DNA of 64,000 nucleotides from NCBI GenBank assembly GCA_017452525.1, contig JAFTMG010000054.1, positions 1-64,000 on the forward strand, given 5' to 3'. Origin of the DNA: Clostridia bacterium. Lineage in GTDB: Bacteria; Bacillota; Clostridia; Oscillospirales; CAG-272. Shown here piece after piece: positions 1-64,000 of the stretch (position 1 is the stretch's first letter; the number at the start of each line of letters is the position of its first letter). The notes below the pieces were generated by a model. The model did not search any database. It was not told the DNA's origin and saw only the letters and a list, made by a program, of their open reading frames with translations. The position numbers and the translations under genes were made by a program.

Positions 1-145
1 GCATACTCTTTTTTTATTCTTAGTGGTGTTTTTAACTTCTTTTTCTATTGAGTCCTACTTTTCCCACATTAAATTCCGCTTATTTCTCATACTAAATTCC
101 ACTGCTTTCCTACTGTGGAATTTACTTTGGGAATTCACGAATGTT

Positions 146-177
146 TTTCGGGAGTCCGCTGGTGCGGGCTCCCGAAA
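146..177 (-). terminator. Hairpin at the 3' end of the GH20-like gene
   Basis: A 14-bp stem with a 4-nt loop (TTTCGGGAGTCCGC / GCGGGCTCCCGAAA, one G-T pair) begins 2 nt after the TAA of the upstream minus-strand gene. Only a short, impure T-run follows it, so it is a plausible but not classical terminator. The remaining bases 1-145 are AT-rich and contain no gene I can support. Confidence 0.55.
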
Positions 178-179
178 TA

Positions 180-2090
180 TTACAGAATATTTGCCGTGGC
201 GTACGTCTGATATCTCATCCAAAGGAATCGGGAGTGGAACCTGGGGTCGGCATTCTCCTCCAGCTTTCCGTCAAGGCGAAGTCTTTCCTCCTCCAGCTCT
301 TCGATCTGCGAGATACTGCAGCCAAGATATTCGCCAAGGCGTTTTCCGGTGGTTTCAAACCGCGCGATCAAGCCGCCATACCGAATATCATGGACTTCCC
401 ATCCAAAGGGCTTATTGTAGGTAAACCACGCCTTGCGGTGTGCTTCCCAAAGCGCCCGGATCTTTTGGATGATCGTATCACATTCCCCTGCCAGGGCATT
501 CAGCGCCTCTGCATCTCCTGCGTCATACGCCGCGCGGAGACGCACGCCGAAATCCGCCTTCTGCTCCAACAGTTCGCTGAGACGAAGAATGGTTTCACAG
601 GCAGGCTTGAATTCTCCCGTCCGCTCCACGATCGGTGCCAATTGTCCGGTCACGTGGCGGTAATACTCGCCAAGCTCCATCCCCTCCAGGTGCTTGTCCA
701 CCAGTCCAAGCAGGGGGTCATTATACAGAAACGCGCGGGTCAGAGCAAGCTTGCCTCCCTCGGGATGCTCGGGAAGCTCAAACTTCATCAGATCGTCATA
801 GGAAACGCCTCTGCAGGCATAGCGGAAGCAATTTTTCACACTTTCCGCATCGTAGCAACCGTGATAATCGTAATCGGCGTACCACGCAAGTCCCGCTATG
901 GCGAGGATCAGATTTGCCTCCGATCCGTTATGCCAGATGGTGGCAAAGACCTCCTTCACGCCCTTTTTACGGCAGGCATCCAGCGCGGGGACCGTAAAGT
1001 CCAGCGATCTGGAATAGAGAGGACAATGACCGCTCCACGTCCTGATGCCGCCCGCAAACAGGATATCTTCACCGAACAGCGCGTGGTGCTTATCGATATT
1101 GACGGAATAAAAGTTCTCATCGCCGTGATAGTAATCCCAGAAGACCTGCCGGATCCCCTGCGGGATCGTTTTCACGATTTCATCGGTAAACTCGACGCGC
1201 ACGTCGTAATCGCTGTATCCCTTCAAGTCCTTCCCTGCCAGACGGAAGAACATATCGCTCCACATCATGGGACGGAAGCCGTATGCACGGGTCAGCTCAA
1301 GGACCCGCTTCATATGCTCAAAATACAGCTCCCTGCGGTCGCGGTAGCCGTTTTTCTCCAACGACCGTCCCGTGCCCAGATCCGCCGTCTCATCCATACC
1401 GATATGCAATCGCTTGGTGGTGAAGCACTCGGAAATGGATGCCAGCATGCGGTCGATCAGGCGGTAGGTCTCCTCCGCTCCGACCAACAGAACGTTGGAG
1501 GTATCCTGATACGGCTTTGCCGCGGACCAGCGCAAATGGGTGGACAGGTGTCCCAGCATCTGCACGCAGGGGATCAGCTCGATACCAAGCGCAAGCGCAT
1601 ACCCGTCAAGATATTTCAACTCCTCCTTGGTGTACCGACCGCGCATATATCCGAAATAGGGATACTCCTCGATCTCATAGGTATCCTCGGTATAGAGCAT
1701 AAAGGTATTCATACCCATCAGCGCCATCTTGCAGAGCATCACCGTCACCGTTTCCACATTCATAACGGCATTGCGGGACATATCCACCATGGCGCCGTTG
1801 GAGGAAAACAGCGGGTGCTCGGTCTCGTGCCGATGATAAACACCGTCCTCGACCCAGCCAACCAGCCGTGCCAGACCGCGGAAAAACCGCGCCTTGCCAC
1901 CGCCGTAACGGATAACGGCATGTTTCCCCTCCAAGGTCACCTCGCTCACGCTCTCCTCGACCTCACAGACCTCTACCGTAAGGTCTGCGTTTTCCCGTAC
2001 GATTTCAATACCGAGATCGCACGCCAGCAGGGAGATCCCTTCACGAAGCGCTTCTGCATTCTGAAAACAAACTTTCAAGCGTTGGATCAT
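180..2090 (-). CDS. Glycoside hydrolase family 20-like beta-N-acetylhexosaminidase
   Basis: A 636-aa cytoplasmic protein without a signal peptide. Residues 90-400 look like a GH20 catalytic barrel. The segment LHIGMDE near residues 228-234 matches the GH20 signature, with the adjacent Asp233-Glu234 pair expected to position the substrate acetamido group and act as general acid. The start is supported by GAGGTG 7 nt before ATG. The gene lies 20 bp after a Gfo/Idh/MocA oxidoreductase gene and probably shares its promoter, which suggests intracellular processing of imported GlcNAc- or GalNAc-containing oligosaccharides. Exact substrate is not readable from sequence. The C-terminal 230 residues are helical and unassigned, as in other clostridial GH20-like cytosolic enzymes. 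Confidence 0.8.
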   Translation of the reverse strand: MIQRLKVCFQNAEALREGISLLACDLGIEIVRENADLTVEVCEVEESVSEVTLEGKHAVIRYGGGKARFFRGLARLVGWVEDGVYHRHETEHPLFSSNGAMVDMSRNAVMNVETVTVMLCKMALMGMNTFMLYTEDTYEIEEYPYFGYMRGRYTKEELKYLDGYALALGIELIPCVQMLGHLSTHLRWSAAKPYQDTSNVLLVGAEETYRLIDRMLASISECFTTKRLHIGMDETADLGTGRSLEKNGYRDRRELYFEHMKRVLELTRAYGFRPMMWSDMFFRLAGKDLKGYSDYDVRVEFTDEIVKTIPQGIRQVFWDYYHGDENFYSVNIDKHHALFGEDILFAGGIRTWSGHCPLYSRSLDFTVPALDACRKKGVKEVFATIWHNGSEANLILAIAGLAWYADYDYHGCYDAESVKNCFRYACRGVSYDDLMKFELPEHPEGGKLALTRAFLYNDPLLGLVDKHLEGMELGEYYRHVTGQLAPIVERTGEFKPACETILRLSELLEQKADFGVRLRAAYDAGDAEALNALAGECDTIIQKIRALWEAHRKAWFTYNKPFGWEVHDIRYGGLIARFETTGKRLGEYLGCSISQIEELEEERLRLDGKLEENADPRFHSRFLWMRYQTYATANIL

Positions 2091-2110
2091 CTTCGGTCAC
2101 CTCATCAAAA

Positions 2111-3325
2111 TCAATCAGCGTTATGGAGCAGCCAACGACCGCCTGTAAAATCGGGAATGGCAACGGGAGCGCTTCCCTTTTGAATGGATTCCTCGGACAG
2201 GGTGGAAATGCACATCCATGCAGCCATATCGTATACGTCGATGGGCATGGGCGTGCCCTCATAGATCGCCTGCACGAATTCGTTATACACCAGATAATCC
2301 ATGCCGCCGTGACCGCCGCGCACACCGTCCTCAAGGAACTTCTTCCAGATGGGATGCTCGTATCTTTCCAGATACACGTCTTTGGCATTGTTCCACTGGG
2401 GCTTCCAATTGAAGTGCATCTTTTCGCCGTGCTCGCTGTCCAGATAGATCGAGTTATTGTCCTCCATATACATACCGCGGGTGCCCTGCACCGTATACTG
2501 GCGGCTGTAGGCACGGGGCAGCGTGGTATCCAGCGTCAGCGTGATGGTCTCGCCGCGCGCGCATTTGATGACGGTAGTCACCACGTCTCCCTGCGCAAAG
2601 TCCCGATCCAAAAGCCCCTGATCGGCATTGGGGGTGTTCTTGATATACTCATGCATGCCCTTGGCGCAGGATGCCGTAGAGGTCAGATAGACCATGCGAT
2701 TGCCGCGATTGATATCCAACAGTTGCGCGATGGGACCCAGCTCGTGAGTGGGGTAGTTCTCGCAGCAACGGGACAGATAGTTGCGCAGACGGTAGTGGCG
2801 GTTCTCCTTACCGAAGGCGATCTCCGAGCGCAGATCGTGGCGGTAGCCGCCCTCACAGTGTACGATATCGCCGAACAAGCCCTGCTTGACCATATTGGCA
2901 ACCAGCAGCTCCATTCTGCCGTAGCAGCAATTCTCCAACAGCATGCAGGGAGTGCCCGTTTCCTCATAGGTACGGACCAGACGCCAGCAATCATCGATAC
3001 TGTACGCACCGCCGACCTCTACGCCGACGGGCTTGCCCGCCTTCATGGATGCGATCGCCATTTCAATATGCGGCTCCCACGCGCACAGCACTAAGATGGC
3101 GTCGACCTCATCATCGGTCAGCAGCTCATGCCAATCCGACACCGCCTTGGGCGCAAAGCCCTGGATCTCGGCAGCCTCCTTGCAGGAGCGATCCACGCGG
3201 TCCTCGTACACATCGCAGATGGCAGTCACGCAGGCATGGTCGATGCCAAGCACCGTCTTGACGATCCCGCGACCGCGGGCGCCTACGCCGATCACACCGA
3301 TTCTTACTTTATCGTTCTGAAACAT
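2111..3325 (-). CDS. Gfo/Idh/MocA family NAD(P)-dependent oxidoreductase
   Basis: A 404-aa protein with an N-terminal Rossmann fold (VRIGVIGVGARGRG, residues 7-20) typical of Gfo/Idh/MocA enzymes, followed by the alpha/beta substrate domain. The conserved EVGG stretch near residues 98-101 is the usual site of the EKP-like motif, here without the Lys. That recalls the GH109 subgroup, which uses NAD-dependent redox chemistry to hydrolyse alpha-GalNAc links; this subgroup assignment is only an inference. A strong RBS (GGAGG, 9 nt spacing) sets the start. It is first in a two-gene unit with the GH20-like glycosidase and has its own sigma-A-type promoter overlapping an inverted repeat, so the pair is probably regulated by a sugar-responsive factor. 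Confidence 0.82.
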   Translation of the reverse strand: MFQNDKVRIGVIGVGARGRGIVKTVLGIDHACVTAICDVYEDRVDRSCKEAAEIQGFAPKAVSDWHELLTDDEVDAILVLCAWEPHIEMAIASMKAGKPVGVEVGGAYSIDDCWRLVRTYEETGTPCMLLENCCYGRMELLVANMVKQGLFGDIVHCEGGYRHDLRSEIAFGKENRHYRLRNYLSRCCENYPTHELGPIAQLLDINRGNRMVYLTSTASCAKGMHEYIKNTPNADQGLLDRDFAQGDVVTTVIKCARGETITLTLDTTLPRAYSRQYTVQGTRGMYMEDNNSIYLDSEHGEKMHFNWKPQWNNAKDVYLERYEHPIWKKFLEDGVRGGHGGMDYLVYNEFVQAIYEGTPMPIDVYDMAAWMCISTLSEESIQKGSAPVAIPDFTGGRWLLHNAD

Positions 3326-3350
3326 ATACTGTATCCTCCGTTGATAAACG

Positions 3351-3414
3351 TTCGCCCTTGACGAACGCGCTTTTCCTCATTATAGGTGAAAAAGCGCCGA
3401 ATGTCAAGGGCGAA
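3351..3414. repeat. 12-bp inverted repeat flanking a promoter (possible operator pair)
   Basis: TTCGCCCTTGAC at 3351-3362 and its perfect complement GTCAAGGGCGAA at 3403-3414 are separated by 40 bp. The right arm overlaps the -35 box of the promoter for the downstream minus-strand genes and the left arm lies just past the expected transcription start. Arm centres are 52 bp apart, about five helical turns, as expected for a repressor bridging two operators. Confidence 0.6.
3379..3407 (-). promoter_or_regulatory. Sigma-A-type promoter of the oxidoreductase/GH20-like unit
   Basis: Reading the minus strand, TTGACA (3407-3402) and TATAAT (3384-3379) are separated by exactly 17 bp, a perfect housekeeping promoter. 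It lies about 55 bp upstream of the oxidoreductase start and is embedded in the 12-bp inverted repeat. Confidence 0.85.
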
Positions 3415-3429
3415 AACTATATTTTGCAA

Positions 3430-5481
3430 TTACTTTTCTTTTGCGAACTGCGCAAGGATATCCTTGGCGAGCAGTTCCGCGCGTTGCTTGGACGCGGTGG
3501 TGGACAGATGGTAATACGAATTGTAGAACCAACTCTTATCCAGAATAAAGGTTCCGGGATCGGAGATGACCGTAGCCTTCGGGAATGCCCGAACGACCGC
3601 CGCACGGAATTCCGCCTGAATTGCGGGATTCTGCCCCTCCTTGGTCAGGGCAAGCTTCAGCGTGGAGGCAAAGGAGATGTACACCTTACCGCCCTTGTCC
3701 AGCACCATATCGATCGCCTTGTTCATATTCACGTTATAGTCCGCGGTAACCAGACCGAGATCCATCTTCAGCGAACCGACGCCGCCTTTGTTCTCCCAAT
3801 TTTTAATATCACCAATCAATCCCGATGTTTGACCGTTATGATTGATGTTGAATTCACCGTATTGGGAAACGCCGGGCTCACCGCCCTGCTTGTTATAGCT
3901 CTCATAGGTCGAGGCTCTCACGTTATAACGGTTGGTATTGAAGGATGCGAACGAGGTGAAGACCTTGATATAATTACGGATATCCACGTCGGCATAGGCA
4001 TTGTAGGCGCCCTCAAAGATCTGCCATGTGGTGGTATTCATCTCGTTATAGCCGTACTGATACTTATGATATTCGGGGCAAAGCACCACGATATCCCCTT
4101 CATTCATATGCGCGACCGCGACCTCGATATAGAAAACCGCGGGGGTTCCCTGATTACAGCCGAAATTGACACCGGCATACTCACCGCCCAGCTTATTCTG
4201 GATCGTCTCAATATCGATACCGTAGGACACGTTGGAGCCGGCGTGGAAGACCATCTTCTTGCCCTCCGCCGTGATCAGTCGCTGATATTTCATCTTATAG
4301 GTACCGTTGTTGGAGGTCGAATGGCGGGGGTCGATGCAGGCGAGCATATACAGCTTTTGCAGCTCCCGACAGTTGGTGAAGGATGCGTCCGAGATCTTGG
4401 AGGGGGTATCGCAGAAATAGAGCGTCTTCAGCGAGCGGCAGGCGAGGAAGGCGTTGTCCTCCACCGTCATCAGATTCCGGGAGAGATACAGGGTGGTAAA
4501 TTTGCCGTTTAAGAAAGCGTTTGCCGCGATCCGTGTAACGGGCAAGCCATCGATGGTCTCGGGAATAACGACCGTCTCGTGAGTGCCGCTGTATTTGGTA
4601 ATGGTGACCTGATTGTTGGCGACCGTATAGGTGAACGCCTCTTTCTCCGTCACAGGCATCCATTGGGCGTACAGCGTCATCGAGGAGGTGTTTTCCGGGA
4701 ACGGAGCCGACCAGCCGGGACCGTAATAGGTGCCGCTGCCATCGGGCTTCGTATTGTAGCCGTAAAGCACGTAACCTTCCCTCGTGAACTGTCCCTTATT
4801 CGCCAGCGTGTTGGGCGCGATAAAGGGTGAGGAGTCCGCGAACACGTAATATTGCTGCGATTCCTTGCCGCCGTTGCTGTCGTAAATAACCAATCGACCG
4901 CTACCGAGGAAGTAGTTGGTATAGATCTCCACGTTTTCCGTCGCGGTGAAGGTATAGTCCGTCGCACCGGAGACGATGGCACCGCCGTTGGCTCTGGAAG
5001 CACCGATCGAATAGCCGAGGAAGATCACCCCCTTGGCGGGCGTGACCGACAGAGTGACCTCGGTATCCTCCTTGACCGTACCCAGATCCACGTTGGAGGT
5101 GAGCGTTCCCTGCCATGCGTTATTCTGAACGGTAACGGAAAGATCGTTCAACACGCGCGTCTCCACCTCTACCGTGGTGGGAAATCGGACCGCGGGCACC
5201 GTCAGAATGCCGTTCTCATAGACTGCGCCCTGACCGATGCTTTCGATCTTATATCCGTCCAGGATCTCCACTTCAAAGGAAACGTCGCTTCCCGCCTCCG
5301 CACGAACAGGATTTTCTCCCGTAATGGTCATACCCTCCGCTTCCTGCAGCATGACGTCGACCGTGATCGCGGGCTTGGTGCTTTCCTCACCCGGAATATC
5401 CTCCGGGACATCGATCATGCAGCCCGTCAACAGTAGCGTCAAACAGGCGGCAAGCAAAAAAAGCAATCGAAATTTTCTCAT
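3430..5481 (-). CDS. Surface lipoprotein: InlB-type repeat, BspA-type LRR and SGNH-like domain (paralogue 1)
   Basis: A 683-aa exported lipoprotein: signal peptide with lipobox LLLTGC (Cys21), then a beta-rich region, a Listeria-Bacteroides (InlB B-type) repeat ending in LYAQW near residue 275, a BspA-type leucine-rich stretch (LYLSRNLMTVEDNAF), and a C-terminal domain of about 280 aa. That last domain carries GSNVSYGID, at the place of the GDS/GSS nucleophile block, and a late D-x3-F-x5-HL segment resembling the catalytic Asp/His block of DltD/AlgX-type SGNH proteins. The 7.6-9.1 kb gene has the same two blocks in clearer form. Probably a cell-surface protein that handles acyl groups on glycans, working with the nearby MBOAT protein. 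It is the last of three paralogues in the cluster; RBS GGGGAGG precedes ATG. Enzyme activity is inferred, not shown. Confidence 0.72.
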   Translation of the reverse strand: MRKFRLLFLLAACLTLLLTGCMIDVPEDIPGEESTKPAITVDVMLQEAEGMTITGENPVRAEAGSDVSFEVEILDGYKIESIGQGAVYENGILTVPAVRFPTTVEVETRVLNDLSVTVQNNAWQGTLTSNVDLGTVKEDTEVTLSVTPAKGVIFLGYSIGASRANGGAIVSGATDYTFTATENVEIYTNYFLGSGRLVIYDSNGGKESQQYYVFADSSPFIAPNTLANKGQFTREGYVLYGYNTKPDGSGTYYGPGWSAPFPENTSSMTLYAQWMPVTEKEAFTYTVANNQVTITKYSGTHETVVIPETIDGLPVTRIAANAFLNGKFTTLYLSRNLMTVEDNAFLACRSLKTLYFCDTPSKISDASFTNCRELQKLYMLACIDPRHSTSNNGTYKMKYQRLITAEGKKMVFHAGSNVSYGIDIETIQNKLGGEYAGVNFGCNQGTPAVFYIEVAVAHMNEGDIVVLCPEYHKYQYGYNEMNTTTWQIFEGAYNAYADVDIRNYIKVFTSFASFNTNRYNVRASTYESYNKQGGEPGVSQYGEFNINHNGQTSGLIGDIKNWENKGGVGSLKMDLGLVTADYNVNMNKAIDMVLDKGGKVYISFASTLKLALTKEGQNPAIQAEFRAAVVRAFPKATVISDPGTFILDKSWFYNSYYHLSTTASKQRAELLAKDILAQFAKEK

Positions 5482-5517
5482 AAAAACCTCCCCTCAGGGA
5501 CTTTTCGCCTGCCAAGC

Positions 5518-7563
5518 TCATTTTTCCTTGGCAAACTGAGCCAGAATATCCTGTGCCAACAGCTTGGCACGGTACACAGAGCTCTGAGTAGACAAATGAT
5601 ACTGGGAATTGTAGAAATAGCTTTGATCCAGAACATACGTACCCGGATCGGAAATGACCGCCGCCTTCGGGAACCTTCTGACCACGGCATTTTTAAACGC
5701 ATTCTGAACGGCGGGATTCTGTGATTCCTTACTCAGCCACTGCTTCATCGTGGCGGCAAAAGAAATGTAGACTTTACCGCCCTTGGCATTGACCATATCG
5801 ATCGCCGCATTCATATTGGCGTTGTAGCTCTGATTCAGCAGGTTCATGTCGATATTCAGGTTTCCACTGTTGGAAGTCCATTTCGCAATACTCTGCTTCA
5901 GCGCGCTGGTCTGACCGTTGTGATTGACATTATACTCACCGAATTTGGTCACAGCAGGATCGCCGCCTGCAGTACAAAACTGCTCATAGGTCCGCGGCGT
6001 GGAATTGTAGCGGTTCGTATTAAAAGCGGCAAAGGAGCTGAACACCTTGATGTAATTCCGAATATCCACGTCGGCATAGGCGTTGTAAGCGCCCTCGAAG
6101 ATCTGCCACGTGGTCGTGTTCATCTCATTGTAGCCATATTGGTACAGACCGTATTCGGGACAAAGCACGATAATATCGCCCTCGTTCATGTGAGCGGTGG
6201 CGACCTCCATATAGAATATCGCCGGTGTGCTGATATTGCAACCGAAATTGACGCCCGCGTACGCTCCGCCCAGCGCATCCTGGATCGTTTCGATATCGAT
6301 GCCGTAGGAGACGTTGGAGCCGGCGTGGAAGATGATCTTCTTCCCTTCCGCCGTGATCAATCTCTGGTATTTGACCTTGTAGGTACCGTTATTGGAAAGC
6401 GAGTAACGGGGATCCAGACAAGCCAGCATATACAGCTTCTGCAGCTCATCGCACTTGGAAAACGAGTTATCCGTCATGCCGCTGGGCGTATCGCAAAGAT
6501 AAAGCGTGGTAAGGGAGCGGCATGCCACGAAGGCATTGTCGTCAATATTTCTGAGATTTCTCGACAGATACAGCGTTTTGAACTTGCCGTTCACAAACGC
6601 GTTTGCCCCGATGCGCGTCACGGGCATACCGTCGATGGTCTCGGGGATCACGACCGTTTCATGACTTCCCTTATATTTCGTGATCATCACCTGCTTGCCG
6701 GAGACCTTATAGGTAAACGCGTCCTTTTCCGTCTCAGGCATCCACTGAGCATACAGCGTCAGCGGTGCGTCATTCGCGGGCATGATCACCGACCAGCCGG
6801 GACCGTAATAGGTACCGCTTCCGTCCGGCTCGGTATTGTAGCCGTAAAGCACGTGCCCTTCCTTTGTAAACTGCCCCTTATTCGCCAACGCGTTAGGACC
6901 GATGTAGGGAGAAGTCGAAGAGAAAACATAATACTGCTGGGGCTCGTTGCCGCCGTTGCTGTCATAGATGACCAAACTGCCGGTGCCGAGATAATAGTTG
7001 GTATAAAGCTCCATGTTCTCGGTCGCCGTGAAGGTATACTCCGGCGAGGTACACACGATCGTGCCGCCGTTGACTCGGGTGGCACCTACCGAATAGCCCA
7101 GAAAGATCACACCCTTGGCGGTGGTGACAGACAGCGTGACCTCGGTATCCTCCTTGACGGAGCCAAGATCCTCCACGTTTGCGGTCACCGTTCCCTGCCA
7201 CGCATTGTTCTGAAGCTTGATCTCCAGATCGTTCAAAAGACGCGTTTCCACCTCTAACGTGGTGGGAAAGCGGACCGACGGCAATGTGATCACGCCGTTC
7301 TCATAAGTGACCCCTTGCGGGACCGTCTCAATTTTATAACCATCGTGGATCTGTATGGGAAACGATACATCGCTGCCCGCTTCGACAACAACGGGATTCT
7401 CTCCCATCACCGTCATGCCTTCCGCATCCTGCAGCATGACGCTGACCTTCATTGCGGGCTTGGTCTCGTCCGGAAAGAGCCCCTCTTCCGTATACAACGT
7501 ACAACCGGACATCAGGACCGTCACGATCAAGACGGTCAGGCATATCAAACAAATTTTCTTCAA
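5518..7563 (-). CDS. Surface lipoprotein: InlB-type repeat, BspA-type LRR and SGNH-like domain (paralogue 2)
   Basis: A 681-aa paralogue of the neighbouring 683-aa lipoprotein, similar over its whole length. It starts with TTG, supported by AAAGGAGG 6 nt upstream. The lipobox is VLMSGC (Cys21). The order is beta-rich region, InlB-like repeat (LYAQW near residue 275), LRR strip, then the SGNH-like domain with GSNVSYGID and a terminal D-x3-F-x5-HLS block. Only 36 bp separate it from paralogue 1, so the two are probably co-transcribed. A strong hairpin lies between it and the upstream SGNH/MBOAT genes and may uncouple the lipoproteins from them. The retained putative catalytic residues argue against a decayed copy. 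Confidence 0.72.
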   Translation of the reverse strand: MKKICLICLTVLIVTVLMSGCTLYTEEGLFPDETKPAMKVSVMLQDAEGMTVMGENPVVVEAGSDVSFPIQIHDGYKIETVPQGVTYENGVITLPSVRFPTTLEVETRLLNDLEIKLQNNAWQGTVTANVEDLGSVKEDTEVTLSVTTAKGVIFLGYSVGATRVNGGTIVCTSPEYTFTATENMELYTNYYLGTGSLVIYDSNGGNEPQQYYVFSSTSPYIGPNALANKGQFTKEGHVLYGYNTEPDGSGTYYGPGWSVIMPANDAPLTLYAQWMPETEKDAFTYKVSGKQVMITKYKGSHETVVIPETIDGMPVTRIGANAFVNGKFKTLYLSRNLRNIDDNAFVACRSLTTLYLCDTPSGMTDNSFSKCDELQKLYMLACLDPRYSLSNNGTYKVKYQRLITAEGKKIIFHAGSNVSYGIDIETIQDALGGAYAGVNFGCNISTPAIFYMEVATAHMNEGDIIVLCPEYGLYQYGYNEMNTTTWQIFEGAYNAYADVDIRNYIKVFSSFAAFNTNRYNSTPRTYEQFCTAGGDPAVTKFGEYNVNHNGQTSALKQSIAKWTSNSGNLNIDMNLLNQSYNANMNAAIDMVNAKGGKVYISFAATMKQWLSKESQNPAVQNAFKNAVVRRFPKAAVISDPGTYVLDQSYFYNSQYHLSTQSSVYRAKLLAQDILAQFAKEK

Positions 7564-7604
7564 TATGGGCCTCCTTTCAAAAAGTCCTCCACATGCTTTC
7601 TGAA

Positions 7605-7630
7605 AAGGCTGCCGCGGCAGCGGCAGCCTT
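7605..7630 (-). terminator. Strong hairpin terminator
   Basis: An 11-bp GC-rich stem (AAGGCTGCCGC / GCGGCAGCCTT) with a 4-nt loop, followed on the minus strand by TTTTC. It sits between the stop of the SGNH acyltransferase gene and the start of lipoprotein paralogue 2. An outer CCTCCAC/GTGGAGG pair extends it. Confidence 0.75.
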
Positions 7631-7639
7631 CGTGGAGGA

Positions 7640-9082
7640 TTACTCCTTTTCGAGGATCATATATCCGCCGTATTTACTCCAGAAATAGTCCGCAACGAAC
7701 GACTCGTAGGACTCCTGCGTGGTCAGGACCAGCTTGACGTTGGCAGGTGCGCCCTCAAAGACGGCATCGCCCACACCAAGTCCTTCCGCACTCTCGCGGA
7801 TCACGTAGATCTTTGCCAGATTCGGGCAGTCCGCAAAGGCACCGTCCATCAGCTGAACGATATTCTGGTTGATGGTGATCTTGGTCAGATTCTCACATCC
7901 CGCAAACGCGCCCTTCTCGATGGCAAGGACAGCCTTACCGTCGGCAGAGGCAGGCAGGGTGAGCGCGGCAAGCTTCTTGCCCTCCTCGGTCACACCGGTG
8001 ACGGCATAGCCGCTGCCGTATTCCGCATAGGTAAAGTGAGAAGCCAGGAGCGCGTCGGTCTCCGCCGCCACGTCCTCACTGATGGGACGCTCGGGCGCCT
8101 CGGGGATCTCAATGGAGATCTGCTGCGTGATGCCGCGGGTACGGTTGATATCATGCGCCAGGAGAGAGGTTCTCAGGACGACGCCGCTGTCATTGAGGTG
8201 GAAATTACTGTCATAGAAGTAATCTTCATCAATAATATAATCGTTGACGTTACTGATGACCTCGCAATCCAGTGTCTCGTACAGGAAAGAGTAAAACTCG
8301 AAGAGCGTATCCTGCGTGTTGTCGGGAGAAACGGCAGAAGCATTCATGGGGCAGAAGCTGAAATAGACCGTTGCACCCTGCTCTTCACAGTAAGCGGTGT
8401 ACTCGTTGATATAGTCGATGAATTCCTCGTCGAACAGATCTGCCGTCAGATCGATACTCTTGGTGGGATCGTATCCCAACAGCATGGTATTATAGGGGCG
8501 CTCATAAACGATATCGCCGTAATCGTTGAAGGAGTCACGGTTATATACGCCTGCGGGATCCAAAAGCCCCTCGCGCAGATATTTGATCTTGGATGTCAGA
8601 TATTCATACAGTCCGCCCACCAGATCGGAGCGGTCCTCCTTGGGGATATAACGGAGCATATTCCAATTGCTCTCCATGCCTTGCAGTGCCGCTTCGGCGT
8701 TGAAGTACAGGGAGAGGGTCTGCTCATCCATCTCGGGGGCAAGCACGACGATGTCGCCCTCGTTGACGTTGGCTTTGGAAAGATCCATCATGATCTTAGT
8801 ACCAAGCGTTGCGTAAAGACCGAAGTTGACGACGGGCATGCCGACGTGCTGTTCCAGCAATGCCGAATCCAGACCGAAGGCGACGCTGGAGCCGCCGACA
8901 ATGATGACCTTGGGCTCGTCGAACTCGTTGAGACGGTCATACTTAGGCGCCAGCTCTCCGAGGAAGGTCTGGCCGTAGACGGGCTTGGCAAAGGCTGCGA
9001 CGCCGATGACGGCGCCAAAGGGGATCAGAACCGCCAAAAGCAGGGCGATCAGCTTGATCCAGTTTTTTACTTGATTGCTCAT
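7640..9082 (-). CDS. Membrane-anchored SGNH (AlgX/DltD-like) acetylation protein with C-terminal LRR
   Basis: A 480-aa protein with an N-terminal membrane anchor (residues 8-30), an extracytoplasmic SGNH-type domain, and a C-terminal BspA-like leucine-rich segment from about residue 370. IIVGGSSVAFGLDS near residues 60-73 matches the block I nucleophile Ser of AlgX/AlgJ/DltD-type proteins. The segment DEDYFYDSNFHLNDSG near residue 290 gives the Asp/His block. Known partners of MBOAT exporters take acyl groups passed across the membrane and load them on glycans. It lies 19 bp downstream of an MBOAT gene, which supports that role here. The LRR tail links it to the three lipoproteins of the cluster and is unusual for the family. 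Confidence 0.8.
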   Translation of the reverse strand: MSNQVKNWIKLIALLLAVLIPFGAVIGVAAFAKPVYGQTFLGELAPKYDRLNEFDEPKVIIVGGSSVAFGLDSALLEQHVGMPVVNFGLYATLGTKIMMDLSKANVNEGDIVVLAPEMDEQTLSLYFNAEAALQGMESNWNMLRYIPKEDRSDLVGGLYEYLTSKIKYLREGLLDPAGVYNRDSFNDYGDIVYERPYNTMLLGYDPTKSIDLTADLFDEEFIDYINEYTAYCEEQGATVYFSFCPMNASAVSPDNTQDTLFEFYSFLYETLDCEVISNVNDYIIDEDYFYDSNFHLNDSGVVLRTSLLAHDINRTRGITQQISIEIPEAPERPISEDVAAETDALLASHFTYAEYGSGYAVTGVTEEGKKLAALTLPASADGKAVLAIEKGAFAGCENLTKITINQNIVQLMDGAFADCPNLAKIYVIRESAEGLGVGDAVFEGAPANVKLVLTTQESYESFVADYFWSKYGGYMILEKE

Positions 9083-9101
9083 CAGATCCTAACCTCCTTT
9101 C

Positions 9102-10562
9102 TCAGAACTGGAAGTAAATGAACGAGCTCGCGCCGTCGCCCACCAGCAGCAGCAGCCAGGCGATCGCGATGATCCAAATGATGTAGGCATAACGGAAGAC
9201 GGGGATCACACCGTCGGCGTCATTGCCGAGACGAAGCTGATTGATGTCCATACGGTTCATGATATAAATGGAAAGGACAGAGATCAGCACGGCGATCAAA
9301 GTCAAGCCCAGGTGATCAAAGGACGCGTTGATATAAGCATCCGAGAGGCTCCAGTCGGTAAACAGCTTCTTGACCAGCAGCAGCGCGTCCGCGGTGCTGT
9401 TGGCGCGGAAGAAGATCCACGCGAAGCAGACCAGCACGAAGGTAAACGCCTTGCGGAAAAGATGGAGTCCCTTGGAGTCGCGGGAGATGTGCATGGCATC
9501 CAGCGCCTTTTCACGCAGGGGCTTCAGCAACTTGCCGATGACCTGATAGAGACCGTGGAGGGTACCCCAGATAACGAAGGTCCAAGCGGCACCGTGCCAC
9601 AGACCGGATACCATAAAGACGATCATGATATTGCGCAGATTCTTCCACTTGGCGCAACGGCTGCCGCCCAGCGGGAAGTAGATGTAATCCTTGAACCAGG
9701 TCGAGAGCGAGATGTGCCAGCGGCGCCAGAACTCCTGAATGCTCTCGGAAATATACGGACGGTCAAAGTTCTGCATCAGATGAATACCCATGATCTCGGC
9801 ACAGCCGATGGCAATGTCGGTATAGCCGGCAAAGTCGCAATAGATCTGCACGGCGAAGAGGACGGTGGCGACCACGACACCGAGACCGGTGGCGTTTGCC
9901 GCATCGTTATACACCGCGTTGACGTAGGTTGCCAGCAGATCGGCGACAACGACCTTCTTGAAGAAGCCAATCAGCATCTTACGCAGACCGTTGCGGGTAT
10001 TCTCCCAATTGGGTCTGTGGCACTCATGCAACTGAGGAATCAGGTTGTTGGGACGCTCGATAGGACCCGCAACCAGCTGCGGGAAGAACACGACGTAGAG
10101 CGCATAGAAGAAGAAGTTGGGCTCCGTCTTCACGTCCCCACGGTATACGTCGATCACGTACGACAGCGTCTGGAAGGTGTAGAAGGAAATACCTACCGGC
10201 AGGATCAGATCCAGATTGAAAGGATCTGCGCCGATGCCGAAGACCTTGAGCGCCTCCACGACGGAATCGGAGAGGAAATTGAAATACTTATAGAAGAACA
10301 GGATACCGAGACAAGTGACCAGCGTGATCACCAAAAACAGCCTGCGGATCGCCTGACGCTTGGTACGCTCGATCAACTTCGAGCTGACCCACGAAATGGT
10401 GGTGGTAAAGACGATCAGATAGATCAGCTTCACGTTCCAGCTGATATAGAAATAGTAGCTGGCGAGAAGCAGCAAGATCCAGCTCACCTTTTTAGGCAGA
10501 GCAAAGTACAGAAGCAGAACGATGGGGAAAAAGATCAGAAATCCGATAGAGTTAAATACCAT
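9102..10562 (-). CDS. MBOAT family membrane O-acyltransferase (AlgI/DltB-like)
   Basis: A 486-aa polytopic membrane protein with about ten hydrophobic segments. The MBOAT signature is clear: SLSTWFKDYIYFPLGGSR around residues 283-300 and the catalytic-His region MVSGLWHGAAWTFVIWG around residue 320. Such proteins move acyl groups from cytoplasmic acyl-CoA to the outside, where an SGNH partner attaches them to polysaccharide or teichoic acid. Here the SGNH partner follows directly, and a 72-aa membrane protein precedes it by 15 bp. There is no dltA/dltC pair, so glycan acetylation (AlgI/PatA type) is more likely than D-alanylation. The target polymer cannot be read from sequence. Confidence 0.9.
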   Translation of the reverse strand: MVFNSIGFLIFFPIVLLLYFALPKKVSWILLLLASYYFYISWNVKLIYLIVFTTTISWVSSKLIERTKRQAIRRLFLVITLVTCLGILFFYKYFNFLSDSVVEALKVFGIGADPFNLDLILPVGISFYTFQTLSYVIDVYRGDVKTEPNFFFYALYVVFFPQLVAGPIERPNNLIPQLHECHRPNWENTRNGLRKMLIGFFKKVVVADLLATYVNAVYNDAANATGLGVVVATVLFAVQIYCDFAGYTDIAIGCAEIMGIHLMQNFDRPYISESIQEFWRRWHISLSTWFKDYIYFPLGGSRCAKWKNLRNIMIVFMVSGLWHGAAWTFVIWGTLHGLYQVIGKLLKPLREKALDAMHISRDSKGLHLFRKAFTFVLVCFAWIFFRANSTADALLLVKKLFTDWSLSDAYINASFDHLGLTLIAVLISVLSIYIMNRMDINQLRLGNDADGVIPVFRYAYIIWIIAIAWLLLLVGDGASSFIYFQF

Positions 10563-10577
10563 GTCTTATTCCCTCCT

Positions 10578-10796
10578 TCATGCCAGACCGATCGCCAGGG
10601 TGAAGAGCAGAACGAGCAAAAGCTCCTCCATGCTTGCATCCACCCACAGCATCAAGCCGAACAGTGCCAGATGTGCAAGTACGTCCAGCACGAGCCAGAC
10701 CTTTTTAAATCGCGTTTTATCATACAGCAGGCGGAAAACAAAGGTCAAAGCCACCAATGCCGCAATGGGGAGCGCGTTTGCTAAAATCACTTCCAT
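10578..10796 (-). CDS. Small hydrophobic membrane protein (72 aa)
   Basis: A 72-aa protein with two to three hydrophobic segments and a basic stretch (YDKTRFKK) between the first two. I chose the internal ATG because GAGGT lies about 7 nt upstream; a longer frame starting 7 codons earlier has no RBS. It is sandwiched between the lipoprotein paralogue 3 gene and the MBOAT gene, 15 bp before the latter, so it is probably an accessory membrane subunit of the acyl-transfer complex, like the small proteins found beside dltB. No family is recognised. Confidence 0.6.
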   Translation of the reverse strand: MEVILANALPIAALVALTFVFRLLYDKTRFKKVWLVLDVLAHLALFGLMLWVDASMEELLLVLLFTLAIGLA

Positions 10797-10846
10797 GTAA
10801 ATACCTCGTGCCGCCAAGGGCGGTTAATGTCAGATCGTTTGATTGC

Positions 10847-12886
10847 TTACTCTTTGGCAAGCTGTGCCAGGATGTCCTTTGCCAACCAGCGGGTGCGCAG
10901 TTGGCTGCCGACGGTGTTCAGATGATAGATGGAGTTATAGAAGTACTGATAATCCATTACGTAGGTTCCCGGCTCGGAGATGACCGTTCCGTGAATGTTC
11001 TTGATGACGGCGTTCTTATATTCCGTCTGTCGCGCGATCCCTTGAGATTCCCTGTTCAGGTTGATCTTCATGGTACAGCAGAAGGTGATATATACCTTGC
11101 CGCCCGCCGCCGCGATGTGATCAAACTCGCGATTGAGGTTGGCAACGTAGCTCTGCTTCAGATAGTTGGGATCCATGTTCATAGATCCGACACCGCCCTG
11201 TGCCAAAAGGTTATTGATCGTGCCCTGGATGGGACCGCTTCCGATCTTTTCCTTAATATAGTCACCGTAGCTGTTGACTGTCTCGCCGGAATAATTCTCA
11301 TAGGAGCGCGGCGTCATGGTATAGCGCGAACCGTTAAAGGAGGAGAAGGAGGAGAATACGTTTTTGTAGTTTCTCAGATCCACGTGGATAAAGGCATCGT
11401 AGGCACCCTCGAAGATCTGCCATGTGGTGGTATTCATCTCGTTGTAACCCCACTGATAATTCCGCATTTCCGGCGCGTGGACCACAACATCCCCTTCCTC
11501 GATGAAGTCGGCGATCACATCGTAGTAGAAGCAGGCGGGGGTATCCTGATTACAACCGTAGTTGACCACCGAATAACGGTATCCGAGGTGCTCCTCAAGC
11601 ATAGCGGAGTCGATACCGTAGGAGGTATTGGAGCCGGAATGGATGATCAGCTTGGGACTTTCCGCCGTGATCAGACGCTGATACTTGATCATATAATTTC
11701 CGTTTCTGCTGGCGCAATAACGGGGATCCATACAAGCAAGCATATACATCGTTTTCAGATTGGTACAATCGGCGAAGGACGCGTCCATGATGACGCGAAC
11801 GGTATCACACAAATAAAGCGTCTCAAACTGTTTGCAATTGCTGACCGCACCTGTATTAAAGGATAGAATATTTTTGGAAATGTACAGAGATTTAAAGGAG
11901 CAGTTGGTAAAGGCTCCCTTGCTGACCGAGGTGACGGGATAGCCGTCGATGGTCTCGGGAATGACCACCATTTCGTGATCGCCCCGATATCCGGTGATGG
12001 TCACCGTCTTCTTGGTGGCGTTGACCTCATAAGTAAAGGCTTCCTTCTCGGTCACCGGGAACCATTGGGCGTAGAGCGTGACCACGTCCTGCGGGTCCTT
12101 TGGCATGATGATATTCCAGCCGGGACCGTAGAAGGTGCCGCTGCCGTCCGCCTCGGTATTGTATCCGTACAGCACGTAGCCGTCACGGGTGAAATAATCG
12201 GTATTGATCAGCGCATGAGGACAGATATAATGCGAAGCGTTGGAAAAGGTGTCATACTGCTTGGGCTGATCGCCGCCGTTACTGTCGTAGATGATCAGTC
12301 TGCCGTCTCCCACATGATAATAATTGGTAAAGATCTCGACCTCTTCCTGCAGACGGAAGGTATATTCCTCGGTCGTACACACGATCTCCGCACCCTTTGC
12401 CGCCGTGGTTCCGAAGGAATATCCGAGAAAGACCACACCCTCGGCAGGCGTTACCTGCAAGGTGATCTCGGTATCCTCCAGCACGTTTCCGCCGCCGATG
12501 GAGGAGCGGATCTTTCCCTGCTCGGCATTGTTGGACACCGTCATTAGAAACTTTTGCAGCGGTCGGGTCTTCATCTCCACCGTGGTGGGAAAGCGAACAT
12601 CCTCCAGCGTGATCACGCCGTCTTCATAGGTCGCACCGTCAGACAGGGTATCGATCTTATACATGTCCGCCAATGTCACCGCAAAACTGGCGTTGCCGCC
12701 CGCTTCTACCGTGACGGGGTTTTCTCCCGTGATCGTCACGCCCTCCGCCTCCTGAAGCATCACGCTGACCATCAAGGGCTCGGGACCCTCCAGAACGTCG
12801 CCGATCACATCAGCCACGCCCATGCATCCCGCCAGAAATATCACACCGCATAAAAGCAGTGTCAACAGCATCCATTTTTGTTTCAA
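10847..12886 (-). CDS. Surface lipoprotein: InlB-type repeat, BspA-type LRR and SGNH-like domain (paralogue 3)
   Basis: Read from a TTG start preceded by AAAGGAG, the product is 679 aa, matching its 681- and 683-aa paralogues. The open frame extends 28 codons further upstream but that extension would destroy the signal peptide. The lipobox is IFLAGC. The order is beta-rich domain, InlB-like repeat ending LYAQW, LRR strip, and an SGNH-like domain with GSNTSYGID and a terminal D-x3-F-x5-HL block. It is the first gene of the surface cluster and has its own consensus promoter about 75 bp upstream. This is the most diverged of the three. Role is inferred from the adjacent MBOAT/SGNH pair. Confidence 0.72.
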   Translation of the reverse strand: MKQKWMLLTLLLCGVIFLAGCMGVADVIGDVLEGPEPLMVSVMLQEAEGVTITGENPVTVEAGGNASFAVTLADMYKIDTLSDGATYEDGVITLEDVRFPTTVEMKTRPLQKFLMTVSNNAEQGKIRSSIGGGNVLEDTEITLQVTPAEGVVFLGYSFGTTAAKGAEIVCTTEEYTFRLQEEVEIFTNYYHVGDGRLIIYDSNGGDQPKQYDTFSNASHYICPHALINTDYFTRDGYVLYGYNTEADGSGTFYGPGWNIIMPKDPQDVVTLYAQWFPVTEKEAFTYEVNATKKTVTITGYRGDHEMVVIPETIDGYPVTSVSKGAFTNCSFKSLYISKNILSFNTGAVSNCKQFETLYLCDTVRVIMDASFADCTNLKTMYMLACMDPRYCASRNGNYMIKYQRLITAESPKLIIHSGSNTSYGIDSAMLEEHLGYRYSVVNYGCNQDTPACFYYDVIADFIEEGDVVVHAPEMRNYQWGYNEMNTTTWQIFEGAYDAFIHVDLRNYKNVFSSFSSFNGSRYTMTPRSYENYSGETVNSYGDYIKEKIGSGPIQGTINNLLAQGGVGSMNMDPNYLKQSYVANLNREFDHIAAAGGKVYITFCCTMKINLNRESQGIARQTEYKNAVIKNIHGTVISEPGTYVMDYQYFYNSIYHLNTVGSQLRTRWLAKDILAQLAKE

Positions 12887-12960
12887 AGGCGAGTCTCCTT
12901 TTCGTGAAAAGTCAAGTATCTGTCGCAAGCCCGATACAGCCCGTAGTTTACAGATAATTA

Positions 12961-12989
12961 AATATACCATATTCGTCCCTTCAAGTCAA
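12961..12989 (-). promoter_or_regulatory. Sigma-A-type promoter of the surface-acylation cluster
   Basis: On the minus strand TTGACT (12989-12984) and TATATT (12966-12961) are separated by 17 bp, about 75 bp upstream of the TTG start of lipoprotein paralogue 3. It probably drives the whole run of lipoprotein, small membrane protein, MBOAT and SGNH genes. Confidence 0.75.
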
Positions 12990-13124
12990 GAACCTTCACA
13001 AACTTCTCTCTTTTTTGTGAAACATGTCCAAATGTTTTTCCGCGGTTTTTTCTGAGGTACAGGCGCGCTGGTAAGCCCTGCGCGCATATAATCGCACCAA
13101 AGAAACGACACGCGGAGGTTCGTT

Positions 13125-13811
13125 ATGTTCTTCTCTTTTTTCTCCTTGTTTACTCACCTTTTCCACCTCATTCTCGGCATTGATTCGCCCCAAACCTTCC
13201 CTCCCCCGCTCCCGTCACACGTGGAGCGAGAGTACTTCGCCAAGGCTGCCGAGGGAGACGAGGATGCGCGCCAGCTGCTGATCCTGCACAATTTGCGCCT
13301 GGTCTCACACATTGTCCGCAAATATTACGGCGCGGCAAAAAACCAGGAGGACCTGGTCTCCATCGGGAGCATCGGACTGATCAAGGCGGTGGATAGCTTC
13401 AATATTCAAAACGGCGCCCGATTTGCCACCTATGCCGCCAAATGCATCCAGAATGAGATCCTGATGTATTTCCGCTCGCAAAAGAAGCTCAGCAACGAGG
13501 TGTCGATCCACGAGACCATCGACGTAGATCGGGACGGCAATCCCCTGACCTATATGGACGTGATCAGCTGTGAGGACACCATTGCGGAGGATCTGGACAA
13601 AAAGATGCAAACAGAAAAGATGCTGCGCATGCTGAGGACGGTGCTGAGCGAGCGTGAGCGCCAGATCATCGTCATGCGCTACGGTCTGTTCGGACAGCGT
13701 GCGCGGACGCAGCGAGAGGCGGCGGATCTGCTCGGGATCTCCCGCTCCTACGTCTCCCGCATTGAAAAAAGCGCGCTTGAAAAACTTCAGCACGCGTTGG
13801 GCGGGCTGTGA
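13125..13811 (+). CDS. sigK: Sporulation sigma factor SigK (pro-sigma-K)
   Basis: A 228-aa sigma-70 factor of the mother-cell sporulation type. The first 20 residues are hydrophobic, as in the pro-sequence removed from pro-sigma-K. Region 2 follows (HNLRLVSHIVRKYY, then DLVSIGSIGLIKAVDSF and FATYAAKCIQNEILM), and region 4 ends with an HTH (EAADLLGISRSYVSRIEK). RBS GGAGG lies 6 nt before ATG. The gene is intact, with no skin-type prophage interrupting it. It controls late mother-cell genes for coat and cortex; spoVA and SASP genes elsewhere in the window agree with a sporulating host. It stands alone between divergent and convergent neighbours with its own terminator. Confidence 0.93.
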   Translation: MFFSFFSLFTHLFHLILGIDSPQTFPPPLPSHVEREYFAKAAEGDEDARQLLILHNLRLVSHIVRKYYGAAKNQEDLVSIGSIGLIKAVDSFNIQNGARFATYAAKCIQNEILMYFRSQKKLSNEVSIHETIDVDRDGNPLTYMDVISCEDTIAEDLDKKMQTEKMLRMLRTVLSERERQIIVMRYGLFGQRARTQREAADLLGISRSYVSRIEKSALEKLQHALGGL

Positions 13812-13818
13812 GCAACAG

Positions 13819-13862
13819 AAAAGCGCATGCCGCTCCCGACGTGCGCTTTTTGGTCTTTTTTG
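13819..13862 (+). terminator. Terminator after sigK
   Basis: AGCGCA and TGCGCT arms enclose a 14-nt loop; the second arm runs into TTTT and then a second T-run. It lies 8 nt after the sigK stop codon. Confidence 0.65.
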
Positions 13863-14033
13863 TCTTTTCGGAGCGTCAAAATGCGAATTCTGGGTAAATG
13901 CAATCGCCGGTTGCTAAATTTTCAAGCCGAATTGGTAGACATTCCTCCGTTTGTGTGCTAAAATAAGGGCACAAAGAAACGCGGCGCGCCGCGTTTTCCT
14001 TGTTTTAATTTTGTACCTCAGGGAGGTTTTTAA

Positions 14034-14663
14034 ATGACACTCGGCGAAAACATCTACCGTTATCGCACGCAAAAGAACTGGTCGCAGGGCGATCTGGCAG
14101 AGGCGCTGGACGTATCCCGCCAATCCATTTCCAAATGGGAAAACAATCTTGCCGCGCCCGATCTGGACAAGCTGATCAAGCTTCGCACCGTATTCGACGT
14201 TACGTTGGATGAGCTGGTGCTTGGGATACCCGCTCCCGTCGTGCAGGAGGATCCCACCCCTGCACCCACGGTACAAGTCAGTCCTGCCGCTCCCATCGTC
14301 ATCGCGCAGGGCATGCCCACCATGCGGCACGTCTTCGGCTTCGCACTGCTGATCTTCGGGCTGATCTTCTTCCTTCTGTCTATATTCTGGGGAGACTCCC
14401 TGTACTTCAGCGAAGCTGTCGGTGAGCTTTCCTCCATAATGATCGTTCTGGTCAGCCTGTTTATCCTCACACCCTACAATACCGTCGTGATCTCTGTCTG
14501 CGGAGTCGTTTACGTGGCATACTTTGTCGTTTGTCTCGCCATACTGAAGCTGGACAGCTTTGCCAACGATATTTTTCTGCTTTGTGCCAGCCTTCTTCTC
14601 GCCACGTGGTTCATCGTCTGCGGGCTGCACGCGAACAAGACTGCACCAAAAGACGGTAACTGA
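14034..14663 (+). CDS. XRE-family HTH protein with C-terminal membrane domain
   Basis: A 209-aa protein. Residues 1-62 form a Cro/C1-type HTH (WSQGDLAEALDVSRQSISKWE), followed by a Pro-rich linker and three to four hydrophobic segments between about 98 and 205. This layout is common in clostridia for membrane-tethered XRE regulators, whose ligands are mostly unknown. RBS AGGGAGG lies about 10 nt before ATG. The gene is followed after 29 bp by an mgtC-like gene and may be co-transcribed with it, which would make an envelope or cation-stress signal conceivable, but nothing in the sequence proves that. Confidence 0.78.
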   Translation: MTLGENIYRYRTQKNWSQGDLAEALDVSRQSISKWENNLAAPDLDKLIKLRTVFDVTLDELVLGIPAPVVQEDPTPAPTVQVSPAAPIVIAQGMPTMRHVFGFALLIFGLIFFLLSIFWGDSLYFSEAVGELSSIMIVLVSLFILTPYNTVVISVCGVVYVAYFVVCLAILKLDSFANDIFLLCASLLLATWFIVCGLHANKTAPKDGN

Positions 14664-14692
14664 CATAATATGAAGCAAAACAAGGAGCAACC

Positions 14693-15376
14693 ATGAGCAT
14701 CATCCCCGAAATCTTACATGAATTGAATATCTGGTCCGTGGGATTTCGTGTTCTGCTCTCGGTACTGCTTGGCGGCTGCATCGGCATGGAGCGCGGACGG
14801 CACGGCCGTGCCGCGGGATTGCGGACGCATATTCTGGTCTGTGTGGGTGCTACCATGGCGGCACTGGTCGGCGTTTTCGCCATCCGCTATCTGAATCCCA
14901 ACAGCGACCCTCTTCGCGCAGGCGCACAGGTCATCTCAGGCATCGGTTTTCTGGGCGCAGGTATCATTCTGGTCAAGGACCACTCCCGTGTTACGGGTCT
15001 GACGACCGCCGCAGGACTTTGGGCAACGGCAAGCATCGGGCTTGCCCTCGGCATCGGCTTCTACTCTGCCGCACTGTTCGCTTTTCTTGCGATCTTCGTC
15101 ACCATGACGATACTGATCCACATTGAGCGCGTGACCAACGCCAAGCATAACTATCTCTGCTACGTAGAATGCAACGACTCCACCTATTTTCAGGACTTTT
15201 ACCGACAGGTCAAGCCCTACGCCTCCCGCATTGACATCATCCCCGCCAAAAGCGGCATCGCGCACCATATCGGCGTGGAATTCAAGGCGGACAGCCTCTC
15301 GGAATACGAGCTTCTGCTCAAAAAAGCAGAGGAAAACACCCACGTGGTGATCACGCTTCCTCTGCAAAATGACTGA
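14693..15376 (+). CDS. MgtC/SapB family membrane protein
   Basis: A 227-aa protein with an MgtC core of four to five membrane segments. It carries the family signature LLGGCIGMERGRHGRAAGLRT near residues 24-44, in which Arg residues follow GxERG, and GIGFLGAGIIL near residues 83-93. A soluble C-terminal tail of about 80 residues follows, as in SapB/YhiD members. Family members are linked to acid or Mg-limitation stress and, in some bacteria, modulation of the F-type ATPase; the role here is not known. It follows an XRE membrane regulator by 29 bp and ends at a strong symmetrical terminator. Confidence 0.88.
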   Translation: MSIIPEILHELNIWSVGFRVLLSVLLGGCIGMERGRHGRAAGLRTHILVCVGATMAALVGVFAIRYLNPNSDPLRAGAQVISGIGFLGAGIILVKDHSRVTGLTTAAGLWATASIGLALGIGFYSAALFAFLAIFVTMTILIHIERVTNAKHNYLCYVECNDSTYFQDFYRQVKPYASRIDIIPAKSGIAHHIGVEFKADSLSEYELLLKKAEENTHVVITLPLQND

Positions 15377-15416
15377 TCGACAGTACCTTTCCTCACTTCA
15401 ATCTCCATATTTCCCT

Positions 15417-15458
15417 AAACGGGATCTGCTCCGGTCACGCCGGAACGGATCCCGTTTT
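15417..15458. terminator. Symmetrical terminator between mgtC-like and spoVAE genes
   Basis: A hairpin with AAACGGGATC and GATCCCGTTTT outer arms and an inner TCCGG/CCGGA stem. A-run and T-run flank it symmetrically, so it can end both the plus-strand mgtC-like gene and the minus-strand spoVAE gene. Confidence 0.8.
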
Positions 15459-15465
15459 CGGCTCT

Positions 15466-15837
15466 CTACCCCTTAGGCTTTCCGTGAAAGAAAAGCGCGG
15501 CAAGATAACCAAAGCAGAGCGCAGCGGCGATCCCTCCCGCGGCAGCGGTCAAGCCTCCCGTCAGCGCGCCCAGAATCCCCTGCTCATCCACCGCCTTGCG
15601 CACGCCTTGCGAGATCAGGTATCCAAAGCCCGTCAACGGCGTAGTCGCGCCTGTCCCCGCAAATTTGACCAACGGCTCGTACACCCCCACCGCGCCGAGA
15701 AACACGCCCGCCGTGACGTATAGCACCAAAATCCGTGCGGGGGTCAGCTTGGTCCGATCAATGAGGATCTGTGCGATCACGCAAAGCCCGCCGCCCACGG
15801 CGAATGCACACACGTATTTCATGACCTGATCCATCAT
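15466..15837 (-). CDS. spoVAE: Stage V sporulation protein AE (SpoVAE/AEb)
   Basis: A 123-aa integral membrane protein with four hydrophobic segments. Its sequence matches the SpoVAE/SpoVAEB family, with ILIDRTKLTPARILVLYV and the PLTGFGYLISQGV segment typical of the family. SpoVA proteins form the inner-membrane channel that loads Ca-dipicolinate into the forespore and releases it at germination. It overlaps the spoVAD stop codon by ATGA, so translation is coupled. The expected third core gene, spoVAC, is not next to it. Confidence 0.9.
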   Translation of the reverse strand: MMDQVMKYVCAFAVGGGLCVIAQILIDRTKLTPARILVLYVTAGVFLGAVGVYEPLVKFAGTGATTPLTGFGYLISQGVRKAVDEQGILGALTGGLTAAAGGIAAALCFGYLAALFFHGKPKG

Positions 15838-16847
15838 TTCTCCCCCTCCCCGATACCGTGCCGAAAATGCACCAGATGCGCCACCGCGGGGATGGCTTGC
15901 CCTTGCTTGATGCTGTCGGGGCTCATCATGGCACCCGTGCCGATCAACAGCATCTCACGTATCTCGCCGCTCTTCAGCTTGGGATACAGATATCCCGCCA
16001 TCACGGAGGCAGAGCATCCGCAGCCGGATCCGCCCGCATGGGTATCCTGCGTTTTGCGCTGATAGATCATCATGCCGCAATCGTTGAGACGATCGCCCAC
16101 GTCAAACCCCTCGGCGTACAGCAGATCTCCAAGAATGGAGATCCCCTCATAGCCAAGGTCTCCCGTGGCGATCAGATCAAAGCTCTGCGGCTCCCTCCCC
16201 GTCGCCCGAAAGAACCGCACGAGGGTATCCAGCGCCGCGGGGGCCATCGCCGCGCCCATATTGGAGGTGTCGGTGATGCCCTTTTCCACCACCTTGCCGG
16301 GCATGGCTGCAACCAGCTCCACCTCACCCCGTCCCGATGCCACCAGATAGGCGCCCGCCCCCGTGACCGTCCATTGCGCGGTGGGCGTCCGCTGTCCGCC
16401 GTACTCAACGGGCGTGCGATACTGCCGCTCCGCCGAACAGTAGTGCGAGGATGCCACCGCCGCGCAAAGTCCGTAGACTCGATGGGTGGCACAGATCCCC
16501 GAAAGGATCAGCCCCTCCGCCGCCGTGGAGCAGGCACCGTACAGTCCGAAATAGGGCGCGGGAAAATCCATCAGTCCATACGCCGCCCCCACACATTGGT
16601 TCAGAAGGTCCCCCGCGAAGATCGCCTGCAGATCATCTTCCCGCAACCCGCCTTTTTTGAGTGCCAGATTGAGCGCGCGGCGCTGCATCTCGCTCTCTGC
16701 CCTCTCCCACGTCTTCTGACCGAAACGGTCGGTCGGGTCAAACATGTCAAAGCACTGCCCGATCGGCCCCTCGTGCTCCCGATGCCCCACCACCGACGCG
16801 CAGGAAACGATATGCGCCTGCAGGGGGATCCATTCATTCTTGCTCAT
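15834..16847 (-). CDS. spoVAD: Stage V sporulation protein AD (SpoVAD)
   Basis: A 337-aa thiolase-fold protein of the SpoVAD family, which binds dipicolinic acid on the outer face of the spore inner membrane. I start it at MSKNEW, since GAGGTG lies just upstream and the length then equals the usual 338 aa; a frame open 35 codons further upstream has no RBS and crosses the region after the araC terminator. GPIGQCFDMFDP and GACSTAAEGLIL are characteristic of the family. It overlaps spoVAE by 4 bp. Upstream, only a terminator and an AraC gene are found, so the pair must use its own promoter and spoVAC must lie elsewhere or be absent. Confidence 0.92.
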   Translation of the reverse strand: MSKNEWIPLQAHIVSCASVVGHREHEGPIGQCFDMFDPTDRFGQKTWERAESEMQRRALNLALKKGGLREDDLQAIFAGDLLNQCVGAAYGLMDFPAPYFGLYGACSTAAEGLILSGICATHRVYGLCAAVASSHYCSAERQYRTPVEYGGQRTPTAQWTVTGAGAYLVASGRGEVELVAAMPGKVVEKGITDTSNMGAAMAPAALDTLVRFFRATGREPQSFDLIATGDLGYEGISILGDLLYAEGFDVGDRLNDCGMMIYQRKTQDTHAGGSGCGCSASVMAGYLYPKLKSGEIREMLLIGTGAMMSPDSIKQGQAIPAVAHLVHFRHGIGEGEK

Positions 16848-16905
16848 ACGCCACCTCAACAACTCTTTTTCGTTAGTTTGCGCGGCGAAAACGGATTTAT
16901 GCGCC

Positions 16906-16933
16906 AAAAAAGCCGACTCTTCAAGAGTCGGCT
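16906..16933 (-). terminator. Terminator of the AraC regulator gene
   Basis: A 10-bp hairpin (AGCCGACTCT / AGAGTCGGCT) followed on the minus strand by six Ts. It lies 43 bp after the AraC stop and separates that gene from spoVAD. Confidence 0.85.
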
Positions 16934-16975
16934 TGGGTGTATGCCGCGCCATTCGCAGGTTTGGACATCACGGTG

Positions 16976-17764
16976 TTACATACGGCGTCCCTTACGTCGA
17001 TACTCCGTCGGCGTGACACCGTATCGCGTGCGGAATCGCCGCGAAAAATTCGCATAGTCATAAAAGCCGGAGTACCGCGGGATTTCACACACGGGGATAT
17101 CGGTAAAGACCAGAAGGTTCTGCGCATGGGAAAATCGTACGCCATCCAGATACTCCCGAAAGCCCATCCCGGTCTCCCTTTTGAAAAGATCGGAAAAATA
17201 CGAGGCGGTCAACCCGATATGCGCGGCGGTGCGCTCCAGCGTGATTCCTTCGCGGAAATGCTCGGTAATAAACAGCATGGCGTGCCGGATATAGGATAAC
17301 CGCTCGCAGGATGCAGGAGCGGAAAGGTGGGAAAGCTTGCGCAATATACACTCAAGCAGCAGTCTCGCATAATGCATATCCCGCTCATACACCGCGATCA
17401 GCTCCGAAAAAAGTGCAAGAATCAGCTTGCCATCCTCTTCGGAGAGAGAAAATTGTGGGGAGGTCAAGGAAAACAGGATCGGAAGTGCGAAGAAATCGTC
17501 GCTGTACTCACAGCGAAACATAACGTTGATCAGCTCCGCGTCTGCCGCGCGCACGGCATGGGTGTTTGACGGATTCAAAAGAAAGAGCACGTTTTCCGTC
17601 ATGGCATAGGGCTTTCCATCGATCTCACAGATCCCCTCCCCTCCGATCACGTACTCCAGCTCAAAGAACTCATGCACGTGGGGCGAGGTGTCCCCCGTAA
17701 AATGCTTGCGGGATGCCGCCAAAAAATCATTGGGGATCTGATTCTTTTTTCGAAGTATTTTCAA
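16976..17764 (-). CDS. AraC-family transcriptional regulator with cupin-like sensor domain
   Basis: A 262-aa protein when started at the TTG preceded by GAGAGG; a frame open 22 codons further upstream lacks an RBS. Residues from about 30 to 120 form an AraC-type cupin sensor (HVHEFFELEYVIGGEG, then NPSNTHAV). The last 100 residues contain the two HTH motifs (TAAHIGLTASYFSDLFKRETG and the SGFYDYANFSRRFR block). It is transcribed divergently from the GH38 mannosidase gene, with 132 bp between the starts, and is the obvious candidate to control it in response to a mannoside or related sugar. That link is inferred from position only. Confidence 0.88.
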   Translation of the reverse strand: MKILRKKNQIPNDFLAASRKHFTGDTSPHVHEFFELEYVIGGEGICEIDGKPYAMTENVLFLLNPSNTHAVRAADAELINVMFRCEYSDDFFALPILFSLTSPQFSLSEEDGKLILALFSELIAVYERDMHYARLLLECILRKLSHLSAPASCERLSYIRHAMLFITEHFREGITLERTAAHIGLTASYFSDLFKRETGMGFREYLDGVRFSHAQNLLVFTDIPVCEIPRYSGFYDYANFSRRFRTRYGVTPTEYRRKGRRM

Positions 17765-17861
17765 GCGGATCGCCTCTCTTTCCGCTTCATTATACCTAAA
17801 AAACCAAAGAAACGCAATATATTTCCGCAAAAAAACTATTTCACCGACGGTAAAAATAAGA

Positions 17862-17867
17862 TATAAT
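17862..17867 (+). promoter_or_regulatory. -10 box (TATAAT) of the alpha-mannosidase promoter
   Basis: A perfect TATAAT lies 30 bp before the mannosidase ATG, with only a poor -35 (TTTCAC, 17 bp upstream). A weak -35 is what one expects of a promoter that needs an AraC-type activator, and such a gene is divergent from it. Confidence 0.5.
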
Positions 17868-17896
17868 CATAGTATCAACACATAGGGAGGTCACCC

Positions 17897-20338
17897 ATGA
17901 ATCCAAGCAAAATACATCTGATCGGCAACGCGCATATCGACCCGGTCTGGCTCTGGCGCTTTCCCGAGGGGCTCTCGGAGATCAAAGCGACGTTTCAGGC
18001 GGCGATCGACCGCATAAAGGACTACGACGAATTCTGTTTTACCTCTGCCTGCGCCTTCTACTATCAATGGGTGGAGGAAAACTGCCCACCTCTCTTCGAG
18101 GAGATCCGCGAGGCGGTGAGGATGGGCAAATGGAAGATCGTAGGAGGCATGTGGATCCAGCCGGACTGCAATATGCTCTCTTCGGAAAGCTTTGCGCGCC
18201 ACCTGCTGTATTCTCAGCGATATTTCGAATCCCGCTTTGGCATTCGCGTGAAAACGGGCTACAATGTGGACTCCTTCGGTCACTCTGCTTCACTGCCGAA
18301 GATCCTGCGTGCCGCGGGCATTGAAAATTACGTCTATATGCGCCCGAGCAACGGCGCGGAAAAAGCATATCCCTTCCCCGACCACGCTTTTCGTTGGAAA
18401 TGCGGCGAGGATGAGGTGCTTGCCTTCCGCATTCACCGCCGCTACGCGGAAAAGCCCAAGGATCCGTCGGTGCTGGAGGATTATGATGGCTACGCCTCCG
18501 ATTTTCCCTATGATTTTATGCTCTTTTTCGGTGTCGGAAATCATGGCGGCGGTCCCACGGTGCAGAACGTCGAAGCCATCCTTGCCCATCGCGGGGACAT
18601 GAAGCATGAGTTTATCTTCTCACACCCCGACAAATATTTTGACACGCTACGCAAGAGCAATGCAGAACAACTCCCCATCTACGAGGGAGAGCTGCAAAAT
18701 CACGCCAGCGGCTGTTATTCTGCCAACGCCGCCATCAAACGATACAACCGCCAATGCGAAAATCGCCTTTCGGAAAGCGAGCGGTTCGGCGTTCTCACGG
18801 CGCATCTGACCGACCCGCGCGGCGTTGCCACCGCCGCGCAGAACAGAACGGCATGGGAAGCGGTGTTGTTCAATCAGTTCCACGACATCATCTGCGGCTG
18901 CTCTCAGAAATCGGCTTATGAGGATGCCTATGCCTTTGCTGGTAGCGCGCTGGCGCATGCCAAAAAGGAGACCAATTTTGCCGTGCAGAAGCTTTCCTGG
19001 CTGGTGAATACATCCAAGGGTGTCATCCGCCGATCCAAGGAGAACGCTTGCCGCACGGTATGGGAAACGGGCAAGCTGGGCGCACCTGTCGTTGTTTTCA
19101 ATCCTCTCTCTCATGAGGTTACTGTCCCCGTTTCGGTCAACCGCTATGAATGTATGGCCGTGACCGACGAAGCCGGCACGCCCATTCCCTGTCAGAGGGT
19201 GCGTGCCGAATATACCAACCGCGGTGGAGATATGTACGATGCGCGTTTCATGGCGACTCTCCCCCCCTTCGGCTGGCGAACCTATTGGTCGTACAGCGAG
19301 GACGACAATGCCTGCGCTGTCGGCGAGGATGCATTGCTCTCTGTCGGCACCCACACGCTGACCAACAGCCGCGCCACTCTTTGCTTTGATCCCGACAGCG
19401 GTGAGATCGCATCGTACCGCGTGGACGGCAAGGAGCGTCTCGGCGCCTTCGGTGCGCATGCGGTAGTCATCGATGATGAAAAGCATGACACATGGTCTCA
19501 TGGTGCCTTTGTGTTTGATGAGGTGCGCGGCGTGTTTGGTTCGCCCGTCTTTGAGATTTGGGAAAGCGGCATGTGTGAGGTCAGCCTCTCGGTCAAGCAG
19601 ACCTACGGTGAGAGTACCTTGGAGCAGATCTATACGCTCTACCCCAACGATCCCGCGGTACACGTCCGTGTTCGTCTTTTCTATCGGGAGCCGCTCGCTC
19701 TTCTGCGACTTGTCTTTGACAGCGGTCTGAAAGCCCCCATCATGACCCGCGAGATCCCCGGCGGTGTGATAGACGCTCCCGCCAACGGACGTGAGATGCC
19801 CATGCTCCGCTACGCGATCCTTTCCGAAAACGGCCGCGGCATCGCGCTGTTGAATGACTCCAAATATTCTGTTATGGCCAAGGATTCCGAGATCGGCTTT
19901 GTGCTGGCACGCAGCTGCTACTATGCCGACCATTATGCCGAGCGTGACGGACGGATGGAGATGCAGGATCTGGGCGAGCAGGAATGCCGCTATATTCTGA
20001 TGCCCTTCGACACCGATCTTGCCGAGATTGAGCGGCGCGCGGAAGAGCTGAACACCTTCTTCCCGCTCATCCCCGAGACCTATCACGAGGGTCCGCTTTC
20101 GCAAAGCGGCAGCTTCTATGCCTCGGACGCGCCGAATCTGACCGTGACGGCGCTGAAATTCGCCGAGGACGGCGACGGTCTGATCGTCCGCTTTGCGGAA
20201 ACCGGCGGTCTTGCCGTTTCCACTACAGTCACCCTGTTGGGTACGACCTTCCCCGTCTCCTGCAACCCCTTCGACATTCGCACCTACCGCATTCGTGACG
20301 GTCATGTCACGGCATGCGATCTGACGGAGAAAGAATGA
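17897..20338 (+). CDS. Glycoside hydrolase family 38 alpha-mannosidase
   Basis: An 813-aa cytoplasmic GH38 enzyme. The zinc site begins with NAHIDPVWLW (His13, Asp15). Asp125 in GYNVDSFGH is the expected nucleophile and a zinc ligand, and NQFHDIICG near residue 330 supplies the remaining zinc His. The C-terminal half is the beta-sandwich domain of the family. There is no signal peptide, so it should act on imported mannosides, for instance N-glycan fragments. RBS AGGGAGG precedes ATG. It is single, divergent from an AraC gene, and followed by a strong terminator. Confidence 0.93.
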   Translation: MNPSKIHLIGNAHIDPVWLWRFPEGLSEIKATFQAAIDRIKDYDEFCFTSACAFYYQWVEENCPPLFEEIREAVRMGKWKIVGGMWIQPDCNMLSSESFARHLLYSQRYFESRFGIRVKTGYNVDSFGHSASLPKILRAAGIENYVYMRPSNGAEKAYPFPDHAFRWKCGEDEVLAFRIHRRYAEKPKDPSVLEDYDGYASDFPYDFMLFFGVGNHGGGPTVQNVEAILAHRGDMKHEFIFSHPDKYFDTLRKSNAEQLPIYEGELQNHASGCYSANAAIKRYNRQCENRLSESERFGVLTAHLTDPRGVATAAQNRTAWEAVLFNQFHDIICGCSQKSAYEDAYAFAGSALAHAKKETNFAVQKLSWLVNTSKGVIRRSKENACRTVWETGKLGAPVVVFNPLSHEVTVPVSVNRYECMAVTDEAGTPIPCQRVRAEYTNRGGDMYDARFMATLPPFGWRTYWSYSEDDNACAVGEDALLSVGTHTLTNSRATLCFDPDSGEIASYRVDGKERLGAFGAHAVVIDDEKHDTWSHGAFVFDEVRGVFGSPVFEIWESGMCEVSLSVKQTYGESTLEQIYTLYPNDPAVHVRVRLFYREPLALLRLVFDSGLKAPIMTREIPGGVIDAPANGREMPMLRYAILSENGRGIALLNDSKYSVMAKDSEIGFVLARSCYYADHYAERDGRMEMQDLGEQECRYILMPFDTDLAEIERRAEELNTFFPLIPETYHEGPLSQSGSFYASDAPNLTVTALKFAEDGDGLIVRFAETGGLAVSTTVTLLGTTFPVSCNPFDIRTYRIRDGHVTACDLTEKE

Positions 20339-20425
20339 ATCAAAAAAGATCGGTCACTTACGGAGCGTATTCTTGAGAACAGTCTTAAGATTTAAAAGGA
20401 ATACGTCGCCTACCGATAGAAAATG

Positions 20426-20460
20426 AAGACAGAGGGTATCAAATATCCTCTGTCTTTTTT
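20426..20460 (+). terminator. Terminator after the alpha-mannosidase gene
   Basis: An AAGACAGAGG / CCTCTGTCTT hairpin with an additional GTAT/ATAT extension, followed by six Ts. The 85 bases between the stop and this hairpin hold nothing I recognise. Confidence 0.85.
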
Positions 20461-20600
20461 CTTGACAAGCATTGAATTTGCAGACACCAATACTTCTATA
20501 TAGACCAATTCACAAATTTATGATATAATGATAAAAAAGTTCCAACCTTTTTCAAAATCCGTGTCTATATGGGTGAAAGCTTTCAACGAGGTACAAACAA

Positions 20601-22262
20601 GTGAACAGACAAGATGCCGAAAAAATGATAACTGAATATCTCAAACCCATATTTGGCTTTGCGCTGAAGCGGTGCAAAAACGAACAGGATGCGGAGGACC
20701 TATCGCAGGATATCGTGCTCAAAGCATTTCACGCACTTTTGATCAAAGATGATATCGGGGATGCCAGTAAATTTATTTGGACGATTGCGCATAATACGCT
20801 CAGTAATTATTATAGAACTGCCTCCAAAAGCGTTATTGGCATATCTATTGATGAGGTGGCGGAGATCATCGCCGATCCCGACTCAATGTCGGCTGATGGC
20901 GATAATGCTGCTACCATTCGCAGATTACAGAGCGAAATAGCATATCTTTCAAAGCTCCAACGCAAGATCTTAATTGCATACTATTTTGAAAACCGTAAGC
21001 AAACAGATATTGCTAAGGATCTGGGGATTCCTCTCGGCACAGTCAAATGGCACTTGTTTGAAGCAAAAAAAGAATTGAAACGAGGTATGGATACGATGAG
21101 AAAAACAAGTGAATTGAAATTTAACCCTATTAATTTCACCTCAGTTGGAATTAACGGTTCTATCGGAACGAAATCTTGTGATGAATTTTTCCGCTCCGCA
21201 CTTTCTCAAAACATCTGCTATTGTGTGCGTAACGAGGCAAAAACGGTAAATGAAATTGCCGATGCCCTTGGCGTTTCGCCCGTATATGTAGAAACCGAAG
21301 TCGACTTTTTGGAGGAATACGGTTTTCTAATGCAAACCGGGGATAGGTATATCGTTAATTTTATCATTAGCGAGCCGACTGCTGAGCTTTTGACAATGCA
21401 GGACACGATGTATAAAAAAGCGGCAGGCTTATTTGCAAATGAGCTTTATGACGAACTGATAAATAGCGGAATTTTGGATGATGAAAATATATTCTGCAAT
21501 AAGATGCTTCAAGGTTCCACCCAAGAAAATCCTCTGAGAGACAAAAACTTCCTTTTGTGGTCGCTCATACCGTATATTGCCGCAATGTCAGGCGAGAAGC
21601 TAATGGATAGTGCTATCTCTTTTGAGGAGGTTGCAACGCTCCGTCCTGACGGAGCGAACAATATTGCACATGCTACCGTTGTTCCCGAAGTAATGAACCT
21701 GCCTGACAATTACGTTTATATGAGAAATTGGTGCGGACCGTATTATCACGCCAATGCGAACCACGCGCTTTGGAAAGTTGACACCGAATGGTCGGGTCAT
21801 CGCATGGGAGTAAATCAATATGAAACCGAGGTAGCCAAGCGCGTTCTTGCGTTGTATGAGCATGAAGAAGATAATCTCCTTTCGAAAGAGGATTACGCAT
21901 GGCTTTCCGAGCGAGGTTATATCAAAACTTGGGGAGAGTATGACGGGTACTTCAAAACAGCATGGCAGATTATTGTTTTGAGAAACAAAGACATTCAAGA
22001 TAAGCTTCTCGCGATCGGTGAAAAGATCAAAGTGAAATACAAAAATGAATTTGATGCCATTAAAGCCCCCTATGTGAATGCTGTATTGGATTCAGTTCCC
22101 GCGCATTTGCGAAAAGTCAAAGAGTATGAGCTTCAATTTTTGTTCCATTCTGACGGATGGTTCTTGCTCCATTGTATTGTTACACTTTTGAACAACGGCA
22201 AGTTAAAACCGCCTATGGAAGATCAGAAAAAATCTCTTACTACGCTTATAGTACCAAACTAA
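20601..22262 (+). CDS. ECF-type sigma-70 factor with a ~370-aa C-terminal extension
   Basis: A 553-aa protein starting with GTG after GAGGT. Residues 1-165 are an ECF sigma factor: region 2 (NEQDAEDLSQDIVLKAFHAL, then FIWTIAHNTLSNYYR) and region 4 (KQTDIAKDLGIPLGTVKWHLFEAKKELK). Residues 190-260 resemble a winged-helix module (AKTVNEIADALGVSPVYVETEVDFLEEYGF). The remaining 290 residues have no recognised domain but contain Trp-rich stretches (NWCGPYYHANANHALW). Large C-terminal extensions in ECF factors usually act as built-in regulators replacing an anti-sigma factor, and no anti-sigma gene lies nearby. Base composition is clearly more AT-rich than the neighbours, suggesting transfer. Confidence 0.8.
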   Translation: MNRQDAEKMITEYLKPIFGFALKRCKNEQDAEDLSQDIVLKAFHALLIKDDIGDASKFIWTIAHNTLSNYYRTASKSVIGISIDEVAEIIADPDSMSADGDNAATIRRLQSEIAYLSKLQRKILIAYYFENRKQTDIAKDLGIPLGTVKWHLFEAKKELKRGMDTMRKTSELKFNPINFTSVGINGSIGTKSCDEFFRSALSQNICYCVRNEAKTVNEIADALGVSPVYVETEVDFLEEYGFLMQTGDRYIVNFIISEPTAELLTMQDTMYKKAAGLFANELYDELINSGILDDENIFCNKMLQGSTQENPLRDKNFLLWSLIPYIAAMSGEKLMDSAISFEEVATLRPDGANNIAHATVVPEVMNLPDNYVYMRNWCGPYYHANANHALWKVDTEWSGHRMGVNQYETEVAKRVLALYEHEEDNLLSKEDYAWLSERGYIKTWGEYDGYFKTAWQIIVLRNKDIQDKLLAIGEKIKVKYKNEFDAIKAPYVNAVLDSVPAHLRKVKEYELQFLFHSDGWFLLHCIVTLLNNGKLKPPMEDQKKSLTTLIVPN

Positions 22263-22270
22263 TAAAACAA

Positions 22271-22303
22271 CCGCCGAGAGCAACCGTTTGGTCGCTCTCG
22301 GCG
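22271..22303 (+). terminator. Hairpin after the long ECF sigma gene
   Basis: CGCCGAGAG and CTCTCGGCG arms (9 bp) with a 14-nt loop, 9 nt after the stop codon. Only TTAATTC follows, so it is a terminator candidate rather than a clear intrinsic terminator. Confidence 0.5.
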
Positions 22304-22380
22304 TTAATTCGTTTAAAATATCTCTATCGCACAGCCACCATGGTGGTGATTAAGTGCACACTTTCAGGCGCGCTACATGC

Positions 22381-22424
22381 CTTCCTCCGGGAGGAAGGTG
22401 GCACGCGAAGCGTGACGGAAGGAG
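22381..22424. repeat. REP-like composite palindromic element
   Basis: Two nested palindromes: CTTCCTCC/GGAGGAAG, then CACGC-GAA-GCGTG, closed by GGAAGG complementary to the first arm. This structure resembles dispersed REP/BIME-type elements of gut clostridia. It lies immediately 3' of the aminotransferase gene, where it could also act as its transcript end. No second copy was seen in the window. Confidence 0.5.
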
Positions 22425-22432
22425 CCAGCGGA

Positions 22433-23497
22433 TCAACCGATCAGCTGAGTCCAGCCGAAGGAATCCTCGAGCTTGCCCCACTGGATGCCGGTGAGGGTAT
22501 CATAAAGCATCTGGGTGACCTCGCCGATCTTGCCGCCGTTGACGGTGAAGATCTGATCCTTATAGCAGAGCTCGCCGATGGGAGAAACAACGGCAGCGGT
22601 GCCGCAGCCCCATGCCTCTTCCAGCGTGCCGTCAGCCATTGCCTGCGCCAGCTCGTCGATGCTGAGCAGTCTCTCGCTGACCTTGAAGCCCTTGGACTTC
22701 AGCACTTCGATGCAGGACTTACGGGTGATGCCGGGCAGGATGGAGCCGGTGAGAGCGGGAGTGACGATCTCGCCGTTGATCTTGAACATAACGTTCATAG
22801 CTCCTACTTCCTCGATGTACTTGCGCTCCACGCCATCGAGCCACAGAACCTGAGCATAGCCCTTCTGCTCTGCCTTCTGACCTGCGCGGTTGGATGCGGC
22901 ATAGTTACCGCCGCACTTTGCATAACCGGTACCACCGCGGACAGCGCGGACATCCTCTGCCTCGATCATGATCTTGACAGGGTTGATGCCTTCCTTATAG
23001 TAAGAGCCGACGGGAGAAGCAATGATCATGTAGGTGGCATGATGCACGGCGTGAACACCCAGCGTCTCATCGTTACCGAACATAAAGGGACGGAGATAGA
23101 GAGAGGTGCCGGGAGCGGAGGGTGTCCAATCCTTCTCGTAATCGACGAAGGTGGTCAGGATCTCCATAGCCAGATCCTCGGGGATCTGAGGCAGGCACAG
23201 ACGCTCTGCCGAGTTGTTCATACGACGGATGTTCTCGATGGGACGGAACATCTGCACCTTTCCGTCTGCTCTGCGGTAAGCCTTAAGACCTTCAAAAATC
23301 TCGGATCCGTAATGCAGAGCGGTGCTGGCAGGGTGGATCGGGAAGGGTCCGAAGGGTACGATGCGGGCATCATACCAGCCCTTGCCGGCCTCGTATTCCA
23401 TAATAAACATATGATCGGTGAAGATCTTGCCGAAACCAAGTGTGGAAGGATCGGGCTTTGCCTTGAGCTGTGCGGCTCTTTCAATTCTGATTTCCAT
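22433..23497 (-). CDS. ilvE: Branched-chain amino acid aminotransferase
   Basis: A 354-aa fold-type IV PLP enzyme of the BCAT type. Lys194 in RGGTGYAKCGGNYA is the expected PLP lysine; LHYGSEIFEGLKAYR (62-76) and YIEEVGAMNVMF are BCAT signatures. It interconverts Val, Ile and Leu with their 2-oxoacids using glutamate/2-oxoglutarate. It is the last gene of a run that begins with a T-box leader and includes a 2-oxoacid:ferredoxin oxidoreductase, 39 bp upstream. That context suggests amination of 2-oxoacids made by reductive carboxylation, rather than classical biosynthesis only. A REP-like element follows the stop. Confidence 0.94.
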   Translation of the reverse strand: MEIRIERAAQLKAKPDPSTLGFGKIFTDHMFIMEYEAGKGWYDARIVPFGPFPIHPASTALHYGSEIFEGLKAYRRADGKVQMFRPIENIRRMNNSAERLCLPQIPEDLAMEILTTFVDYEKDWTPSAPGTSLYLRPFMFGNDETLGVHAVHHATYMIIASPVGSYYKEGINPVKIMIEAEDVRAVRGGTGYAKCGGNYAASNRAGQKAEQKGYAQVLWLDGVERKYIEEVGAMNVMFKINGEIVTPALTGSILPGITRKSCIEVLKSKGFKVSERLLSIDELAQAMADGTLEEAWGCGTAAVVSPIGELCYKDQIFTVNGGKIGEVTQMLYDTLTGIQWGKLEDSFGWTQLIG

Positions 23498-23536
23498 GGT
23501 AAACGCTACCTTTCTTGTTGAATTTATCGGCGCGTC

Positions 23537-24070
23537 TTACGCGTCAGCACCCAGTTCCATTGCCTTGAGGTTGAACTGGAGCATATCCTGATGGCGGGCG
23601 GAGATGACCTTGCCCAAAGCGGCATTGACACCTTCCATATTGAACTCATCATACAGCTTGAGGATCTTGCCGACGATGATCATGTTCGCCAGCGTGGGCA
23701 TGCCGTTTTCGGATGCCAGACCCGTAGCGGGAATATATACGACATTGACATCATCGCGGGCGACCTTGCGCTCGATCAGCGTGGAGTCAACAATGATGGT
23801 GCCGCCGGGGACGACGGAGCTCTCGTATTTATCCAGCGAGGGCAGATTCATGGCAACCAGCAGGTCGGGGGTGGAAACGATGGGAGAGCCGACGGGCTCA
23901 TCGCTGATGATAACGCTGCAGCTGGCAGTACCGCCGCGCATTTCGGGACCGTAGGAAGGTAGCCAGCTGACCTGCTTATCCTCCATCAGACCCTTGTATG
24001 CCAAAAACTTACCTGCGAACAGAATACCCTGTCCGCCAAAGCCTGCGATCAAAATCTGTCTGGTGCTCAT
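23537..24070 (-). CDS. 2-oxoacid:ferredoxin oxidoreductase, gamma subunit (VOR/KOR type)
   Basis: A 177-aa gamma subunit with the N-terminal signature AGFGGQGILFAGK. It has the usual length of separate gamma subunits and ends the four-subunit enzyme set. The gene begins 1 bp after the beta-subunit stop, implying translational coupling. Substrate cannot be decided from this subunit; the adjoining branched-chain aminotransferase gene argues for branched 2-oxoacids (2-oxoisovalerate type) rather than 2-oxoglutarate. Confidence 0.88.
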   Translation of the reverse strand: MSTRQILIAGFGGQGILFAGKFLAYKGLMEDKQVSWLPSYGPEMRGGTASCSVIISDEPVGSPIVSTPDLLVAMNLPSLDKYESSVVPGGTIIVDSTLIERKVARDDVNVVYIPATGLASENGMPTLANMIIVGKILKLYDEFNMEGVNAALGKVISARHQDMLQFNLKAMELGADA

Positions 24071-24071
24071 A

Positions 24072-24830
24072 TCATTCGCCTCCCTGCTCTTTTGCCGCGG
24101 TGCGGTCCTTGTAAACGCCCAGCGGATAGTAGGGTATCATCTTCTCATCGATCCACTCCAGCGCCTTCTTGGGCGTCATGCCCCAGTTGGTGGGACAGGA
24201 GGAAACGACCTCAACGAGAGAGAAGCCCTTGCCTGCCAGCTGGTTCTCAAACGCCTTCTTGATCGCCTTCTTGGCGTTCTTGACATTCTTGACGTTATTG
24301 ACGGCAACGCGCTCCAGATACTCGGGTCCGTCCAGCTGAGAGAGCATTTCGCAAACCTTCACGGGGAAACCGCAATGGCTGGTATCGCGTCCGTAGGGAG
24401 AGGTCTGGGTGACCTGTCCGGGCAGCGAGGTGGGTGCCATCTGACCGCCGGTCATACCGTAGATGGCGTTATTGATGAAGATGATGGTGATATTTTCGTT
24501 GCGGGCTGCGGCGTGAACGGTTTCAGCGGTGCCGATGGAAGCCAAGTCACCGTCACCCTGATAGGTGAAGATGACACGGTCGGGCATGGCACGCTTCAGA
24601 CCGGTAGCCACAGCGGGCGCGCGGCCGTGAGCCGCCTCGACCATATCGCAATTGAAGTAGTTATAAGCCATAACGGAGCATCCGACAGGAGCAACACCGA
24701 CGGTCTTGCCCTCAATGCCAAGCTCATCGAGCACCTCAGCGACCAGACGGTGAACGATACCGTGGGTACATCCGGGGCAATAGTGCATGGAGACATCAGC
24801 CAATGCCTTGGGTTTTTCAAATACGACCAT
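24072..24830 (-). CDS. 2-oxoacid:ferredoxin oxidoreductase, beta (TPP-binding) subunit
   Basis: A 252-aa beta subunit. It shows [13 protein letters not shown] near residues 17-29, the CPGC element of this family, and the thiamine diphosphate/Mg motif beginning GDGDLASIG near residue 95 with the following NN pair ([15 protein letters not shown]). It catalyses CoA-dependent oxidation of 2-oxoacids with ferredoxin, or the reverse reductive carboxylation. It overlaps the alpha subunit stop by one base. The downstream gamma and upstream alpha and delta subunits complete the enzyme. Confidence 0.9.
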
Positions 24831-25897
24831 TACTGTGCGCCTCCTTCCTTGGCGGTTTCAACAATGCTTGCGTATACCTGATCGGGGGACGGGATCATAC
24901 CGCCGACACGGTTACACAGCTTGACGGGACGGCGGCAACGGATCGCCAGCTCGATGTCCTCGATCATCTGACCCATGGACATTTCCACGGAAATAAAGGT
25001 ATGTACCTTCTCGCTTGCCTTGAGCATGGGTGCCTTCGGGAAGGGCCACAGGGTGATGGGGCGGATCATACCGACCTTGATACCCTCTGCTCTTGCCTGC
25101 ACGATGGCGTTCTTGGCAACACGGGCGGAGATACCGAAGGCGACAACGCAGATCTCGGCATCCTCCATCATGTATTCCTCATACATGGTCTCATTCTCTT
25201 CGATCTGCTTATATCTTTCGTAGCGGATGAAGTTGAACTTCTCCAGCTCGTCGGGCTGCAGGAAGAGCGAATTGACGATATTGTGGGGGCGGGCGCACTC
25301 GGTGCCGGTGACTGCCCAGGATTTATCGTACTTCGTGGGCTCGCCGTAATTGAGGGAGACAGGCTCCATCATCTGACCCATGGTGCCGTCGGCAAGGATC
25401 ATGGAGGTCATGCGATACTTGTCCGCCAGGTCGAAGCCCTTGACGGTCAGGTCAGCCATCTCCTGCACGGAAGCGGGCGCGAGAACGATCATGCGGAAAT
25501 CGCCGTGACCGCCTGCCTTGGTCGCTTGGAAATAGTCGGACTGAGAGGGCTGGATACCGCCCAGACCCGGACCGCCGCGCTGAACGTTGATGACGAGCGC
25601 GGGCAGATCGGCACCTGCCAGGTAGGAAAGGCCCTCGCTCTTGAGCGCGATTCCGGGGCTGGAGGAGGAGGTCATCACGCGGAAGCCCGCGGAAGCGACG
25701 CCGTAGACCATATTGATCGCAGCGATCTCACTCTCCGCCTGCAGGAAGGTTCCGCCGATCTTGGGCATTCTCTTTGCCATATATGCGGCAACCTCAGTCT
25801 GAGGGGTAATAGGGTAGCCGAAGTAGTGGCGGCAACCTGCCATGATGGCGGCCTCAGCCAACGCTTCGTTGCCTTTCATTAACACTTTATCTGTCAT
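24830..25897 (-). CDS. 2-oxoacid:ferredoxin oxidoreductase, alpha subunit (VorB/KorA-like)
   Basis: A 355-aa alpha subunit with the pyrimidine-binding domain segment [20 protein letters not shown] near residues 17-36, and the family feature [21 protein letters not shown]. It includes the C-terminal transketolase-like domain from about residue 240. With beta, gamma and a separate ferredoxin-like delta subunit it forms a VOR/KOR-type heterotetramer. Its place between a ferredoxin gene and the beta gene, and the branched-chain aminotransferase at the end of the operon, favour branched-chain 2-oxoacids as substrate. Confidence 0.9.
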
Positions 25898-25933
25898 TTT
25901 GAAGCTTCATTCCTTTCCTTGTGATGTGGCAGA

Positions 25934-26149
25934 TCATTTCTCGACCGTAATGATGCAGTCGGGACACATGGTGGCGCAGAAGGCGCAGGCGATACATTTC
26001 TCGGGATATGCCGCCTCTACCGGGTGATGTCCCTTTTTGTTGATCTTGTCCTTGGCAAGCACCAGGACGCCTTTGGGGCAGAAATCCACGCAGAGTCCGC
26101 ATCCCTTACAGAGATCGGTTCTGAATGTCAGCTTTGCCATTGTATTCAC
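25934..26149 (-). CDS. 2xFe4S4 ferredoxin-like delta subunit of the 2-oxoacid oxidoreductase
   Basis: A 71-aa protein with two four-cysteine motifs, CKGCGLCVDFCPKG and CIACAFCATMCPDC, each able to hold a 4Fe-4S cluster. It is the electron-transfer subunit that passes electrons between the TPP centre and external ferredoxin. It lies 36 bp before the alpha gene and 6 bp after the P-loop NTPase gene, inside the same transcription unit. Confidence 0.9.
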   Translation of the reverse strand: MNTMAKLTFRTDLCKGCGLCVDFCPKGVLVLAKDKINKKGHHPVEAAYPEKCIACAFCATMCPDCIITVEK

Positions 26150-26155
26150 TCCTTT

Positions 26156-26818
26156 TTATTTGATCTTGTATTGCAGTGTGAGCGGGAACAGATCGGGGAT
26201 CTTGTGCTTCAAATCCTCATACAGCTCCTCGCGGACGGTTGTCATTTTGATGGGGAGACCCGTCGCCTCCGAGATCTCATGGGCATACGCAAGGGATGCC
26301 AGGACCGTCTCAGCGTCCGTCTCCTCTCCGAGATTGGAATTGTTGACGATGGCGGTAAAGGGGATGCCGCCCGCCGTCTCGATCTCGTGAATGATCTCAA
26401 GGGTCGACGCAACGTCCCGCGTCAGGGGGCGATAGCCGTTGATGACGAGAAGCATCTCGTAGTTTCCTTCCTCGCGGATGGCGGGAGCATAGCGCCCGAG
26501 AGCCAGCGCGCCGCGGTCGTCACCGCCGATATCCATGACTGCCGTTCTGCTCCTGTCATCGGTGATGGCATACATATCGGGCGGCAGAGCGGGCGCGTCC
26601 AGGTTGGTGCCGGCGTATTCCGAGCAGATCAGGCGAATGCCTGCCGCCTCCAGATCACGCTGGCTGTCCTTGGTGCGGAAGTAGGGATTGACGATATCGA
26701 GGTCGGCGATGGTCACGCTTCCCCGCTCCCTTTGGAGATGCATCGCCACGTTCACGGCGATATTGGTCTTTCCGCTGCCGTAATGTCCGGCAAACAGAAG
26801 TATTCTTTTGTAATCCAT
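26156..26818 (-). CDS. P-loop NTPase of unknown function in the oxidoreductase operon
   Basis: A 220-aa protein of the SIMIBI/ParA-like class. Walker A is FAGHYGSGKTNIAVN near residues 9-23, the switch I-like Asp follows in IADLDIVNPYF, and a DIGGDDRGA segment near residue 117 resembles the Walker B/switch II region. No metal-binding Cys pairs like those of Fe-S carrier NTPases are seen. It is tightly packed between the CoA ligase (15 bp) and the ferredoxin subunit (6 bp). A maturation or regulatory role for the oxidoreductase or the ligase is plausible, but I do not recognise a characterised family. Confidence 0.7.
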   Translation of the reverse strand: MDYKRILLFAGHYGSGKTNIAVNVAMHLQRERGSVTIADLDIVNPYFRTKDSQRDLEAAGIRLICSEYAGTNLDAPALPPDMYAITDDRSRTAVMDIGGDDRGALALGRYAPAIREEGNYEMLLVINGYRPLTRDVASTLEIIHEIETAGGIPFTAIVNNSNLGEETDAETVLASLAYAHEISEATGLPIKMTTVREELYEDLKHKIPDLFPLTLQYKIK

Positions 26819-26833
26819 AGGTCACACCCGCTC

Positions 26834-29125
26834 TCAGAGCTTATTGCGCTGGATCTTGCCGCTGACCGTCTTAGGCAGACTGTCGCGGAAGACGACGATA
26901 CGCGGATACTTGTAAGGCGCGGTATGCTCCTTGACGTATTTCTGAATTTCCTTTTTGAGCTCCTCGGTGGGTTCCTTACCGGGAACGAGCACGATGCTCG
27001 CCTTGACGACCTGACCTCTCACCTCGTCGGGTGCGGCGGAAACACCGCACTCCAGAACGTAAGGCAGCTCCATGATGACACTCTCGATCTCGAAGGGACC
27101 GATGCGGTAGCCGGAGGACTTGATGACATCATCCACACGTCCGACGTACCAATAGAAGCCGTCCTCATCACGCCATGCGGTATCGCCGGTGTGATAGTAG
27201 TCGTCGCACCACGTTTCCTCCGTCTTTTCAGGGTCACCGTAGTAGCCGACCGAGAGACCGCAGGGCAAGCCGCGGCTGATATCGACCACGATCTCACCCG
27301 TTTCACCGACAGGCACGGATTTGCCGTCGGCATCGACAATATCCACGGGATAAATGGGGGCAGGCTTACCCATAGAGCCGATCTTATGAGGCGCGCCGAC
27401 CATATTACCGATGATCATGGTGGACTCGGTCTGACCAAAGCCCTCGATGATCTGCAAGCCCGTTGCCTTTTCAAACTGACGGTAGACCTCAGGGTTGAGC
27501 GCCTCGCCCGCAGTGGTCATATGCTGAACGGAGGAGAAATCATATTTGGAGATATCCTGCTTGATCATCATGCGCAGCATGGTGGGCGGTGCGCAAAAGG
27601 TCGTGATCTGATACTTGGCAAACATAGGCAGGATATCCGCCGCATCGAAGCGATTGAAATCGTAAACGAAGATGGCAGCCTCGCACAGCCACTGACCGTA
27701 CATCTTACCCCACATGGATTTCGCCCAGCCGGTATCGGAAATGGTGAAATGCAATCCGTCGGGATCCACGTTGTGCCAATAACGGGCGGTGTGGAAATGA
27801 CCGAGGGGATATTTGTGATTATGCGCCGCGATCTTGGGATAGCCCGAGGTACCCGAGGTGAAGAACATCAGGAGCAGATCGTCGCCGCAGGCGGTTTCGG
27901 CAGTACGGTTGAAGTGGGAGCTGTAAAGGGTGTACTCCTCGTCGAAGCTGCGCCAGCCCTCACGGGTGCCGTTAACGATCAGCTTATGCTTGAGCGTTGG
28001 GCAGTTCTCTGCCGCGATATCGACCTGCGCGGCGGTATCGCCGTCGGCAGTGCAGACGATGGCGGAGACGCCCGCCTTTTGGAAGCGGTATTCAAAGTCA
28101 TGTGCCAACAGCTGATTGGTGGCGGGAATGGCTACCGCGCCCAACTTGTTGAGACCGAGCATAGCGAACCAGAACTGATAGTGGCGCTTGAGCACCAGCA
28201 TGACGCGGTCGCCCTTTTTGATACCCAGCGACTTGAAATAGTTGGCGCACTGTGCCGACGCCTTCTTGATATCCTTGAAGGTAAAGCGGCGCTCGGTGTG
28301 ATCCTCGCTGATGTGCAGCATGGCAAGCTTGTTCGGCTCGCGCTGTGCCAGCTCATCGATCAGATCAAACGCAAAGTTGAATTTTTCGATATTTTTGAAA
28401 TTGATGGAGATCGGCGTGCCGTTTTCATTCTCCACCACGTCGATGTAATTCTTATAGATACGATCCTTATCGTCGCGCAATCGCGCCGCCTTTTCGGGCA
28501 CGGCGGGCATGGGCTTGAGCTCGGGAATGGGCTCACCCGTGGGATTGAGAACGATGGCGTAGAAGAGACAGTCCTGCCCATCAACGGCGATCATGCCGTG
28601 AGGCGTGCTACTGTCGTAATAGATACTGTCGCCGGGACCCAGCACTTCCTTGTGAGAACCGACCTGCACCTTCAGATGACCGGAAATGACGATATCGCAC
28701 TCCTGCCCCGCGTGGGTGGTCAGCTCGATATCACGGCCCTGCGCCTCCTCGCTGTAGACGCTGTGAACGTACAGCGGCTCGGCGATTCGGTTACGGAAGG
28801 CGGATGCCAGGTTATAATAGGTCATACCGTGTGCCTGCTCGATCTTCTGACCGCCGCCGCTGCGGGTAACGGTGTAGGACTTCAGCGTCGGGCTGACACC
28901 CTCGATAATATCGGTGACGTCCACGCCAAACGCCAGCGCACATCGGTAAATAAAGGCAAAGTTGAGGTCACTCTTGCCGTTTTCACAAGCAAGGTATTCC
29001 TCCAGCGGCACGTCTGTTTTCTGAGCCATTTCCTCGGCAGTCAGCTGGGTGATCTCGCGCAATTCGCGGATACGCGCCGCCATCTCCCGGATCTTGAAAT
29101 CCAGACCTGTCATTTTTGTTTCCAT
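26834..29125 (-). CDS. XRE HTH-cupin-acyl-CoA ligase fusion (copy A)
   Basis: A 763-aa three-part protein started at METKM because GGAGGG lies 5 nt upstream; longer frames enter the T-box leader. Residues 10-75 are an XRE-type HTH (TAEEMAQKTDVPLEEYLACE), residues 110-185 a cupin (ELTTHAGQECDIVISG, DSSTPHGMIAVDG). The rest is an AMP-forming ligase of the acetyl/medium-chain acyl-CoA synthetase type, with MFFTSGTSGYPKIAAHNHK, GFGQTES, YHTGDTAWRDEDG and the catalytic Lys in KTVSGKIQRNKL at the end. It should activate a short, probably branched fatty acid to its CoA ester for the oxidoreductase encoded downstream. The DNA-binding half could make it a self-monitoring enzyme. A T-box leader precedes it. 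Confidence 0.87.
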   Translation of the reverse strand: METKMTGLDFKIREMAARIRELREITQLTAEEMAQKTDVPLEEYLACENGKSDLNFAFIYRCALAFGVDVTDIIEGVSPTLKSYTVTRSGGGQKIEQAHGMTYYNLASAFRNRIAEPLYVHSVYSEEAQGRDIELTTHAGQECDIVISGHLKVQVGSHKEVLGPGDSIYYDSSTPHGMIAVDGQDCLFYAIVLNPTGEPIPELKPMPAVPEKAARLRDDKDRIYKNYIDVVENENGTPISINFKNIEKFNFAFDLIDELAQREPNKLAMLHISEDHTERRFTFKDIKKASAQCANYFKSLGIKKGDRVMLVLKRHYQFWFAMLGLNKLGAVAIPATNQLLAHDFEYRFQKAGVSAIVCTADGDTAAQVDIAAENCPTLKHKLIVNGTREGWRSFDEEYTLYSSHFNRTAETACGDDLLLMFFTSGTSGYPKIAAHNHKYPLGHFHTARYWHNVDPDGLHFTISDTGWAKSMWGKMYGQWLCEAAIFVYDFNRFDAADILPMFAKYQITTFCAPPTMLRMMIKQDISKYDFSSVQHMTTAGEALNPEVYRQFEKATGLQIIEGFGQTESTMIIGNMVGAPHKIGSMGKPAPIYPVDIVDADGKSVPVGETGEIVVDISRGLPCGLSVGYYGDPEKTEETWCDDYYHTGDTAWRDEDGFYWYVGRVDDVIKSSGYRIGPFEIESVIMELPYVLECGVSAAPDEVRGQVVKASIVLVPGKEPTEELKKEIQKYVKEHTAPYKYPRIVVFRDSLPKTVSGKIQRNKL

Positions 29126-29441
29126 ATTACCCTCCATGATCGCGGGACATAAAAAGCTCGTCCCAAAGATGTGAGTCAATCTTTGAGACGAGCATAAAAA
29201 CTACACCCGCGGTACCACTCAAATTGCAGCCATAAGACTACCCCTTCGGGATCCGACAATCCCTATGCCTTGACGCGGCAGCTACGGAGAGGTTCTACTG
29301 ACGCTCCCGCGCTTTCTTCCTCCCGGCTCAGAAGCTACAAGCGATCGGACACATCCCCGTGGCTCGCACCCACCGCCACTTCTCTGTCGGGCACATCCGG
29401 CGCTCTCTTCGTCGACGCCTTTCCATATATAATATGAATGG
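29126..29441 (-). promoter_or_regulatory. T-box riboswitch leader upstream of ligase copy A
   Basis: On the minus strand the leader runs from the promoter to the ligase RBS. The T-box itself, AATTTGAGTGGTACCGCGG, is at 29225-29207. A Stem I apical region (CAGAGA, then GTGGC-loop-GCCAC) lies upstream. A strong terminator (GCTCGTCTCAAAGAT paired with ATCTTTGGGACGAGC plus five Ts) occupies 29193-29151. Uncharged tRNA should stabilise the antiterminator and allow transcription. By alignment to the family consensus (triplet, one base, then the stem before GAG) the specifier reads GUA (Val); the S-turn bases are not canonical, so this is tentative. Confidence 0.9.
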
Positions 29442-29470
29442 ATTATATCACATCTTTCGTTTTTTGTCAA
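29442..29470 (-). promoter_or_regulatory. Consensus sigma-A promoter of the T-box/ligase A/oxidoreductase/ilvE unit
   Basis: TTGACA (29470-29465) and TATAAT (29447-29442) are separated by 17 bp, a perfect match. It starts only 19 bp after the stop of ligase copy B, so copy A and everything after it can be expressed independently. Confidence 0.9.
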
Positions 29471-29488
29471 GTATTCACCGCTACTTTT

Positions 29489-31750
29489 TTACAGTTTATT
29501 GCGCTGGATCTTGCCGCTGATAGTCTTGGGCAGGCTATCGCGGAACACAACGATACGGGGGTACTTATAGGGAGCGGTATGCTCTTTAACGTACCTCTGG
29601 ATCTCCTTCTTGAGCTCCTCGGTGCCCTCCTTGCCGGGAACGAGAACGATACTTGCCTTGACCACCTGACCGCGGATCTCATCGGGCGCGGCAGATACGC
29701 CGCACTCCAGAACGTAGGGCAGCTCCATGATAACACTCTCGATCTCGAAGGGACCGATGCGGTAGCCGGAGGACTTGATGACGTCATCCACACGGCCGAC
29801 GTACCAGAAGTAGCCGTCCTCATCGCGCCATGCGGTATCACCGGTATGGTAGAGACCGTCGTGCCATGCGTCGGTCGTCTTGGCTTCATCCAGATAGTAT
29901 TCCTTGAAGAGACCGCAGGGGACGGTCTTGTCGGTGTGAATCACGATCTCGCCGACCTCACCCGTTGCCACGGAGTTGCCGTCGGGATCTACGATATCCA
30001 GATCGAATTGAGGAGACGCCTTACCCATCGAGCCGATCCTGGGCGTGGTGCCCACCAGATTGGCAATGGCAAGGGTGGTCTCGGTCTGGCCAAAGCCCTC
30101 CATGATCTCAAGCCCCGTAGCATCCTTGAAGAGTTTGAACACCTCGGGGTTGAGTGCCTCACCCGCGGTGGTCATATGATGGATGGAGGAAAGATCGTAT
30201 TTGCTCAGATCGCCGCGCACCAGCATGCGGAGCATGGTGGGAGGCGCGCAGAAGGTTGTGATATTGTATTTGGCAAACATGGGCAGAATGTCGTTTTCAT
30301 CGAAGCGGTTAAAGTCATAGACGAAAACGGCGCCTTCGCAGAGCCACTGACCGTAAAGCTTACCCCAAAGGCTCTTGCCCCAACCGGTATCGGAAATGGT
30401 GAGATGCAAGCCGTCACGCTCACAGCAGTGCCAGTATTTCGCCGTAACGAAATGACCCAGCGCGTAGGTGTGCTTATGTGCCGCCATCTTGGGGTTGCCG
30501 GTAGTACCGGAGGTAAAGAACATCAGCGCCACCTCGTCGCCCGCGGACGCGTTCTCGGGACGGACGAACTTACGGGAGAAGAATTTGAATTCCTCATTGA
30601 AATCGTGCCAGCCGTCTCGCACGCCGCCCACCATGATCTTGGTCTTGACCTGCGGGCACTTCTCTGCCGCGCGGGCGGCGATATCGGCGGTGTCGCCGTC
30701 GGCGGTACAGACGATAGCGCTGACGCCTGCGGCGTTGTAGCGATATTCAAAATCATGCTCCTTGAGCTGATTGGTAGCGGGGATGGCGACCGCGCCGATC
30801 TTGTGGAGCGCGACCATAGCGAACCAGAACTGATAGTGGCGCTTGAGTACCAGCATGACCTTATCGCCTCGCTTGATGCCGAGAGAGGCAAAATAGTTGG
30901 CGGTCTGGTTGGAATAGCGCTTCATATCCAAGAAGGTGAAACGGCGCTCGGTGCGGTTCACATCCAGATGGAGCATCGCCAGCTTGTCGGGATACTTCTC
31001 TGCGATCTCGTCCACGATATCAAAACCGAAGTTGAAGGTGTCGGTATTTTTAAAGGAGATGTTCTTAAGACATCCGTTGCTGTCTTCTTCGACGTCCACA
31101 AACTTCTCGCAGATAAGCGGCTCAGAGGTCGTCGCGGAGACGATGCTGCGACGGACCGTCTCTTCCTTGGTCGCTTCGCCCGGAAGAACGACGGCGAGGA
31201 AGTTACAGTCCTTTCCGTCTACGGCGATCATACCGTGAGGTGTCGAGCTGTCATAAAAGATGCTGTCGCCCTCCTCTAAGATCTCGGTATGCTCACCGAT
31301 CTGCACCTTCAGCTTGCCTTCCATGATCAGGTCAAATTCCTGACCGCTGTGGGTCGTCAGGTGGATGGGACGGTTCTGCTGAGCGGCAGAATATTCATAT
31401 TTGACCCAATAGGGCTCCGCCTTCTTATTTTTGAACATGGGCGCGAGGTTCTTGATCTCAATGCCGTCTTCCTTCGCGGTATTTTGACCCTGACCGCGGC
31501 GGGTAATGGTATAGGAGGACAGTTTCGCGCTGCTGCCCTCCAGCAGATCGGTCAGTTCAATGCCGAACGCCTGTGCGCATTTATGTATAAAGGTAAAGGG
31601 GAAATCGCTCTCACCCGCTTCGTAACGCTCGTATTCACTTACGCTTACCTCCGTTTTTTTCGCCATCTCTGCCACGGAAAAACCGGCAATATTGCGCATC
31701 TCGCGAATACGGTAGCCGACTTCCTGCAGTTGGTTCGAAAAAGTTGCCAT
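29489..31750 (-). CDS. XRE HTH-cupin-acyl-CoA ligase fusion (copy B)
   Basis: A 753-aa paralogue of copy A with identical domain order, started at MATFSNQ after GGAGG with 8 nt spacing. The HTH is SVAEMAKKTEVSVSEYERYE, the cupin has HLTTHSGQEFDLIMEG and DSSTPHGMIAVDG, and the ligase has MFFTSGTTGNPKMAAHKH, GFGQTET and the terminal catalytic KTISGKIQRNKL. The last 90 residues are almost identical to copy A, while the acyl-pocket half is more diverged, as expected for enzymes with different acyl substrates. It is preceded by its own promoter and T-box and followed after 19 bp by the promoter of copy A. Confidence 0.87.
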   Translation of the reverse strand: MATFSNQLQEVGYRIREMRNIAGFSVAEMAKKTEVSVSEYERYEAGESDFPFTFIHKCAQAFGIELTDLLEGSSAKLSSYTITRRGQGQNTAKEDGIEIKNLAPMFKNKKAEPYWVKYEYSAAQQNRPIHLTTHSGQEFDLIMEGKLKVQIGEHTEILEEGDSIFYDSSTPHGMIAVDGKDCNFLAVVLPGEATKEETVRRSIVSATTSEPLICEKFVDVEEDSNGCLKNISFKNTDTFNFGFDIVDEIAEKYPDKLAMLHLDVNRTERRFTFLDMKRYSNQTANYFASLGIKRGDKVMLVLKRHYQFWFAMVALHKIGAVAIPATNQLKEHDFEYRYNAAGVSAIVCTADGDTADIAARAAEKCPQVKTKIMVGGVRDGWHDFNEEFKFFSRKFVRPENASAGDEVALMFFTSGTTGNPKMAAHKHTYALGHFVTAKYWHCCERDGLHLTISDTGWGKSLWGKLYGQWLCEGAVFVYDFNRFDENDILPMFAKYNITTFCAPPTMLRMLVRGDLSKYDLSSIHHMTTAGEALNPEVFKLFKDATGLEIMEGFGQTETTLAIANLVGTTPRIGSMGKASPQFDLDIVDPDGNSVATGEVGEIVIHTDKTVPCGLFKEYYLDEAKTTDAWHDGLYHTGDTAWRDEDGYFWYVGRVDDVIKSSGYRIGPFEIESVIMELPYVLECGVSAAPDEIRGQVVKASIVLVPGKEGTEELKKEIQRYVKEHTAPYKYPRIVVFRDSLPKTISGKIQRNKL

Positions 31751-32049
31751 GATCTTGTCCTCCAAAAAATAAAATAAACCCGTCTCAAAGTTTTTTGCTT
31801 TGAGACGGGTGTAAATCACATCCGCGGTACCACTCAAATTGCAACGCACAAAGGCGTTACCCCTTTAGGATCCGACAATCCCTATGCATTGACGCAGCAA
31901 TCACGGGAGAAGTCTACTGGGAACACAGTCCTTTCGGTTCTCCGGCTCGGAAGGGATAGGCTTATGAAAACGCAAGCTATCGGCTCACACCAAATGCCGA
32001 CTCTCTGGGAACTGTCGCTTTCTGCCGTCTTCGTCACAGCTTTTTGATG
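31751..32049 (-). promoter_or_regulatory. T-box riboswitch leader upstream of ligase copy B
   Basis: The T-box AATTTGAGTGGTACCGCGG is at 31840-31822 and is identical to that of the other leader. Stem I apical elements (CAGAGAGTCGGC, GGTGTGA, GCCGA) and a terminator (ACCCGTCTCAAAG paired with CTTTGAGACGGGT, then T-rich) at 31810-31778 are clear. The Stem II/III region shares a long, nearly identical segment with the copy A leader (both contain CATAGGGATTGTCGGATCC). The same register that gives GUA in leader A gives AUC (Ile) here. Specificity is tentative for the same reason. Confidence 0.9.
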
Positions 32050-32054
32050 GGACG

Positions 32055-32083
32055 ATTATAGCATGTTTCCTCGGCGATGTCAA
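32055..32083 (-). promoter_or_regulatory. Consensus sigma-A promoter of the T-box/ligase B unit
   Basis: TTGACA (32083-32078) and TATAAT (32060-32055) with 17-bp spacing, directly upstream of the second T-box leader and about 45 bp downstream of the helicase stop codon. Confidence 0.9.
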
Positions 32084-32129
32084 GAGGTTTTCGTAATTTT
32101 CTTGCAAGTTTTTTGCACGCACTTTTCAC

Positions 32130-34268
32130 TCAGTGTCTGCCGCGGCGGGAGCGGCGGGATCTCGGCTTATCTTCCTCCGCCGTGCGATTTTCCGCCGGGG
32201 GCTCTTTCGGGCTTTCCTGATTCGGCTCTTCCCGCGGGGTCAGATTCTGCCACATCTTTTTGGGGCGCTTGGGCGGCTCGTTGAACTCCAGCCACACGGA
32301 TCGATTGAAATTGGTCACGATCTGCTGACCGGTCGCGCCGTCGTGCTCACCGCTGTCGGCATAGCGGCGGTCACCGCCATCCGCAGGCTTTGTCCCGGTC
32401 TTGGGGCGCTCACGGCGGGAAAGCAGGCGGCTCAGCACCGAGGTTCGCTCCTTCTTTCCCCCCTGCTCCTCACGCGAGGTACGATCCTCCCGCACGGCGG
32501 GCTCCGCCTTCTGTTCCACCTCCGTCTTCCGCGCGGGGGCGGCATTGGAAATGCGAGGCGTTGAATCGGCTCTTCTGTTTGAAACGCGGCTCTCTTGCTT
32601 CTCCCTCTCCTCGCGGCGCGCGGACTCTTCTTTGCGGGAATCGCCCTGCTGCTTCGCTACGTTACGTTGCACCTTTGCTTGACCCGCTTGCCGATGGTCG
32701 CGGTGAGCTCCTTCGCCCTTTCTTTCCGTGACTTTTTCCTCGACTTCAGCCTGTTTTTCCACGGACCGTTGCAATCCGTCTTCTCTCGACGGCACATCCT
32801 GCTTGCGCTTGGCTGACTGCTCCGCCGTCGCACCGGACTTGACTTTTGCCTGCTTTCCGGCATTCTGCTTCTGTCCAACGTCGCTACGTGCCTGCTTTCC
32901 CTGCTTTGACTCGACGCGGTCCCGACCGTTGCGGTCCTGCTTCGAAGCGGTATTCTCGTTGATCTGCTTCGTGCTCTTGGCGTTCGTCTGCCCCGCTTGA
33001 CCGGACCCCTTTTGCTGATCGTTTTGCTTCTCTTTTGGCTTATCGTTCTGCCGCTCGTTCGTCGCTGTGGGAGCGGTGTTGCCGCCGCGGTTTCCCTGCC
33101 CTCTGGGCGCGGGCTTGGTGGGCTGCATATCCGCCACAGAGAAAGGACATTCCCGCTCGGGAACGGTGCGTCCGATCAGCTTCTCAATATCTCGGAAATT
33201 CTCCAGCTCGTCGCTGCAGCAGAAGGTAATCGCCACGCCCTCCATGCCTGCGCGACCGGTTCTGCCGATGCGGTGAATATAGGTCTCCGCCTCCTCGGGC
33301 ACGTGGTAATTGATGACGGTGGGAAGCTCCACGATGTCGATGCCCCGCGCCGCGATATCGGTGGCAACAAGCACGTCGATATCCCCTTCCTTGAAGCGGC
33401 GCAACGCCGTCTGGCGGGCATTCTGGCTCTTGTCGCCGTGAATGGAGAGGGCTTTCACCCCATTTTTATTCAACTGGCGTGCCACCTGATCGGCGCCGTG
33501 CTTGGTGCGGGTAAAAACCAACGCGTTTGAGACACCGTTTCCGTTCAGCAGGTGCAAAAGGAGCTTGGTCTTGTCTGCCTTTTCCAGATAGCAGACAGAC
33601 TGCGCCACACTGTCTACCGTAGAGGTGACGGGACTGATCTTGATATGAACGGGATCTCGCAGTAAATTGTCGGCGATCTCCTCCACCTGCGGCGGCATGG
33701 TGGCGGAAAAGAGCAGCGTTTGCCGCTCCTGCGGCAGCTTTGCTATGACGCGACGCACGTCGTGGATAAAGCCCATATCCAGCATGCGGTCCGCCTCATC
33801 CAGCACGAATATCCGAAGATCGGCAAGGCTGATGTGCCCCTGCCCGATCAGATCGTTCAATCTGCCGGGGGTGGCGACCAGAATATCCACGCCTGCCCGC
33901 AACTGCTCCACCTGCGGATTCTGGTTCACACCGCCGAAAATGACGGCGGAGCGCAGGGGGAGATATTTTCCGTATTGGGTAAAGTTCTCATAGATCTGCA
34001 ACGCCAGCTCACGCGTGGGGGTGAGGATAAGAGCGCGGATAGGTCGCGCCCCCTCAGCGTCAAAGGACTCGTCCCGCACGATGCGCTGCAAAATAGGCAG
34101 GGCGAACGCGGCGGTTTTACCGGTGCCTGTCTGAGCACAGCCAAGCACGTCCTTTCCGCGCAACAGCGGCGGGATCGTTTTCTCCTGAATGGGGGTTGGT
34201 TCTGTATATCCGACATCCCGGACTGCCCGCAAAATGGGGCGGATCAAATTCATCTGTTCAAATTTCAT
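32130..34268 (-). CDS. DEAD-box RNA helicase with long charged C-terminal tail (RhlE/CshA-like)
   Basis: A 712-aa protein. Residues 1-375 are a complete DEAD-box core: Q-motif region, AQTGTGKT (45-52), PTRELA, TPGR, DEAD, SAT, and the helicase C motifs DIAARGID and HRIGRTGRAG. Residues 380-712 are a low-complexity Gln/Lys/Arg/Glu-rich tail ending in RSRRSRRGRH, without an assigned fold. Such basic tails bind RNA non-specifically and can drive condensates. The core is closest in style to RhlE/CshA enzymes in cold-shock RNA remodelling or ribosome assembly. It is monocistronic, transcribed toward the T-box promoter of ligase B. Confidence 0.9.
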   Translation of the reverse strand: MKFEQMNLIRPILRAVRDVGYTEPTPIQEKTIPPLLRGKDVLGCAQTGTGKTAAFALPILQRIVRDESFDAEGARPIRALILTPTRELALQIYENFTQYGKYLPLRSAVIFGGVNQNPQVEQLRAGVDILVATPGRLNDLIGQGHISLADLRIFVLDEADRMLDMGFIHDVRRVIAKLPQERQTLLFSATMPPQVEEIADNLLRDPVHIKISPVTSTVDSVAQSVCYLEKADKTKLLLHLLNGNGVSNALVFTRTKHGADQVARQLNKNGVKALSIHGDKSQNARQTALRRFKEGDIDVLVATDIAARGIDIVELPTVINYHVPEEAETYIHRIGRTGRAGMEGVAITFCCSDELENFRDIEKLIGRTVPERECPFSVADMQPTKPAPRGQGNRGGNTAPTATNERQNDKPKEKQNDQQKGSGQAGQTNAKSTKQINENTASKQDRNGRDRVESKQGKQARSDVGQKQNAGKQAKVKSGATAEQSAKRKQDVPSREDGLQRSVEKQAEVEEKVTERKGEGAHRDHRQAGQAKVQRNVAKQQGDSRKEESARREEREKQESRVSNRRADSTPRISNAAPARKTEVEQKAEPAVREDRTSREEQGGKKERTSVLSRLLSRRERPKTGTKPADGGDRRYADSGEHDGATGQQIVTNFNRSVWLEFNEPPKRPKKMWQNLTPREEPNQESPKEPPAENRTAEEDKPRSRRSRRGRH

Positions 34269-34396
34269 AGGTCTTCCTGTTCTTTACTTTCATTGTGTCA
34301 TAGGATATTATAACCGATTTTCTCCGTTTTGTCTATAGGCGCGGCAAAAAAAACCTCCGCAGCCCGTGCCATGATCGGAAAACCTTGCCAAATCTC

Positions 34397-34425
34397 TTGC
34401 ACGTCCCTTAAAAATATGATATAAT
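34397..34425 (+). promoter_or_regulatory. Sigma-A-type promoter of the sugar ABC transporter operon
   Basis: TTGCAC (34397-34402) and TATAAT (34420-34425) with 17-bp spacing, about 78 bp before the ATPase start. Confidence 0.75.
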
Positions 34426-34502
34426 AAAAGGTAGATTTAATAAAATTCCGATGCAATTACCCAAAGAGCCATGCATCACAGCCATGAAAGGAAGTGGATC
34501 AC

Positions 34503-35603
34503 ATGAAAGTGGTACTTCAGAATCTGACCAAGACCTTCCCTGCCCGGGGCAAAAAGGGAGAGACGGTCACTGCCGTCAACGATTTTACCTTTGAGATCCC
34601 CGACGGTGAGCTGATCGGTCTGCTCGGTCCCTCGGGATGCGGAAAAAGCACGACGCTGAATCTCATCTGCGGCTTGCAGAAGCCCACCGGCGGTAAAATA
34701 TTTTTCGGCGAGGACGACGTGACCGACCTGCCCCCCGAGCATCGCGGCGTGGGTCTGGTCTTCCAGAATTACGCTCTTTATCCCCATCTCACCGTCCTGC
34801 AGAACATTCTCTTCCCGCTGGAAAACCTCAAGGGCAAAAACAAGCTCTCCAAGGATGAGATGAAGCGCCGCGCCCACGAGGCGGCGGCACTTGTGCAGAT
34901 TGAGGGTTTGATGGAGCGCCGTCCGTCTGAGCTTTCGGGCGGTCAGCAGCAGCGCGTTGCCATTGCCCGCGCACTGGTCAAAATGCCCCGCGTACTGCTT
35001 TTGGACGAGCCGCTCTCCAATCTGGATGCCCGCCTGCGTCTGCAGACCCGTGAAGAGATCCGCCGGATCCAAAAGGAAACGGGCATCACCACCGTTTTCG
35101 TTACGCACGACCAGGAGGAGGCCATGAGCATCTCCGACCGCATCGTGGTCATGAAGGACGGTGTGATCCAGCAGATCGACAAGCCGCAGACCGTCTACGA
35201 TGACCCGACCAATCTCTTCGTTGCAAAATTTCTCGGTACGCCGCCCATCAGTGTATTCAGCGGTGAAGTGCGCGGCGGCATGCTCTATATCGGCGAGAAC
35301 CCCGTTCTGCCCGTGGGCGGCGTGAGCGACCGCCCCGTGACTGTCGGTATCCGCCCCGAGGGCTTTGTGCCCGATGAAAAAGGCAAGCTGATCTGCGATC
35401 TGAAGGCGGTAGAAGTCATGGGACGTGACATCAGCATCGTCTCCACCCATGCGGCGGCACAGGTCCCCGTCATCCGCTCTATCGTCAGCGCCGACCATCG
35501 GATCAATACCGCCTCTCCCACCGTTGCCTTCTCGCTCAAACCTCACAAGGTCTTCCTCTTCGACCGCGAGAGCGAGGGACGCATTCCCTTCACCACCGTC
35601 TGA
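34503..35603 (+). CDS. ABC transporter ATPase, CUT1 family (UgpC/MsmK/MalK-like)
   Basis: A 366-aa ATPase starting at MKVVLQNL, because AAAGGA lies 10 nt upstream; a GTG three codons earlier sits on top of the RBS. It has Walker A LGPSGCGKST, the LSGGQQQR signature, Walker B RVLLLDEPLSNLD, and a C-terminal regulatory OB/TOBE domain (VGIRPEGF) as in MalK/UgpC. It energises uptake of an oligosaccharide or glycerol-3-phosphate-type substrate. It is the first gene of a four-gene importer operon, which is unusual, since the ATPase is more often last or unlinked in clostridia. MsmK-like ATPases may serve several importers. Confidence 0.92.
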   Translation: MKVVLQNLTKTFPARGKKGETVTAVNDFTFEIPDGELIGLLGPSGCGKSTTLNLICGLQKPTGGKIFFGEDDVTDLPPEHRGVGLVFQNYALYPHLTVLQNILFPLENLKGKNKLSKDEMKRRAHEAAALVQIEGLMERRPSELSGGQQQRVAIARALVKMPRVLLLDEPLSNLDARLRLQTREEIRRIQKETGITTVFVTHDQEEAMSISDRIVVMKDGVIQQIDKPQTVYDDPTNLFVAKFLGTPPISVFSGEVRGGMLYIGENPVLPVGGVSDRPVTVGIRPEGFVPDEKGKLICDLKAVEVMGRDISIVSTHAAAQVPVIRSIVSADHRINTASPTVAFSLKPHKVFLFDRESEGRIPFTTV

Positions 35604-35614
35604 GGGAGGCTCTT

Positions 35615-36508
35615 ATGGAAAAAAATCAAAACAAGGCGTGGCTCTACCTGCTGCCCGCCATCCTCTTTCTCGGGGTCTTTATGGTCTATCCTCTGATCGA
35701 CGTGTTCATTTATTCCTTCGAGGAGGGCTACAATTCCGCTTCCCAGACCTATTTCGGCGTGGGCGGCTACAATTACTCCTACGTTCTCCATGACCCCTAT
35801 TTTCTGCAGGCGATCAAAAACACGCTGATTTTGGTGCTGATCACCGTGCCCGTATCCACCCTGCTGGCACTCTTCATCTCGGTGGGGCTGAGCTCAATCA
35901 AGGCGCTGCGCAACCTCTTCCAGACCGTCTATTTTCTGCCCTACGTCACCAACACCCTTGCCGTTGGCATGGTCTTTATGATCCTTTTCAAAAAGACCCC
36001 CTATTCGGACGGTCTTGCCAATCTGCTTCTCGGTCTGTTCGGCGCGGGTCCCATCGACTTTATCGACGGTCCCTATTGGGCAAAAATGCTGGTGCTTTGC
36101 ATCTATACCGTCTGGGTCGTTATGCCCTTCAAGATTCTGGTGCTGACCGGCGCGCTCGCCTCGGTCAATGAGGAATATTACAGCGCCGCCCGCATCGACG
36201 GCACCTCCCGCGCCCGTATCTTCCGCAAGATCACCCTGCCTATGATCTCCCCCATGCTTTTCTATCTGGTCATCACCGGCTTCATCGGTGCCTTCAAGGC
36301 ATACAGCGATGCCGTTGCCATATTCGGCACCAACCTGAACGCGGCGGAAATGAACACCATCGTCGGCTATATCTACGATATGCTCTACGGCGAGGGCGGC
36401 GGCTATCCCTCTTACGCGGCTGCCGCGGCGATCATTCTCTTCGTCATCGTACTGACCATCACCTGCATCAACTTGCTCATCCGCCGCAAGCACGTATATC
36501 ACGGATAA
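35615..36508 (+). CDS. CUT1 ABC transporter permease (MalF/UgpA-like)
   Basis: A 297-aa permease with six membrane segments and the EAA coupling loop near residues 188-210 (YYSAARIDGTSRARIFRKITLP), which docks to the ATPase. It starts 11 bp after the ATPase stop. It pairs with the next gene product to form the transmembrane channel for a sugar or polyol; substrate is unknown, but nearby glycosidases fit an oligosaccharide. Confidence 0.92.
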   Translation: MEKNQNKAWLYLLPAILFLGVFMVYPLIDVFIYSFEEGYNSASQTYFGVGGYNYSYVLHDPYFLQAIKNTLILVLITVPVSTLLALFISVGLSSIKALRNLFQTVYFLPYVTNTLAVGMVFMILFKKTPYSDGLANLLLGLFGAGPIDFIDGPYWAKMLVLCIYTVWVVMPFKILVLTGALASVNEEYYSAARIDGTSRARIFRKITLPMISPMLFYLVITGFIGAFKAYSDAVAIFGTNLNAAEMNTIVGYIYDMLYGEGGGYPSYAAAAAIILFVIVLTITCINLLIRRKHVYHG

Positions 36509-36520
36509 GGAGGAACGGAC

Positions 36521-37396
36521 ATGAACACCAATACCGACATCGACCGCGTGGAACGCCGCGCGATGTGGCTTGAGAGAACGCGCAAGACCGTTGTTTACGC
36601 CTTGCTTGCACTCTGGGCACTCATCGTCCTCTTCCCCTTCTATTGGATGCTGCTCTCCTCGGTGAAGAGCTACAGCGCCTATAACGCGGAGCATATACCC
36701 AAGTTTTTCACCCTCTCCCCTACGCTGCAAAACTATGCGGAGGCGTTTACCGCCGTCCCGCTGGCAAAGTATTTTCTGAACACCGTCATTTTCACCCTTG
36801 CCACCACGGCGATCATGCTCGTGGTCATCGTCCCCGCGGCATTTGCCTTCTCCCGCCTGCAATTCCGCGGCAAGGGGCTGGTCTTTACCCTCTTTCTCGC
36901 CCTGATGATGATCCCCAACGAGCTGGTCATCATCACCAACTACGTCACCATCGCCTCTCTGGATCTGCGAAACTCCTTCACGGGTCTGATCCTGCCCTCG
37001 GTGACGTCAGTCTTCTACATTTATCTGCTCAAGGAAAATTTCGAGCAGATCCCCAACGAGCTTTACTACGCCGCCAAGGTGGACGGGACCTCCGATCTGA
37101 AGTATCTTCTGAAGGTCACCCTGCCCATCTGCCGCCCCACCATCGTCACTGTGACCATTCTCAAGATCATTGAATGCTGGAACTCCTATGTCTGGCCCCG
37201 ACTGATCACCGATAATGAGGCGTATTTTCTGGTTTCGGGCGGTATTCAGGAGATCCGCGAAAACGGCTTCGGGCGTGAAAACATCCCTGCCATGATGGCG
37301 GCGGTGGTCGTTATTTCGGTGCCGTTGATCGTTCTCTTCCTGATCTTCCGCAAGAAGATCATGGCGGGCGTTGCGAGAGGAGGTATGAAGGGATGA
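36521..37396 (+). CDS. CUT1 ABC transporter permease (MalG/UgpE-like)
   Basis: A 291-aa permease with six membrane segments and EAA loop LYYAAKVDGTSDLKYLLKVTLP near residues 185-206. It begins 12 bp after the MalF-like permease gene and overlaps the binding-protein gene by 4 bp (ATGA), so expression of the importer is tightly coupled. Confidence 0.92.
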   Translation: MNTNTDIDRVERRAMWLERTRKTVVYALLALWALIVLFPFYWMLLSSVKSYSAYNAEHIPKFFTLSPTLQNYAEAFTAVPLAKYFLNTVIFTLATTAIMLVVIVPAAFAFSRLQFRGKGLVFTLFLALMMIPNELVIITNYVTIASLDLRNSFTGLILPSVTSVFYIYLLKENFEQIPNELYYAAKVDGTSDLKYLLKVTLPICRPTIVTVTILKIIECWNSYVWPRLITDNEAYFLVSGGIQEIRENGFGRENIPAMMAAVVVISVPLIVLFLIFRKKIMAGVARGGMKG

Positions 37397-38979
37397 TCCG
37401 TCGTATACTCTCTCTCCTTCTCGTCACCCTGCTCTGCCTGCCCGCTCTGACAGGCTGCCACGGCGCGCGGCGCATGGATGCTTTTGAGATCCCGGCAGAG
37501 TTTGACACCTCGCGTGAGCATGTGATCACCTTCTGGGCAAAGAGTGACACCAACATCAAGCAGACCAACATCTACAAAAAAGCGATTGAGGATTTTCAGG
37601 CACTCTATCCCAACATCAAGGTAGAGCTGAAGATCTATACCGATTACAGCCGCATCTACAACGACGTCATCACCAACATTCCCACGCAGACCACACCCAA
37701 CGTCTGCATCACCTATCCCGACCACATTGCCACCTATATCACGGGTGACAATACCGTTGTCCCGCTGGATGCGCTGTTCGCTGACGGGAAATACGGTCTT
37801 GGCGGAAGCGAGCTTCGATATGACGGACCCGATGCCGACGAGATCATTCCGAAATTCCTGGAGGAATGTGCCATTGGCGAGCAGCACTACGCCATGCCCT
37901 ATATGCGCTCCACCGAGGCCTGCTACGTCAACAAGACCTACGTGGAGGCGCTGGGCTACACCCTGCCCGAGGTGCTGACGTGGGACTTCATTTTCGAGGT
38001 CTCAGAGGCTGCCATGGCTACCGATGAGGAGGGGAATTTCAAGGTCAACGGACAGAGCGTCATGATCCCCTTTATCTACAAGTCCACCGACAATATGATG
38101 ATCCAGATGCTCCGTCAGAAAAATGCGGGATATTCCACTCCCGACGGCGATATCCTCATTTTCAACGATACCACCGAGGAGCTTCTCCGCGAGATCGCCG
38201 TTCACGCCGAAACCAAAGCCTTTTCCACCTTCAAGATCTCCAGCTACCCCGCAAACTTCCTCAATAAGGGTCAGTGCATCTTCGCCATCGACTCCACCGC
38301 CGGCGCAACGTGGATGGGTACCGACGCGCCCCTCTCCGATATCGGCGAGGACGATCTGGTCCCCTTTGAGACGGTGGTAAAAATGGTTCCCCAATTTGAT
38401 CCCCAAGCCCCGCAGATGATCTCTCAGGGTCCTTCGGTCTGCATTTTCAACAAGAGCGACCCGCAAGAGGTGCTCGCCTCCTGGCTCTTCGCGCAATATC
38501 TGCTGACCAACGAGGTCCAGATCGCCTATTCACAAACCGAGGGCTATGTGCCCGTTACCTCCAAGGCACAGGCGAGCGAGGTCTACCGTGACTATCTCTC
38601 CCGTGCGGGTGAGGATAACGACCTCTACTACAGGGTCAAAATGGACGCCACACAGCTACTGCTTGCCAACACCGAGAACACCTTCGTGACCCCCGTGTTC
38701 AACGGCTCCGCCTCTCTGCGAAATGCCGCGGGACAGATGATCGAAAACGTGACCAAATCCATACGCCGTAAGGAAACGGTAGATGATGCCTACTTTGAAG
38801 AAATGTATCGCAGCATCTCCTCGCTCTACCATCTGGATCAGCAAAGCATGTCCACCGAGCGTGCCGATCTTGGCAAGCTCCCGCTGATGTCGCAGGTGCT
38901 GATCGGTGTTCTCGCCACCACGTGGGTGCTGATTGGTGTCTATGTACTGACCGGTGCGCTAAAAAAGAGGAAAAAATAA
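37393..38979 (+). CDS. CUT1 extracellular solute-binding lipoprotein with C-terminal membrane anchor
   Basis: A 528-aa binding protein with a lipoprotein signal (LPALTGC, Cys near residue 19), then a two-lobed SBP fold (HVITFWAKSD, PNIKVELKIYTDYSRIYND). Unusually, a hydrophobic segment of about 20 residues near 500-520 followed by KKRKK gives a second, C-terminal membrane anchor. At 528 aa it is about 90 residues longer than usual for the family. The fold is UgpB/MalE-like; the ligand cannot be read. It is the last gene of the importer operon. Confidence 0.87.
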   Translation: MIRRILSLLLVTLLCLPALTGCHGARRMDAFEIPAEFDTSREHVITFWAKSDTNIKQTNIYKKAIEDFQALYPNIKVELKIYTDYSRIYNDVITNIPTQTTPNVCITYPDHIATYITGDNTVVPLDALFADGKYGLGGSELRYDGPDADEIIPKFLEECAIGEQHYAMPYMRSTEACYVNKTYVEALGYTLPEVLTWDFIFEVSEAAMATDEEGNFKVNGQSVMIPFIYKSTDNMMIQMLRQKNAGYSTPDGDILIFNDTTEELLREIAVHAETKAFSTFKISSYPANFLNKGQCIFAIDSTAGATWMGTDAPLSDIGEDDLVPFETVVKMVPQFDPQAPQMISQGPSVCIFNKSDPQEVLASWLFAQYLLTNEVQIAYSQTEGYVPVTSKAQASEVYRDYLSRAGEDNDLYYRVKMDATQLLLANTENTFVTPVFNGSASLRNAAGQMIENVTKSIRRKETVDDAYFEEMYRSISSLYHLDQQSMSTERADLGKLPLMSQVLIGVLATTWVLIGVYVLTGALKKRKK

Positions 38980-38989
38980 GCAAGAGGTC

Positions 38990-39017
38990 TTGACTTATCC
39001 ACAATTTGGTGTATAAT
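38990..39017 (+). promoter_or_regulatory. Sigma-A-type promoter of the 247-aa lipoprotein gene
   Basis: TTGACT (38990-38995) and TATAAT (39012-39017) with 16-bp spacing, starting 11 bp after the transporter operon stop. It gives the lipoprotein gene separate, probably strong, transcription. Confidence 0.8.
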
Positions 39018-39069
39018 AAAGATTGGACCTTGCGTCCGTCTTATCCATTCAACAAAGGAGATTGAGAAA

Positions 39070-39813
39070 ATGAAAAGAATTCTTTTGGTCGTTCTTGCCG
39101 CTCTTCTCGCGCTGAGCTGTGTAGCCTGCGGTACCAAAGACAAAGAAGAGGACATCAACAAGAAGTCCGAGGGCGTAATGACTTACGCTGAGTATGAAGC
39201 TGCCGCTCTCGAAAGCGCAGTCACCATCGAGGCTTACATTCAGGCTAAGCAGAGCTGGTGGGATGGCAAGGGTACCTTCTACACGCAGGATGGCGATGGT
39301 GCTTACTTCCTCTACGAGCTGCCCTGCACTGAAGAAGAGTACGCTAAGCTGGCAATCGGCACCAAGATCAAGGTATCCGGCACCAAGACCGCTTGGGCAG
39401 GTGAGGTTGAGATCATCGACGCAACCTGGGAGATCCTTGAGGGCAATTACATTGCTGAGGCAAAGGACGTTACTGCCCTGCTCGGCACCGAGGATCTGAT
39501 CAAGAGCCAGAACATGTTCGTTTCCTTCAAGGGCATGACCGTTGAGGCTTCCAAGGATGCCAGCGGCGCCGACGTTCCTTACCTCTACAAGTGGGACGGC
39601 TCCGGTCAGGACGGCGATGACCTGTACTTCAACGTTTCTCTGAACGGTCAGACCTACACCTTCACCGTAGAGAGCTATCTGTGCAGCAAGGATACCGCTG
39701 TTTACCAGGCTGTCAAGAACCTGAAGGTTGGCGATAAGATCGATCTGGAAGGCTTCCTGTACTGGTATGAGGGCGTAAACCCCCACATCACCGAAGTCAC
39801 CCCCGCCGCTTAA
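39070..39813 (+). CDS. Secreted lipoprotein of unknown function (247 aa), probably highly expressed
   Basis: Signal peptide with lipobox LSCVAC (Cys near residue 20), then an acidic mature part. Two segments look like repeated OB-type beta-barrel modules: residues 50-125 (EAYIQAKQSWWDGKGTFYTQ, GTKIKVSGTK) and 140-245 (FKGMTVEASKD, GDKIDLEGFLYWYEGV). This is by eye only. Codon choice differs from neighbours, favouring GCT, GTT and AAG, as in abundant proteins. With a strong promoter, RBS AAGGAG and a strong terminator it is a single-gene unit. I cannot name its function. Confidence 0.7.
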   Translation: MKRILLVVLAALLALSCVACGTKDKEEDINKKSEGVMTYAEYEAAALESAVTIEAYIQAKQSWWDGKGTFYTQDGDGAYFLYELPCTEEEYAKLAIGTKIKVSGTKTAWAGEVEIIDATWEILEGNYIAEAKDVTALLGTEDLIKSQNMFVSFKGMTVEASKDASGADVPYLYKWDGSGQDGDDLYFNVSLNGQTYTFTVESYLCSKDTAVYQAVKNLKVGDKIDLEGFLYWYEGVNPHITEVTPAA

Positions 39814-39850
39814 TCGGTCGGCTTCCATACTGTGCATGAAACGCACAGAA

Positions 39851-39894
39851 AACCGTGACCGTACGGAAATTCCGTACGGTCACGGTTCTTTTTT
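39851..39894 (+). terminator. Strong terminator after the 247-aa lipoprotein gene
   Basis: A 16-bp perfect stem (AACCGTGACCGTACGG and its complement) with a short loop, followed by CTTTTTT. It also faces the end of the convergent SGNH gene. Confidence 0.9.
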
Positions 39895-39908
39895 GGCGTT
39901 ATATTATA

Positions 39909-41012
39909 TTACGTCTTTTTGCGGAAAAGCACCGCGATCACCACAACGGCGGCACCCAACGCCAGCAAGGAGATCGCGAGGAGCAACGGCAAGCCAGTCC
40001 CCTTCTCCTCTTCCTCCGTCGGAAGCTTTTCGAGAGTCTGCTGCGAATCGGTTTCCTCCGAGGTGGATACGGCGGGCTCCTGCGTTTCCGATGCGGCGGT
40101 TTCGGTCGAGATCTCGGTCGTTTGCGCCTGTGTTTCGGGCTCGGTCACCGTCGTCTCCGCCGTTGTCTCCGCGGTCGTGACGGTAGGTTGTGTAATGTTC
40201 AGATATGTTTTTACCTTCTGTGCCATCATGGCATGTCCGAACGTATTGGGATGGATATCGCCGAACACGATGTTGCTCATCTCGGCACCCTTCCCTTCCA
40301 TGACGGCGTGCGCGTCCACGATCTCATAGCCGCCTGACGTCACCACCTCGGTCATGACGTCGTTCAGCTGTGTCAGGACCTCCTCGGAATAGGTCTGCAG
40401 AATGCCGAATGAGGTCATACCGCTGGAGGGATTGTATTGCGTCAGAAACAGCACGCGTGCTTCGGGATTGACGGTATGCAGATACGCCACAAGCGCGGTC
40501 AGATTGGTGCGGTAGCTTTCAAGCGCCTTGGTGATGGTCGCTGTATTCTCGGCACTGTACATCGAATTCGCAACCGCCTGTGGGTCGGTCTGCGCCATGG
40601 CAATGGCGATCTGGGTCAGATCCAGAGTGCTCACGCCCACGGAACGCATGGCGATATCCAACATTTTCCACATCACGTCGTTGCCGCCCACCGTCATGAT
40701 GATCAGATCCGCCCCGGCAACGGTGCTTTGCTGATCCTTTGCCTTTTGCAGGACCTGCGCCGAGGTGTATCCGTCCACCGCATAGTTCACGTATCCCTTT
40801 CCTTCGGCAAGCCCCAGTGCGGACGCAACCAGATTGGCATAGCTCGGACGGGTATATACCGTGCCGTCCAGCCCATATCCGGTAGAGATCGAGTCCCCGA
40901 GCACCACCAGCGAGTCGACCTCCTTGCCATCCACCGTGGCGGCGGATGCGGGAAGCACCAACGCGCCCAACATCAATATCAAAACCATTCCAAGCGACAG
41001 TATATTCTTCAT
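39909..41012 (-). CDS. Secreted SGNH/GDSL hydrolase with C-terminal membrane anchor
   Basis: A 367-aa protein started at MKNILSLG (GGAGG 6 nt upstream). The signal peptide ends near PASAA, followed by a classical SGNH domain: VVLGDSISTGYG (Ser nucleophile), TVGGNDVMW (block III), and GDIHPNTFGHAMMA (Asp/His pair). A Thr/Glu-rich linker of about 60 residues leads to a C-terminal hydrophobic helix and RKKT, giving a surface-tethered esterase. Such enzymes deacetylate glycans or hydrolyse lipids. In this genome it could oppose the MBOAT-dependent acylation encoded at 7.6-10.6 kb; that is inference. Confidence 0.87.
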   Translation of the reverse strand: MKNILSLGMVLILMLGALVLPASAATVDGKEVDSLVVLGDSISTGYGLDGTVYTRPSYANLVASALGLAEGKGYVNYAVDGYTSAQVLQKAKDQQSTVAGADLIIMTVGGNDVMWKMLDIAMRSVGVSTLDLTQIAIAMAQTDPQAVANSMYSAENTATITKALESYRTNLTALVAYLHTVNPEARVLFLTQYNPSSGMTSFGILQTYSEEVLTQLNDVMTEVVTSGGYEIVDAHAVMEGKGAEMSNIVFGDIHPNTFGHAMMAQKVKTYLNITQPTVTTAETTAETTVTEPETQAQTTEISTETAASETQEPAVSTSEETDSQQTLEKLPTEEEEKGTGLPLLLAISLLALGAAVVVIAVLFRKKT

Positions 41013-41125
41013 AGCGTCCTCCGTCCGTATCCGGCATGTTTGCATTTCTGCAAAATATTTGTAAATATTATATCACAGATACAGGCGTTTTTCAAGGGGA
41101 ATTTTGGCGGTGCCGAAAACAGAAA

Positions 41126-41154
41126 GGATCTGCCCGCACAAGGCGGGCAGATCC
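41126..41154 (-). terminator. Terminator of the SASP gene
   Basis: GGATCTGCCCGC and its complement form a 12-bp stem with a 5-nt loop, followed on the minus strand by TTTCTGTTTT, 15 bp after the SASP stop. Confidence 0.85.
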
Positions 41155-41169
41155 GAGAGAGTGGTTCAA

Positions 41170-41370
41170 TTACTTGTTGTTCTTAATGGAATTCTCGTAG
41201 GACTCGATCATCTTCTTAACCATCTGACCGCCCACGGAACCTGCCTGACGGGAGGTCAGATCGCCGTTGTAGCCCTGAGTCAGGTTGACACCAACCTCAC
41301 TTGCAGCCTCCATCTTGAACTTTTCCAGTGCTTCCTTTGCCTCGGGAACGAGAGTCTTATTGCTTGCCAT
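41170..41370 (-). CDS. Alpha/beta-type small acid-soluble spore protein
   Basis: A 66-aa SASP. It contains the germination-protease region KFKMEAASEVGV (residues 17-28) and the conserved C-terminal DNA-binding block beginning GYNGDLTSRQAGSVGGQMVKK. These proteins coat spore DNA and protect it from UV and heat, then are degraded by GPR at germination. RBS AGGAGA is 9 nt before ATG. It is monocistronic with its own terminator; no confident sigma-G promoter was picked out. Confidence 0.95.
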   Translation of the reverse strand: MASNKTLVPEAKEALEKFKMEAASEVGVNLTQGYNGDLTSRQAGSVGGQMVKKMIESYENSIKNNK

Positions 41371-41510
41371 AATTTTTATCTCCTGTTTGGTTTGATCGTT
41401 TTTATTATCATTGAGTTTGTTTTTGAGAGGCTTTCGCCGTCTCTGCTATTATTGTGCGCCGAAACGTGCCGTTTATCATCGGGAAAAACAGGTATTTTCT
41501 GTTTCAAATC

Positions 41511-41542
41511 ACAAAAGCAGCCCGATTTTCGAGCTGCTTTTG
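41511..41542 (-). terminator. Terminator of the sigma/anti-sigma unit
   Basis: CAAAAGCAGC and GCTGCTTTTG arms with inner CGA/TCG pairing around a T-rich loop, 5 nt after the anti-sigma stop. Confidence 0.75.
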
Positions 41543-41547
41543 CGATT

Positions 41548-42492
41548 TCAAGATCCCTTTTGCTTTTTTGTTGAGGTTTCCGATTTCTTTTCGGCTATGG
41601 TTGTCTTCGTTTCGGTCACCTCCGGAGATGCCGTTTGCTTTTCATGATTATTCTTTTCACTTTGCACATCCCCATTCTGAGACTTTTCGCCCGGAGAGCC
41701 TTGCGTCGCCCATTTTTCCGTTTTTTCATTTTTGGCGGCGTCTTTGTCATGTTCGGGAATTCCGTGTTTTTGCTCACCAAGAAGCTCGCGCAGATCCTTC
41801 ATTTTCATATCCTTCAGGTCTTCCGGCGAATAGGCATAATTTTCATCAAGAATATTCTTGATCATGCGGTATTTGGTGGGAGAAATCCCCATCTCTTTCG
41901 CCGCCTGCTTATCCTCCGGCGCGATTTTCTGCGTGAACACCGTAGCTGAGTACCCTTTTTCCTTCTGCGTCTTCTCGGTATACTCCTCCAGCTTGGTCAG
42001 TAACTTTTCCGCATGCTTCTCATTTTTCCCGCTCACACCGATATACAACTCGCCGTTTTCCAGATAGCCTTCCTCATTCAGCATATCCAAGATCAAAATC
42101 ATTCCCTGCTCGGCACTTCTGTTTTTCAATGACAAATCCGAAAAGCATCTCTCGGCATCTTCATTCAGATAATCAACCCCAATGATCCGAGAAAAACGGT
42201 TTACGCTGACTTCGATCGAAGGATTGATATCCACATAAACGGTCTCATACTCGGTAGCATACATTCCCGCACCGACCACCAAACAGAAAAGCATCGTGAT
42301 CAGTACGGCAGCGATCGGGATCATGCGATAAAACAGACGTGTCGGTCGGATCCTGCGGGCATAGGCAGACTGCTCGGGATTTTGTTTGACAGATGCGGTC
42401 ACACGTTCACGTAGGATACGCTTTTTCAAACCGTCACTCGGCATCCACGCATCACTTTCAGAAAGCATACGCTCAATATCCTTATTTTTCAT
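41548..42492 (-). CDS. RsgI-like transmembrane anti-sigma factor
   Basis: A 314-aa protein. The cytoplasmic N-terminus (residues 1-50) presumably binds the sigma factor, a single membrane helix lies at about 58-80, and the outside part begins with YETVYVDINPSIEVSVNRF, the hallmark of the RsgI middle domain. A helical region and a charged, disordered tail rich in Lys/Glu/Thr end the protein. In RsgI proteins the outer part senses polysaccharides or cell-wall state and proteolysis releases the sigma factor. There is no recognisable carbohydrate-binding module here. It starts 3 bp after the sigma gene. Confidence 0.83.
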   Translation of the reverse strand: MKNKDIERMLSESDAWMPSDGLKKRILRERVTASVKQNPEQSAYARRIRPTRLFYRMIPIAAVLITMLFCLVVGAGMYATEYETVYVDINPSIEVSVNRFSRIIGVDYLNEDAERCFSDLSLKNRSAEQGMILILDMLNEEGYLENGELYIGVSGKNEKHAEKLLTKLEEYTEKTQKEKGYSATVFTQKIAPEDKQAAKEMGISPTKYRMIKNILDENYAYSPEDLKDMKMKDLRELLGEQKHGIPEHDKDAAKNEKTEKWATQGSPGEKSQNGDVQSEKNNHEKQTASPEVTETKTTIAEKKSETSTKKQKGS

Positions 42493-42495
42493 CTG

Positions 42496-43053
42496 TCATA
42501 CCCTCCTTTCCTCGTATGCACGCCGCACTTTTTTCAGTGCCTGATGATATTGCCATCGGACCGTTGTCTCTAATTTGCCAAGATCGGCAGCGATATCCTT
42601 GAATTTCCGTTCCGACACAGCATGCTGGATCAATATTCTGAACTCAGTATCACCAAGCACCGCTTTTGCTACACTGACAACATCGCTGTCATCATCGGCG
42701 GTATTCACATATGTCTCGGAAATACCGTGCTCGTTCACCACGGCTTCATCGGTGAAATCCACCGCAACAATACGGCTTTCGCGTTTGAGACGGTTTAAAC
42801 AAATATTTCTTGTAACGGTTGAGATCCATGCATAACCGTTTTTACCATTAAAACGGGAGATCTCCTGTTGAATCTTCAAATAGGAGTCGGACAGCGCATC
42901 CTCACTATCATGTCGATTATGGAAATAAGAATAACACAAGGCATACAGCGAACGGCAGGTCTGATCATAAAGCGACGCCAATGCCTCGCTATTCCCATTC
43001 TTCATTTGATTCAGATATTGATTGATCTGATCATCCGCATATTTTCCCTTCAT
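42496..43053 (-). CDS. ECF-type RNA polymerase sigma factor
   Basis: A 185-aa ECF sigma factor. Region 2 spans YDQTCRSLYALCYSYFHNRHDSEDALSDSYLKI in pieces, with WISTVTRNICLNRLKRE following. Region 4 is FKDIAADLGKLETTVRWQYHQALKKVRR. GGAG lies 9 nt before ATG. The membrane anti-sigma gene follows 3 bp later, and a lipoprotein with the same RsgI-type domain is encoded upstream, so the three probably form one signalling unit. A 16-bp hairpin lies about 20 nt before the RBS and may tune its expression. Confidence 0.88.
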   Translation of the reverse strand: MKGKYADDQINQYLNQMKNGNSEALASLYDQTCRSLYALCYSYFHNRHDSEDALSDSYLKIQQEISRFNGKNGYAWISTVTRNICLNRLKRESRIVAVDFTDEAVVNEHGISETYVNTADDDSDVVSVAKAVLGDTEFRILIQHAVSERKFKDIAADLGKLETTVRWQYHQALKKVRRAYEERRV

Positions 43054-43074
43054 ATCTTGATCTCCATAGGCTAT

Positions 43075-43110
43075 CGATCCTTACGGGCGGTCGCCCGCCC
43101 GTAAGGATCG
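43075..43110. repeat. Perfect 16-bp hairpin between lipoprotein and sigma genes
   Basis: CGATCCTTACGGGCGG and its exact complement enclose a 4-nt loop, which reads GCGA (a GNRA tetraloop) on the minus-strand transcript. No T-run follows, so it is more like an RNA stability or processing element than an intrinsic terminator. Confidence 0.7.
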
Positions 43111-43189
43111 TTGAGAAAATTAAAATTTGAAACCTCACAGAGCCGACCGTCATCGACAGCCCCCTATATCACGAGGAACGAAAGAAATC

Positions 43190-44374
43190 TCATCCCTCCG
43201 TGGTAGTCTCCTTTGCTCCTTTATCCTTACTCTTTTCGGGTATGGCAGAATCATTATCCTCTTCTACCTCCGGCGGTTCGTTTCCCTCGGAGATAGCGGC
43301 TCCATTCATTGGCTTTTCACCCTTGACTCTCTCGCTACCCTGGACATTCTCTTGGCGGCCACGCCACTCTTTGATCTTTTCTTGTGTGGTCTTGCTGTCA
43401 GCCTCAAATTTTTCCTTGTGCGCCTTCATCTTATCGGCATTCTGCTCACGCTTTTCTTTGGCCTTTTGCTTAACCTCATCACGATTCTCCTCGCTCTTTT
43501 CACGATAGCTGTCCTTCAGTGTCTTGACCTCGTCGCGGTATGCCTTCATCTGCTCGTCATAATCAGCCTGCTTTTCAACGATCTGTGCCTCAAGGGCAGT
43601 CTTGTCCTCCTCGGTCAGCGTTTCGTCCTCCAGCGCACGGCGCAATTCTTTGATCTCCTCGCCCAGCGCAAAAGTGGCTGCGTATTTCTCCTTGAGCAGA
43701 TCGACCTCTGCCTTCATCTCATCGCGCAAACCGACAGAGACCTTTTTCTCTTCCTTTCCGCTTTCTTTGATCAGCGCCATTCTTTCGGAAGAAGTGAGTC
43801 CCAGTGCCTGCTCCTCTGTCATTTCGGGATAGAGATCCAGCAAACGGATGACCATTTTGACCTGACCAGTGGAAAGTCCCCACTCGGCGGCTTTGTCAGC
43901 ATATTGATCCAGCGTCTCGGGAGAGACCTTACCAAAGATACCGTTGTTATCGAAATACTTGTGGATACTGTCGGAGATGTTATTTTCCAATTTCTCACAC
44001 AACGCCTCATTTTCGCCCTCGGCATCGATGTAGACGGTAGCTTCCTCACTGTCGGCATCGAGGTATCCGAGCTCGGTGGCAACCTTGGTAAAAGTCTCGC
44101 CCGCTTCGGCTACCGTCTGTCCCACCAGATCGATTTCGGTAAGGACGACCTCGGCATCGGCGTTGACGGGATTGACAGAAACGATCTCACCGTTTTCATC
44201 GGCAACCATTTCGATCTCGGGGTTGATGCGCATACTGATGTAGGTCAATGCCCCCGTGTTGGGATCATTCGATGCATTCGTCGGTTTCAGCGGAACACTC
44301 CCGCAAGCGGTCATCGAGGTTGCTATCATAAGAGTAGCGGTCATAATCGAAATCAATTTTGCAAACTTTTTCAT
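43190..44374 (-). CDS. Lipoprotein with RsgI-type domain and long coiled coil
   Basis: A 394-aa lipoprotein (SMTACG lipobox, Cys near residue 24). Residues 42-75 (YISMRINPEIEMVADENG, VNPVNADAEVVL) match the middle domain of RsgI anti-sigma factors, here without a membrane helix or cytoplasmic part. A 130-residue Lys/Glu-rich coiled coil occupies about 215-345, and the tail is acidic and disordered. As the gene lies directly before an ECF sigma and an RsgI-like anti-sigma, it may be a periplasmic co-sensor or decoy, or a target of that sigma factor. The upstream region contains GAAAAACCTCCAACG, weakly reminiscent of an ECF-type -35 element. Confidence 0.75.
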   Translation of the reverse strand: MKKFAKLISIMTATLMIATSMTACGSVPLKPTNASNDPNTGALTYISMRINPEIEMVADENGEIVSVNPVNADAEVVLTEIDLVGQTVAEAGETFTKVATELGYLDADSEEATVYIDAEGENEALCEKLENNISDSIHKYFDNNGIFGKVSPETLDQYADKAAEWGLSTGQVKMVIRLLDLYPEMTEEQALGLTSSERMALIKESGKEEKKVSVGLRDEMKAEVDLLKEKYAATFALGEEIKELRRALEDETLTEEDKTALEAQIVEKQADYDEQMKAYRDEVKTLKDSYREKSEENRDEVKQKAKEKREQNADKMKAHKEKFEADSKTTQEKIKEWRGRQENVQGSERVKGEKPMNGAAISEGNEPPEVEEDNDSAIPEKSKDKGAKETTTEG

Positions 44375-44476
44375 TTGAAGAACCTCCTTTCAGGTCGTTC
44401 ACCATAGATACAATCAAGAATAGCGTTTCGTTGGAGGTTTTTCAAAATTTTTTTATTTTTTTCGAGTTTTTCCAAT

Positions 44477-44513
44477 ATGACCGCTCTCTGTCCGTAGGGC
44501 AAAGGGCGGTCAT
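44477..44513 (-). terminator. Hairpin after the sugar isomerase-like gene
   Basis: ATGACCGC and GCGGTCAT arms (8 bp, extended by a partly paired CTCT/AGGG region) around a loop, 20 nt after the stop of the isomerase-like gene. The following bases are only moderately T-rich. Confidence 0.5.
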
Positions 44514-44533
44514 GTCAATTTATTACTTTTATA

Positions 44534-45379
44534 TCAGGCTATCTCCCCTGCCGCCAGCTTTTCCATGTTCTCTGCCAGCTGAGCGGTGGTGATGGGCTCA
44601 CGCTCCTTGGGCTGCTTCGGAACCTCATACATCAGCGGACCCTTGTAGCCGACTTTTTCAAGGGCGGCAAGGATACCGGTCCAATGATTGATACCGTCGC
44701 CGGGCAGGCGGTGGCGCTCATCCACAAAGTCATAATCGGAAATGTGCAGTGTGATGATCTCCAATCCCGCATCGGTCAGCGCGGTCAGAAACTCCACGTT
44801 CTCCTCCACGAGAGAGTGGTTGGTGTCGAACACCACGCCGGCGCCCGTGCCGCGGAGCAGATCGATCATTTCCTGCGAACGGTTGCAAAGGCAGGTGCGC
44901 GGCAGATTTTCAACTGCCAGCTTCATACCTACGCTGTCGCATACCTCGCGCAGACGAATGATGTTCTCGCGGCTGTATGCCAATCTCTGCGGGCGGATAT
45001 CGTCGGAGATCGGCTCACTGGAGGGATGAAGCACTGCCACCTTACAGCCTGCCTTACCTGCGGCAAGGATCATTTCGGTATTGATCTTCATGATCTCTGC
45101 GCGCAATGCATCATCCAGAATGGAGATATCCAGCTTGCCCGAGAAAGGAAGATGGAGACTCCACCATTCCAATCCCGCCACGCGGACGCGGTCGGCGTAG
45201 TCCTGCGCACGGTTGACAAAATCAAACTCATCATAATAGCGTGCTTTGTTGAAGGAGAATTCGACCGCATCGATCCCGCATGCCTTCAGCTCTGCCAGCG
45301 ATTCGGCAGAAAGGCTGCCGGTAAAGCAAAGCGAGGTTCCCTTTTTCAGATTCTGTGCATATGTCATAGCAGCATCCAT
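44534..45379 (-). CDS. Sugar phosphate isomerase/epimerase-like TIM-barrel protein
   Basis: A 281-aa protein of the xylose-isomerase-like/AP-endonuclease-2 TIM-barrel superfamily. Metal-ligand-like positions are visible in AVLHPSSEP, LAVENLP, VVFDTNHSLV and ITLHISDYD, then the terminal MYEVPKQP. Members isomerise or epimerise sugars such as inosose or ketoses, but the superfamily is broad and the substrate is not readable. It is 28 bp after a pentulose/hexulose-phosphate 3-epimerase gene, suggesting a small sugar-catabolic operon. Confidence 0.8.
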   Translation of the reverse strand: MDAAMTYAQNLKKGTSLCFTGSLSAESLAELKACGIDAVEFSFNKARYYDEFDFVNRAQDYADRVRVAGLEWWSLHLPFSGKLDISILDDALRAEIMKINTEMILAAGKAGCKVAVLHPSSEPISDDIRPQRLAYSRENIIRLREVCDSVGMKLAVENLPRTCLCNRSQEMIDLLRGTGAGVVFDTNHSLVEENVEFLTALTDAGLEIITLHISDYDFVDERHRLPGDGINHWTGILAALEKVGYKGPLMYEVPKQPKEREPITTAQLAENMEKLAAGEIA

Positions 45380-45407
45380 CCTTTCACGATAAAGCGATAA
45401 AATATGA

Positions 45408-46079
45408 TTATTTCAGATTGATGGTATCGCGGAATTTCACGATCTCTTCGTCAAGATCGGTGCCCTTGGCATACAGGCTGGAGGTTCCCGCAACGAAAAT
45501 GTTGGCACCTGCCTCGCTCATCAGACGGGCGTTGGGGTAGTTGACGTTGCCATCCACCTCGATCTCAATGTGCCCATAGCCACTCTCATCCAGCCACTTG
45601 CGCAGACGGCGGATCTTATCCAGCGTCTGAGGGACCAGCTTCTGTCCCGCAAAGCCGGGATTGACCGTCATCACCAGAACGGCATCCAGATCGGGAAGCA
45701 CCTCCTCCATCACGGAGATAGGGGTGCCGGGATTGATGGCAAGCATGGTCTTGCCGCCCTTGGCATGGATCTTGGCAAGCAGTGCCTGCAGATGTGTTGC
45801 CGCCTCGTAGTGAACCGAAACGTAGTCGCCCTCACGGATCTCAAACCAATCCAGCTTCAGCTCGGGCTTGACCACCATCATGTGAATATCCAAAGGAATA
45901 TCGGTAGCCGCGTGCAGCTTCTTGACAAAGTCGGTGCCCAGGGTGTAGTTCTGAACGAATTCACCGTCCATAATATCCACGTGAAGATATTCGATGCCGC
46001 CCTTTTCCAGTTTCTTCAGCTCCTCGCCGAGATTCAGAAAATCAGCACACATCAAAGAGGGAGAAATTTTCTTTTCCAT
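45408..46079 (-). CDS. Ribulose-phosphate 3-epimerase family protein
   Basis: A 223-aa TIM-barrel enzyme of the Rpe/AlsE family. It shows SPSLMCADFLNL (residues 6-17), YLHVDIMDGEFVQN, IHMMV, TVNPGFAGQ and IEVDGNVN, which carry the metal-binding His/Asp pairs and the catalytic Asp residues. It interconverts D-ribulose 5-phosphate and D-xylulose 5-phosphate, or a 6-phosphate hexulose equivalent such as allulose 6-phosphate. The association with an isomerase-like gene favours a specialised catabolic copy. Confidence 0.9.
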   Translation of the reverse strand: MEKKISPSLMCADFLNLGEELKKLEKGGIEYLHVDIMDGEFVQNYTLGTDFVKKLHAATDIPLDIHMMVVKPELKLDWFEIREGDYVSVHYEAATHLQALLAKIHAKGGKTMLAINPGTPISVMEEVLPDLDAVLVMTVNPGFAGQKLVPQTLDKIRRLRKWLDESGYGHIEIEVDGNVNYPNARLMSEAGANIFVAGTSSLYAKGTDLDEEIVKFRDTINLK

Positions 46080-46218
46080 AAGTACAGTATCCTTTCCCGC
46101 GCGTATCGCGCACTTTGATTTACCTTTTTATTTTAGCACGCTTCCTCTCCGCCGTCAAGGTTTTTGGCGTGATTTTCCCTCTCTACGCCATAATTTCTCT
46201 TTTTTTGAGCCATATGAC

Positions 46219-46247
46219 TTGTTTTTTTCTCCAAACTGTGCTATACT
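46219..46247 (+). promoter_or_regulatory. Sigma-A-type promoter of the aldose epimerase-like gene
   Basis: TTGTTT (46219-46224) and TATACT (46242-46247) with 17-bp spacing, about 33 bp before the chosen ATG. Confidence 0.6.
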
Positions 46248-46280
46248 GAAGCCATCATGAAACAAAAGGAGTGTTCCGCT

Positions 46281-47165
46281 ATGGCACAGCTTTATACCAT
46301 CGAAAACCAGGAAATCAAGGTCACCATCACCGATCAGGGCGCGGAGATGATCTCGCTGATCGGCAAGGCTGACAATACCGAATATCTCTGGCAGGGCGAT
46401 CCTACCTATTGGACCGGTCATGCCTACAACCTCTTCCCCATCTGCGGCAGACTGACCGAGGGCAAATATACCTACAGAGGCAACACCTATGAAATGAATC
46501 TCCACGGCTTCTTCCGCAAGAGCCACGTGGATATGCACGAAAAGGGCGATGACTTTATCTCCTTCCGCATGGTTGACAGCGAGGCGACCCGCAAGATCTA
46601 CCCCTTCGGCTTTGACTTTACCCTGACCTACACGCTGGTGGAAAACACCGTGGTCACCACCTTCGATATCACCAACACCGGCGACAATGAGCTGATCTTT
46701 GCCGTTGGCGGTCACCCCGGCTTCAACCTCCCCATGGGCGGTGAAGGCGCTTTTGAGGATTACTACCTCGAATTCGACGAGCCCTGCGACACCAAGAAGC
46801 TGATCATGAGCGAGACCTGCTACTACACCGGCAAGACCGAGCCCTTTGCTCTGTGCGAAGGCAAGTATCTCGCCCTCAAGCACGATCTGTTTGACAACGA
46901 CGCCATCTTCCTTGCCGACGCTGCCGAGGGCGTTACCCTCAAGTCGGACAAGACCGGCAAGTTCGTCCACCTCAGCTATCCCGATATGAAATTCGTCGGT
47001 CTGTGGCACGCACCCAAGACCGAGGCGCCCTACGTTTGCATCGAGCCCTGGACCAGCGTTCCCGCCATCGACAACGTAATTGACGATTTTGAGACCAAGC
47101 TGGAAATGAACAAGCTGGCTCCCGGTGATTCCTATACCAACAGCTTCTCCATCACCGTCGGTTGA
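46281..47165 (+). CDS. Aldose 1-epimerase family protein (LacX/GalM-like)
   Basis: A 294-aa protein started at MAQLYT, since AAAAGGAG lies 9 nt upstream; an ATG eight codons earlier lies on top of that RBS. It is a galactose mutarotase-like beta-sandwich: PICGRL near residue 55, LHGFFRKS (catalytic-type His) near 75, VGGHPGFN around 150, and a late Glu in CIEPWTS. LacX-type members are less well defined than GalM; the substrate may be a hexose or hexose-phosphate. It is a single gene with its own promoter and terminator. Confidence 0.87.
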   Translation: MAQLYTIENQEIKVTITDQGAEMISLIGKADNTEYLWQGDPTYWTGHAYNLFPICGRLTEGKYTYRGNTYEMNLHGFFRKSHVDMHEKGDDFISFRMVDSEATRKIYPFGFDFTLTYTLVENTVVTTFDITNTGDNELIFAVGGHPGFNLPMGGEGAFEDYYLEFDEPCDTKKLIMSETCYYTGKTEPFALCEGKYLALKHDLFDNDAIFLADAAEGVTLKSDKTGKFVHLSYPDMKFVGLWHAPKTEAPYVCIEPWTSVPAIDNVIDDFETKLEMNKLAPGDSYTNSFSITVG

Positions 47166-47174
47166 TCGGCGCAT

Positions 47175-47222
47175 AAAAACCTCATGGCGCACCTGCCTTG
47201 TCGCAGGTACGCCATGATTTTT
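47175..47222. terminator. Bidirectional terminator between aldose epimerase-like gene and rnfB
   Basis: CATGGCG-x-ACCTGC and the complementary GCAGGT-x-CGCCATG form a long stem, flanked by AAAAA on the left and a seven-T run on the right, so it can end both convergent units. Confidence 0.88.
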
Positions 47223-48038
47223 TTACGCGTCTTTTTGGGGGATCTCGCCGCTCTTGATGATATGGCGAGGACATTTTTCCACGCACTTGCCGCAGGCAAC
47301 GCATTTTTCATAATCGATATGCGCGCCGAAGCTATCCACGGTAATGGCATCGGCTTCGCAGGTTTTGACACACAGCTTGCAGCTGATGCAACCCGCGTCG
47401 CACAGCGTACGGGTGATCTTACCGGGAAGCGCAGTACGGCAACCGACCCAATACTTAGCGTCATAGGGGATCAGCTCGATCAGATTCTTGGGACAGTTGG
47501 TCACGCAGGTGCCGCAACCGACACATTTCTCATAATCGACGATCGCCGCACCCTCCACCATATGAATGGCATCAAACATGCAGGAGGCGGCACAGGTACC
47601 GAGACCGATACAGCCGTTGGGACACATCTTATCTCCACCGCCCAGCTTGGCGGCGGCAATGCAATCCTTGGCACCGGCGTAACGGTATTTGAGGTGGGCG
47701 TTTCCGCCCATGCCGGAGCACATGATCTGCGCGCGGCGGCGAACCTTTTTTCCGGTCTCCACCCCCATGATCTTACCGATCTGCTCGGTGGCGGCGGCAT
47801 CGCAAACGGTACACGCCGTCGGCTTGGCGTCTCCGCGCACAATGGCATCTGCCAGCGCGGCACAGCCGGAGTAGCCGCATCCGCCGCAATTCGCGCCCGG
47901 CAGCTGCTCCATCACCTGCGGTACGCGGGGGTCGATCTTCACAGCAAACAGGCGGGAGGCAATGGCGAGGATCAGACCGAACACAAGTCCCAGTCCCGCA
48001 AAGATCCCCATAGGGATCAAAACAGCATTCCAATTCAT
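47223..48038 (-). CDS. rnfB: Rnf complex subunit B
   Basis: A 271-aa subunit: N-terminal membrane helix (residues 8-32), the four-Cys Fe-S domain starting GANCGGCGYSGC near residue 48, and further ferredoxin-type motifs (CPNGCIGLGTC, CVGCGTCVTNCPKN, CKLCVKTCEAD, CVACGKCVEKCPRH). It is the ferredoxin-facing entry point of the ion-translocating ferredoxin:NAD oxidoreductase. It is last in the rnfCDGEAB order usual for clostridia. Confidence 0.96.
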   Translation of the reverse strand: MNWNAVLIPMGIFAGLGLVFGLILAIASRLFAVKIDPRVPQVMEQLPGANCGGCGYSGCAALADAIVRGDAKPTACTVCDAAATEQIGKIMGVETGKKVRRRAQIMCSGMGGNAHLKYRYAGAKDCIAAAKLGGGDKMCPNGCIGLGTCAASCMFDAIHMVEGAAIVDYEKCVGCGTCVTNCPKNLIELIPYDAKYWVGCRTALPGKITRTLCDAGCISCKLCVKTCEADAITVDSFGAHIDYEKCVACGKCVEKCPRHIIKSGEIPQKDA

Positions 48039-48053
48039 CTTCTCTGCCCTCCC

Positions 48054-48641
48054 TCAACGAAAACTCATACCCGAAAATCCCGAAAACGCCATGGCAAGCA
48101 GACCTGCCGCCAGAAGCGTCAGCGGGAAGCCACGGAAGGCACGGGGCGGATTGGCAAAGCGCAAGCGGACACGGACACCTGCAAACACCACGATCGCCAG
48201 CGTAAAGCCGAGCGCCGAGGCAAAGCAGAAGCATACCGTTTCCACAAAGCCGTAATCGTTCTGGATACTGAGCAGTGCCGCACTGAGAACGGCACAATTG
48301 GTGGTGATCAGCGGCAGATAAATTCCCAGCGCGCTGTAAAGGGCGGGAATGTATTTACGCAAAAACATCTCGATAAACTGCACCAGCGCCGCAATGATCA
48401 GGATGAAGGCGATGGTCTTGAGATAGGTCAGCTCAAAGGACACCAGAAGAAAGGTGTAAACACACCACGTCACCGCCCCCGAAAGGGTCATAACGAAGGT
48501 GACCGCCATGCCCATACCCAGGGCGGTATCCGGCTTTTCGGAAACGCCGAGGAAGGGGCAGCAGCCGTAAAACTTGGAGAAGATGAAGTTTTCGACGAGG
48601 ATCGCGCCGAACATCATCAAAAGGAGCTCTGTCAACGTCAT
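48054..48641 (-). CDS. rnfA: Rnf complex subunit A
   Basis: A 195-aa integral membrane protein with six helices. It contains NFIFSKFYGCCPFLGVS (residues 18-34) and a second CysAla-type half-helix (ITTNCAVL), the features that bind the membrane [2Fe-2S] centre with RnfE. Its start overlaps the rnfE stop by 4 bp. Confidence 0.95.
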   Translation of the reverse strand: MTLTELLLMMFGAILVENFIFSKFYGCCPFLGVSEKPDTALGMGMAVTFVMTLSGAVTWCVYTFLLVSFELTYLKTIAFILIIAALVQFIEMFLRKYIPALYSALGIYLPLITTNCAVLSAALLSIQNDYGFVETVCFCFASALGFTLAIVVFAGVRVRLRFANPPRAFRGFPLTLLAAGLLAMAFSGFSGMSFR

Positions 48642-49312
48642 GCCTGCTCCTCCTCTCCCGCATTTTCGCTTTTCTTTTGCGCGTTCTGCTTAGCCGCTTT
48701 CTTTTTGTCCTTCATCACGTTGCGGATCTTCTGCACGGCGGCGATCAGGAGCCCCAGCGTCAGAAACGCGCCGGGCGGCTGGATGAACAAAAGCGCCGGC
48801 TGATACCGTGAGCCGAGTACCGCAAACCCGAACAGCGTTCCCGCCCCCAAAAGCTCACGCACCGCGCCGAGTAACACCAGCGCAAAGGTAAAGCCCAGTC
48901 CCATAGCGACACCGTCCATGATCGAAGGTATCACCGGATTGCGGGAAGCGAATGCCTCCGCGCGGGCAAGAATGATGCAGTTGACCACGATCAACGGGAT
49001 AAACAGTCCCAAAGAGCCATACAGATCATAAAAATACGCCTTCATCAGCAGCTCGATGGCGGTTACAAAGCCGGAAATGATGACAATGTACGCCGCGATA
49101 CGAACCTGCTTGGGAATGAATTTGCGAAGCAGAGAGATCAGAAAGTTGGAGCAGATCAGCACCGCGGTTGCAGCAAGTCCCATACCCAATGCATTGGTGA
49201 TGGAGGTGGTGACCGCCAAAGTCGGACACATACCCAGCAGCTGGACAAGCACAGGGTTATTTTCAAACAATCCCTCCCGGATCTGCTTGCCAAAGGAATA
49301 TTTGGTACTCAT
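48638..49312 (-). CDS. rnfE: Rnf complex subunit E
   Basis: A 224-aa membrane protein with six helices, homologous to RnfA in inverted topology. It contains VQLLGMCPTLAVTTS near residues 22-36 and LIVVNCIILARAEAFA, the Cys-bearing half-helices of this family. A charged Lys/Ala-rich tail of about 30 residues ends the protein. It overlaps rnfG and rnfA by 4 bp on each side. Confidence 0.95.
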   Translation of the reverse strand: MSTKYSFGKQIREGLFENNPVLVQLLGMCPTLAVTTSITNALGMGLAATAVLICSNFLISLLRKFIPKQVRIAAYIVIISGFVTAIELLMKAYFYDLYGSLGLFIPLIVVNCIILARAEAFASRNPVIPSIMDGVAMGLGFTFALVLLGAVRELLGAGTLFGFAVLGSRYQPALLFIQPPGAFLTLGLLIAAVQKIRNVMKDKKKAAKQNAQKKSENAGEEEQA

Positions 49313-49863
49313 TCTGCCTCACCTCCGATCAGATTCATTTGCGACAGCGCCTGCAGTGCCGTATTCACACCTGCCAGCACCGCTTTGGAGCTGACGGTGG
49401 CACCGGAAACTCCGTCCACCTCGCGCCCCAGCGTCAGTTCCCCGCTCTTGCCAATATACCCGGCAAGATACGAGGCGGCACCGACCTTCGTGCCAAGTCC
49501 CGGTGTTTCCGACATGGAGACGATGGATACACCGATGATCCTTCCGTCTTCGCCAACACCGACCATCAGATCGATGTCGCCGCCAAAGCCGCCGGTCAGC
49601 AAATTGACGCAATAGCCCAACGCGCGGTCGCCCTCCGAAACGGTATACACACCCGTGACCTCCTCGGGCAGCTCTGACATGGGCTCATAGCTCAACTGTT
49701 CGCTGCCGAAGATCGCGGTGATGGAGGCACGGCGATCCGCCTCCAGATTTTCTTCGATCTTTTCGTATGTCAGCTGATTGACCAGCGAGACCACGCCGGC
49801 GATCAGCGCGCTGATCAGCGTCAGCACCAGCGCGATCTTCGCGCTCTGCAATATCTTACTCAT
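49309..49863 (-). CDS. rnfG: Rnf complex subunit G
   Basis: A 184-aa subunit with one N-terminal helix and an extracytoplasmic FMN-binding domain. DGVSGATVSSKAV near residues 149-161 is the motif in which Thr carries covalent FMN. It shares one base with rnfD and overlaps rnfE by 4 bp. Confidence 0.95.
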   Translation of the reverse strand: MSKILQSAKIALVLTLISALIAGVVSLVNQLTYEKIEENLEADRRASITAIFGSEQLSYEPMSELPEEVTGVYTVSEGDRALGYCVNLLTGGFGGDIDLMVGVGEDGRIIGVSIVSMSETPGLGTKVGAASYLAGYIGKSGELTLGREVDGVSGATVSSKAVLAGVNTALQALSQMNLIGGEAE

Positions 49864-50879
49864 CAGCGATCACCTCCGAACACGCGTGGACGGGTGATGC
49901 GCTCAATGTACCAGACCAAACTGTTCATAATCAGAATAGAGAAGGATACCCCCTCCACGTAGCCACCGAACCGGCGGATCAGCACCGTCAGCACACCGCA
50001 GCCCGCGCCAAAGAGCAACCGTCCGCGGGAGGTAATGGGCGAGGTAACATAATCGGTCGCCATAAAGATGGCACCCAACATCAATCCGCCCGAGCAAAGC
50101 TGCATCAGCACGTATTCCGCAGTCTCCATACCTGCGGGAACTGCCAGGCAGGAGAGTAGCGCCACCGTGCCGAGATACGCCACGGGGATATGCCATGTAA
50201 TGACTCGGCGGACCAGCAGATAAACACCGCCGATCAACAGAAGCAATGCCGATATCTCACCGATACAACCACCTACTCTGCCGAAAAAGAGATCTGCCGG
50301 AGATACGGCGTCCATCTCTCCGCCACGCATCTGCGCCAAGGGCGTTGCGGACGCGATGGCATCCGCCTCCTTGACCGTAAGCTGCCAGAAAGGCAACCGA
50401 TGAAAGGGTGCGGGAAACGCCGAAATCTGCGTGGGCCACGAGAAGAGAAAAACTCTCGCCGCCAGCGCGGGGTTCATAAAATTCTTGCCGATGCCGCCAA
50501 ACATCTGCTTGACCAGCACGATGGCAAATGCCGAGCCTGCCACGCACATCCACCACGGTGCCGTGGAGGGCAGATTAAAGCCCAAGAGCATACCTGTCAC
50601 CGCCGCGGAAAGATCGGCAACGGTGATGGGGCGATGGAGCAGCTTTTGCGTCAGCCACTCAAAGAATACACAGGAAATCGCGCAAAGCGCGGTCACGGTG
50701 ATGGCGCGTGAACCAAACACATAGCATGCCCACAGCAAAGCCGGCGTAAGCGAGATCAGCACGTCCCGCATGACGGTCGTGGTGGTCGCCGGGTGCTTGA
50801 TATGGGGAGAGGGACAAACCGTCAAAAGCTCAGGCATTTTTACCTGTTCCTCTGCCGTCGGAGTTACTTGTTGTTCCAT
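49863..50879 (-). CDS. rnfD: Rnf complex subunit D
   Basis: A 338-aa membrane protein. I start it at MEQQVT, because GGAGGG lies 10 nt upstream and the frame open 53 codons further upstream overlaps rnfC. It has about nine to ten helices. DAIASATPLAQMR resembles the SGATPL-type site of covalent FMN in RnfD, with Ser-Ala-Thr in place of Gly-Ala-Thr. The ATG follows the rnfC stop codon by 1 bp. Confidence 0.94.
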   Translation of the reverse strand: MEQQVTPTAEEQVKMPELLTVCPSPHIKHPATTTTVMRDVLISLTPALLWACYVFGSRAITVTALCAISCVFFEWLTQKLLHRPITVADLSAAVTGMLLGFNLPSTAPWWMCVAGSAFAIVLVKQMFGGIGKNFMNPALAARVFLFSWPTQISAFPAPFHRLPFWQLTVKEADAIASATPLAQMRGGEMDAVSPADLFFGRVGGCIGEISALLLLIGGVYLLVRRVITWHIPVAYLGTVALLSCLAVPAGMETAEYVLMQLCSGGLMLGAIFMATDYVTSPITSRGRLLFGAGCGVLTVLIRRFGGYVEGVSFSILIMNSLVWYIERITRPRVFGGDR

Positions 50880-50880
50880 G

Positions 50881-52251
50881 TCACTTCTTCCCTCCATTTC
50901 CAAGGTCAGGTGCCGCCGCCGAAGCACGGGCACGCGCCGCCGCCTGCTCGGCGCGGATCGCGCCCTTTGCCACACGGATGTATTGCACAATCTCCACCTG
51001 CCCGGGACAGCGGTAGGAGCAGGTGCCGCATTCCACACAGCTCAACACGTTCAATTTTTCCGCCTCCGCGTATTGCTTGGTGCGGGCAAAGGCGGCAAGA
51101 TAATTGGGCATCAGATGCATGGGGCAATTCTTCACGCAGGTGCCGCATCGGATACATGCCGAGGGCAGGGTCTGCTTCTGTACCTTATCCTTCGACAAAA
51201 CAAGCACCGCCGCGGTACCCTTGGTCACCGGTGTATCCAAGGACCATTGCGCGAATCCCATCATCGGCCCGCCGTTGATGACACGGTCGGGAACCTTTTT
51301 CAGCCCGCCGCAGGCGGCGATCAGATCGGTATAAGACGTACCGATAGGAACCCGAAGATTTTTCGGGGTTCGGATGCAGTCGCCGTCCACCGTGACCAGA
51401 CGGTCGATCAGCGGCATATTGTCCACAAAGGCGTGATAGATCGCGGCGCAGGTCTCTGCATTGAAGATCACACAACCCACGTCGGCGGGCAGCTTGCCTG
51501 CGGGGATCTCCTTCTTGGTCAGCGCATAGATCAGCTGGCGCTCGTCTCCCTGCGGATATTTGGTCTTCATTATCTTGATACGGATACGTCGGCTCGCATC
51601 TCTCGCACGCCGCAAGACGCGCACCGCGTCCATTTTGTTATCCTCCACCGCGATCCGCGCCTTCATGACGCCGAAGATCTTGAGCAGGATCTGCGTGCCG
51701 CCAAGGATACTCATCGGCTCCTCCAGCATGAGACGGTGGTTTACGGTAATATAGGGCTCACACTCCGCGCAGTTGATGATGACGCGGTCCACCTTACCCA
51801 GCGCGCTTTGGATCTTGGCGTACGTAGGGAAGGTCGCGCCGCCCATACCGGAAATGCCGGCGCGGCGGATGATCTCGATCAGCTCCTCGTTGGAGGTCTC
51901 ACTCAAGCCCTTGGTTCTTGGGACGATCTCGGGGGCAAGAGTTCCCTGCCCGTCGTTTTCTATGATCACGTGCTCAATCACCGTACCCATCACGTTCTGG
52001 CGTTTTTCAATGGCGAGCACCTTACCGGAAACGGAGGAGTGGACGGGACAGCCCAAGCCGTTTGCCACGTCACCGATCATCTGTCCGCGATACACGTAAT
52101 CTCCCACGGCAACGGTGGGGGTACAGTGTATACCGATATGCTGGGACATGGGGATCGCTACCTGACCTACGTCACGCAACGGCTCGATCGGACATGCGGC
52201 GGTATGTTTATGCTCTTTTACGTGAGCGCCGCCACGAAAGGTATATTTCAA
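50881..52251 (-). CDS. rnfC: Rnf complex subunit C
   Basis: A 456-aa subunit starting with TTG (AAAGGAG 8-9 nt upstream); an ATG 19 codons earlier has no RBS and lies in the promoter region. It has the N-terminal barrel (PMSQHIGIHCTPTV), the NADH/FMN domain (GMGGATFPTYAK, NCAECEPYI) and two ferredoxin motifs (CIRCGTCVKNCP, CVECGTCSYRCP). It is the NADH-facing soluble subunit. It is the first gene of the operon, with a promoter about 60 bp upstream. Confidence 0.96.
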   Translation of the reverse strand: MKYTFRGGAHVKEHKHTAACPIEPLRDVGQVAIPMSQHIGIHCTPTVAVGDYVYRGQMIGDVANGLGCPVHSSVSGKVLAIEKRQNVMGTVIEHVIIENDGQGTLAPEIVPRTKGLSETSNEELIEIIRRAGISGMGGATFPTYAKIQSALGKVDRVIINCAECEPYITVNHRLMLEEPMSILGGTQILLKIFGVMKARIAVEDNKMDAVRVLRRARDASRRIRIKIMKTKYPQGDERQLIYALTKKEIPAGKLPADVGCVIFNAETCAAIYHAFVDNMPLIDRLVTVDGDCIRTPKNLRVPIGTSYTDLIAACGGLKKVPDRVINGGPMMGFAQWSLDTPVTKGTAAVLVLSKDKVQKQTLPSACIRCGTCVKNCPMHLMPNYLAAFARTKQYAEAEKLNVLSCVECGTCSYRCPGQVEIVQYIRVAKGAIRAEQAAARARASAAAPDLGNGGKK

Positions 52252-52310
52252 TCTGTTGCTCTCCTTTCTTCGGAAAACAGGAATTGATGCGCCGAAGCGC
52301 ATACACATTT

Positions 52311-52339
52311 ATTGTACATTATTTTTGCTTTTTTTGCAA
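52311..52339 (-). promoter_or_regulatory. Sigma-A-type promoter of the rnf operon
   Basis: TTGCAA (52339-52334) and TACAAT (52316-52311) with 17-bp spacing, about 60 bp before the rnfC TTG start. Confidence 0.7.
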
Positions 52340-52384
52340 GGTCTGTGAGAAAAATTTTATATTTTTTCATTTTTTTGAATAGAA

Positions 52385-52426
52385 GGATCCCCACCGACCT
52401 CTGCTTTCAGAAGCCGGCGGGGATCC
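52385..52426 (-). terminator. Terminator of the tubulin-like operon
   Basis: GGATCCCCRCCGRC arms (one or two G-T pairs) enclose an imperfect inner stem; TTCTATTC follows on the minus strand. It lies 20 bp after the stop of the 1881-aa gene and before the rnf promoter. Confidence 0.65.
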
Positions 52427-52445
52427 CCCGGAAGATATTGTTCAA

Positions 52446-55400
52446 TTACCTAAGAAAAAGATACAACGTCGTTTCGCGTATCAAGTAAGAAACTGTGGAT
52501 TGATCCAGCAAAGCGCGGGCGCGCTTGCTCTTGACCTGATTGCGTGCGCGCTCTACCAAACGATACGCGTTTCCGTAGATCTGCTGATACGCCACGTTGA
52601 CCGTGCCAACACTCGGGAAACGAACGCTGGCTACCAATTCTCCCATTTCATTCTTATCATATCGCTCTGCCGTTTCGGCAATGATGCGAATGATCTCAGA
52701 CTCCTGGTAGGAATCCAGATATGCGCGATGATAACGGTAGTACTCGTGATTGGTGTAGTGGAATTTCTCCAGATCGGGATAAAATTCCTTTCTTGGAATA
52801 TGCATGATTTTGGTCTCACCCGCAGGGTTGATAAACTCTTGATACGGCGAGCAGAAATAGTTATAGAAAATATTATTTTTCCAATCCTCTCCCGTCTTCG
52901 TGTCGGATGGATCTCCCCACGTAGCATCCAGATAATAGCAATATTTGCCGATCTTCAGAATATTAAAGGCGTGACAGTCTTCACCGATCGATTCACTGAT
53001 CACATATCCGCAAACAACACCTACCGACTGCAGCAAATATTGCATGGCAGCAGCATAACCGGCACATACCACCTTGTGCAACACAAGGGCACTGTGCAGC
53101 GAACGCAACGGATCATCCTGTGAACGATCCTTGTCCACGTGATTTTCCAATCCGACGGTATCGTAATCGGTGTTCAATATCAATCTGCGGTATATGGTCA
53201 GTACTGCCTGATACGGGTCTGTTTTTCGTGTGATCCCTTTGGTGAAGAACTTAGCTCCCCGACGCAGCTCCGCGCGCTTCTTATCTACCTGTTTGACGTC
53301 CAATTCACCATTGGGCAGCAGGCAACGGAATTTCAGACAGAATTGTCCCGTGCGGTTGTATTTGTCCACGTCGCCGTTCAGCTCTACCCAGAACAATTCC
53401 GGATAATCACAGCAAACCAACTTAAGGATATTGGATGCGGTTTTCCAACCGACATCCGAGATATCGATCGGTCCACACTTGTATTCATATGCATGGCGGA
53501 CCATATCATTGTATATTCGGATCTTCGGATTGGTCGCTTCATCCGCTTCATGAGGAAGGATCTTTTCACCTTCCGTTTTACGGCTGCGGAATAGTCCGCC
53601 GCGCTTGTTCCGATCTTTTTGCTTGTCGGTATCCTTTTCGGTATCGGTGTCCTTTTCGGTGTCCGTATCTTTTTCGGTATCCGTATCCTTTTCGGTTTCA
53701 TCCCGTTCTACTGCATCGTCATCGATCTCTTCCGCCTCGCCTGTATCGAGGTGCTGATTTCTCAGATAACGCTTCCAGAAGCGAGGGATCTTGTTGGGAT
53801 CGTAAAGACCGTCATAGGTGTCATCACCGAAAAAGTCGTCCTTCTTCTTGTCTTCTTCCTCTTCACCGTCCCGATCGTCGGAATCCTTGTCCCTGTCATC
53901 ATCAACGGAGGGATCCTTTTTGCGGTTCAGAAAAGCAAAGCTGGTATGAACGGTACCGTCTTCGTCGCGCAACGGAGTTTCTTCGGTCAGCGCCTTGGAA
54001 ACGTCCACGCCGACGTAAGCAGAGATCTCATCGATTTGCGTGCGGATCTCATCGCTGACATGCCGGTAAGTCCAATCAGCACTCTCGTGCGATCCCTGAC
54101 GACGCAGCCAAAGCAACTCCTCATAGTAGAGCTGCGCATCGGCATAAGGAATGATCAATCGGTGATCCGACTGCCACAGCTCGATCATACCGCGCAGCAG
54201 CGAGACGCGGGCATTATTGACGGGATCGTCCTGCTCCACGTAGATCGTACGCTCGGTGAGATCCGTGCGGTAATAATACTCGCTCAAGCACTGATCTTCC
54301 TCCAGATCATACACCGGATCAATGGCACAATCGGATAGACCGAGACCGATCTCGGGATAACGCTCACCCAGATATCTGCCCATCTCACCGTGAAGTGTTC
54401 GCAGGATCTCTACGGAATTTACTATCTCTCGGTGACATTCCGCGCATATGAGACGGTTGCGATCGAACAGTGAGTATCTACCGCTTTCCATCTGCTTATG
54501 GCAGAAAGCACACAGCTCCACCGTTTCATCCTCTTCCCCACCGTCATCCGCGGTCTGGTAATCTCGGTCACCCGAATCGGACAGGCGCAGATTATACCCA
54601 TCCAACAAACGGCAACAGCCTTCCAGATCAAAGCATTCGGGCATGCCTTTTCCGCCAAAATAGATATAATGCTCCATTCCGGGACGAGCCTTCAGCCAAC
54701 ACAGATAGGAATAGATATTTTCCAAGAACTCCCGCATATACGTGCCGAGGGGATCGTAGAACCAGTCGAGCGCGCCAACATCCTCCGCGCAGTCGTTGAT
54801 GATCAAAAGGGTAATACGGCAGTCATCGGTTTCCGCAAATTCCCCTTTCGCGTTCTGCAGGTAAGGATAAAGGGTGCGAATGCGGTCGATCTCATTTTTC
54901 GGCTCGTTGGAGCGGTCAAAGGGCAGTGGATCGCGAAGTAGCGGGACCACCGAGATCGCATGGTAAACGCCCGGGAAAATGGTGCGGGTAAACTCATTGA
55001 GGACAGCCGCCAGAAGCGCTCTCATGCCGTCGGTGCAATCCATACGCGCCTTCAGCTCCACCTTCATCACTCTGCCGTCCACATAGCTTCTGGTATGCGG
55101 CTTTTCCACATGAGGATTGCCGTCAAGTCCGGAGGGATGGTAGAAATCAAGCGTCTGCTTATCTGCGGTCTGACTGTAAAAGCCGTAGGTCTCAGCCGTA
55201 AATACCGCACTGCAAGGGGTCACACGGATCTCTTCCAGCATCAATCTGGTATTGTGCAACACGCCCACCTCTCTGTTGGTCGCAGGCGTCAGCTTTTCCA
55301 TCTTGTAGCGACGCAGATGCACCGTATCGAGAGAATTGCGTATCTTCACGTTTTCATTTCGCAGATGGATCACACGACCATCCTCGGAAATGTGCTCGAT

Positions 55401-58091
55401 CTCATATTCTGAATTGCGGTAGAGAATACTCTGCCCGGCAATGTATTCCAAATGTGTGCGGCTGGGATAGGTATCGATCTTGCCAAGCGAGATATCGTTG
55501 AGTCGGAGCTCCACTCGCTCGTTGCAGGCAAAGAGCGCTTTAAAGATCTCCTTGACGCGGTTGAATACCACATACTGCTCAACCGAGGTCGTATTGCCCA
55601 CCGTCTTGATCTGCTCGGTGATCAGATAAAAGTCCTTTGCGCGATTACCGACACTGCGGGCGCGGCAGGCAGACTCTTCTTCCTCGTTGTGCCAGATATC
55701 GCTGTCGCAAAGTCCCGCGATCAGATAAGCGGCAAGCTCGTTGGCATTGAGCTGATCCACTTCTCTGCCTTCCACTATGCGCTTACAAAATGCCGACGCA
55801 ACCACGTCTCCGCGCTCCTGCGAATAACGGATCACGCGACGCATCTGATCCTCAAAAGTGGAAAGCAACACACCGTCCTCTGTCGGCATATCGCAAAATA
55901 CGCGCAAGAGGGACAGCTTGTGGCGGTCCACATGCTCGGGAACCAACGGCTGAATGAAGGAGGAACGGTTGACAAAATCCTCCTTTGCCACACGGGACAC
56001 AAAATATTCTCTCAACAGATAAGGCTTGCTGAGAATGTGAACGATCGATTTCTCCTTGCCGCGGAAGCGCGTGCAGGCATAGATTGCCGCGGAAAGATTG
56101 CTTCTGCTATCGGAATAGATCATATAATTGACATCCGCGATGTCACGGTAAAGACGGTTGATCTCCACATTCCGCTTGGAAAGAAGCTCGCGGTCTGCAT
56201 GATCCAGGGGAGAATCGGTGATCACACGAACACCGTCCACTCCGTATTCGCAGGCAAGGTCTGCGATAATACATTCCAAACCGGTTCCCTTCTGACCGTA
56301 TTTCTGATAAATGCGGTGATTTTTGCTCTCCTGATTCCAAAGAATATAAGAAACGGTCTCATTTTCGCGGGCACTGCTGATGAACAGCACCGATTTTACG
56401 CCAAAAAATCTGGGAAGCGTGCTTGCAGCGAAGCCTTTATACAAATCCATGGAAAGGAAGATCATACGAATGCGATCCTTGGTAGCACGGCGCAGCTGTG
56501 CCGCGATCACGGGGCACACGTAACCGTCCATGGAGATCGCACGATCCGCGTCGACGAAGATGGCATTGGCGACCTCTTCGAAAAAGACAGGATATTGCTC
56601 GATCAGATCGCCGCACTTGAAATCTTCGGGCGATGCAATCAGAATATCCGCCTGATCCAACCGCTCATCCGCGGTACAGATGCGCCACCCCTTGGCGGGA
56701 GAGGATCCCGTAAGCCGGGTCAGGCGATCGTCGATATAAGTACGCAATGTTTCTCGCTCTGCCGGATCGGACACCACATATACCATGCGGGCACCGGACA
56801 ACAGGCGGATATAGGTGTAAGAAACCAGATATTCACCCAGCTCCGAATAGAAGGAAGCTGCAAAATAGACATGGTTATCCTCAAACACCAGATCCAGACA
56901 CTGCATGTAGCTACCTGCTACGCGTCCGGAGACACGCTTCATGCGATCTGCAATAAATCTCAGCGAGCTTTGATAGGTTCTGTTATGGGGTTCGTATTCG
57001 GGCAAGGTTGCCTGCTTTTCCTCAGGATAATAACGGATATAATGCTCTTCGTCAAAACGGCGGCGAAGCTCGAGCAAAAGCTCATCCAGCTTGGCATCCC
57101 GCTTCTTACGATCATCCTTTTTTTGATCCTCATCCTTTTTCCGCTGTTCGACCGTTTCCTTGCGGGGAGGCGTGCGGAAAATATTGCAGGTCTCCTGCAA
57201 GAACAGAAGAGACAGGATCGGATACAGATACCAGTCGCTGATACGGATCACATTCATCAGAAAATCGTACAGCTTATCCGGGATCTTGTAGGACGAGATC
57301 ATCATAAGACTAAAGATGGCGGAAAGATATACAAATCCGACCAGGATCACGAAGGTCTGCAGGACGATCCGTCCCCGCACGACCCATCGGCGTGCATACT
57401 CAAACTCCTCTCCCTCAAAAAAGAGTCCGTAGAAGAATTTTTCCGCCATATTGTATTCGGGCTTGGGGGTATTCTCTTCGTTGTTCTCATTTTCTTCCTC
57501 ATCGGGATCGGGGGCGTCTATAACCTCCTTTTCCTCGTCTGCCTTCGCATGGCGGCGATGGAAGAATTTCGGAACACGGAATCTTCGTCTCTTTTTCTTT
57601 TTTTGGTCGGGATCCGCCTCGGTACTCTGATCTGTTAAGCCCTCCGTATCCTCTTGTTCTCCCTGCTTTTTCTTGGAGCGTCTCGGGGCAAACCCATAGA
57701 ACGGATCAAGCAGCAGGCGCTTCAGCAGAGACTTCAATATGACATACACATACAAAAATACCAGATTCAGGATCAGCACACGGATCAGCAGGATCACAAA
57801 ATCCGCACGGGATCCGATTGCACGGTTCAACCAGTCGATGAAGCGAGCCACAAATCCGATTTTCCCTATGGTGGTGACAATAAAATCCAATACTGCAATC
57901 ACAAGGGCAATGATGGCAACCTCCAACAGGGAAAGAAGCAGGTACACCGCATTTTTCTTATTATGCGGTGCCTGATAGCGGAGTCTGTCTGCCAAGGAGA
58001 ACTGAGCAAGAGACTTTGGCAAGGACAGGAAGGGATAGATCATCAGAATGGCAAAGATCAAAAAGAACAACAGATTGACCACGACCATCAT
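52446..58091 (-). CDS. Giant membrane protein: degenerate YprA/MrfA-like helicase body, zinc finger and transglutaminase-like domain
   Basis: An 1881-aa protein. Residues 1-300 hold four to five membrane helices (about 3-22, 48-75, 98-125, 243-268, 285-300) split by a charged loop. Residues 390-800 resemble a superfamily 2 helicase that has lost Walker A: ILIASPEDF (483-491) sits where TPGR is expected, IFVDAD (511-516) where DEAD is, and IFLSMD where SAT is. Residues 880-1170 recall the region after the helicase in YprA/MrfA proteins (YIAGQSILYRNSEYEIEH, then LLIINDCAEDVGALDWFYD like DUF1998). CAFC and CAEC near 1190-1217 form a zinc finger. A TEKDTD repeat precedes a C-terminal transglutaminase-like fold with Cys about 1674 (HKVVCAGYAAAM), His about 1708 (DCHAFNIL) and Asp about 1722 (YLDATWGDP). 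It overlaps the 637-aa gene by ATGA. Domain calls are by eye. Confidence 0.68.
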   Translation of the reverse strand: MMVVVNLLFFLIFAILMIYPFLSLPKSLAQFSLADRLRYQAPHNKKNAVYLLLSLLEVAIIALVIAVLDFIVTTIGKIGFVARFIDWLNRAIGSRADFVILLIRVLILNLVFLYVYVILKSLLKRLLLDPFYGFAPRRSKKKQGEQEDTEGLTDQSTEADPDQKKKKRRRFRVPKFFHRRHAKADEEKEVIDAPDPDEEENENNEENTPKPEYNMAEKFFYGLFFEGEEFEYARRWVVRGRIVLQTFVILVGFVYLSAIFSLMMISSYKIPDKLYDFLMNVIRISDWYLYPILSLLFLQETCNIFRTPPRKETVEQRKKDEDQKKDDRKKRDAKLDELLLELRRRFDEEHYIRYYPEEKQATLPEYEPHNRTYQSSLRFIADRMKRVSGRVAGSYMQCLDLVFEDNHVYFAASFYSELGEYLVSYTYIRLLSGARMVYVVSDPAERETLRTYIDDRLTRLTGSSPAKGWRICTADERLDQADILIASPEDFKCGDLIEQYPVFFEEVANAIFVDADRAISMDGYVCPVIAAQLRRATKDRIRMIFLSMDLYKGFAASTLPRFFGVKSVLFISSARENETVSYILWNQESKNHRIYQKYGQKGTGLECIIADLACEYGVDGVRVITDSPLDHADRELLSKRNVEINRLYRDIADVNYMIYSDSRSNLSAAIYACTRFRGKEKSIVHILSKPYLLREYFVSRVAKEDFVNRSSFIQPLVPEHVDRHKLSLLRVFCDMPTEDGVLLSTFEDQMRRVIRYSQERGDVVASAFCKRIVEGREVDQLNANELAAYLIAGLCDSDIWHNEEEESACRARSVGNRAKDFYLITEQIKTVGNTTSVEQYVVFNRVKEIFKALFACNERVELRLNDISLGKIDTYPSRTHLEYIAGQSILYRNSEYEIEHISEDGRVIHLRNENVKIRNSLDTVHLRRYKMEKLTPATNREVGVLHNTRLMLEEIRVTPCSAVFTAETYGFYSQTADKQTLDFYHPSGLDGNPHVEKPHTRSYVDGRVMKVELKARMDCTDGMRALLAAVLNEFTRTIFPGVYHAISVVPLLRDPLPFDRSNEPKNEIDRIRTLYPYLQNAKGEFAETDDCRITLLIINDCAEDVGALDWFYDPLGTYMREFLENIYSYLCWLKARPGMEHYIYFGGKGMPECFDLEGCCRLLDGYNLRLSDSGDRDYQTADDGGEEDETVELCAFCHKQMESGRYSLFDRNRLICAECHREIVNSVEILRTLHGEMGRYLGERYPEIGLGLSDCAIDPVYDLEEDQCLSEYYYRTDLTERTIYVEQDDPVNNARVSLLRGMIELWQSDHRLIIPYADAQLYYEELLWLRRQGSHESADWTYRHVSDEIRTQIDEISAYVGVDVSKALTEETPLRDEDGTVHTSFAFLNRKKDPSVDDDRDKDSDDRDGEEEEDKKKDDFFGDDTYDGLYDPNKIPRFWKRYLRNQHLDTGEAEEIDDDAVERDETEKDTDTEKDTDTEKDTDTEKDTDKQKDRNKRGGLFRSRKTEGEKILPHEADEATNPKIRIYNDMVRHAYEYKCGPIDISDVGWKTASNILKLVCCDYPELFWVELNGDVDKYNRTGQFCLKFRCLLPNGELDVKQVDKKRAELRRGAKFFTKGITRKTDPYQAVLTIYRRLILNTDYDTVGLENHVDKDRSQDDPLRSLHSALVLHKVVCAGYAAAMQYLLQSVGVVCGYVISESIGEDCHAFNILKIGKYCYYLDATWGDPSDTKTGEDWKNNIFYNYFCSPYQEFINPAGETKIMHIPRKEFYPDLEKFHYTNHEYYRYHRAYLDSYQESEIIRIIAETAERYDKNEMGELVASVRFPSVGTVNVAYQQIYGNAYRLVERARNQVKSKRARALLDQSTVSYLIRETTLYLFLR
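53625..53699. repeat. 18-bp coding tandem repeat (TEKDTD)
   Basis: At least four imperfect 18-bp units encode TEKDTD repeats in the acidic linker before the transglutaminase-like domain. The units differ by synonymous changes, so copy number may vary between strains. Confidence 0.85.
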
Positions 58092-60001
58092 ATCATATCA
58101 CTTCCTTTCTTGGGAAACATCTCATCGATCGCATCGATTGAAAAAACACGGTAGACCTTATTTTTATCCGAGTCAATCGGCAGAGACGGGTCAAATTCCT
58201 CGCTCACGTCCACATTGGGGTCGCAAACGGGACGGATGTCCAACTGATTGAGCATGGCGCTCAGATGATCCTCCAGCGTCTCCAACATATTTTGATGATT
58301 CTTAATATTTCTGTTTTTTTCCAGATTTGCCTCATAAAGACAACGCAGACGGCGCAGTTCAAAACGCACCCGCTCAATATTGATCAGATCCACTTCATAT
58401 CTCCGACGGATCTGAGCCATGCATGCCCGCTCCTTTTGGAGACACTTTTGATAGCATTCGCACAAAAGCTTCTTCTCCCGATGCATGCGGAGCAATGCCG
58501 GAATACGCCACAGGAAAAGGCTGAAGAAAAACAGCACGGAAAACATCACCGCAAAATTCCCCAACAGAATGGCTGACGGCAAAACGGAGCCGGGATAGTA
58601 CGCCAGTTGAAGCGAAATATAGGGGATCAGCATAACAAGCAGTGTAGCGATCATAAACAGCAGATCTCCGCAAAAGCTGTGGCGCAAAGAAAGCTTCGCG
58701 CTGACATACCGATTGTAGATGGCATCCGCCTGCTCCATCTCCTCCGCATAATCTTGCTCAACACGGGCAGCGGTCAAGGTACGCTGGAAGCATTCGGAAA
58801 TTTCGTCCTGCTTCTTGGTTACCACCTGGCGATATATCGCCTGTGAGGGGCATTGCTTGGTAAGCACGAGACTGTTGGTCCGCACCATCTCGTCAAAATC
58901 TTCTTTTACGTCGATCTCGCGATTTTCATCGCGCTCGACAAGATACGCCGCCATGATCTGATCCATCTCGGCACTGTTCCGCAACGCGACATCCTCCGGC
59001 GATCTCTGGCAGATCTCACAGATATTTTGGTAGAGCACCTCCATGCTCCACCCCGAACAATTTCCGCCATCTTCCCCTTCCCCGCTCGTCAAAGGGGAGG
59101 AGTCGCCCAAGGAGGTCAACAGACCCACGTTTCCTTCCATAGAATAATAGTCGGAATCGTTTTCCTGAGCGACCTTCTTTGCCGCCTGGGTCTTATTCCA
59201 CGCTCTTTCCAGAACAGCGCGAAGACGGTCGGTATCCAATGAGGGGACACGAATGCTCCCCTCCCCGGGCAATGCTCTTTCCAATTCGTACAGACGGATC
59301 ATGTGAAGAGACAGGGACAGTGTGTCCAACGCGGCGCGCGCTTTTCCGCCACCGTATTGGGTAATGTAAAAATGGCGACGAATATTCGTTCGGTTACCGT
59401 TCCGATAGCGGAATGCTTCAAAAAATTCCGAAAAGGTCATTCGCTCCGCACCGTAAGGGTAGTCTCGTAAGCGAAGCTCCACCGATTCCTTTGGCGTGCA
59501 GTAAAGGCGGAAGGCGGCATACTTTTTCTCGGCGCCCGCCTCCGGAGCCTCCTCATCCTCACATCCCTCAAGGATCCGCGCGGCTTGTTCCTTGGCATTA
59601 TGAATATTGGATAGGTTTTCCCATTCCATGTTCTGTATATAGAAGACCTCGAAATCCTCCGCGCGCAGTTCGTTCCGATCTAACTGCCGTTGCAAACGAT
59701 CCGTCAGGTATGCTTCGATATACGGCACGTAGATCTCAACATCCACACCGTTTTCCTTGCCGGGCTCCTGTCTGGCGTACGGAACGCGAAGCCGATCGAA
59801 TGGATAAAAATCGATCAGAACCGCGATTCGAAAAGCCCCTGCACCCAGCACGCTCTGCTTTTCACAGATTATTTTGCCGTATTGCTCGATCTCGGAAAGC
59901 GAACAGTTGATCCAACGGATCTTATGATACCCCGCCATCTCAAACAGGCGATCGCTTTCAAATGTTTTGTTCCCCGAGGTGTTGATCACATAGGTCAGCA
60001 T
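58088..60001 (-). CDS. Coiled-coil membrane protein of the tubulin-like operon (637 aa)
   Basis: The N-terminal 160 residues form an alpha/beta domain without recognised family (MLTYVINTSGNKTFES, AFRIAVLIDFYPFDRL). Residues 165-430 are mostly helical. Two membrane helices lie at about 445-470 and 475-500, flanked on both sides by helical segments likely to form coiled coils (AARVEQDYAEEMEQADAIYN before, KNRNIKNHQNMLETLEDHL after). AAGGAG about 10 nt upstream supports the start, which lies inside the 3' end of the tubulin-like gene (44-bp overlap). The stop overlaps the next start by ATGA. The layout suits a membrane adaptor for the tubulin-like filament, but this is inference; no homologue is recognised. 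Confidence 0.65.
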   Translation of the reverse strand: MLTYVINTSGNKTFESDRLFEMAGYHKIRWINCSLSEIEQYGKIICEKQSVLGAGAFRIAVLIDFYPFDRLRVPYARQEPGKENGVDVEIYVPYIEAYLTDRLQRQLDRNELRAEDFEVFYIQNMEWENLSNIHNAKEQAARILEGCEDEEAPEAGAEKKYAAFRLYCTPKESVELRLRDYPYGAERMTFSEFFEAFRYRNGNRTNIRRHFYITQYGGGKARAALDTLSLSLHMIRLYELERALPGEGSIRVPSLDTDRLRAVLERAWNKTQAAKKVAQENDSDYYSMEGNVGLLTSLGDSSPLTSGEGEDGGNCSGWSMEVLYQNICEICQRSPEDVALRNSAEMDQIMAAYLVERDENREIDVKEDFDEMVRTNSLVLTKQCPSQAIYRQVVTKKQDEISECFQRTLTAARVEQDYAEEMEQADAIYNRYVSAKLSLRHSFCGDLLFMIATLLVMLIPYISLQLAYYPGSVLPSAILLGNFAVMFSVLFFFSLFLWRIPALLRMHREKKLLCECYQKCLQKERACMAQIRRRYEVDLINIERVRFELRRLRCLYEANLEKNRNIKNHQNMLETLEDHLSAMLNQLDIRPVCDPNVDVSEEFDPSLPIDSDKNKVYRVFSIDAIDEMFPKKGSDMI

Positions 60002-62702
60002 ATATCTGTGCTCTCCTTTCCGAAAGAAGAAGGACGATCGTTTCCGGCTCGCTTCTTGTTTCTTTTTGTTTCAAATTTTCGCCGGGCGATACAACAGATT
60101 CCGCCTTCGCCGACAGATGAATGCTCAAATGAGGATTCCAAATTTCCGTGCGACACTCGCTGTACTTAGCGAGCGCCTTTTGATAAGCCACGGCGCAGGG
60201 TGAGCGCGGCGGCGTTTCCCGCAACCATTCCAGATCGGCAAAGCGCATGCCCAGACTTTCACGGCAAAGCGTGAAGCGGTGGGGCGCTTGCTCCTCTGTA
60301 AAGACGACGCGGCAAGGAATGTTGCCGTATTGACCGAGAAGTGTTTCAACCGCCCGTGCGGCATCGCCTTCTCCGAAGATCTCCGGGTGCTTCTCCACGT
60401 ACGTTTTTTCCGCCGCGGGCAATATCAGAAGCGCGCGATGGCAAACAGCGTTTACCTCTCCGTCTCCCGTATGCGGAGGCGAAACATAATAATAGGTAGG
60501 ATACATGCCCTCCGCAAAGGCGTTGCGAAGCATATCGGGCGCATAGCAAGCCGCGCGATACAGCTGATGAAGAACGCTCTGCCCGGACAGATCCTCCGCA
60601 AAGCCACAGGCATGGCATTGCGTCTTCGCGGTCTGCCACAGGCGGTCATGCAGCTCCGTCAGCCAAGGGGTGATGGCAGTCATATGTTCTGTCGGTGCCG
60701 TCTCCATTGCCTCCCCCAAAAGCATCTCGCGCGCGACGATCTGCTCACGGTACTCGTCGCTCTCCCATGCCCGGTAGGATGCATACGTATCTGCCAATTC
60801 CGAATCACTGACGCCAACGTAGCGAACTCTGCCTCCTAAAGGCTGTTCTTTCACTTCCGGACGGGGTCGCTCGGTCAGCTCGGTCAGCGTGGCATACAAA
60901 CGGTAATAGGAATTCAAACGCGCACCGATCAAAGCAAGCGCGTGACGCAAATGATCCACGGTAAAGTGGCGGACCACTCGGTCGTGAACAAGCTTTACGT
61001 CCGCCATAAAAGCGGCGCGGTCATCGGCGGTCAATATCGCAACGCGGCGGTCCTGTGCATTTTCAAATCTGGTGAAGAGTCGGGTTGTGCCGAAGCGGCA
61101 GTACCGCCCTTTTCCCTCAGATGCCGACTCTGCGCGCAACCATTCGGCAGGCAACTGTGCCCCGCGAAGCATGGAGGAAACGGACTCCTCGTTCCCTGCC
61201 CCCAGCATCCGCTCGACCTCACGGTATGCCGTAGCCAGACGTACCAATGCCGCTGTGGGATGTAACACGCGTCCTTCGCGGCGAATCATTTCCTGCGAGA
61301 TCATCTGCGAGATCTGCTGCGTCAGCTCCTTCGTCTGCGAAGATCGCTCCATGCATTGGGTATAATGATCCGTCAGCCAAAGACGGCTTTGTGCCGCCTG
61401 CTCGGCAAACGGGCGATCCTCAATGCGGAACAGTCGGCGCCACGCGGCACGCACACCGCGAGGCTCTGTAACCGAGGCTTGCCACTGCGCGATGCGGTCC
61501 GTACTTTCGGTGTGAAAGCTCTCGCCAATACGGTCAGCGAGATGGGCGATCATCACAGGAATATCCTCCGCCATTCCCTCACACAGTGCATCCTGCAAGC
61601 ATGCCGCGGCATGTACCGCCTCTGCCAATGCCGATTCACGGTATCGGAACAGCAATCGGTTTTCATAAACACCGGCGCGGATCTGCGCCAGCGCACGGTC
61701 GGTCTGCTTTTGCATCGGCAGGATCTTCTCCTCCACGAGCGACTGCACAGAGCGATCGGCAATATAAGCTACAACGCGTTCCAACGGATAGACCGTGTGT
61801 GACAGGGTCCACTCCGCAAAGGGCGCATCGTTCGTTTTCTCAGTTTGTGCGACCGTCTCCCAGCCTTGCAGGCGGGCAATATCGGTCATCAGACGGGCGT
61901 AGTCCTCCACCGTGTGAAGTTCTGCCTGCTTGCGGCAGACGGCTACCTGCCCAAAGGGGCGGCACTGCTTCTCCTCATCATGGGCAAAATGGGAAAACAG
62001 GTCGCCGAAATACGGGTCATCCTTCCCACCAAAAGGCAGAGAAGTAATACCGTCGGCACTCTTCTCCTGCGAGGCGGGGGCAAACACCGACCGCCACTCT
62101 GCCATTGCGGCAAATGCGTTGGCGCGCGCGCGAAGCAGCTGTTCGTTGCCAAGCTTACCCTCAAGGATCTCCGGAGGTGCCAACACGGCGCGGATGGCGT
62201 TGACCTTGACGCCGCGTGCGGCAAGCTCTCTCGTGACATATAGGGTCAACGGGAGCAAAAGCCCCGACCCTGTTCCACCCGAGAGAGACGCAAGAATGCC
62301 AAGCTCCGCTTCCCCGCCCGTCTCGGCGGCAAAAGCAGCCAGCTCTCGATGCAACGCACCCTCCTCGGGACGTGCCAGATAAGCGGCAAAGGCGAGCATG
62401 GCTTTTTTGCGCCACATGCCCGCACCGTCATTCATATATTGAAAAGTGAACGAGGCAAACTCCACCCGTGTGGGGTCGCACGGGAACCATTTGCCGATTG
62501 CGGCGGCATCCAGATCGGCAAGCACCTTGTCAACCGTTCGGGGATCCGCCAAAGAAATGCTCTTCGCGTGTTGCAGAGCGTATTCGGTCGCACGGTCCGT
62601 ATCCACAGCCAGCACGCAAGCCTTGCCCGCTGTCTTCTCGGCAAGCAGCTCCGCCGCTGCACATCCGAGCTGACCGATGCCGATCCATATTTTTTTGCTC
62701 AT
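59958..62702 (-). CDS. Divergent tubulin/FtsZ-superfamily GTPase (Tubulin_2-like)
   Basis: A 914-aa protein whose first 250 residues match the FtsZ/tubulin GTPase fold. IGIGQLGCAAAELL (7-20) aligns with the glycine-rich N-terminal loop, VLAVDTD (30-36) with FtsZ IAVNTD, NDGAGMWRKKAML (91-103) with the GAGANP loop, and SLSGGTGSGLLLPL (139-152) is the tubulin signature G-G-T-G-S-G. The following 650 residues are helical and have no assigned domain. The last 110 residues, including TEIWNPHLSIHL near residue 850-860, align with a segment of the upstream partial gene. Its size is typical of the large tubulin-like (Tubulin_2) proteins, not of cell-division FtsZ. It is co-oriented with two membrane-protein genes. 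Confidence 0.82.
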   Translation of the reverse strand: MSKKIWIGIGQLGCAAAELLAEKTAGKACVLAVDTDRATEYALQHAKSISLADPRTVDKVLADLDAAAIGKWFPCDPTRVEFASFTFQYMNDGAGMWRKKAMLAFAAYLARPEEGALHRELAAFAAETGGEAELGILASLSGGTGSGLLLPLTLYVTRELAARGVKVNAIRAVLAPPEILEGKLGNEQLLRARANAFAAMAEWRSVFAPASQEKSADGITSLPFGGKDDPYFGDLFSHFAHDEEKQCRPFGQVAVCRKQAELHTVEDYARLMTDIARLQGWETVAQTEKTNDAPFAEWTLSHTVYPLERVVAYIADRSVQSLVEEKILPMQKQTDRALAQIRAGVYENRLLFRYRESALAEAVHAAACLQDALCEGMAEDIPVMIAHLADRIGESFHTESTDRIAQWQASVTEPRGVRAAWRRLFRIEDRPFAEQAAQSRLWLTDHYTQCMERSSQTKELTQQISQMISQEMIRREGRVLHPTAALVRLATAYREVERMLGAGNEESVSSMLRGAQLPAEWLRAESASEGKGRYCRFGTTRLFTRFENAQDRRVAILTADDRAAFMADVKLVHDRVVRHFTVDHLRHALALIGARLNSYYRLYATLTELTERPRPEVKEQPLGGRVRYVGVSDSELADTYASYRAWESDEYREQIVAREMLLGEAMETAPTEHMTAITPWLTELHDRLWQTAKTQCHACGFAEDLSGQSVLHQLYRAACYAPDMLRNAFAEGMYPTYYYVSPPHTGDGEVNAVCHRALLILPAAEKTYVEKHPEIFGEGDAARAVETLLGQYGNIPCRVVFTEEQAPHRFTLCRESLGMRFADLEWLRETPPRSPCAVAYQKALAKYSECRTEIWNPHLSIHLSAKAESVVSPGENLKQKETRSEPETIVLLLSERRAQIYADLCDQHLGEQNI

Positions 62703-62743
62703 GCGAAGGTCACCTCCGTCTTGGGTTTTGTTTTCGGGGGGGA

Positions 62744-62772
62744 TATTCCCGCCCCTATTCGGGGCGGGAATA
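62744..62772. repeat. GC-rich hairpin between the two tubulin-like genes
   Basis: TATTCCCGCCCC and its exact complement form a 12-bp stem with a 5-nt loop, starting 6 nt after the stop of the upstream gene. A C-rich rather than T-rich tract follows, so partial attenuation or RNA protection is more likely than full termination. Confidence 0.65.
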
Positions 62773-62778
62773 GGTGGA

Positions 62779-64000
62779 TTACTGTTCGGGAGTCTCCGAG
62801 TCTACCTCATCCTCGGTCATCTCTTCCTGACCCAACAGCAGCTTTCGGATCGCGGCGTGCTTCTCATAATTGAAGTCATCCGTGATGCGGAACTCTCCGT
62901 TTGCGTGGAAGAGCTTATTGGGATCGATCTCACAGAAGAAACCGGCGGCGTTCAGCCAGTGTGCAAGCGCAGCGAATTGCTCTACACGGGGCGCGCCGAT
63001 CTTTTCACCCTGGACCAGTGCGGAACCGGCGATCTTTTCATAGAAAATCTCCAGCTGCTGCTTGTAGACCGTGACAAAAATATCCGGGGTACGCTTGGGC
63101 GAGGTGCGATGCTCGATCATCTTCAAGAAGCTTTGATAAAGCACGCGCAGTACGCGCTCCGCATCGTTGCAGTCTCTGTCGTTCTCCTCGGTGACCTTGA
63201 TGTTGTAGGCAAAAGCAAAGGCAGAAACTGTTTTGGTCTTGGAACGGCTCTTGTTGCTGACCGTATACAGCTCCTCGTTCAGCATCCACATGAAGGGAGA
63301 TTTCGTCAGATTGCCCTCCAGCTCGCGGATATCACTCTGACCGATCACGTTGGGCAGCTTCTTCATGTCTCCGTCCAGCTTACGGTCGTATGCTTCGGAC
63401 CACTCCTCAATCAGCTCTTCCTGCTCACGCATCCAGGACAACAGGTGGGCAATATTGGTCTCGGTAATGGGTGCCTGCACCTGATTATACAGGCTGCTCG
63501 TTCCCTTCTTGAAGGAGCTCTGATCGCCCATGCTACCAATGCCGTGTCCATAGGTGATCTTATCGGTGGAGAGGGCGTACAGAACCGCCTTCACCGTTTT
63601 GTCGTCGCCCTCCTGCTCCTTGCGGGGGTTCATATACGGCAGGTTAGCGCGCAGATGGAGATCGAAGCCCAGGTGGGGGTTCCACATATCGGTGTTATAC
63701 TTCTTGGCATTGGCAAGCGCGGTGGTATACTGCTTAAAGTAGGTGTTCTCCGCGCCCAACTCATCAAATTTAGCAACGCGCAACGGGGTGATATCTATGA
63801 TCTCGCCGGTGCAGTAGATCATTGTATCGGGGATGGAATCCACGATCACGACTCTGGCGTTCACCTCACCGCTGTAACGGCGGATGAACTGCTCCACGCA
63901 GGAGCGGACCAAAGCCGCATCCGAGCCGTCCCCATTGCTCAGGGACAGGTGGAAGCGCTCGGCATTGATCTTGATGTATCTTGCCACGTTCGTGGAGACC
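62779..64000 (-). CDS. Partial gene: C-terminal part of a probable second tubulin-like protein
   Basis: At least 406 residues are visible; the reading frame stays open to the window edge, and the GTG at 63987 has no RBS, so the 5' part most likely lies outside. Residues 25-140 (counted from that GTG) align with the last 110 residues of the adjacent tubulin-like protein: a VE-x3-x2-Y segment, RVVIVDSIPD versus RVVFTEEQAP, and the shared T-[DE]-[IM]-WNPHL motif. A further 260 residues without recognised domain follow, ending in an acidic tail. I infer the C-terminal half of a paralogous tubulin-like protein; no GTP-binding motif is visible here. Confidence 0.6.
   Translation of the reverse strand, partial: VSTNVARYIKINAERFHLSLSNGDGSDAALVRSCVEQFIRRYSGEVNARVVIVDSIPDTMIYCTGEIIDITPLRVAKFDELGAENTYFKQYTTALANAKKYNTDMWNPHLGFDLHLRANLPYMNPRKEQEGDDKTVKAVLYALSTDKITYGHGIGSMGDQSSFKKGTSSLYNQVQAPITETNIAHLLSWMREQEELIEEWSEAYDRKLDGDMKKLPNVIGQSDIRELEGNLTKSPFMWMLNEELYTVSNKSRSKTKTVSAFAFAYNIKVTEENDRDCNDAERVLRVLYQSFLKMIEHRTSPKRTPDIFVTVYKQQLEIFYEKIAGSALVQGEKIGAPRVEQFAALAHWLNAAGFFCEIDPNKLFHANGEFRITDDFNYEKHAAIRKLLLGQEEMTEDEVDSETPEQ

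Follow-up and report, generated by a model that had tools for sequence, protein, structure and literature searches.

An MBOAT gene and its usual SGNH partner are joined here by three SGNH lipoproteins with an altered active site and by a small membrane protein. All of these genes lie on the minus strand of the window, the whole stretch of 64,000 nucleotides from a Clostridia bacterium that was analysed. As read from its sequence, the cluster of this gut bacterium is likely to transfer small acyl groups through the membrane to sugars of the cell surface. Acyl groups on bacterial surface sugars provide resistance to enzymes and host defences. We tentatively favor the reading that the cluster is an MBOAT/SGNH cell-surface O-acyltransferase in which the lipoproteins (LP1 to LP3) may form an added acceptor-side SGNH stage, analogous in its working to AlgJ and AlgX.

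The acylation core proposed in the initial annotation is borne out. The MBOAT gene (9102–10562) encodes a DltB-like protein of 486 residues, which matches Pfam PF03062 with 111.2 bits (cut-off 27) and PDB 6bug with an E value of 1.6e-29; its score against TIGR04091, 170 bits, is below the cut-off of 375. The C-terminal FIYFQF (9105–9122) is recognized in the homologue alignment as FxYxxF, an acyl-shuttle motif with a published function (PMC12148441). FxYxxF is C-terminal in all 77 MBOAT homologues with a complete C-terminus (77/79 overall), and of the two exceptions one is truncated by the end of its contig and the other is a stray ORF of 91 residues. WHG, with the invariant His, occurs in 78/79 homologues.

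The partner (7640–9082) has 480 residues, comprising an N-terminal membrane helix (residues 3–31 in the model), an SGNH domain and a C-terminal BspA-type LRR. Its AlphaFold2 model (pLDDT 91.6) shows a confident SGNH fold, which superposes on DltD 6pfx with Z 10.4 and an rmsd of 5.0 over 237 residues. Ser65, Asp291 (GAC, nt 8210–8212, the acid slot) and His295 are all kept in 83 of 83 partner homologues. The DltD family PF04914 matches neither the partner nor anything else in the window's genome, and it is not among the 19 families matched by the 32-member alignment of the partner.

LP1 (10847–12886) is a protein of 679 residues composed of beta modules, B-repeats, an LRR and an SGNH-like domain, as seen from the ORF, Pfam and the AlphaFold2 model. 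LP2 (5518–7563) has 681 residues, and LP3 (3430–5481), with 683 residues, shares 71% identity with LP2 and 52% with LP1. The three thus agree in place and size with the paralogous lipoproteins first described. Their signal peptides carry a lipobox Cys in LAGC, MSGC and LTGC, respectively, and the strict lipobox pattern is found in 65 of 88 long LP homologues. Many of the remaining ones have a looser lipobox, or a start that is cut or misplaced. LRR_5 exceeds its cut-off in all four LRR proteins, LP1 to LP3 and the partner, supporting the BspA-type repeats and the LRR tail annotated before. The InlB-type repeat was of the right kind, but its signal is weak: Flg_new and Flg_new_2 fall below the cut-off in all three lipoproteins, and TIGR02543 barely passes, in LP1 only (21.4 vs 20.95 bits). 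A search of the genome contigs with LP1 to LP3 gave no matches.

No Pfam SGNH family matches the lipoproteins or the partner, so the SGNH assignment rests on structure. The LP1 model (pLDDT 92.1) contains a confident SGNH fold at the C-terminus, as anticipated in the initial annotation. This domain comprises residues ~387–679 (window 10850–11728), and residues ~389–679 match SGNH esterases with Z 10–13; Z is 12.1 to 1deo and 11.2 to OatA 6vjp, the latter with an rmsd of 3.3 over 146 residues. AlgX and AlgJ are absent from the structure-search matches listed, an absence that carries no weight against a likeness to them.

The predicted nucleophile and active-site His of LP1 are S419 (codon at 11630–11632) and H655, the Ser preceding the His in sequence. 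The Ser position comes from the register to OatA and TesA in the aligned ranges, which assumes an ungapped alignment near the first strand and uses what we take to be the catalytic Ser numbers of the two enzymes. Ser is kept in 93/93 and His in 93/94 of the homologous LP domains with letters there. The third residue of GSS/GSN/GSG was rejected as the nucleophile, because it is S419 and S65 that fall opposite the OatA and TesA catalytic serines; position 66 is also Asn or Ala in 5/83 partners, and by that assignment the window's lipoproteins would have had no Ser either. G444 of LP1, assigned to block II by its location after the second strand, corresponds to Gly in 87/93 LPs. Where the block III Asn would be expected, the alignment shows a conserved P472–E473 and no conserved Asn. 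When profiles of the LP and partner domains were compared with those of 14 GDSL proteins, out of 30 loci given, the local match took in the His of block V but not block I.

The acid slot of block V, which holds Asp291 in the partner, is by alignment Asn in all three lipoproteins: N651 in LP1 (AAC, nt 10934–10936), N652 in LP2 and N654 in LP3, encoded by AAC or AAT. Of 94 LP domains, 49 have Asp in this slot and 45 have Asn, and no other residue occurs there, with at least 12 switches between the two on a tree of 92 domains. The literal GSNxSYGID and D-x9-HL motifs reported before are present, but the Asp of the latter (645, 646 and 648) is not the conserved acid. As a substitute acid it was rejected, since that column is Asp in only 21/94 LP domains, and an acidic residue there is no commoner with Asn in the slot (27/45) than with Asp (26/49; Fisher p 0.54). 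The initial annotation had named an incomplete Ser-Asp-His set, next to a missing SGNH fold, as evidence against itself. Ser and His stand, but with Asn in the acid slot the set is thus incomplete in all three lipoproteins.

Asn in nearly half of the LP domains, with its many changes on the tree, is what would be expected if the SGNH domain of the lipoproteins had decayed and they served as scaffolds that bind glycan, holding the acceptor near the active partner without chemistry of their own. The absence from LPs of several partner-invariant residues (F69, Y90, T95, Q121, T122, S124, P245 and N247) fits this as well. However, Ser and His are kept far more strictly than a dead site requires, and the acid slot is always Asp or Asn. 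We consider the scaffold reading rather unlikely. The conservation of Ser and His, as judged from the alignment, argues for an active site in use. Asn in the slot does not prove an LP inactive, since a Ser-His dyad suffices in some SGNH esterases that carry binding modules and have no block V Asp (PMC9487903).

The LP and partner SGNH domains are homologous at the sequence level (hhalign E 2e-51, 26% identity, 275 columns), and they form two well-separated groups in the tree (SH-aLRT 99). The architecture noted in the window recurs in relatives: an LP is present in 31/196 genomes of the window's family, where the module is common, and it is rare elsewhere. In 71 of 80 loci the LP adjoins the partner or its MBOAT, and 7 of the other 9 end at a contig edge. 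Eight of the 80 hold an LP followed by an SGNH gene without MBOAT, with a gap of 3–61 nt; for three pairs (L093/L125, L097/L151 and L110/L165) the record names indicate that the same assembly also has a full module. Conversely, L100 and L101 carry MBOAT and SGNH with a full upstream flank and without an LP, showing that the core can dispense with the lipoproteins.

Several lineages have up to three LP paralogues per cluster. Together with the shared superfamily, the shared operon and the kept Ser and His, this would suit the original proposal that the lipoproteins are acyltransferases in their own right, each receiving its acyl group straight from MBOAT and serving a different glycan. The proposal is weakened by the missing Asp of the window's copies, by the absence of the partner-specific invariant residues and by the LP–SGNH pairs without MBOAT, and we consider it improbable. 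Recruitment to different glycans finds no support either, since divergence among the paralogues is no greater in the binding modules than in the SGNH domain; identities between LP1 and LP3 over the five domains are 61, 52, 58, 54 and 51%, the SGNH domain being the lowest. That the lipoproteins are surface esterases removing or editing acyl groups placed by the MBOAT/SGNH pair is very improbable: rhamnogalacturonan and xylan acetylesterases are among the best structural matches of LP1, and binding-module esterases can use a dyad (PMC9487903), but Asn in the acid slot speaks against an efficient hydrolase, fold matches at the superfamily level leave the reaction unfixed, and the coupling to a transferase gene is tight. 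CE2-type esterases share with the LPs the binding modules, the SGNH domain and an often absent block V Asp (PMC9487903). Unlike them, the LPs are lipid-anchored, have B-repeat and LRR modules, lie in an MBOAT operon and strongly resemble the transferase partner.

In the favored acceptor-side reading, MBOAT would take the acyl group from a cytoplasmic donor and attach it to the Tyr in the FIYFQF at its own C-terminus. No acyl-carrier gene adjoins the cluster, and acyl-CoA is therefore the likely donor. The membrane-anchored partner would receive the group on Ser65 with its complete triad. One LP on the outer face of the membrane would present the acceptor glycan with its B-repeats and LRR and may pass the acyl on by its own Ser-His site, a role comparable to that of AlgX, which follows AlgJ when alginate is acetylated. 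With Asn in its acid slot the enzyme would be weaker, and hydrolysis may give way to a reaction that is slow or of the relay type. The conservation of the shuttle motif, the partner triad and the LP Ser and His, the adjacency of LP and core, the homology of the two domains and the eight MBOAT-free loci speak for this reading. A two-SGNH relay is also published for AlgI-AlgJ-AlgF-AlgX (PMC10641220 and PMC4148444). Against it, about half of the LPs, including all three here, lack the catalytic Asp, L100 and L101 have the core without an LP, and the LRR tail of the partner could itself bind the acceptor, leaving a second stage unneeded.

The Alg system and WssH/I/G/F resemble the cluster in having one MBOAT, more than one SGNH protein, the second with a binding module, and an extra small component (PMC10641220 and PMC9487903). 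However, AlgJ and AlgX are circularly permuted, with the order H-S-G-N, and are not homologues in architecture (PMC9487903), whereas the LPs have Ser before His. The triad of AlgX is complete and its extra module is a jelly roll, and the LPs have B-repeats and LRR with Asn in half. Annotated neighbours include no alginate or cellulose genes. Outside the module, no flanking family occurs in more than 13 of the 80 loci except one in 64, which is taken to be antisense reading frames; without a recurring flank gene, the target polymer cannot be read from the context. PatA/PatB, the peptidoglycan O-acetyltransferase, likewise has an MBOAT with a C-terminal FxYxxF and a conserved His, and its SGNH protein, encoded apart from the MBOAT, has Ser-Asp-His and is anchored by a membrane helix at the N-terminus (PMC12148441). 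The cluster differs by the LRR tail, the SGNH lipoproteins, the small membrane protein and D-x3-H in place of D-x2-H. Searches of open-access full texts listed no paper on this architecture.

The small membrane protein (10578–10796), overlooked in the initial annotation, is a hydrophobic ORF of 72 residues with 2 or 3 hydrophobic segments, located between LP1 and MBOAT, and it recurs in relatives. Pfam and NCBIfam give nothing consistent for it. Like DltB/DltD/DltX, which attach D-alanine to teichoic acid, the cluster has a DltB-like MBOAT, a partner superposing on DltD and a small membrane protein, but its partner lacks PF04914 and no carrier gene adjoins. Here it is the MBOAT that bears the shuttle motif; none of the 31 aligned small proteins ends in FxYxxF, and they are thus not DltX. 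This protein may be a structural partner of MBOAT or its link to the LPs. Pathways of this kind are said to have no small membrane protein apart from DltX (PMC12148441), and the cluster adds one to them. A bolder picture, which we regard as rather doubtful, is a Gram-positive two-stage serial relay from an active membrane SGNH protein to lipid-anchored LPs, whose acid residue switched many times between Asp and Asn, perhaps tuning the life of the acyl-Ser against hydrolysis, with the unnamed microprotein assembling the relay with MBOAT. Many gut Clostridia combine an MBOAT that carries the shuttle motif with an SGNH enzyme whose triad is complete and with sister SGNH domains that naturally vary between Asp and Asn, and they thereby offer material to test one against two SGNH steps.

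A consensus scan identified a promoter-like site, TTGACT-17-TATATT (12961–12989, minus strand), 5′ of LP1, with 10 of 12 positions matched. The start chosen for LP1 is a TTG with AGGAG upstream; the alternative ATG ORF of 707 residues starts within the promoter-like -10 box.

The five large ORFs that the initial annotation recognized at 3430-12886 on the minus strand are all present, and the cluster also holds a sixth, small ORF. In transcription order the genes encode the lipoprotein LP1 (10847-12886), a 72-residue hydrophobic protein (10578-10796), an MBOAT (9102-10562), its SGNH-LRR partner (7640-9082), and the LP1 paralogues LP2 (5518-7563) and LP3 (3430-5481), with intergenic gaps of 15 to 76 bases. 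By consensus match only, a promoter-like site lies upstream of LP1. A perfect -35/-10 consensus, TTGACA-17-TATAAT with a 17-base spacer (3407-3379, minus strand, likewise only a consensus match), precedes the next gene, for a GH109-like oxidoreductase, and GH20 genes; because of this site the cluster probably stops at LP3. A sigma factor gene is divergent from LP1 and SpoVA genes are nearby (13125-13811 and 15466-16952), and on these grounds the organism probably sporulates.

Each of LP1, LP2 and LP3 combines a lipobox and beta modules with weak matches to B-repeats and an LRR_5 stretch above the cut-off, and their C-terminal ~290 residues have no Pfam SGNH match. AlphaFold2 models of LP1 (40 homologues) and the partner (32 homologues) reach mean pLDDT values of 92.1 and 91.6, and the predicted fold of the LP1 C-terminus and of the N-terminal part of the partner is SGNH. 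Compared with PDB entries, the LP1 model matches rhamnogalacturonan acetylesterase 1deo (Z 12.1, rmsd 3.9, 174 residues) and OatA 6vjp (Z 11.2), and the partner model matches DltD 6pfx (Z 10.4 over 237 residues). E-values from Foldseek alone were weak over the SGNH part, at 3e-3 and about 1e-3 for DltD. An hhalign E of 2e-51 shows the LP domain to be homologous to that of the partner. Partners with ~220 additional N-terminal residues occur at L056:10491-12623 and L077:6813-9035; these are probably the two of 32 partner homologues that match PF14018 (DUF4234).

Active-site residues were compared in loci of the family CAG-272 and in 80 loci kept of the 233 relatives that a contig search gave. 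Duplicate removal reduced the labelled ORFs from 133 LP, 112 partner and 105 MBOAT to 97, 83 and 79; with three LP entries that lack the domain removed, and two domains counted from one protein, 95 LP domains remained. Ser65, Asp291 and His295 of the partner are kept in 83/83, with D-x3-H spacing versus the usual D-x2-H. The LP Ser is found in all 93 domains with letters there, and the His in 93/94. The putative acid slot, positioned by alignment and conservation, holds Asp in 49/94 and Asn in 45/94, and is Asn in LP1, LP2 and LP3 alike. The Asp originally proposed as the catalytic acid lies ten residues before the His and is Asp in 21/94 LP domains. A quick tree, with the acid column left out and SH-aLRT as its only support measure, covers 92 LP and 12 partner domains; several of its forks are open and several branches are long, and on it the column needs at least 12 changes. 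The slot can differ among paralogues of one cluster (L048, L062, L065). A single 1222-residue lipoprotein-type ORF at L060:5926-9594 has two SGNH-like domains, one with Asn replacing His.

The MBOAT is DltB-like, and its WHG His is kept in 78/79. It ends in FIYFQF; after deduplication FxYxxF occurs in 77 of 79 MBOATs, and the two that lack it are incomplete or stray ORFs. Passages of PMC12148441 place the acyl-Tyr of PatA on an FxYxxF hexapeptide, locate that hexapeptide on DltX in the Dlt pathway, and describe other MBOAT pathways as having no DltX-like microprotein. The present cluster has a small membrane protein that does not carry FxYxxF. The MBOAT and its SGNH partner very likely make up a working surface acyltransferase. 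On another contig of this genome (C23, L082 ~6146-7738) an MBOAT ending in FIYNQF directly follows a gene for an acyl-carrier-like small protein, and is a different acylation system.

In family genomes, the window included, 31 of 33 MBOAT loci have a hydrophobic ORF of 67-101 codons that ends beside the MBOAT start; one exception is cut and the other has an MBOAT call overlapping the gap. A profile found the small protein in 52 of the 80 kept loci, all within the 71 that bear an MBOAT, and in 8 of 15 LP-MBOAT loci that it missed the gap contains an ORF that has two or three hydrophobic segments. When the window gap was block-shuffled 2000 times, 2 of the shuffled sequences contained an ORF of this kind. 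Such an ORF is absent at three of the four other MBOAT genes of this genome. The small protein is weakly conserved in sequence (mean column identity 29%), and the Pfam and NCBIfam libraries searched gave no family name.

The lipoproteins may provide an SGNH stage, or an adaptor, on the acceptor side, since Ser and His are near-invariant, Asn is tolerated for Asp, residues invariant in the partner have been lost, and at eight of the 80 loci LP and partner genes are paired with no MBOAT. By analogy, the alginate relay is the closest working model; according to PMC4148444 and PMC10641220, polymer binding by AlgJ is weak or absent, and AlgX acts as terminal transferase. AlgJ and AlgX are circularly permuted, unlike the LPs and the partner, so the likeness is one of working, not of membership. 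The suggestion that the paralogues serve several glycans found no support, as identity is even along the chain (by domain, 69-75% for LP2-LP3 and 51-61% for LP1-LP3).

Among 196 family genomes from 71 genera, 31 (in 13 genera) have an LP1 homologue at E up to 1e-20. At the same threshold and counting the window's genome, partner homologues occur in 7/295 genomes drawn order-wide, 4/341 class-wide and 1/348 phylum-wide. The 80 kept loci come nearly all from Clostridia or Oscillospiraceae MAGs, mostly of herbivore guts. An LP is present in 71. Of the other nine loci, seven are truncated by a contig end; L100 and L101 have no LP. The nearest locus, L086 from goat cecum (80% identical), has no upstream counterpart of LP1, and its single LP (L086:11468-13525), downstream of the SGNH gene, is sister to LP2/LP3. 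Elsewhere in the window's genome (contig C88, L084:2618-6682), a 1354-residue protein carries an N-terminal TIR domain and, after it, many BspA-type LRRs; by its predicted domains it is a bacterial TIR-LRR protein.

Follow-up and report, generated by a model that had tools for sequence, protein, structure and literature searches.

An operon that joins FtsZl1 tubulin homologs to a predicted membrane-bound pseudo-helicase with an apparently exchangeable enzyme end

The DNA analysed here (the window) belongs to a 70,312-base contig, of which it covers bases 1-64000; the genome is about 80% complete, and its closest relatives with a name are Clostridia MAGs recovered from gut samples. Its distal end carries most of a five-gene operon, located entirely on the minus strand and transcribed in the order vWA, Z1, Z2, 2TM and large protein; the upstream genes were read from the contig past the window edge, up to the contig end. 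The first ORF, situated outside the window and next upstream of Z1, encodes a vWA protein of 1036 aa (contig 66646-69756). It is followed by the genes for the FtsZl1 protein Z1 (1272 aa; contig 62779-66597, with the C-terminal part, 62779..64000, inside the window), a second FtsZl1 protein, Z2 (914 aa; 59958..62702), a protein with two predicted transmembrane helices (2TM protein, 637 aa; 58088..60001) and a large membrane protein (1881 aa; 52446..58091). The Z2 and 2TM reading frames overlap by 44 nt, and those of the 2TM and the 1881-aa protein by 4 nt. All four co-directional ORFs noted in a preliminary description of the window were recovered. However, the one it had taken for a partial tubulin-like relative is the C-terminal part of the full-length Z1 gene, which the window edge cuts, and neither the upstream vWA gene nor a degenerate zincin region in the large protein had featured in that reading.

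Both tubulin-like proteins pass the cut-off of 27 for PF13809 (Tubulin_2, the FtsZl1 family), with scores of 133.5 bits for Z1 (domain at contig 65587-66585) and 47 bits (E 2e-12) for Z2, and both contain the T4 loop GGTGSG, which conforms to the family signature GGTG(S/T)G. The first loop of Z2, however, reads GIGQLG instead of GxGGTG. An AlphaFold model of Z2 built with 79 sequences (pLDDT 84.5, pTM 0.78) points to a tubulin fold of the FtsZ/tubulin superfamily, in agreement with the GTPase fold previously assigned to this protein. The best 50 Foldseek matches in the PDB were FtsZ, CetZ and TubZ, and VIA-align yielded Z scores of 22.2 for CetZ (297 of 342 residues aligned, model residues 1-851), 21.8 for FtsZ and 19.6 for BtubB. 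In the model, a nucleotide-binding domain (~1-285) is followed by a large helical insertion and a second tubulin-type domain (~750-850). Since the aligned ranges extend beyond residue 820, this second domain appears to be present, positioned behind an insertion of ~400 residues, with the assignment resolved at the level of the ranges reported by VIA-align rather than of individual residues. Its apparent retention in the modelled FtsZl1 protein makes polymerisation by the usual route plausible.

The Z2-type proteins in our alignment mostly keep the T4 loop, show an altered T1 loop in several cases and, in 13 of 15 instances, lack a segment (Z1 284-301) that is conserved in other FtsZl1 proteins; this segment may correspond to the T7 loop. 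In the tree, the 15 Z2-type sequences form a single supported, long-branched group (SH-aLRT 95) nested within the clade that contains two tandem FtsZl1 genes. It is conceivable that Z1 and Z2 co-assemble.

The protein encoded by the first gene displays a DNSGS MIDAS and is predicted to be secreted, membrane-anchored and extracytoplasmic. Among 94 vWA proteins, 90 have a hydrophobic N-terminus, 91 a DxSxS (MIDAS) motif and 87 a distal transmembrane helix. Most of them do not reach the Pfam VWA cut-off, and the operon's own vWA protein gave no Pfam VWA match; it is homologous to relatives that match PF00092. The 2TM protein, a candidate adaptor, contains two hydrophobic helices (~446-464 and ~478-496) flanked by long regions according to hydropathy analysis, a feature already mentioned in the preliminary description and shared by 75 of 79 relatives. 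Charge bias predicts that the vWA domain faces the outside of the cell and that the 2TM protein has its two termini inside.

The 1881-aa protein starts with four to five transmembrane helices, as determined by hydropathy (residues 1-300; 57192..58091). Its K/R-rich stretches at 118-235 and past 300 would place the C-terminal enzyme end inside the cell, with the average charge bias of the large-protein family leaving the side of this end undecided. The transmembrane region precedes a body (residues 330-1170; 54582..57104) that was included in an AlphaFold model of residues 330-1420 built with 65 sequences (pLDDT 87.7, pTM 0.85). The top PDB match of this model was the DUF1998 helicase MrfA (6znp; Foldseek E 2e-18), and VIA aligned 637 of the 748 MrfA residues with it (Z 18.2). 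However, none of 69 large-protein sequences has DExH/D at the motif II position, and the P-loop position is occupied by PFYxxL or a variant thereof in the relatives; GK[S/T] does occur within the P-loop window in 12 of the 69 sequences, but in the rows inspected it lies before the strand and outside the loop. The absence of both Walker A and DExH indicates a related fold and not a YprA helicase, and it led us to reject an active helicase in the middle of the protein. Thus, of the parts listed for this protein in the preliminary description, the transmembrane helices, the CxxC..CxxC motif and the transglutaminase-like domain stand, whereas the helicase-like part is better described as a predicted membrane-anchored pseudo-helicase with an MrfA/YprA (DUF1998) fold that lacks the ATPase motifs. 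The body is followed by a four-cysteine zinc ribbon (residues 1194-1219; 54435..54512), whose residues C1194, C1197, C1216 and C1219 (CxxC..CxxC) are invariant in 69 sequences. The weak matches that the helicase region gave in other parts of the phylum resemble an ordinary helicase and zinc ribbons and were discarded.

Downstream of the zinc ribbon, alignments revealed a degenerate zincin-like region (residues 1230-1420; 53832..54404), in which the HELTH sequence of relatives is replaced by RGMIE, so that the zincin motif (HExxH plus a downstream Glu) is destroyed; HExxH..E is intact in 25 aligned relatives. The zincin label is based on this motif and on sub-threshold Pfam matches; when the intact zincins, the middle of the 1881-aa protein or the 2TM protein were compared with the PDB by sequence profile, no usable match was obtained. 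A DA1-like (LIM plus zincin) origin is conceivable. The protein terminates in a transglutaminase/papain-like domain (residues 1545-1815; 52647..53459) that matches PDB entry 9crn (E 7e-13) and has an intact C1676-H1707-D1722 triad. Its match to PF01841 remains below the cut-off (E 0.001), which is passed by the domains from two other loci (L016 and L159).

A comparison of 65 distinct large proteins suggests an exchange of enzymes. An intact zincin without a transglutaminase was found in 23 of them, a dead zincin accompanied by a transglutaminase, either fused or encoded next to it, in 26, both an intact zincin and a transglutaminase in eight, and a dead zincin without a transglutaminase in two (L104 and L106, both complete); in the remaining six, the zincin is dead and the protein is cut at the sequence end. 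The triad is kept in all 35 uncut transglutaminase domains. Thus, judging from the sequences, the zincin appears to be dead almost exclusively where a transglutaminase is present. This relationship is a trend that falls short of statistical proof, because the tree contains only about four independent zincin losses, too few for the test of loss against transglutaminase presence to reach significance. Of the eight cases that combine the two enzymes, five have the transglutaminase as a separate adjoining gene product whose N-terminus resembles a signal or lipoprotein peptide, so that this enzyme possibly does not belong to the machine. The zincin is likewise encoded by a separate gene in loci from Microbacteriaceae, Eggerthellaceae and Coriobacteriales. 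Moreover, an alphaproteobacterial locus combines vWA-like genes, FtsZl1, a 2TM gene and a transmembrane protein that matches the profile of the pseudo-helicase but has no enzyme end, suggesting that the core of the operon predates the enzyme domains.

These features bear on the proposal that FtsZl1 operons mediate membrane remodelling or vesicle formation, with tubulin polymers bending the membrane and the other proteins anchoring or regulating them. This function was predicted at the family level in 2010 (PMC2875224) and agrees with the presence of two or three membrane proteins in each operon. However, the 2010 proposal is itself a prediction, and it leaves the conserved peptidase and transglutaminase active sites as well as the helicase-derived body unexplained, making remodelling, in our opinion, a somewhat unlikely purpose.

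To assess the conservation of the operon, we analysed 101 loci that were obtained from a family scan, a scan of a genome collection with FtsZl1 and a further, independent one in which the large protein served as the query. The FtsZl1 scan favours relatives of its query, a bias from which the large-protein scan is free; the latter made use of an alignment without the transglutaminase domain, because this domain swamped a search with the whole-length 1881-aa protein. The order vWA–FtsZl1–2TM–large was found in 53 of the 101 loci and the order vWA–FtsZl1–FtsZl1–2TM–large in another 17, with four genomes counted twice and many of the remaining loci stopping at contig edges. The gene order is thus conserved far above chance, and in the 70 ordered loci fetched it spans Clostridia, Actinomycetota and Cloacimonadota. 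The earlier claim that the genes are conserved together therefore holds, but the conserved unit comprises five genes rather than four, with the vWA gene in first position. Among the 20 loci fetched in the large-protein scan, vWA and FtsZl1 genes were present in all except the edge-cut loci L166 and L174, and one locus (L175) has no recognisable 2TM gene. Carriers include Oscillospiraceae, Lachnospiraceae, Mogibacterium, Turicibacter, Eggerthellaceae, Microbacteriaceae and Cloacimonadota, with the single-FtsZl1 form occurring in the named strains Faecalicatena contorta ET51, Naasia aerilata and Pseudolysinimonas kribbensis. Within the order of the source organism, 25 of 394 genomes carry the operon, and a sample of 398 genomes from the phylum contained two strong matches, both from the same order, indicating that the operon is patchy and accessory.

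Such a patchy distribution would fit a defence system at the cell envelope, in which the YprA-like pseudo-helicase senses incoming DNA or an entry event that has stalled at the membrane, while the enzyme end serves as the effector. DISARM, Dpd, Druantia and ARMADA have YprA helicases as central components (PMC12458937), tubulin and vWA genes occur together in the GAP1-N2 GTPase conflict systems (Kaur et al., 2020; PMC7159879), and TIR or other defence-like genes are found now and then in the neighbourhood of the operon. However, these neighbours are scattered, and a scan of the flanking genes, conducted with no background control, revealed no dominant defence system. Furthermore, the four window proteins gave no match to the PADLOC 2.0.0 models (E<=1), a plasmid search returned no match, the helicase motifs are lost, and DNA binding by the pseudo-helicase is hypothetical. 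Envelope defence appears unlikely to us. A phage origin of the operon was also considered and rejected: one unannotated 9.8-kb 'phage' record contains a close FtsZl1 gene but is possibly host DNA, and a PHROGs search gave no match.

Several other proteins recur near the module. A membrane protein of ~600 aa is encoded within ~4 kb of it in fifteen loci, mostly adjoining, and two of three representatives tested showed a match to an RyR-like domain, below the cut-off. A CASTOR/POLLUX-like channel protein is found near seven loci (one of two tested matches, again below the cut-off), and seven loci share another recurrent neighbour of unknown kind. None of our findings singles out sporulation or secretion.

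The only mutant phenotype described for an FtsZl1 protein raises the idea that the operon controls surface structures, adhesion or motility. In Synechocystis, phototaxis is impaired when sll0445 (Tubulin_2) and the genes next to it are interrupted, and proteins of pilus assembly were found in association with Sll0445 (PMC9880817). In addition, the vWA domain of PilY1 has been implicated in surface sensing (PMC9210963). However, the Synechocystis partners differ, as they are FtsA-like and DivIC-like, and the flanking-gene scan brought up no pilus or flagellar family as a conspicuous recurrent neighbour, which renders this role quite improbable.

Considering the genes and their conservation, the folds, the catalytic motifs and the enzyme exchange, all of them derived by computation, together with the predicted topology, we tentatively favour, with somewhat less than even confidence, the view that the operon encodes an outside-to-inside signal-to-effector machine. 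The vWA protein, located outside the cell and anchored by one transmembrane helix, could bind a ligand or a neighbouring surface through its metal site, and the resulting signal would reach the cytoplasmic face of the membrane. There, the FtsZl1 GTPases (the conserved Z1 and the diverged Z2) may assemble on the 2TM adaptor and thereby cluster or activate the large membrane protein. The dead YprA-type body would serve as a scaffold or binding module for the C-terminal enzyme, a transglutaminase/papain-like domain in the source genome and a zincin peptidase in many relatives, with the modification or cleavage of proteins at the membrane as the output. Filament formation, contact between the parts, the direction of the signal, the substrate and the purpose of the machine are what we infer in this scheme. 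Consistent with it, when the large protein was the sole query, vWA and FtsZl1 genes turned up again on all contigs that were long enough, and nearly all complete large proteins contain either an intact zincin or a transglutaminase with an intact triad. Moreover, the anatomy suggested at the outset was borne out: a tubulin-superfamily operon, conserved as a unit, whose 2TM protein resembles an adaptor and whose large protein resembles an effector. On the other hand, no contact between the parts was detected, the putative side of the enzyme end was read from the charge bias of the 1881-aa protein, L104 and L106 combine a dead zincin with the lack of a transglutaminase, and an enzyme end is missing from the alphaproteobacterial relative. 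A more specific, integrin-like version of this machine, in which outside contact via the metal-dependent vWA protein would drive the assembly of a heteromeric filament of Z1 and Z2, a tubulin pair whose diverged partner lacks part of the catalytic interface, and this filament would activate a membrane peptidase or transglutaminase carried by the dead helicase body, is possible but doubtful.

FtsZl1 represents a widespread, deeply diverged tubulin branch whose known function amounts to little more than the motility phenotype in Synechocystis. The module described here provides it with fixed partners that have readable enzyme motifs, so that its role becomes testable, and raises the questions of what the substrate of the peptidase or transglutaminase is and whether these enzymes depend on the tubulin. 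In addition, the membrane-bound YprA-type pseudo-helicase emerges as an unexpected relative of the helicases of DISARM, Druantia and ARMADA.

Operons that combine FtsZl1 and vWA genes have been known since 2010 as predicted membrane-remodelling systems (Makarova & Koonin, PMC2875224), so that a membrane-linked tubulin machine is not a novel concept. As in these operons, PF13809 is found in both tubulins, and a vWA gene and membrane proteins are encoded nearby; in contrast to them, OmpA, protein kinase and P-loop GTPase genes are absent here. The present operon goes beyond the earlier description in that it contains a 2TM protein, a predicted membrane-bound YprA-type pseudo-helicase, zincin/transglutaminase domains and, in many cases, a second FtsZl1 gene. 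Whereas the 2010 study obtained no reliable alignment past helix H5 and found no C-terminal similarity (PMC2875224), our Z2 model reveals a probable second tubulin-type domain in this previously unalignable part. The GAP1-N2 systems of Firmicutes (PMC7159879) are similar in that they possess a pair of tubulin genes and a membrane-bound vWA protein with its domain outside. However, they centre on a GAP1 protein and TRAFAC GTPases, neither of which was seen among the five genes of the operon; the contig ends 556 bases upstream of vWA, and a further gene may lie beyond it. In addition, the GAP1-N2 systems have been described with FNIII-repeat and YtkA components, which were likewise not seen in the operon.

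The body of the 1881-aa protein resembles the MrfA/YprA (DUF1998) helicases of DNA repair and of DISARM, Dpd, Druantia and ARMADA (PMC12458937) in its predicted overall fold, but it differs from them in its transmembrane anchor and its lack of ATPase motifs. Moreover, its fusion partners are a zinc ribbon, a zincin and a transglutaminase instead of nucleases. The Synechocystis Sll0445-Sll0447 proteins similarly include a Tubulin_2 protein encoded within a gene cluster, with FtsA-like and DivIC-like partners but no vWA protein, pseudo-helicase or peptidase reported (PMC9880817). With α/β-tubulin and BtubA/BtubB, the operon shares the presence of two co-encoded tubulin-fold paralogs, the pairing of Z1 and Z2 being hypothetical; compared to these paired tubulins, Z2 is far more divergent, and it lacks a segment that is kept by Z1. 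None of the papers that we searched describes a YprA-type membrane pseudo-helicase or a zincin/transglutaminase end beside a tubulin, with the qualification that the partner-family lists of the 2010 study (PMC2875224) may include such proteins as unnamed families. Collectively, the FtsZl1–vWA operon and the notion of a membrane-linked tubulin machine were already known, whereas the extended tubulin fold seen in the model, the tandem, fast-diverging second tubulin, the predicted pseudo-helicase and the apparently exchangeable enzyme end are new.

The double-FtsZl1 module, with its two tandem Tubulin_2 genes, is present in two complete copies on separate contigs of the metagenome-assembled genome SIG648 (loci L067 and L068). 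The window's family also contains a distinct FtsZl1 operon (locus L017, 195-14519), in which the tubulin-like gene is accompanied by one for a secreted protein with a distal transmembrane helix; unrelated genes come after this pair, one of them encoding a protein with an N-terminal CxxC motif. A further FtsZl1 gene lies at 6931-9792 of MT836542.1, an unannotated 9.8-kb faecal 'phage' record; its product is 83% identical to the FtsZl1 protein of locus L094, and the record may represent bacterial DNA within a phage set.

At the 3' end of the module, a recurrent gene follows that of the large membrane pseudo-helicase after a gap of 4-39 nt (L106, 18668-19064; L110, 19832-20419; L112; L116/L169; L117; L122). 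By eye, the N-terminus of its product appears heptad-like. In the window, six co-directional genes on the minus strand (47223-52308) start 137 nt past the 1881-aa gene and, as judged by eye, are read as a putative Rnf electron-transport operon (rnfCDGEAB).

Upstream of the vWA gene, the contig ends in two copies of an 85-nt direct repeat (contig 70061-70312, outside the window; L002, 12062-12313) that contains a palindromic stretch. A search across the assembly found no further copies, and the repeat may therefore have caused the assembly break at this end. In L013, a gene for a TIR and leucine-rich-repeat protein (14707-16353) lies upstream of the vWA gene, separated from it by a citrate-transporter-like gene.

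Ion-channel-like genes are recurrent neighbours of the module (L160, 15444-17213; L016, 17148-18935; L082, 5384-7210; L058, 4442-6610; L106; and others). They include a membrane protein of ~600 aa with a C-terminus resembling that of RyR, found in 15 loci, and a CASTOR/POLLUX-like protein, found in seven.
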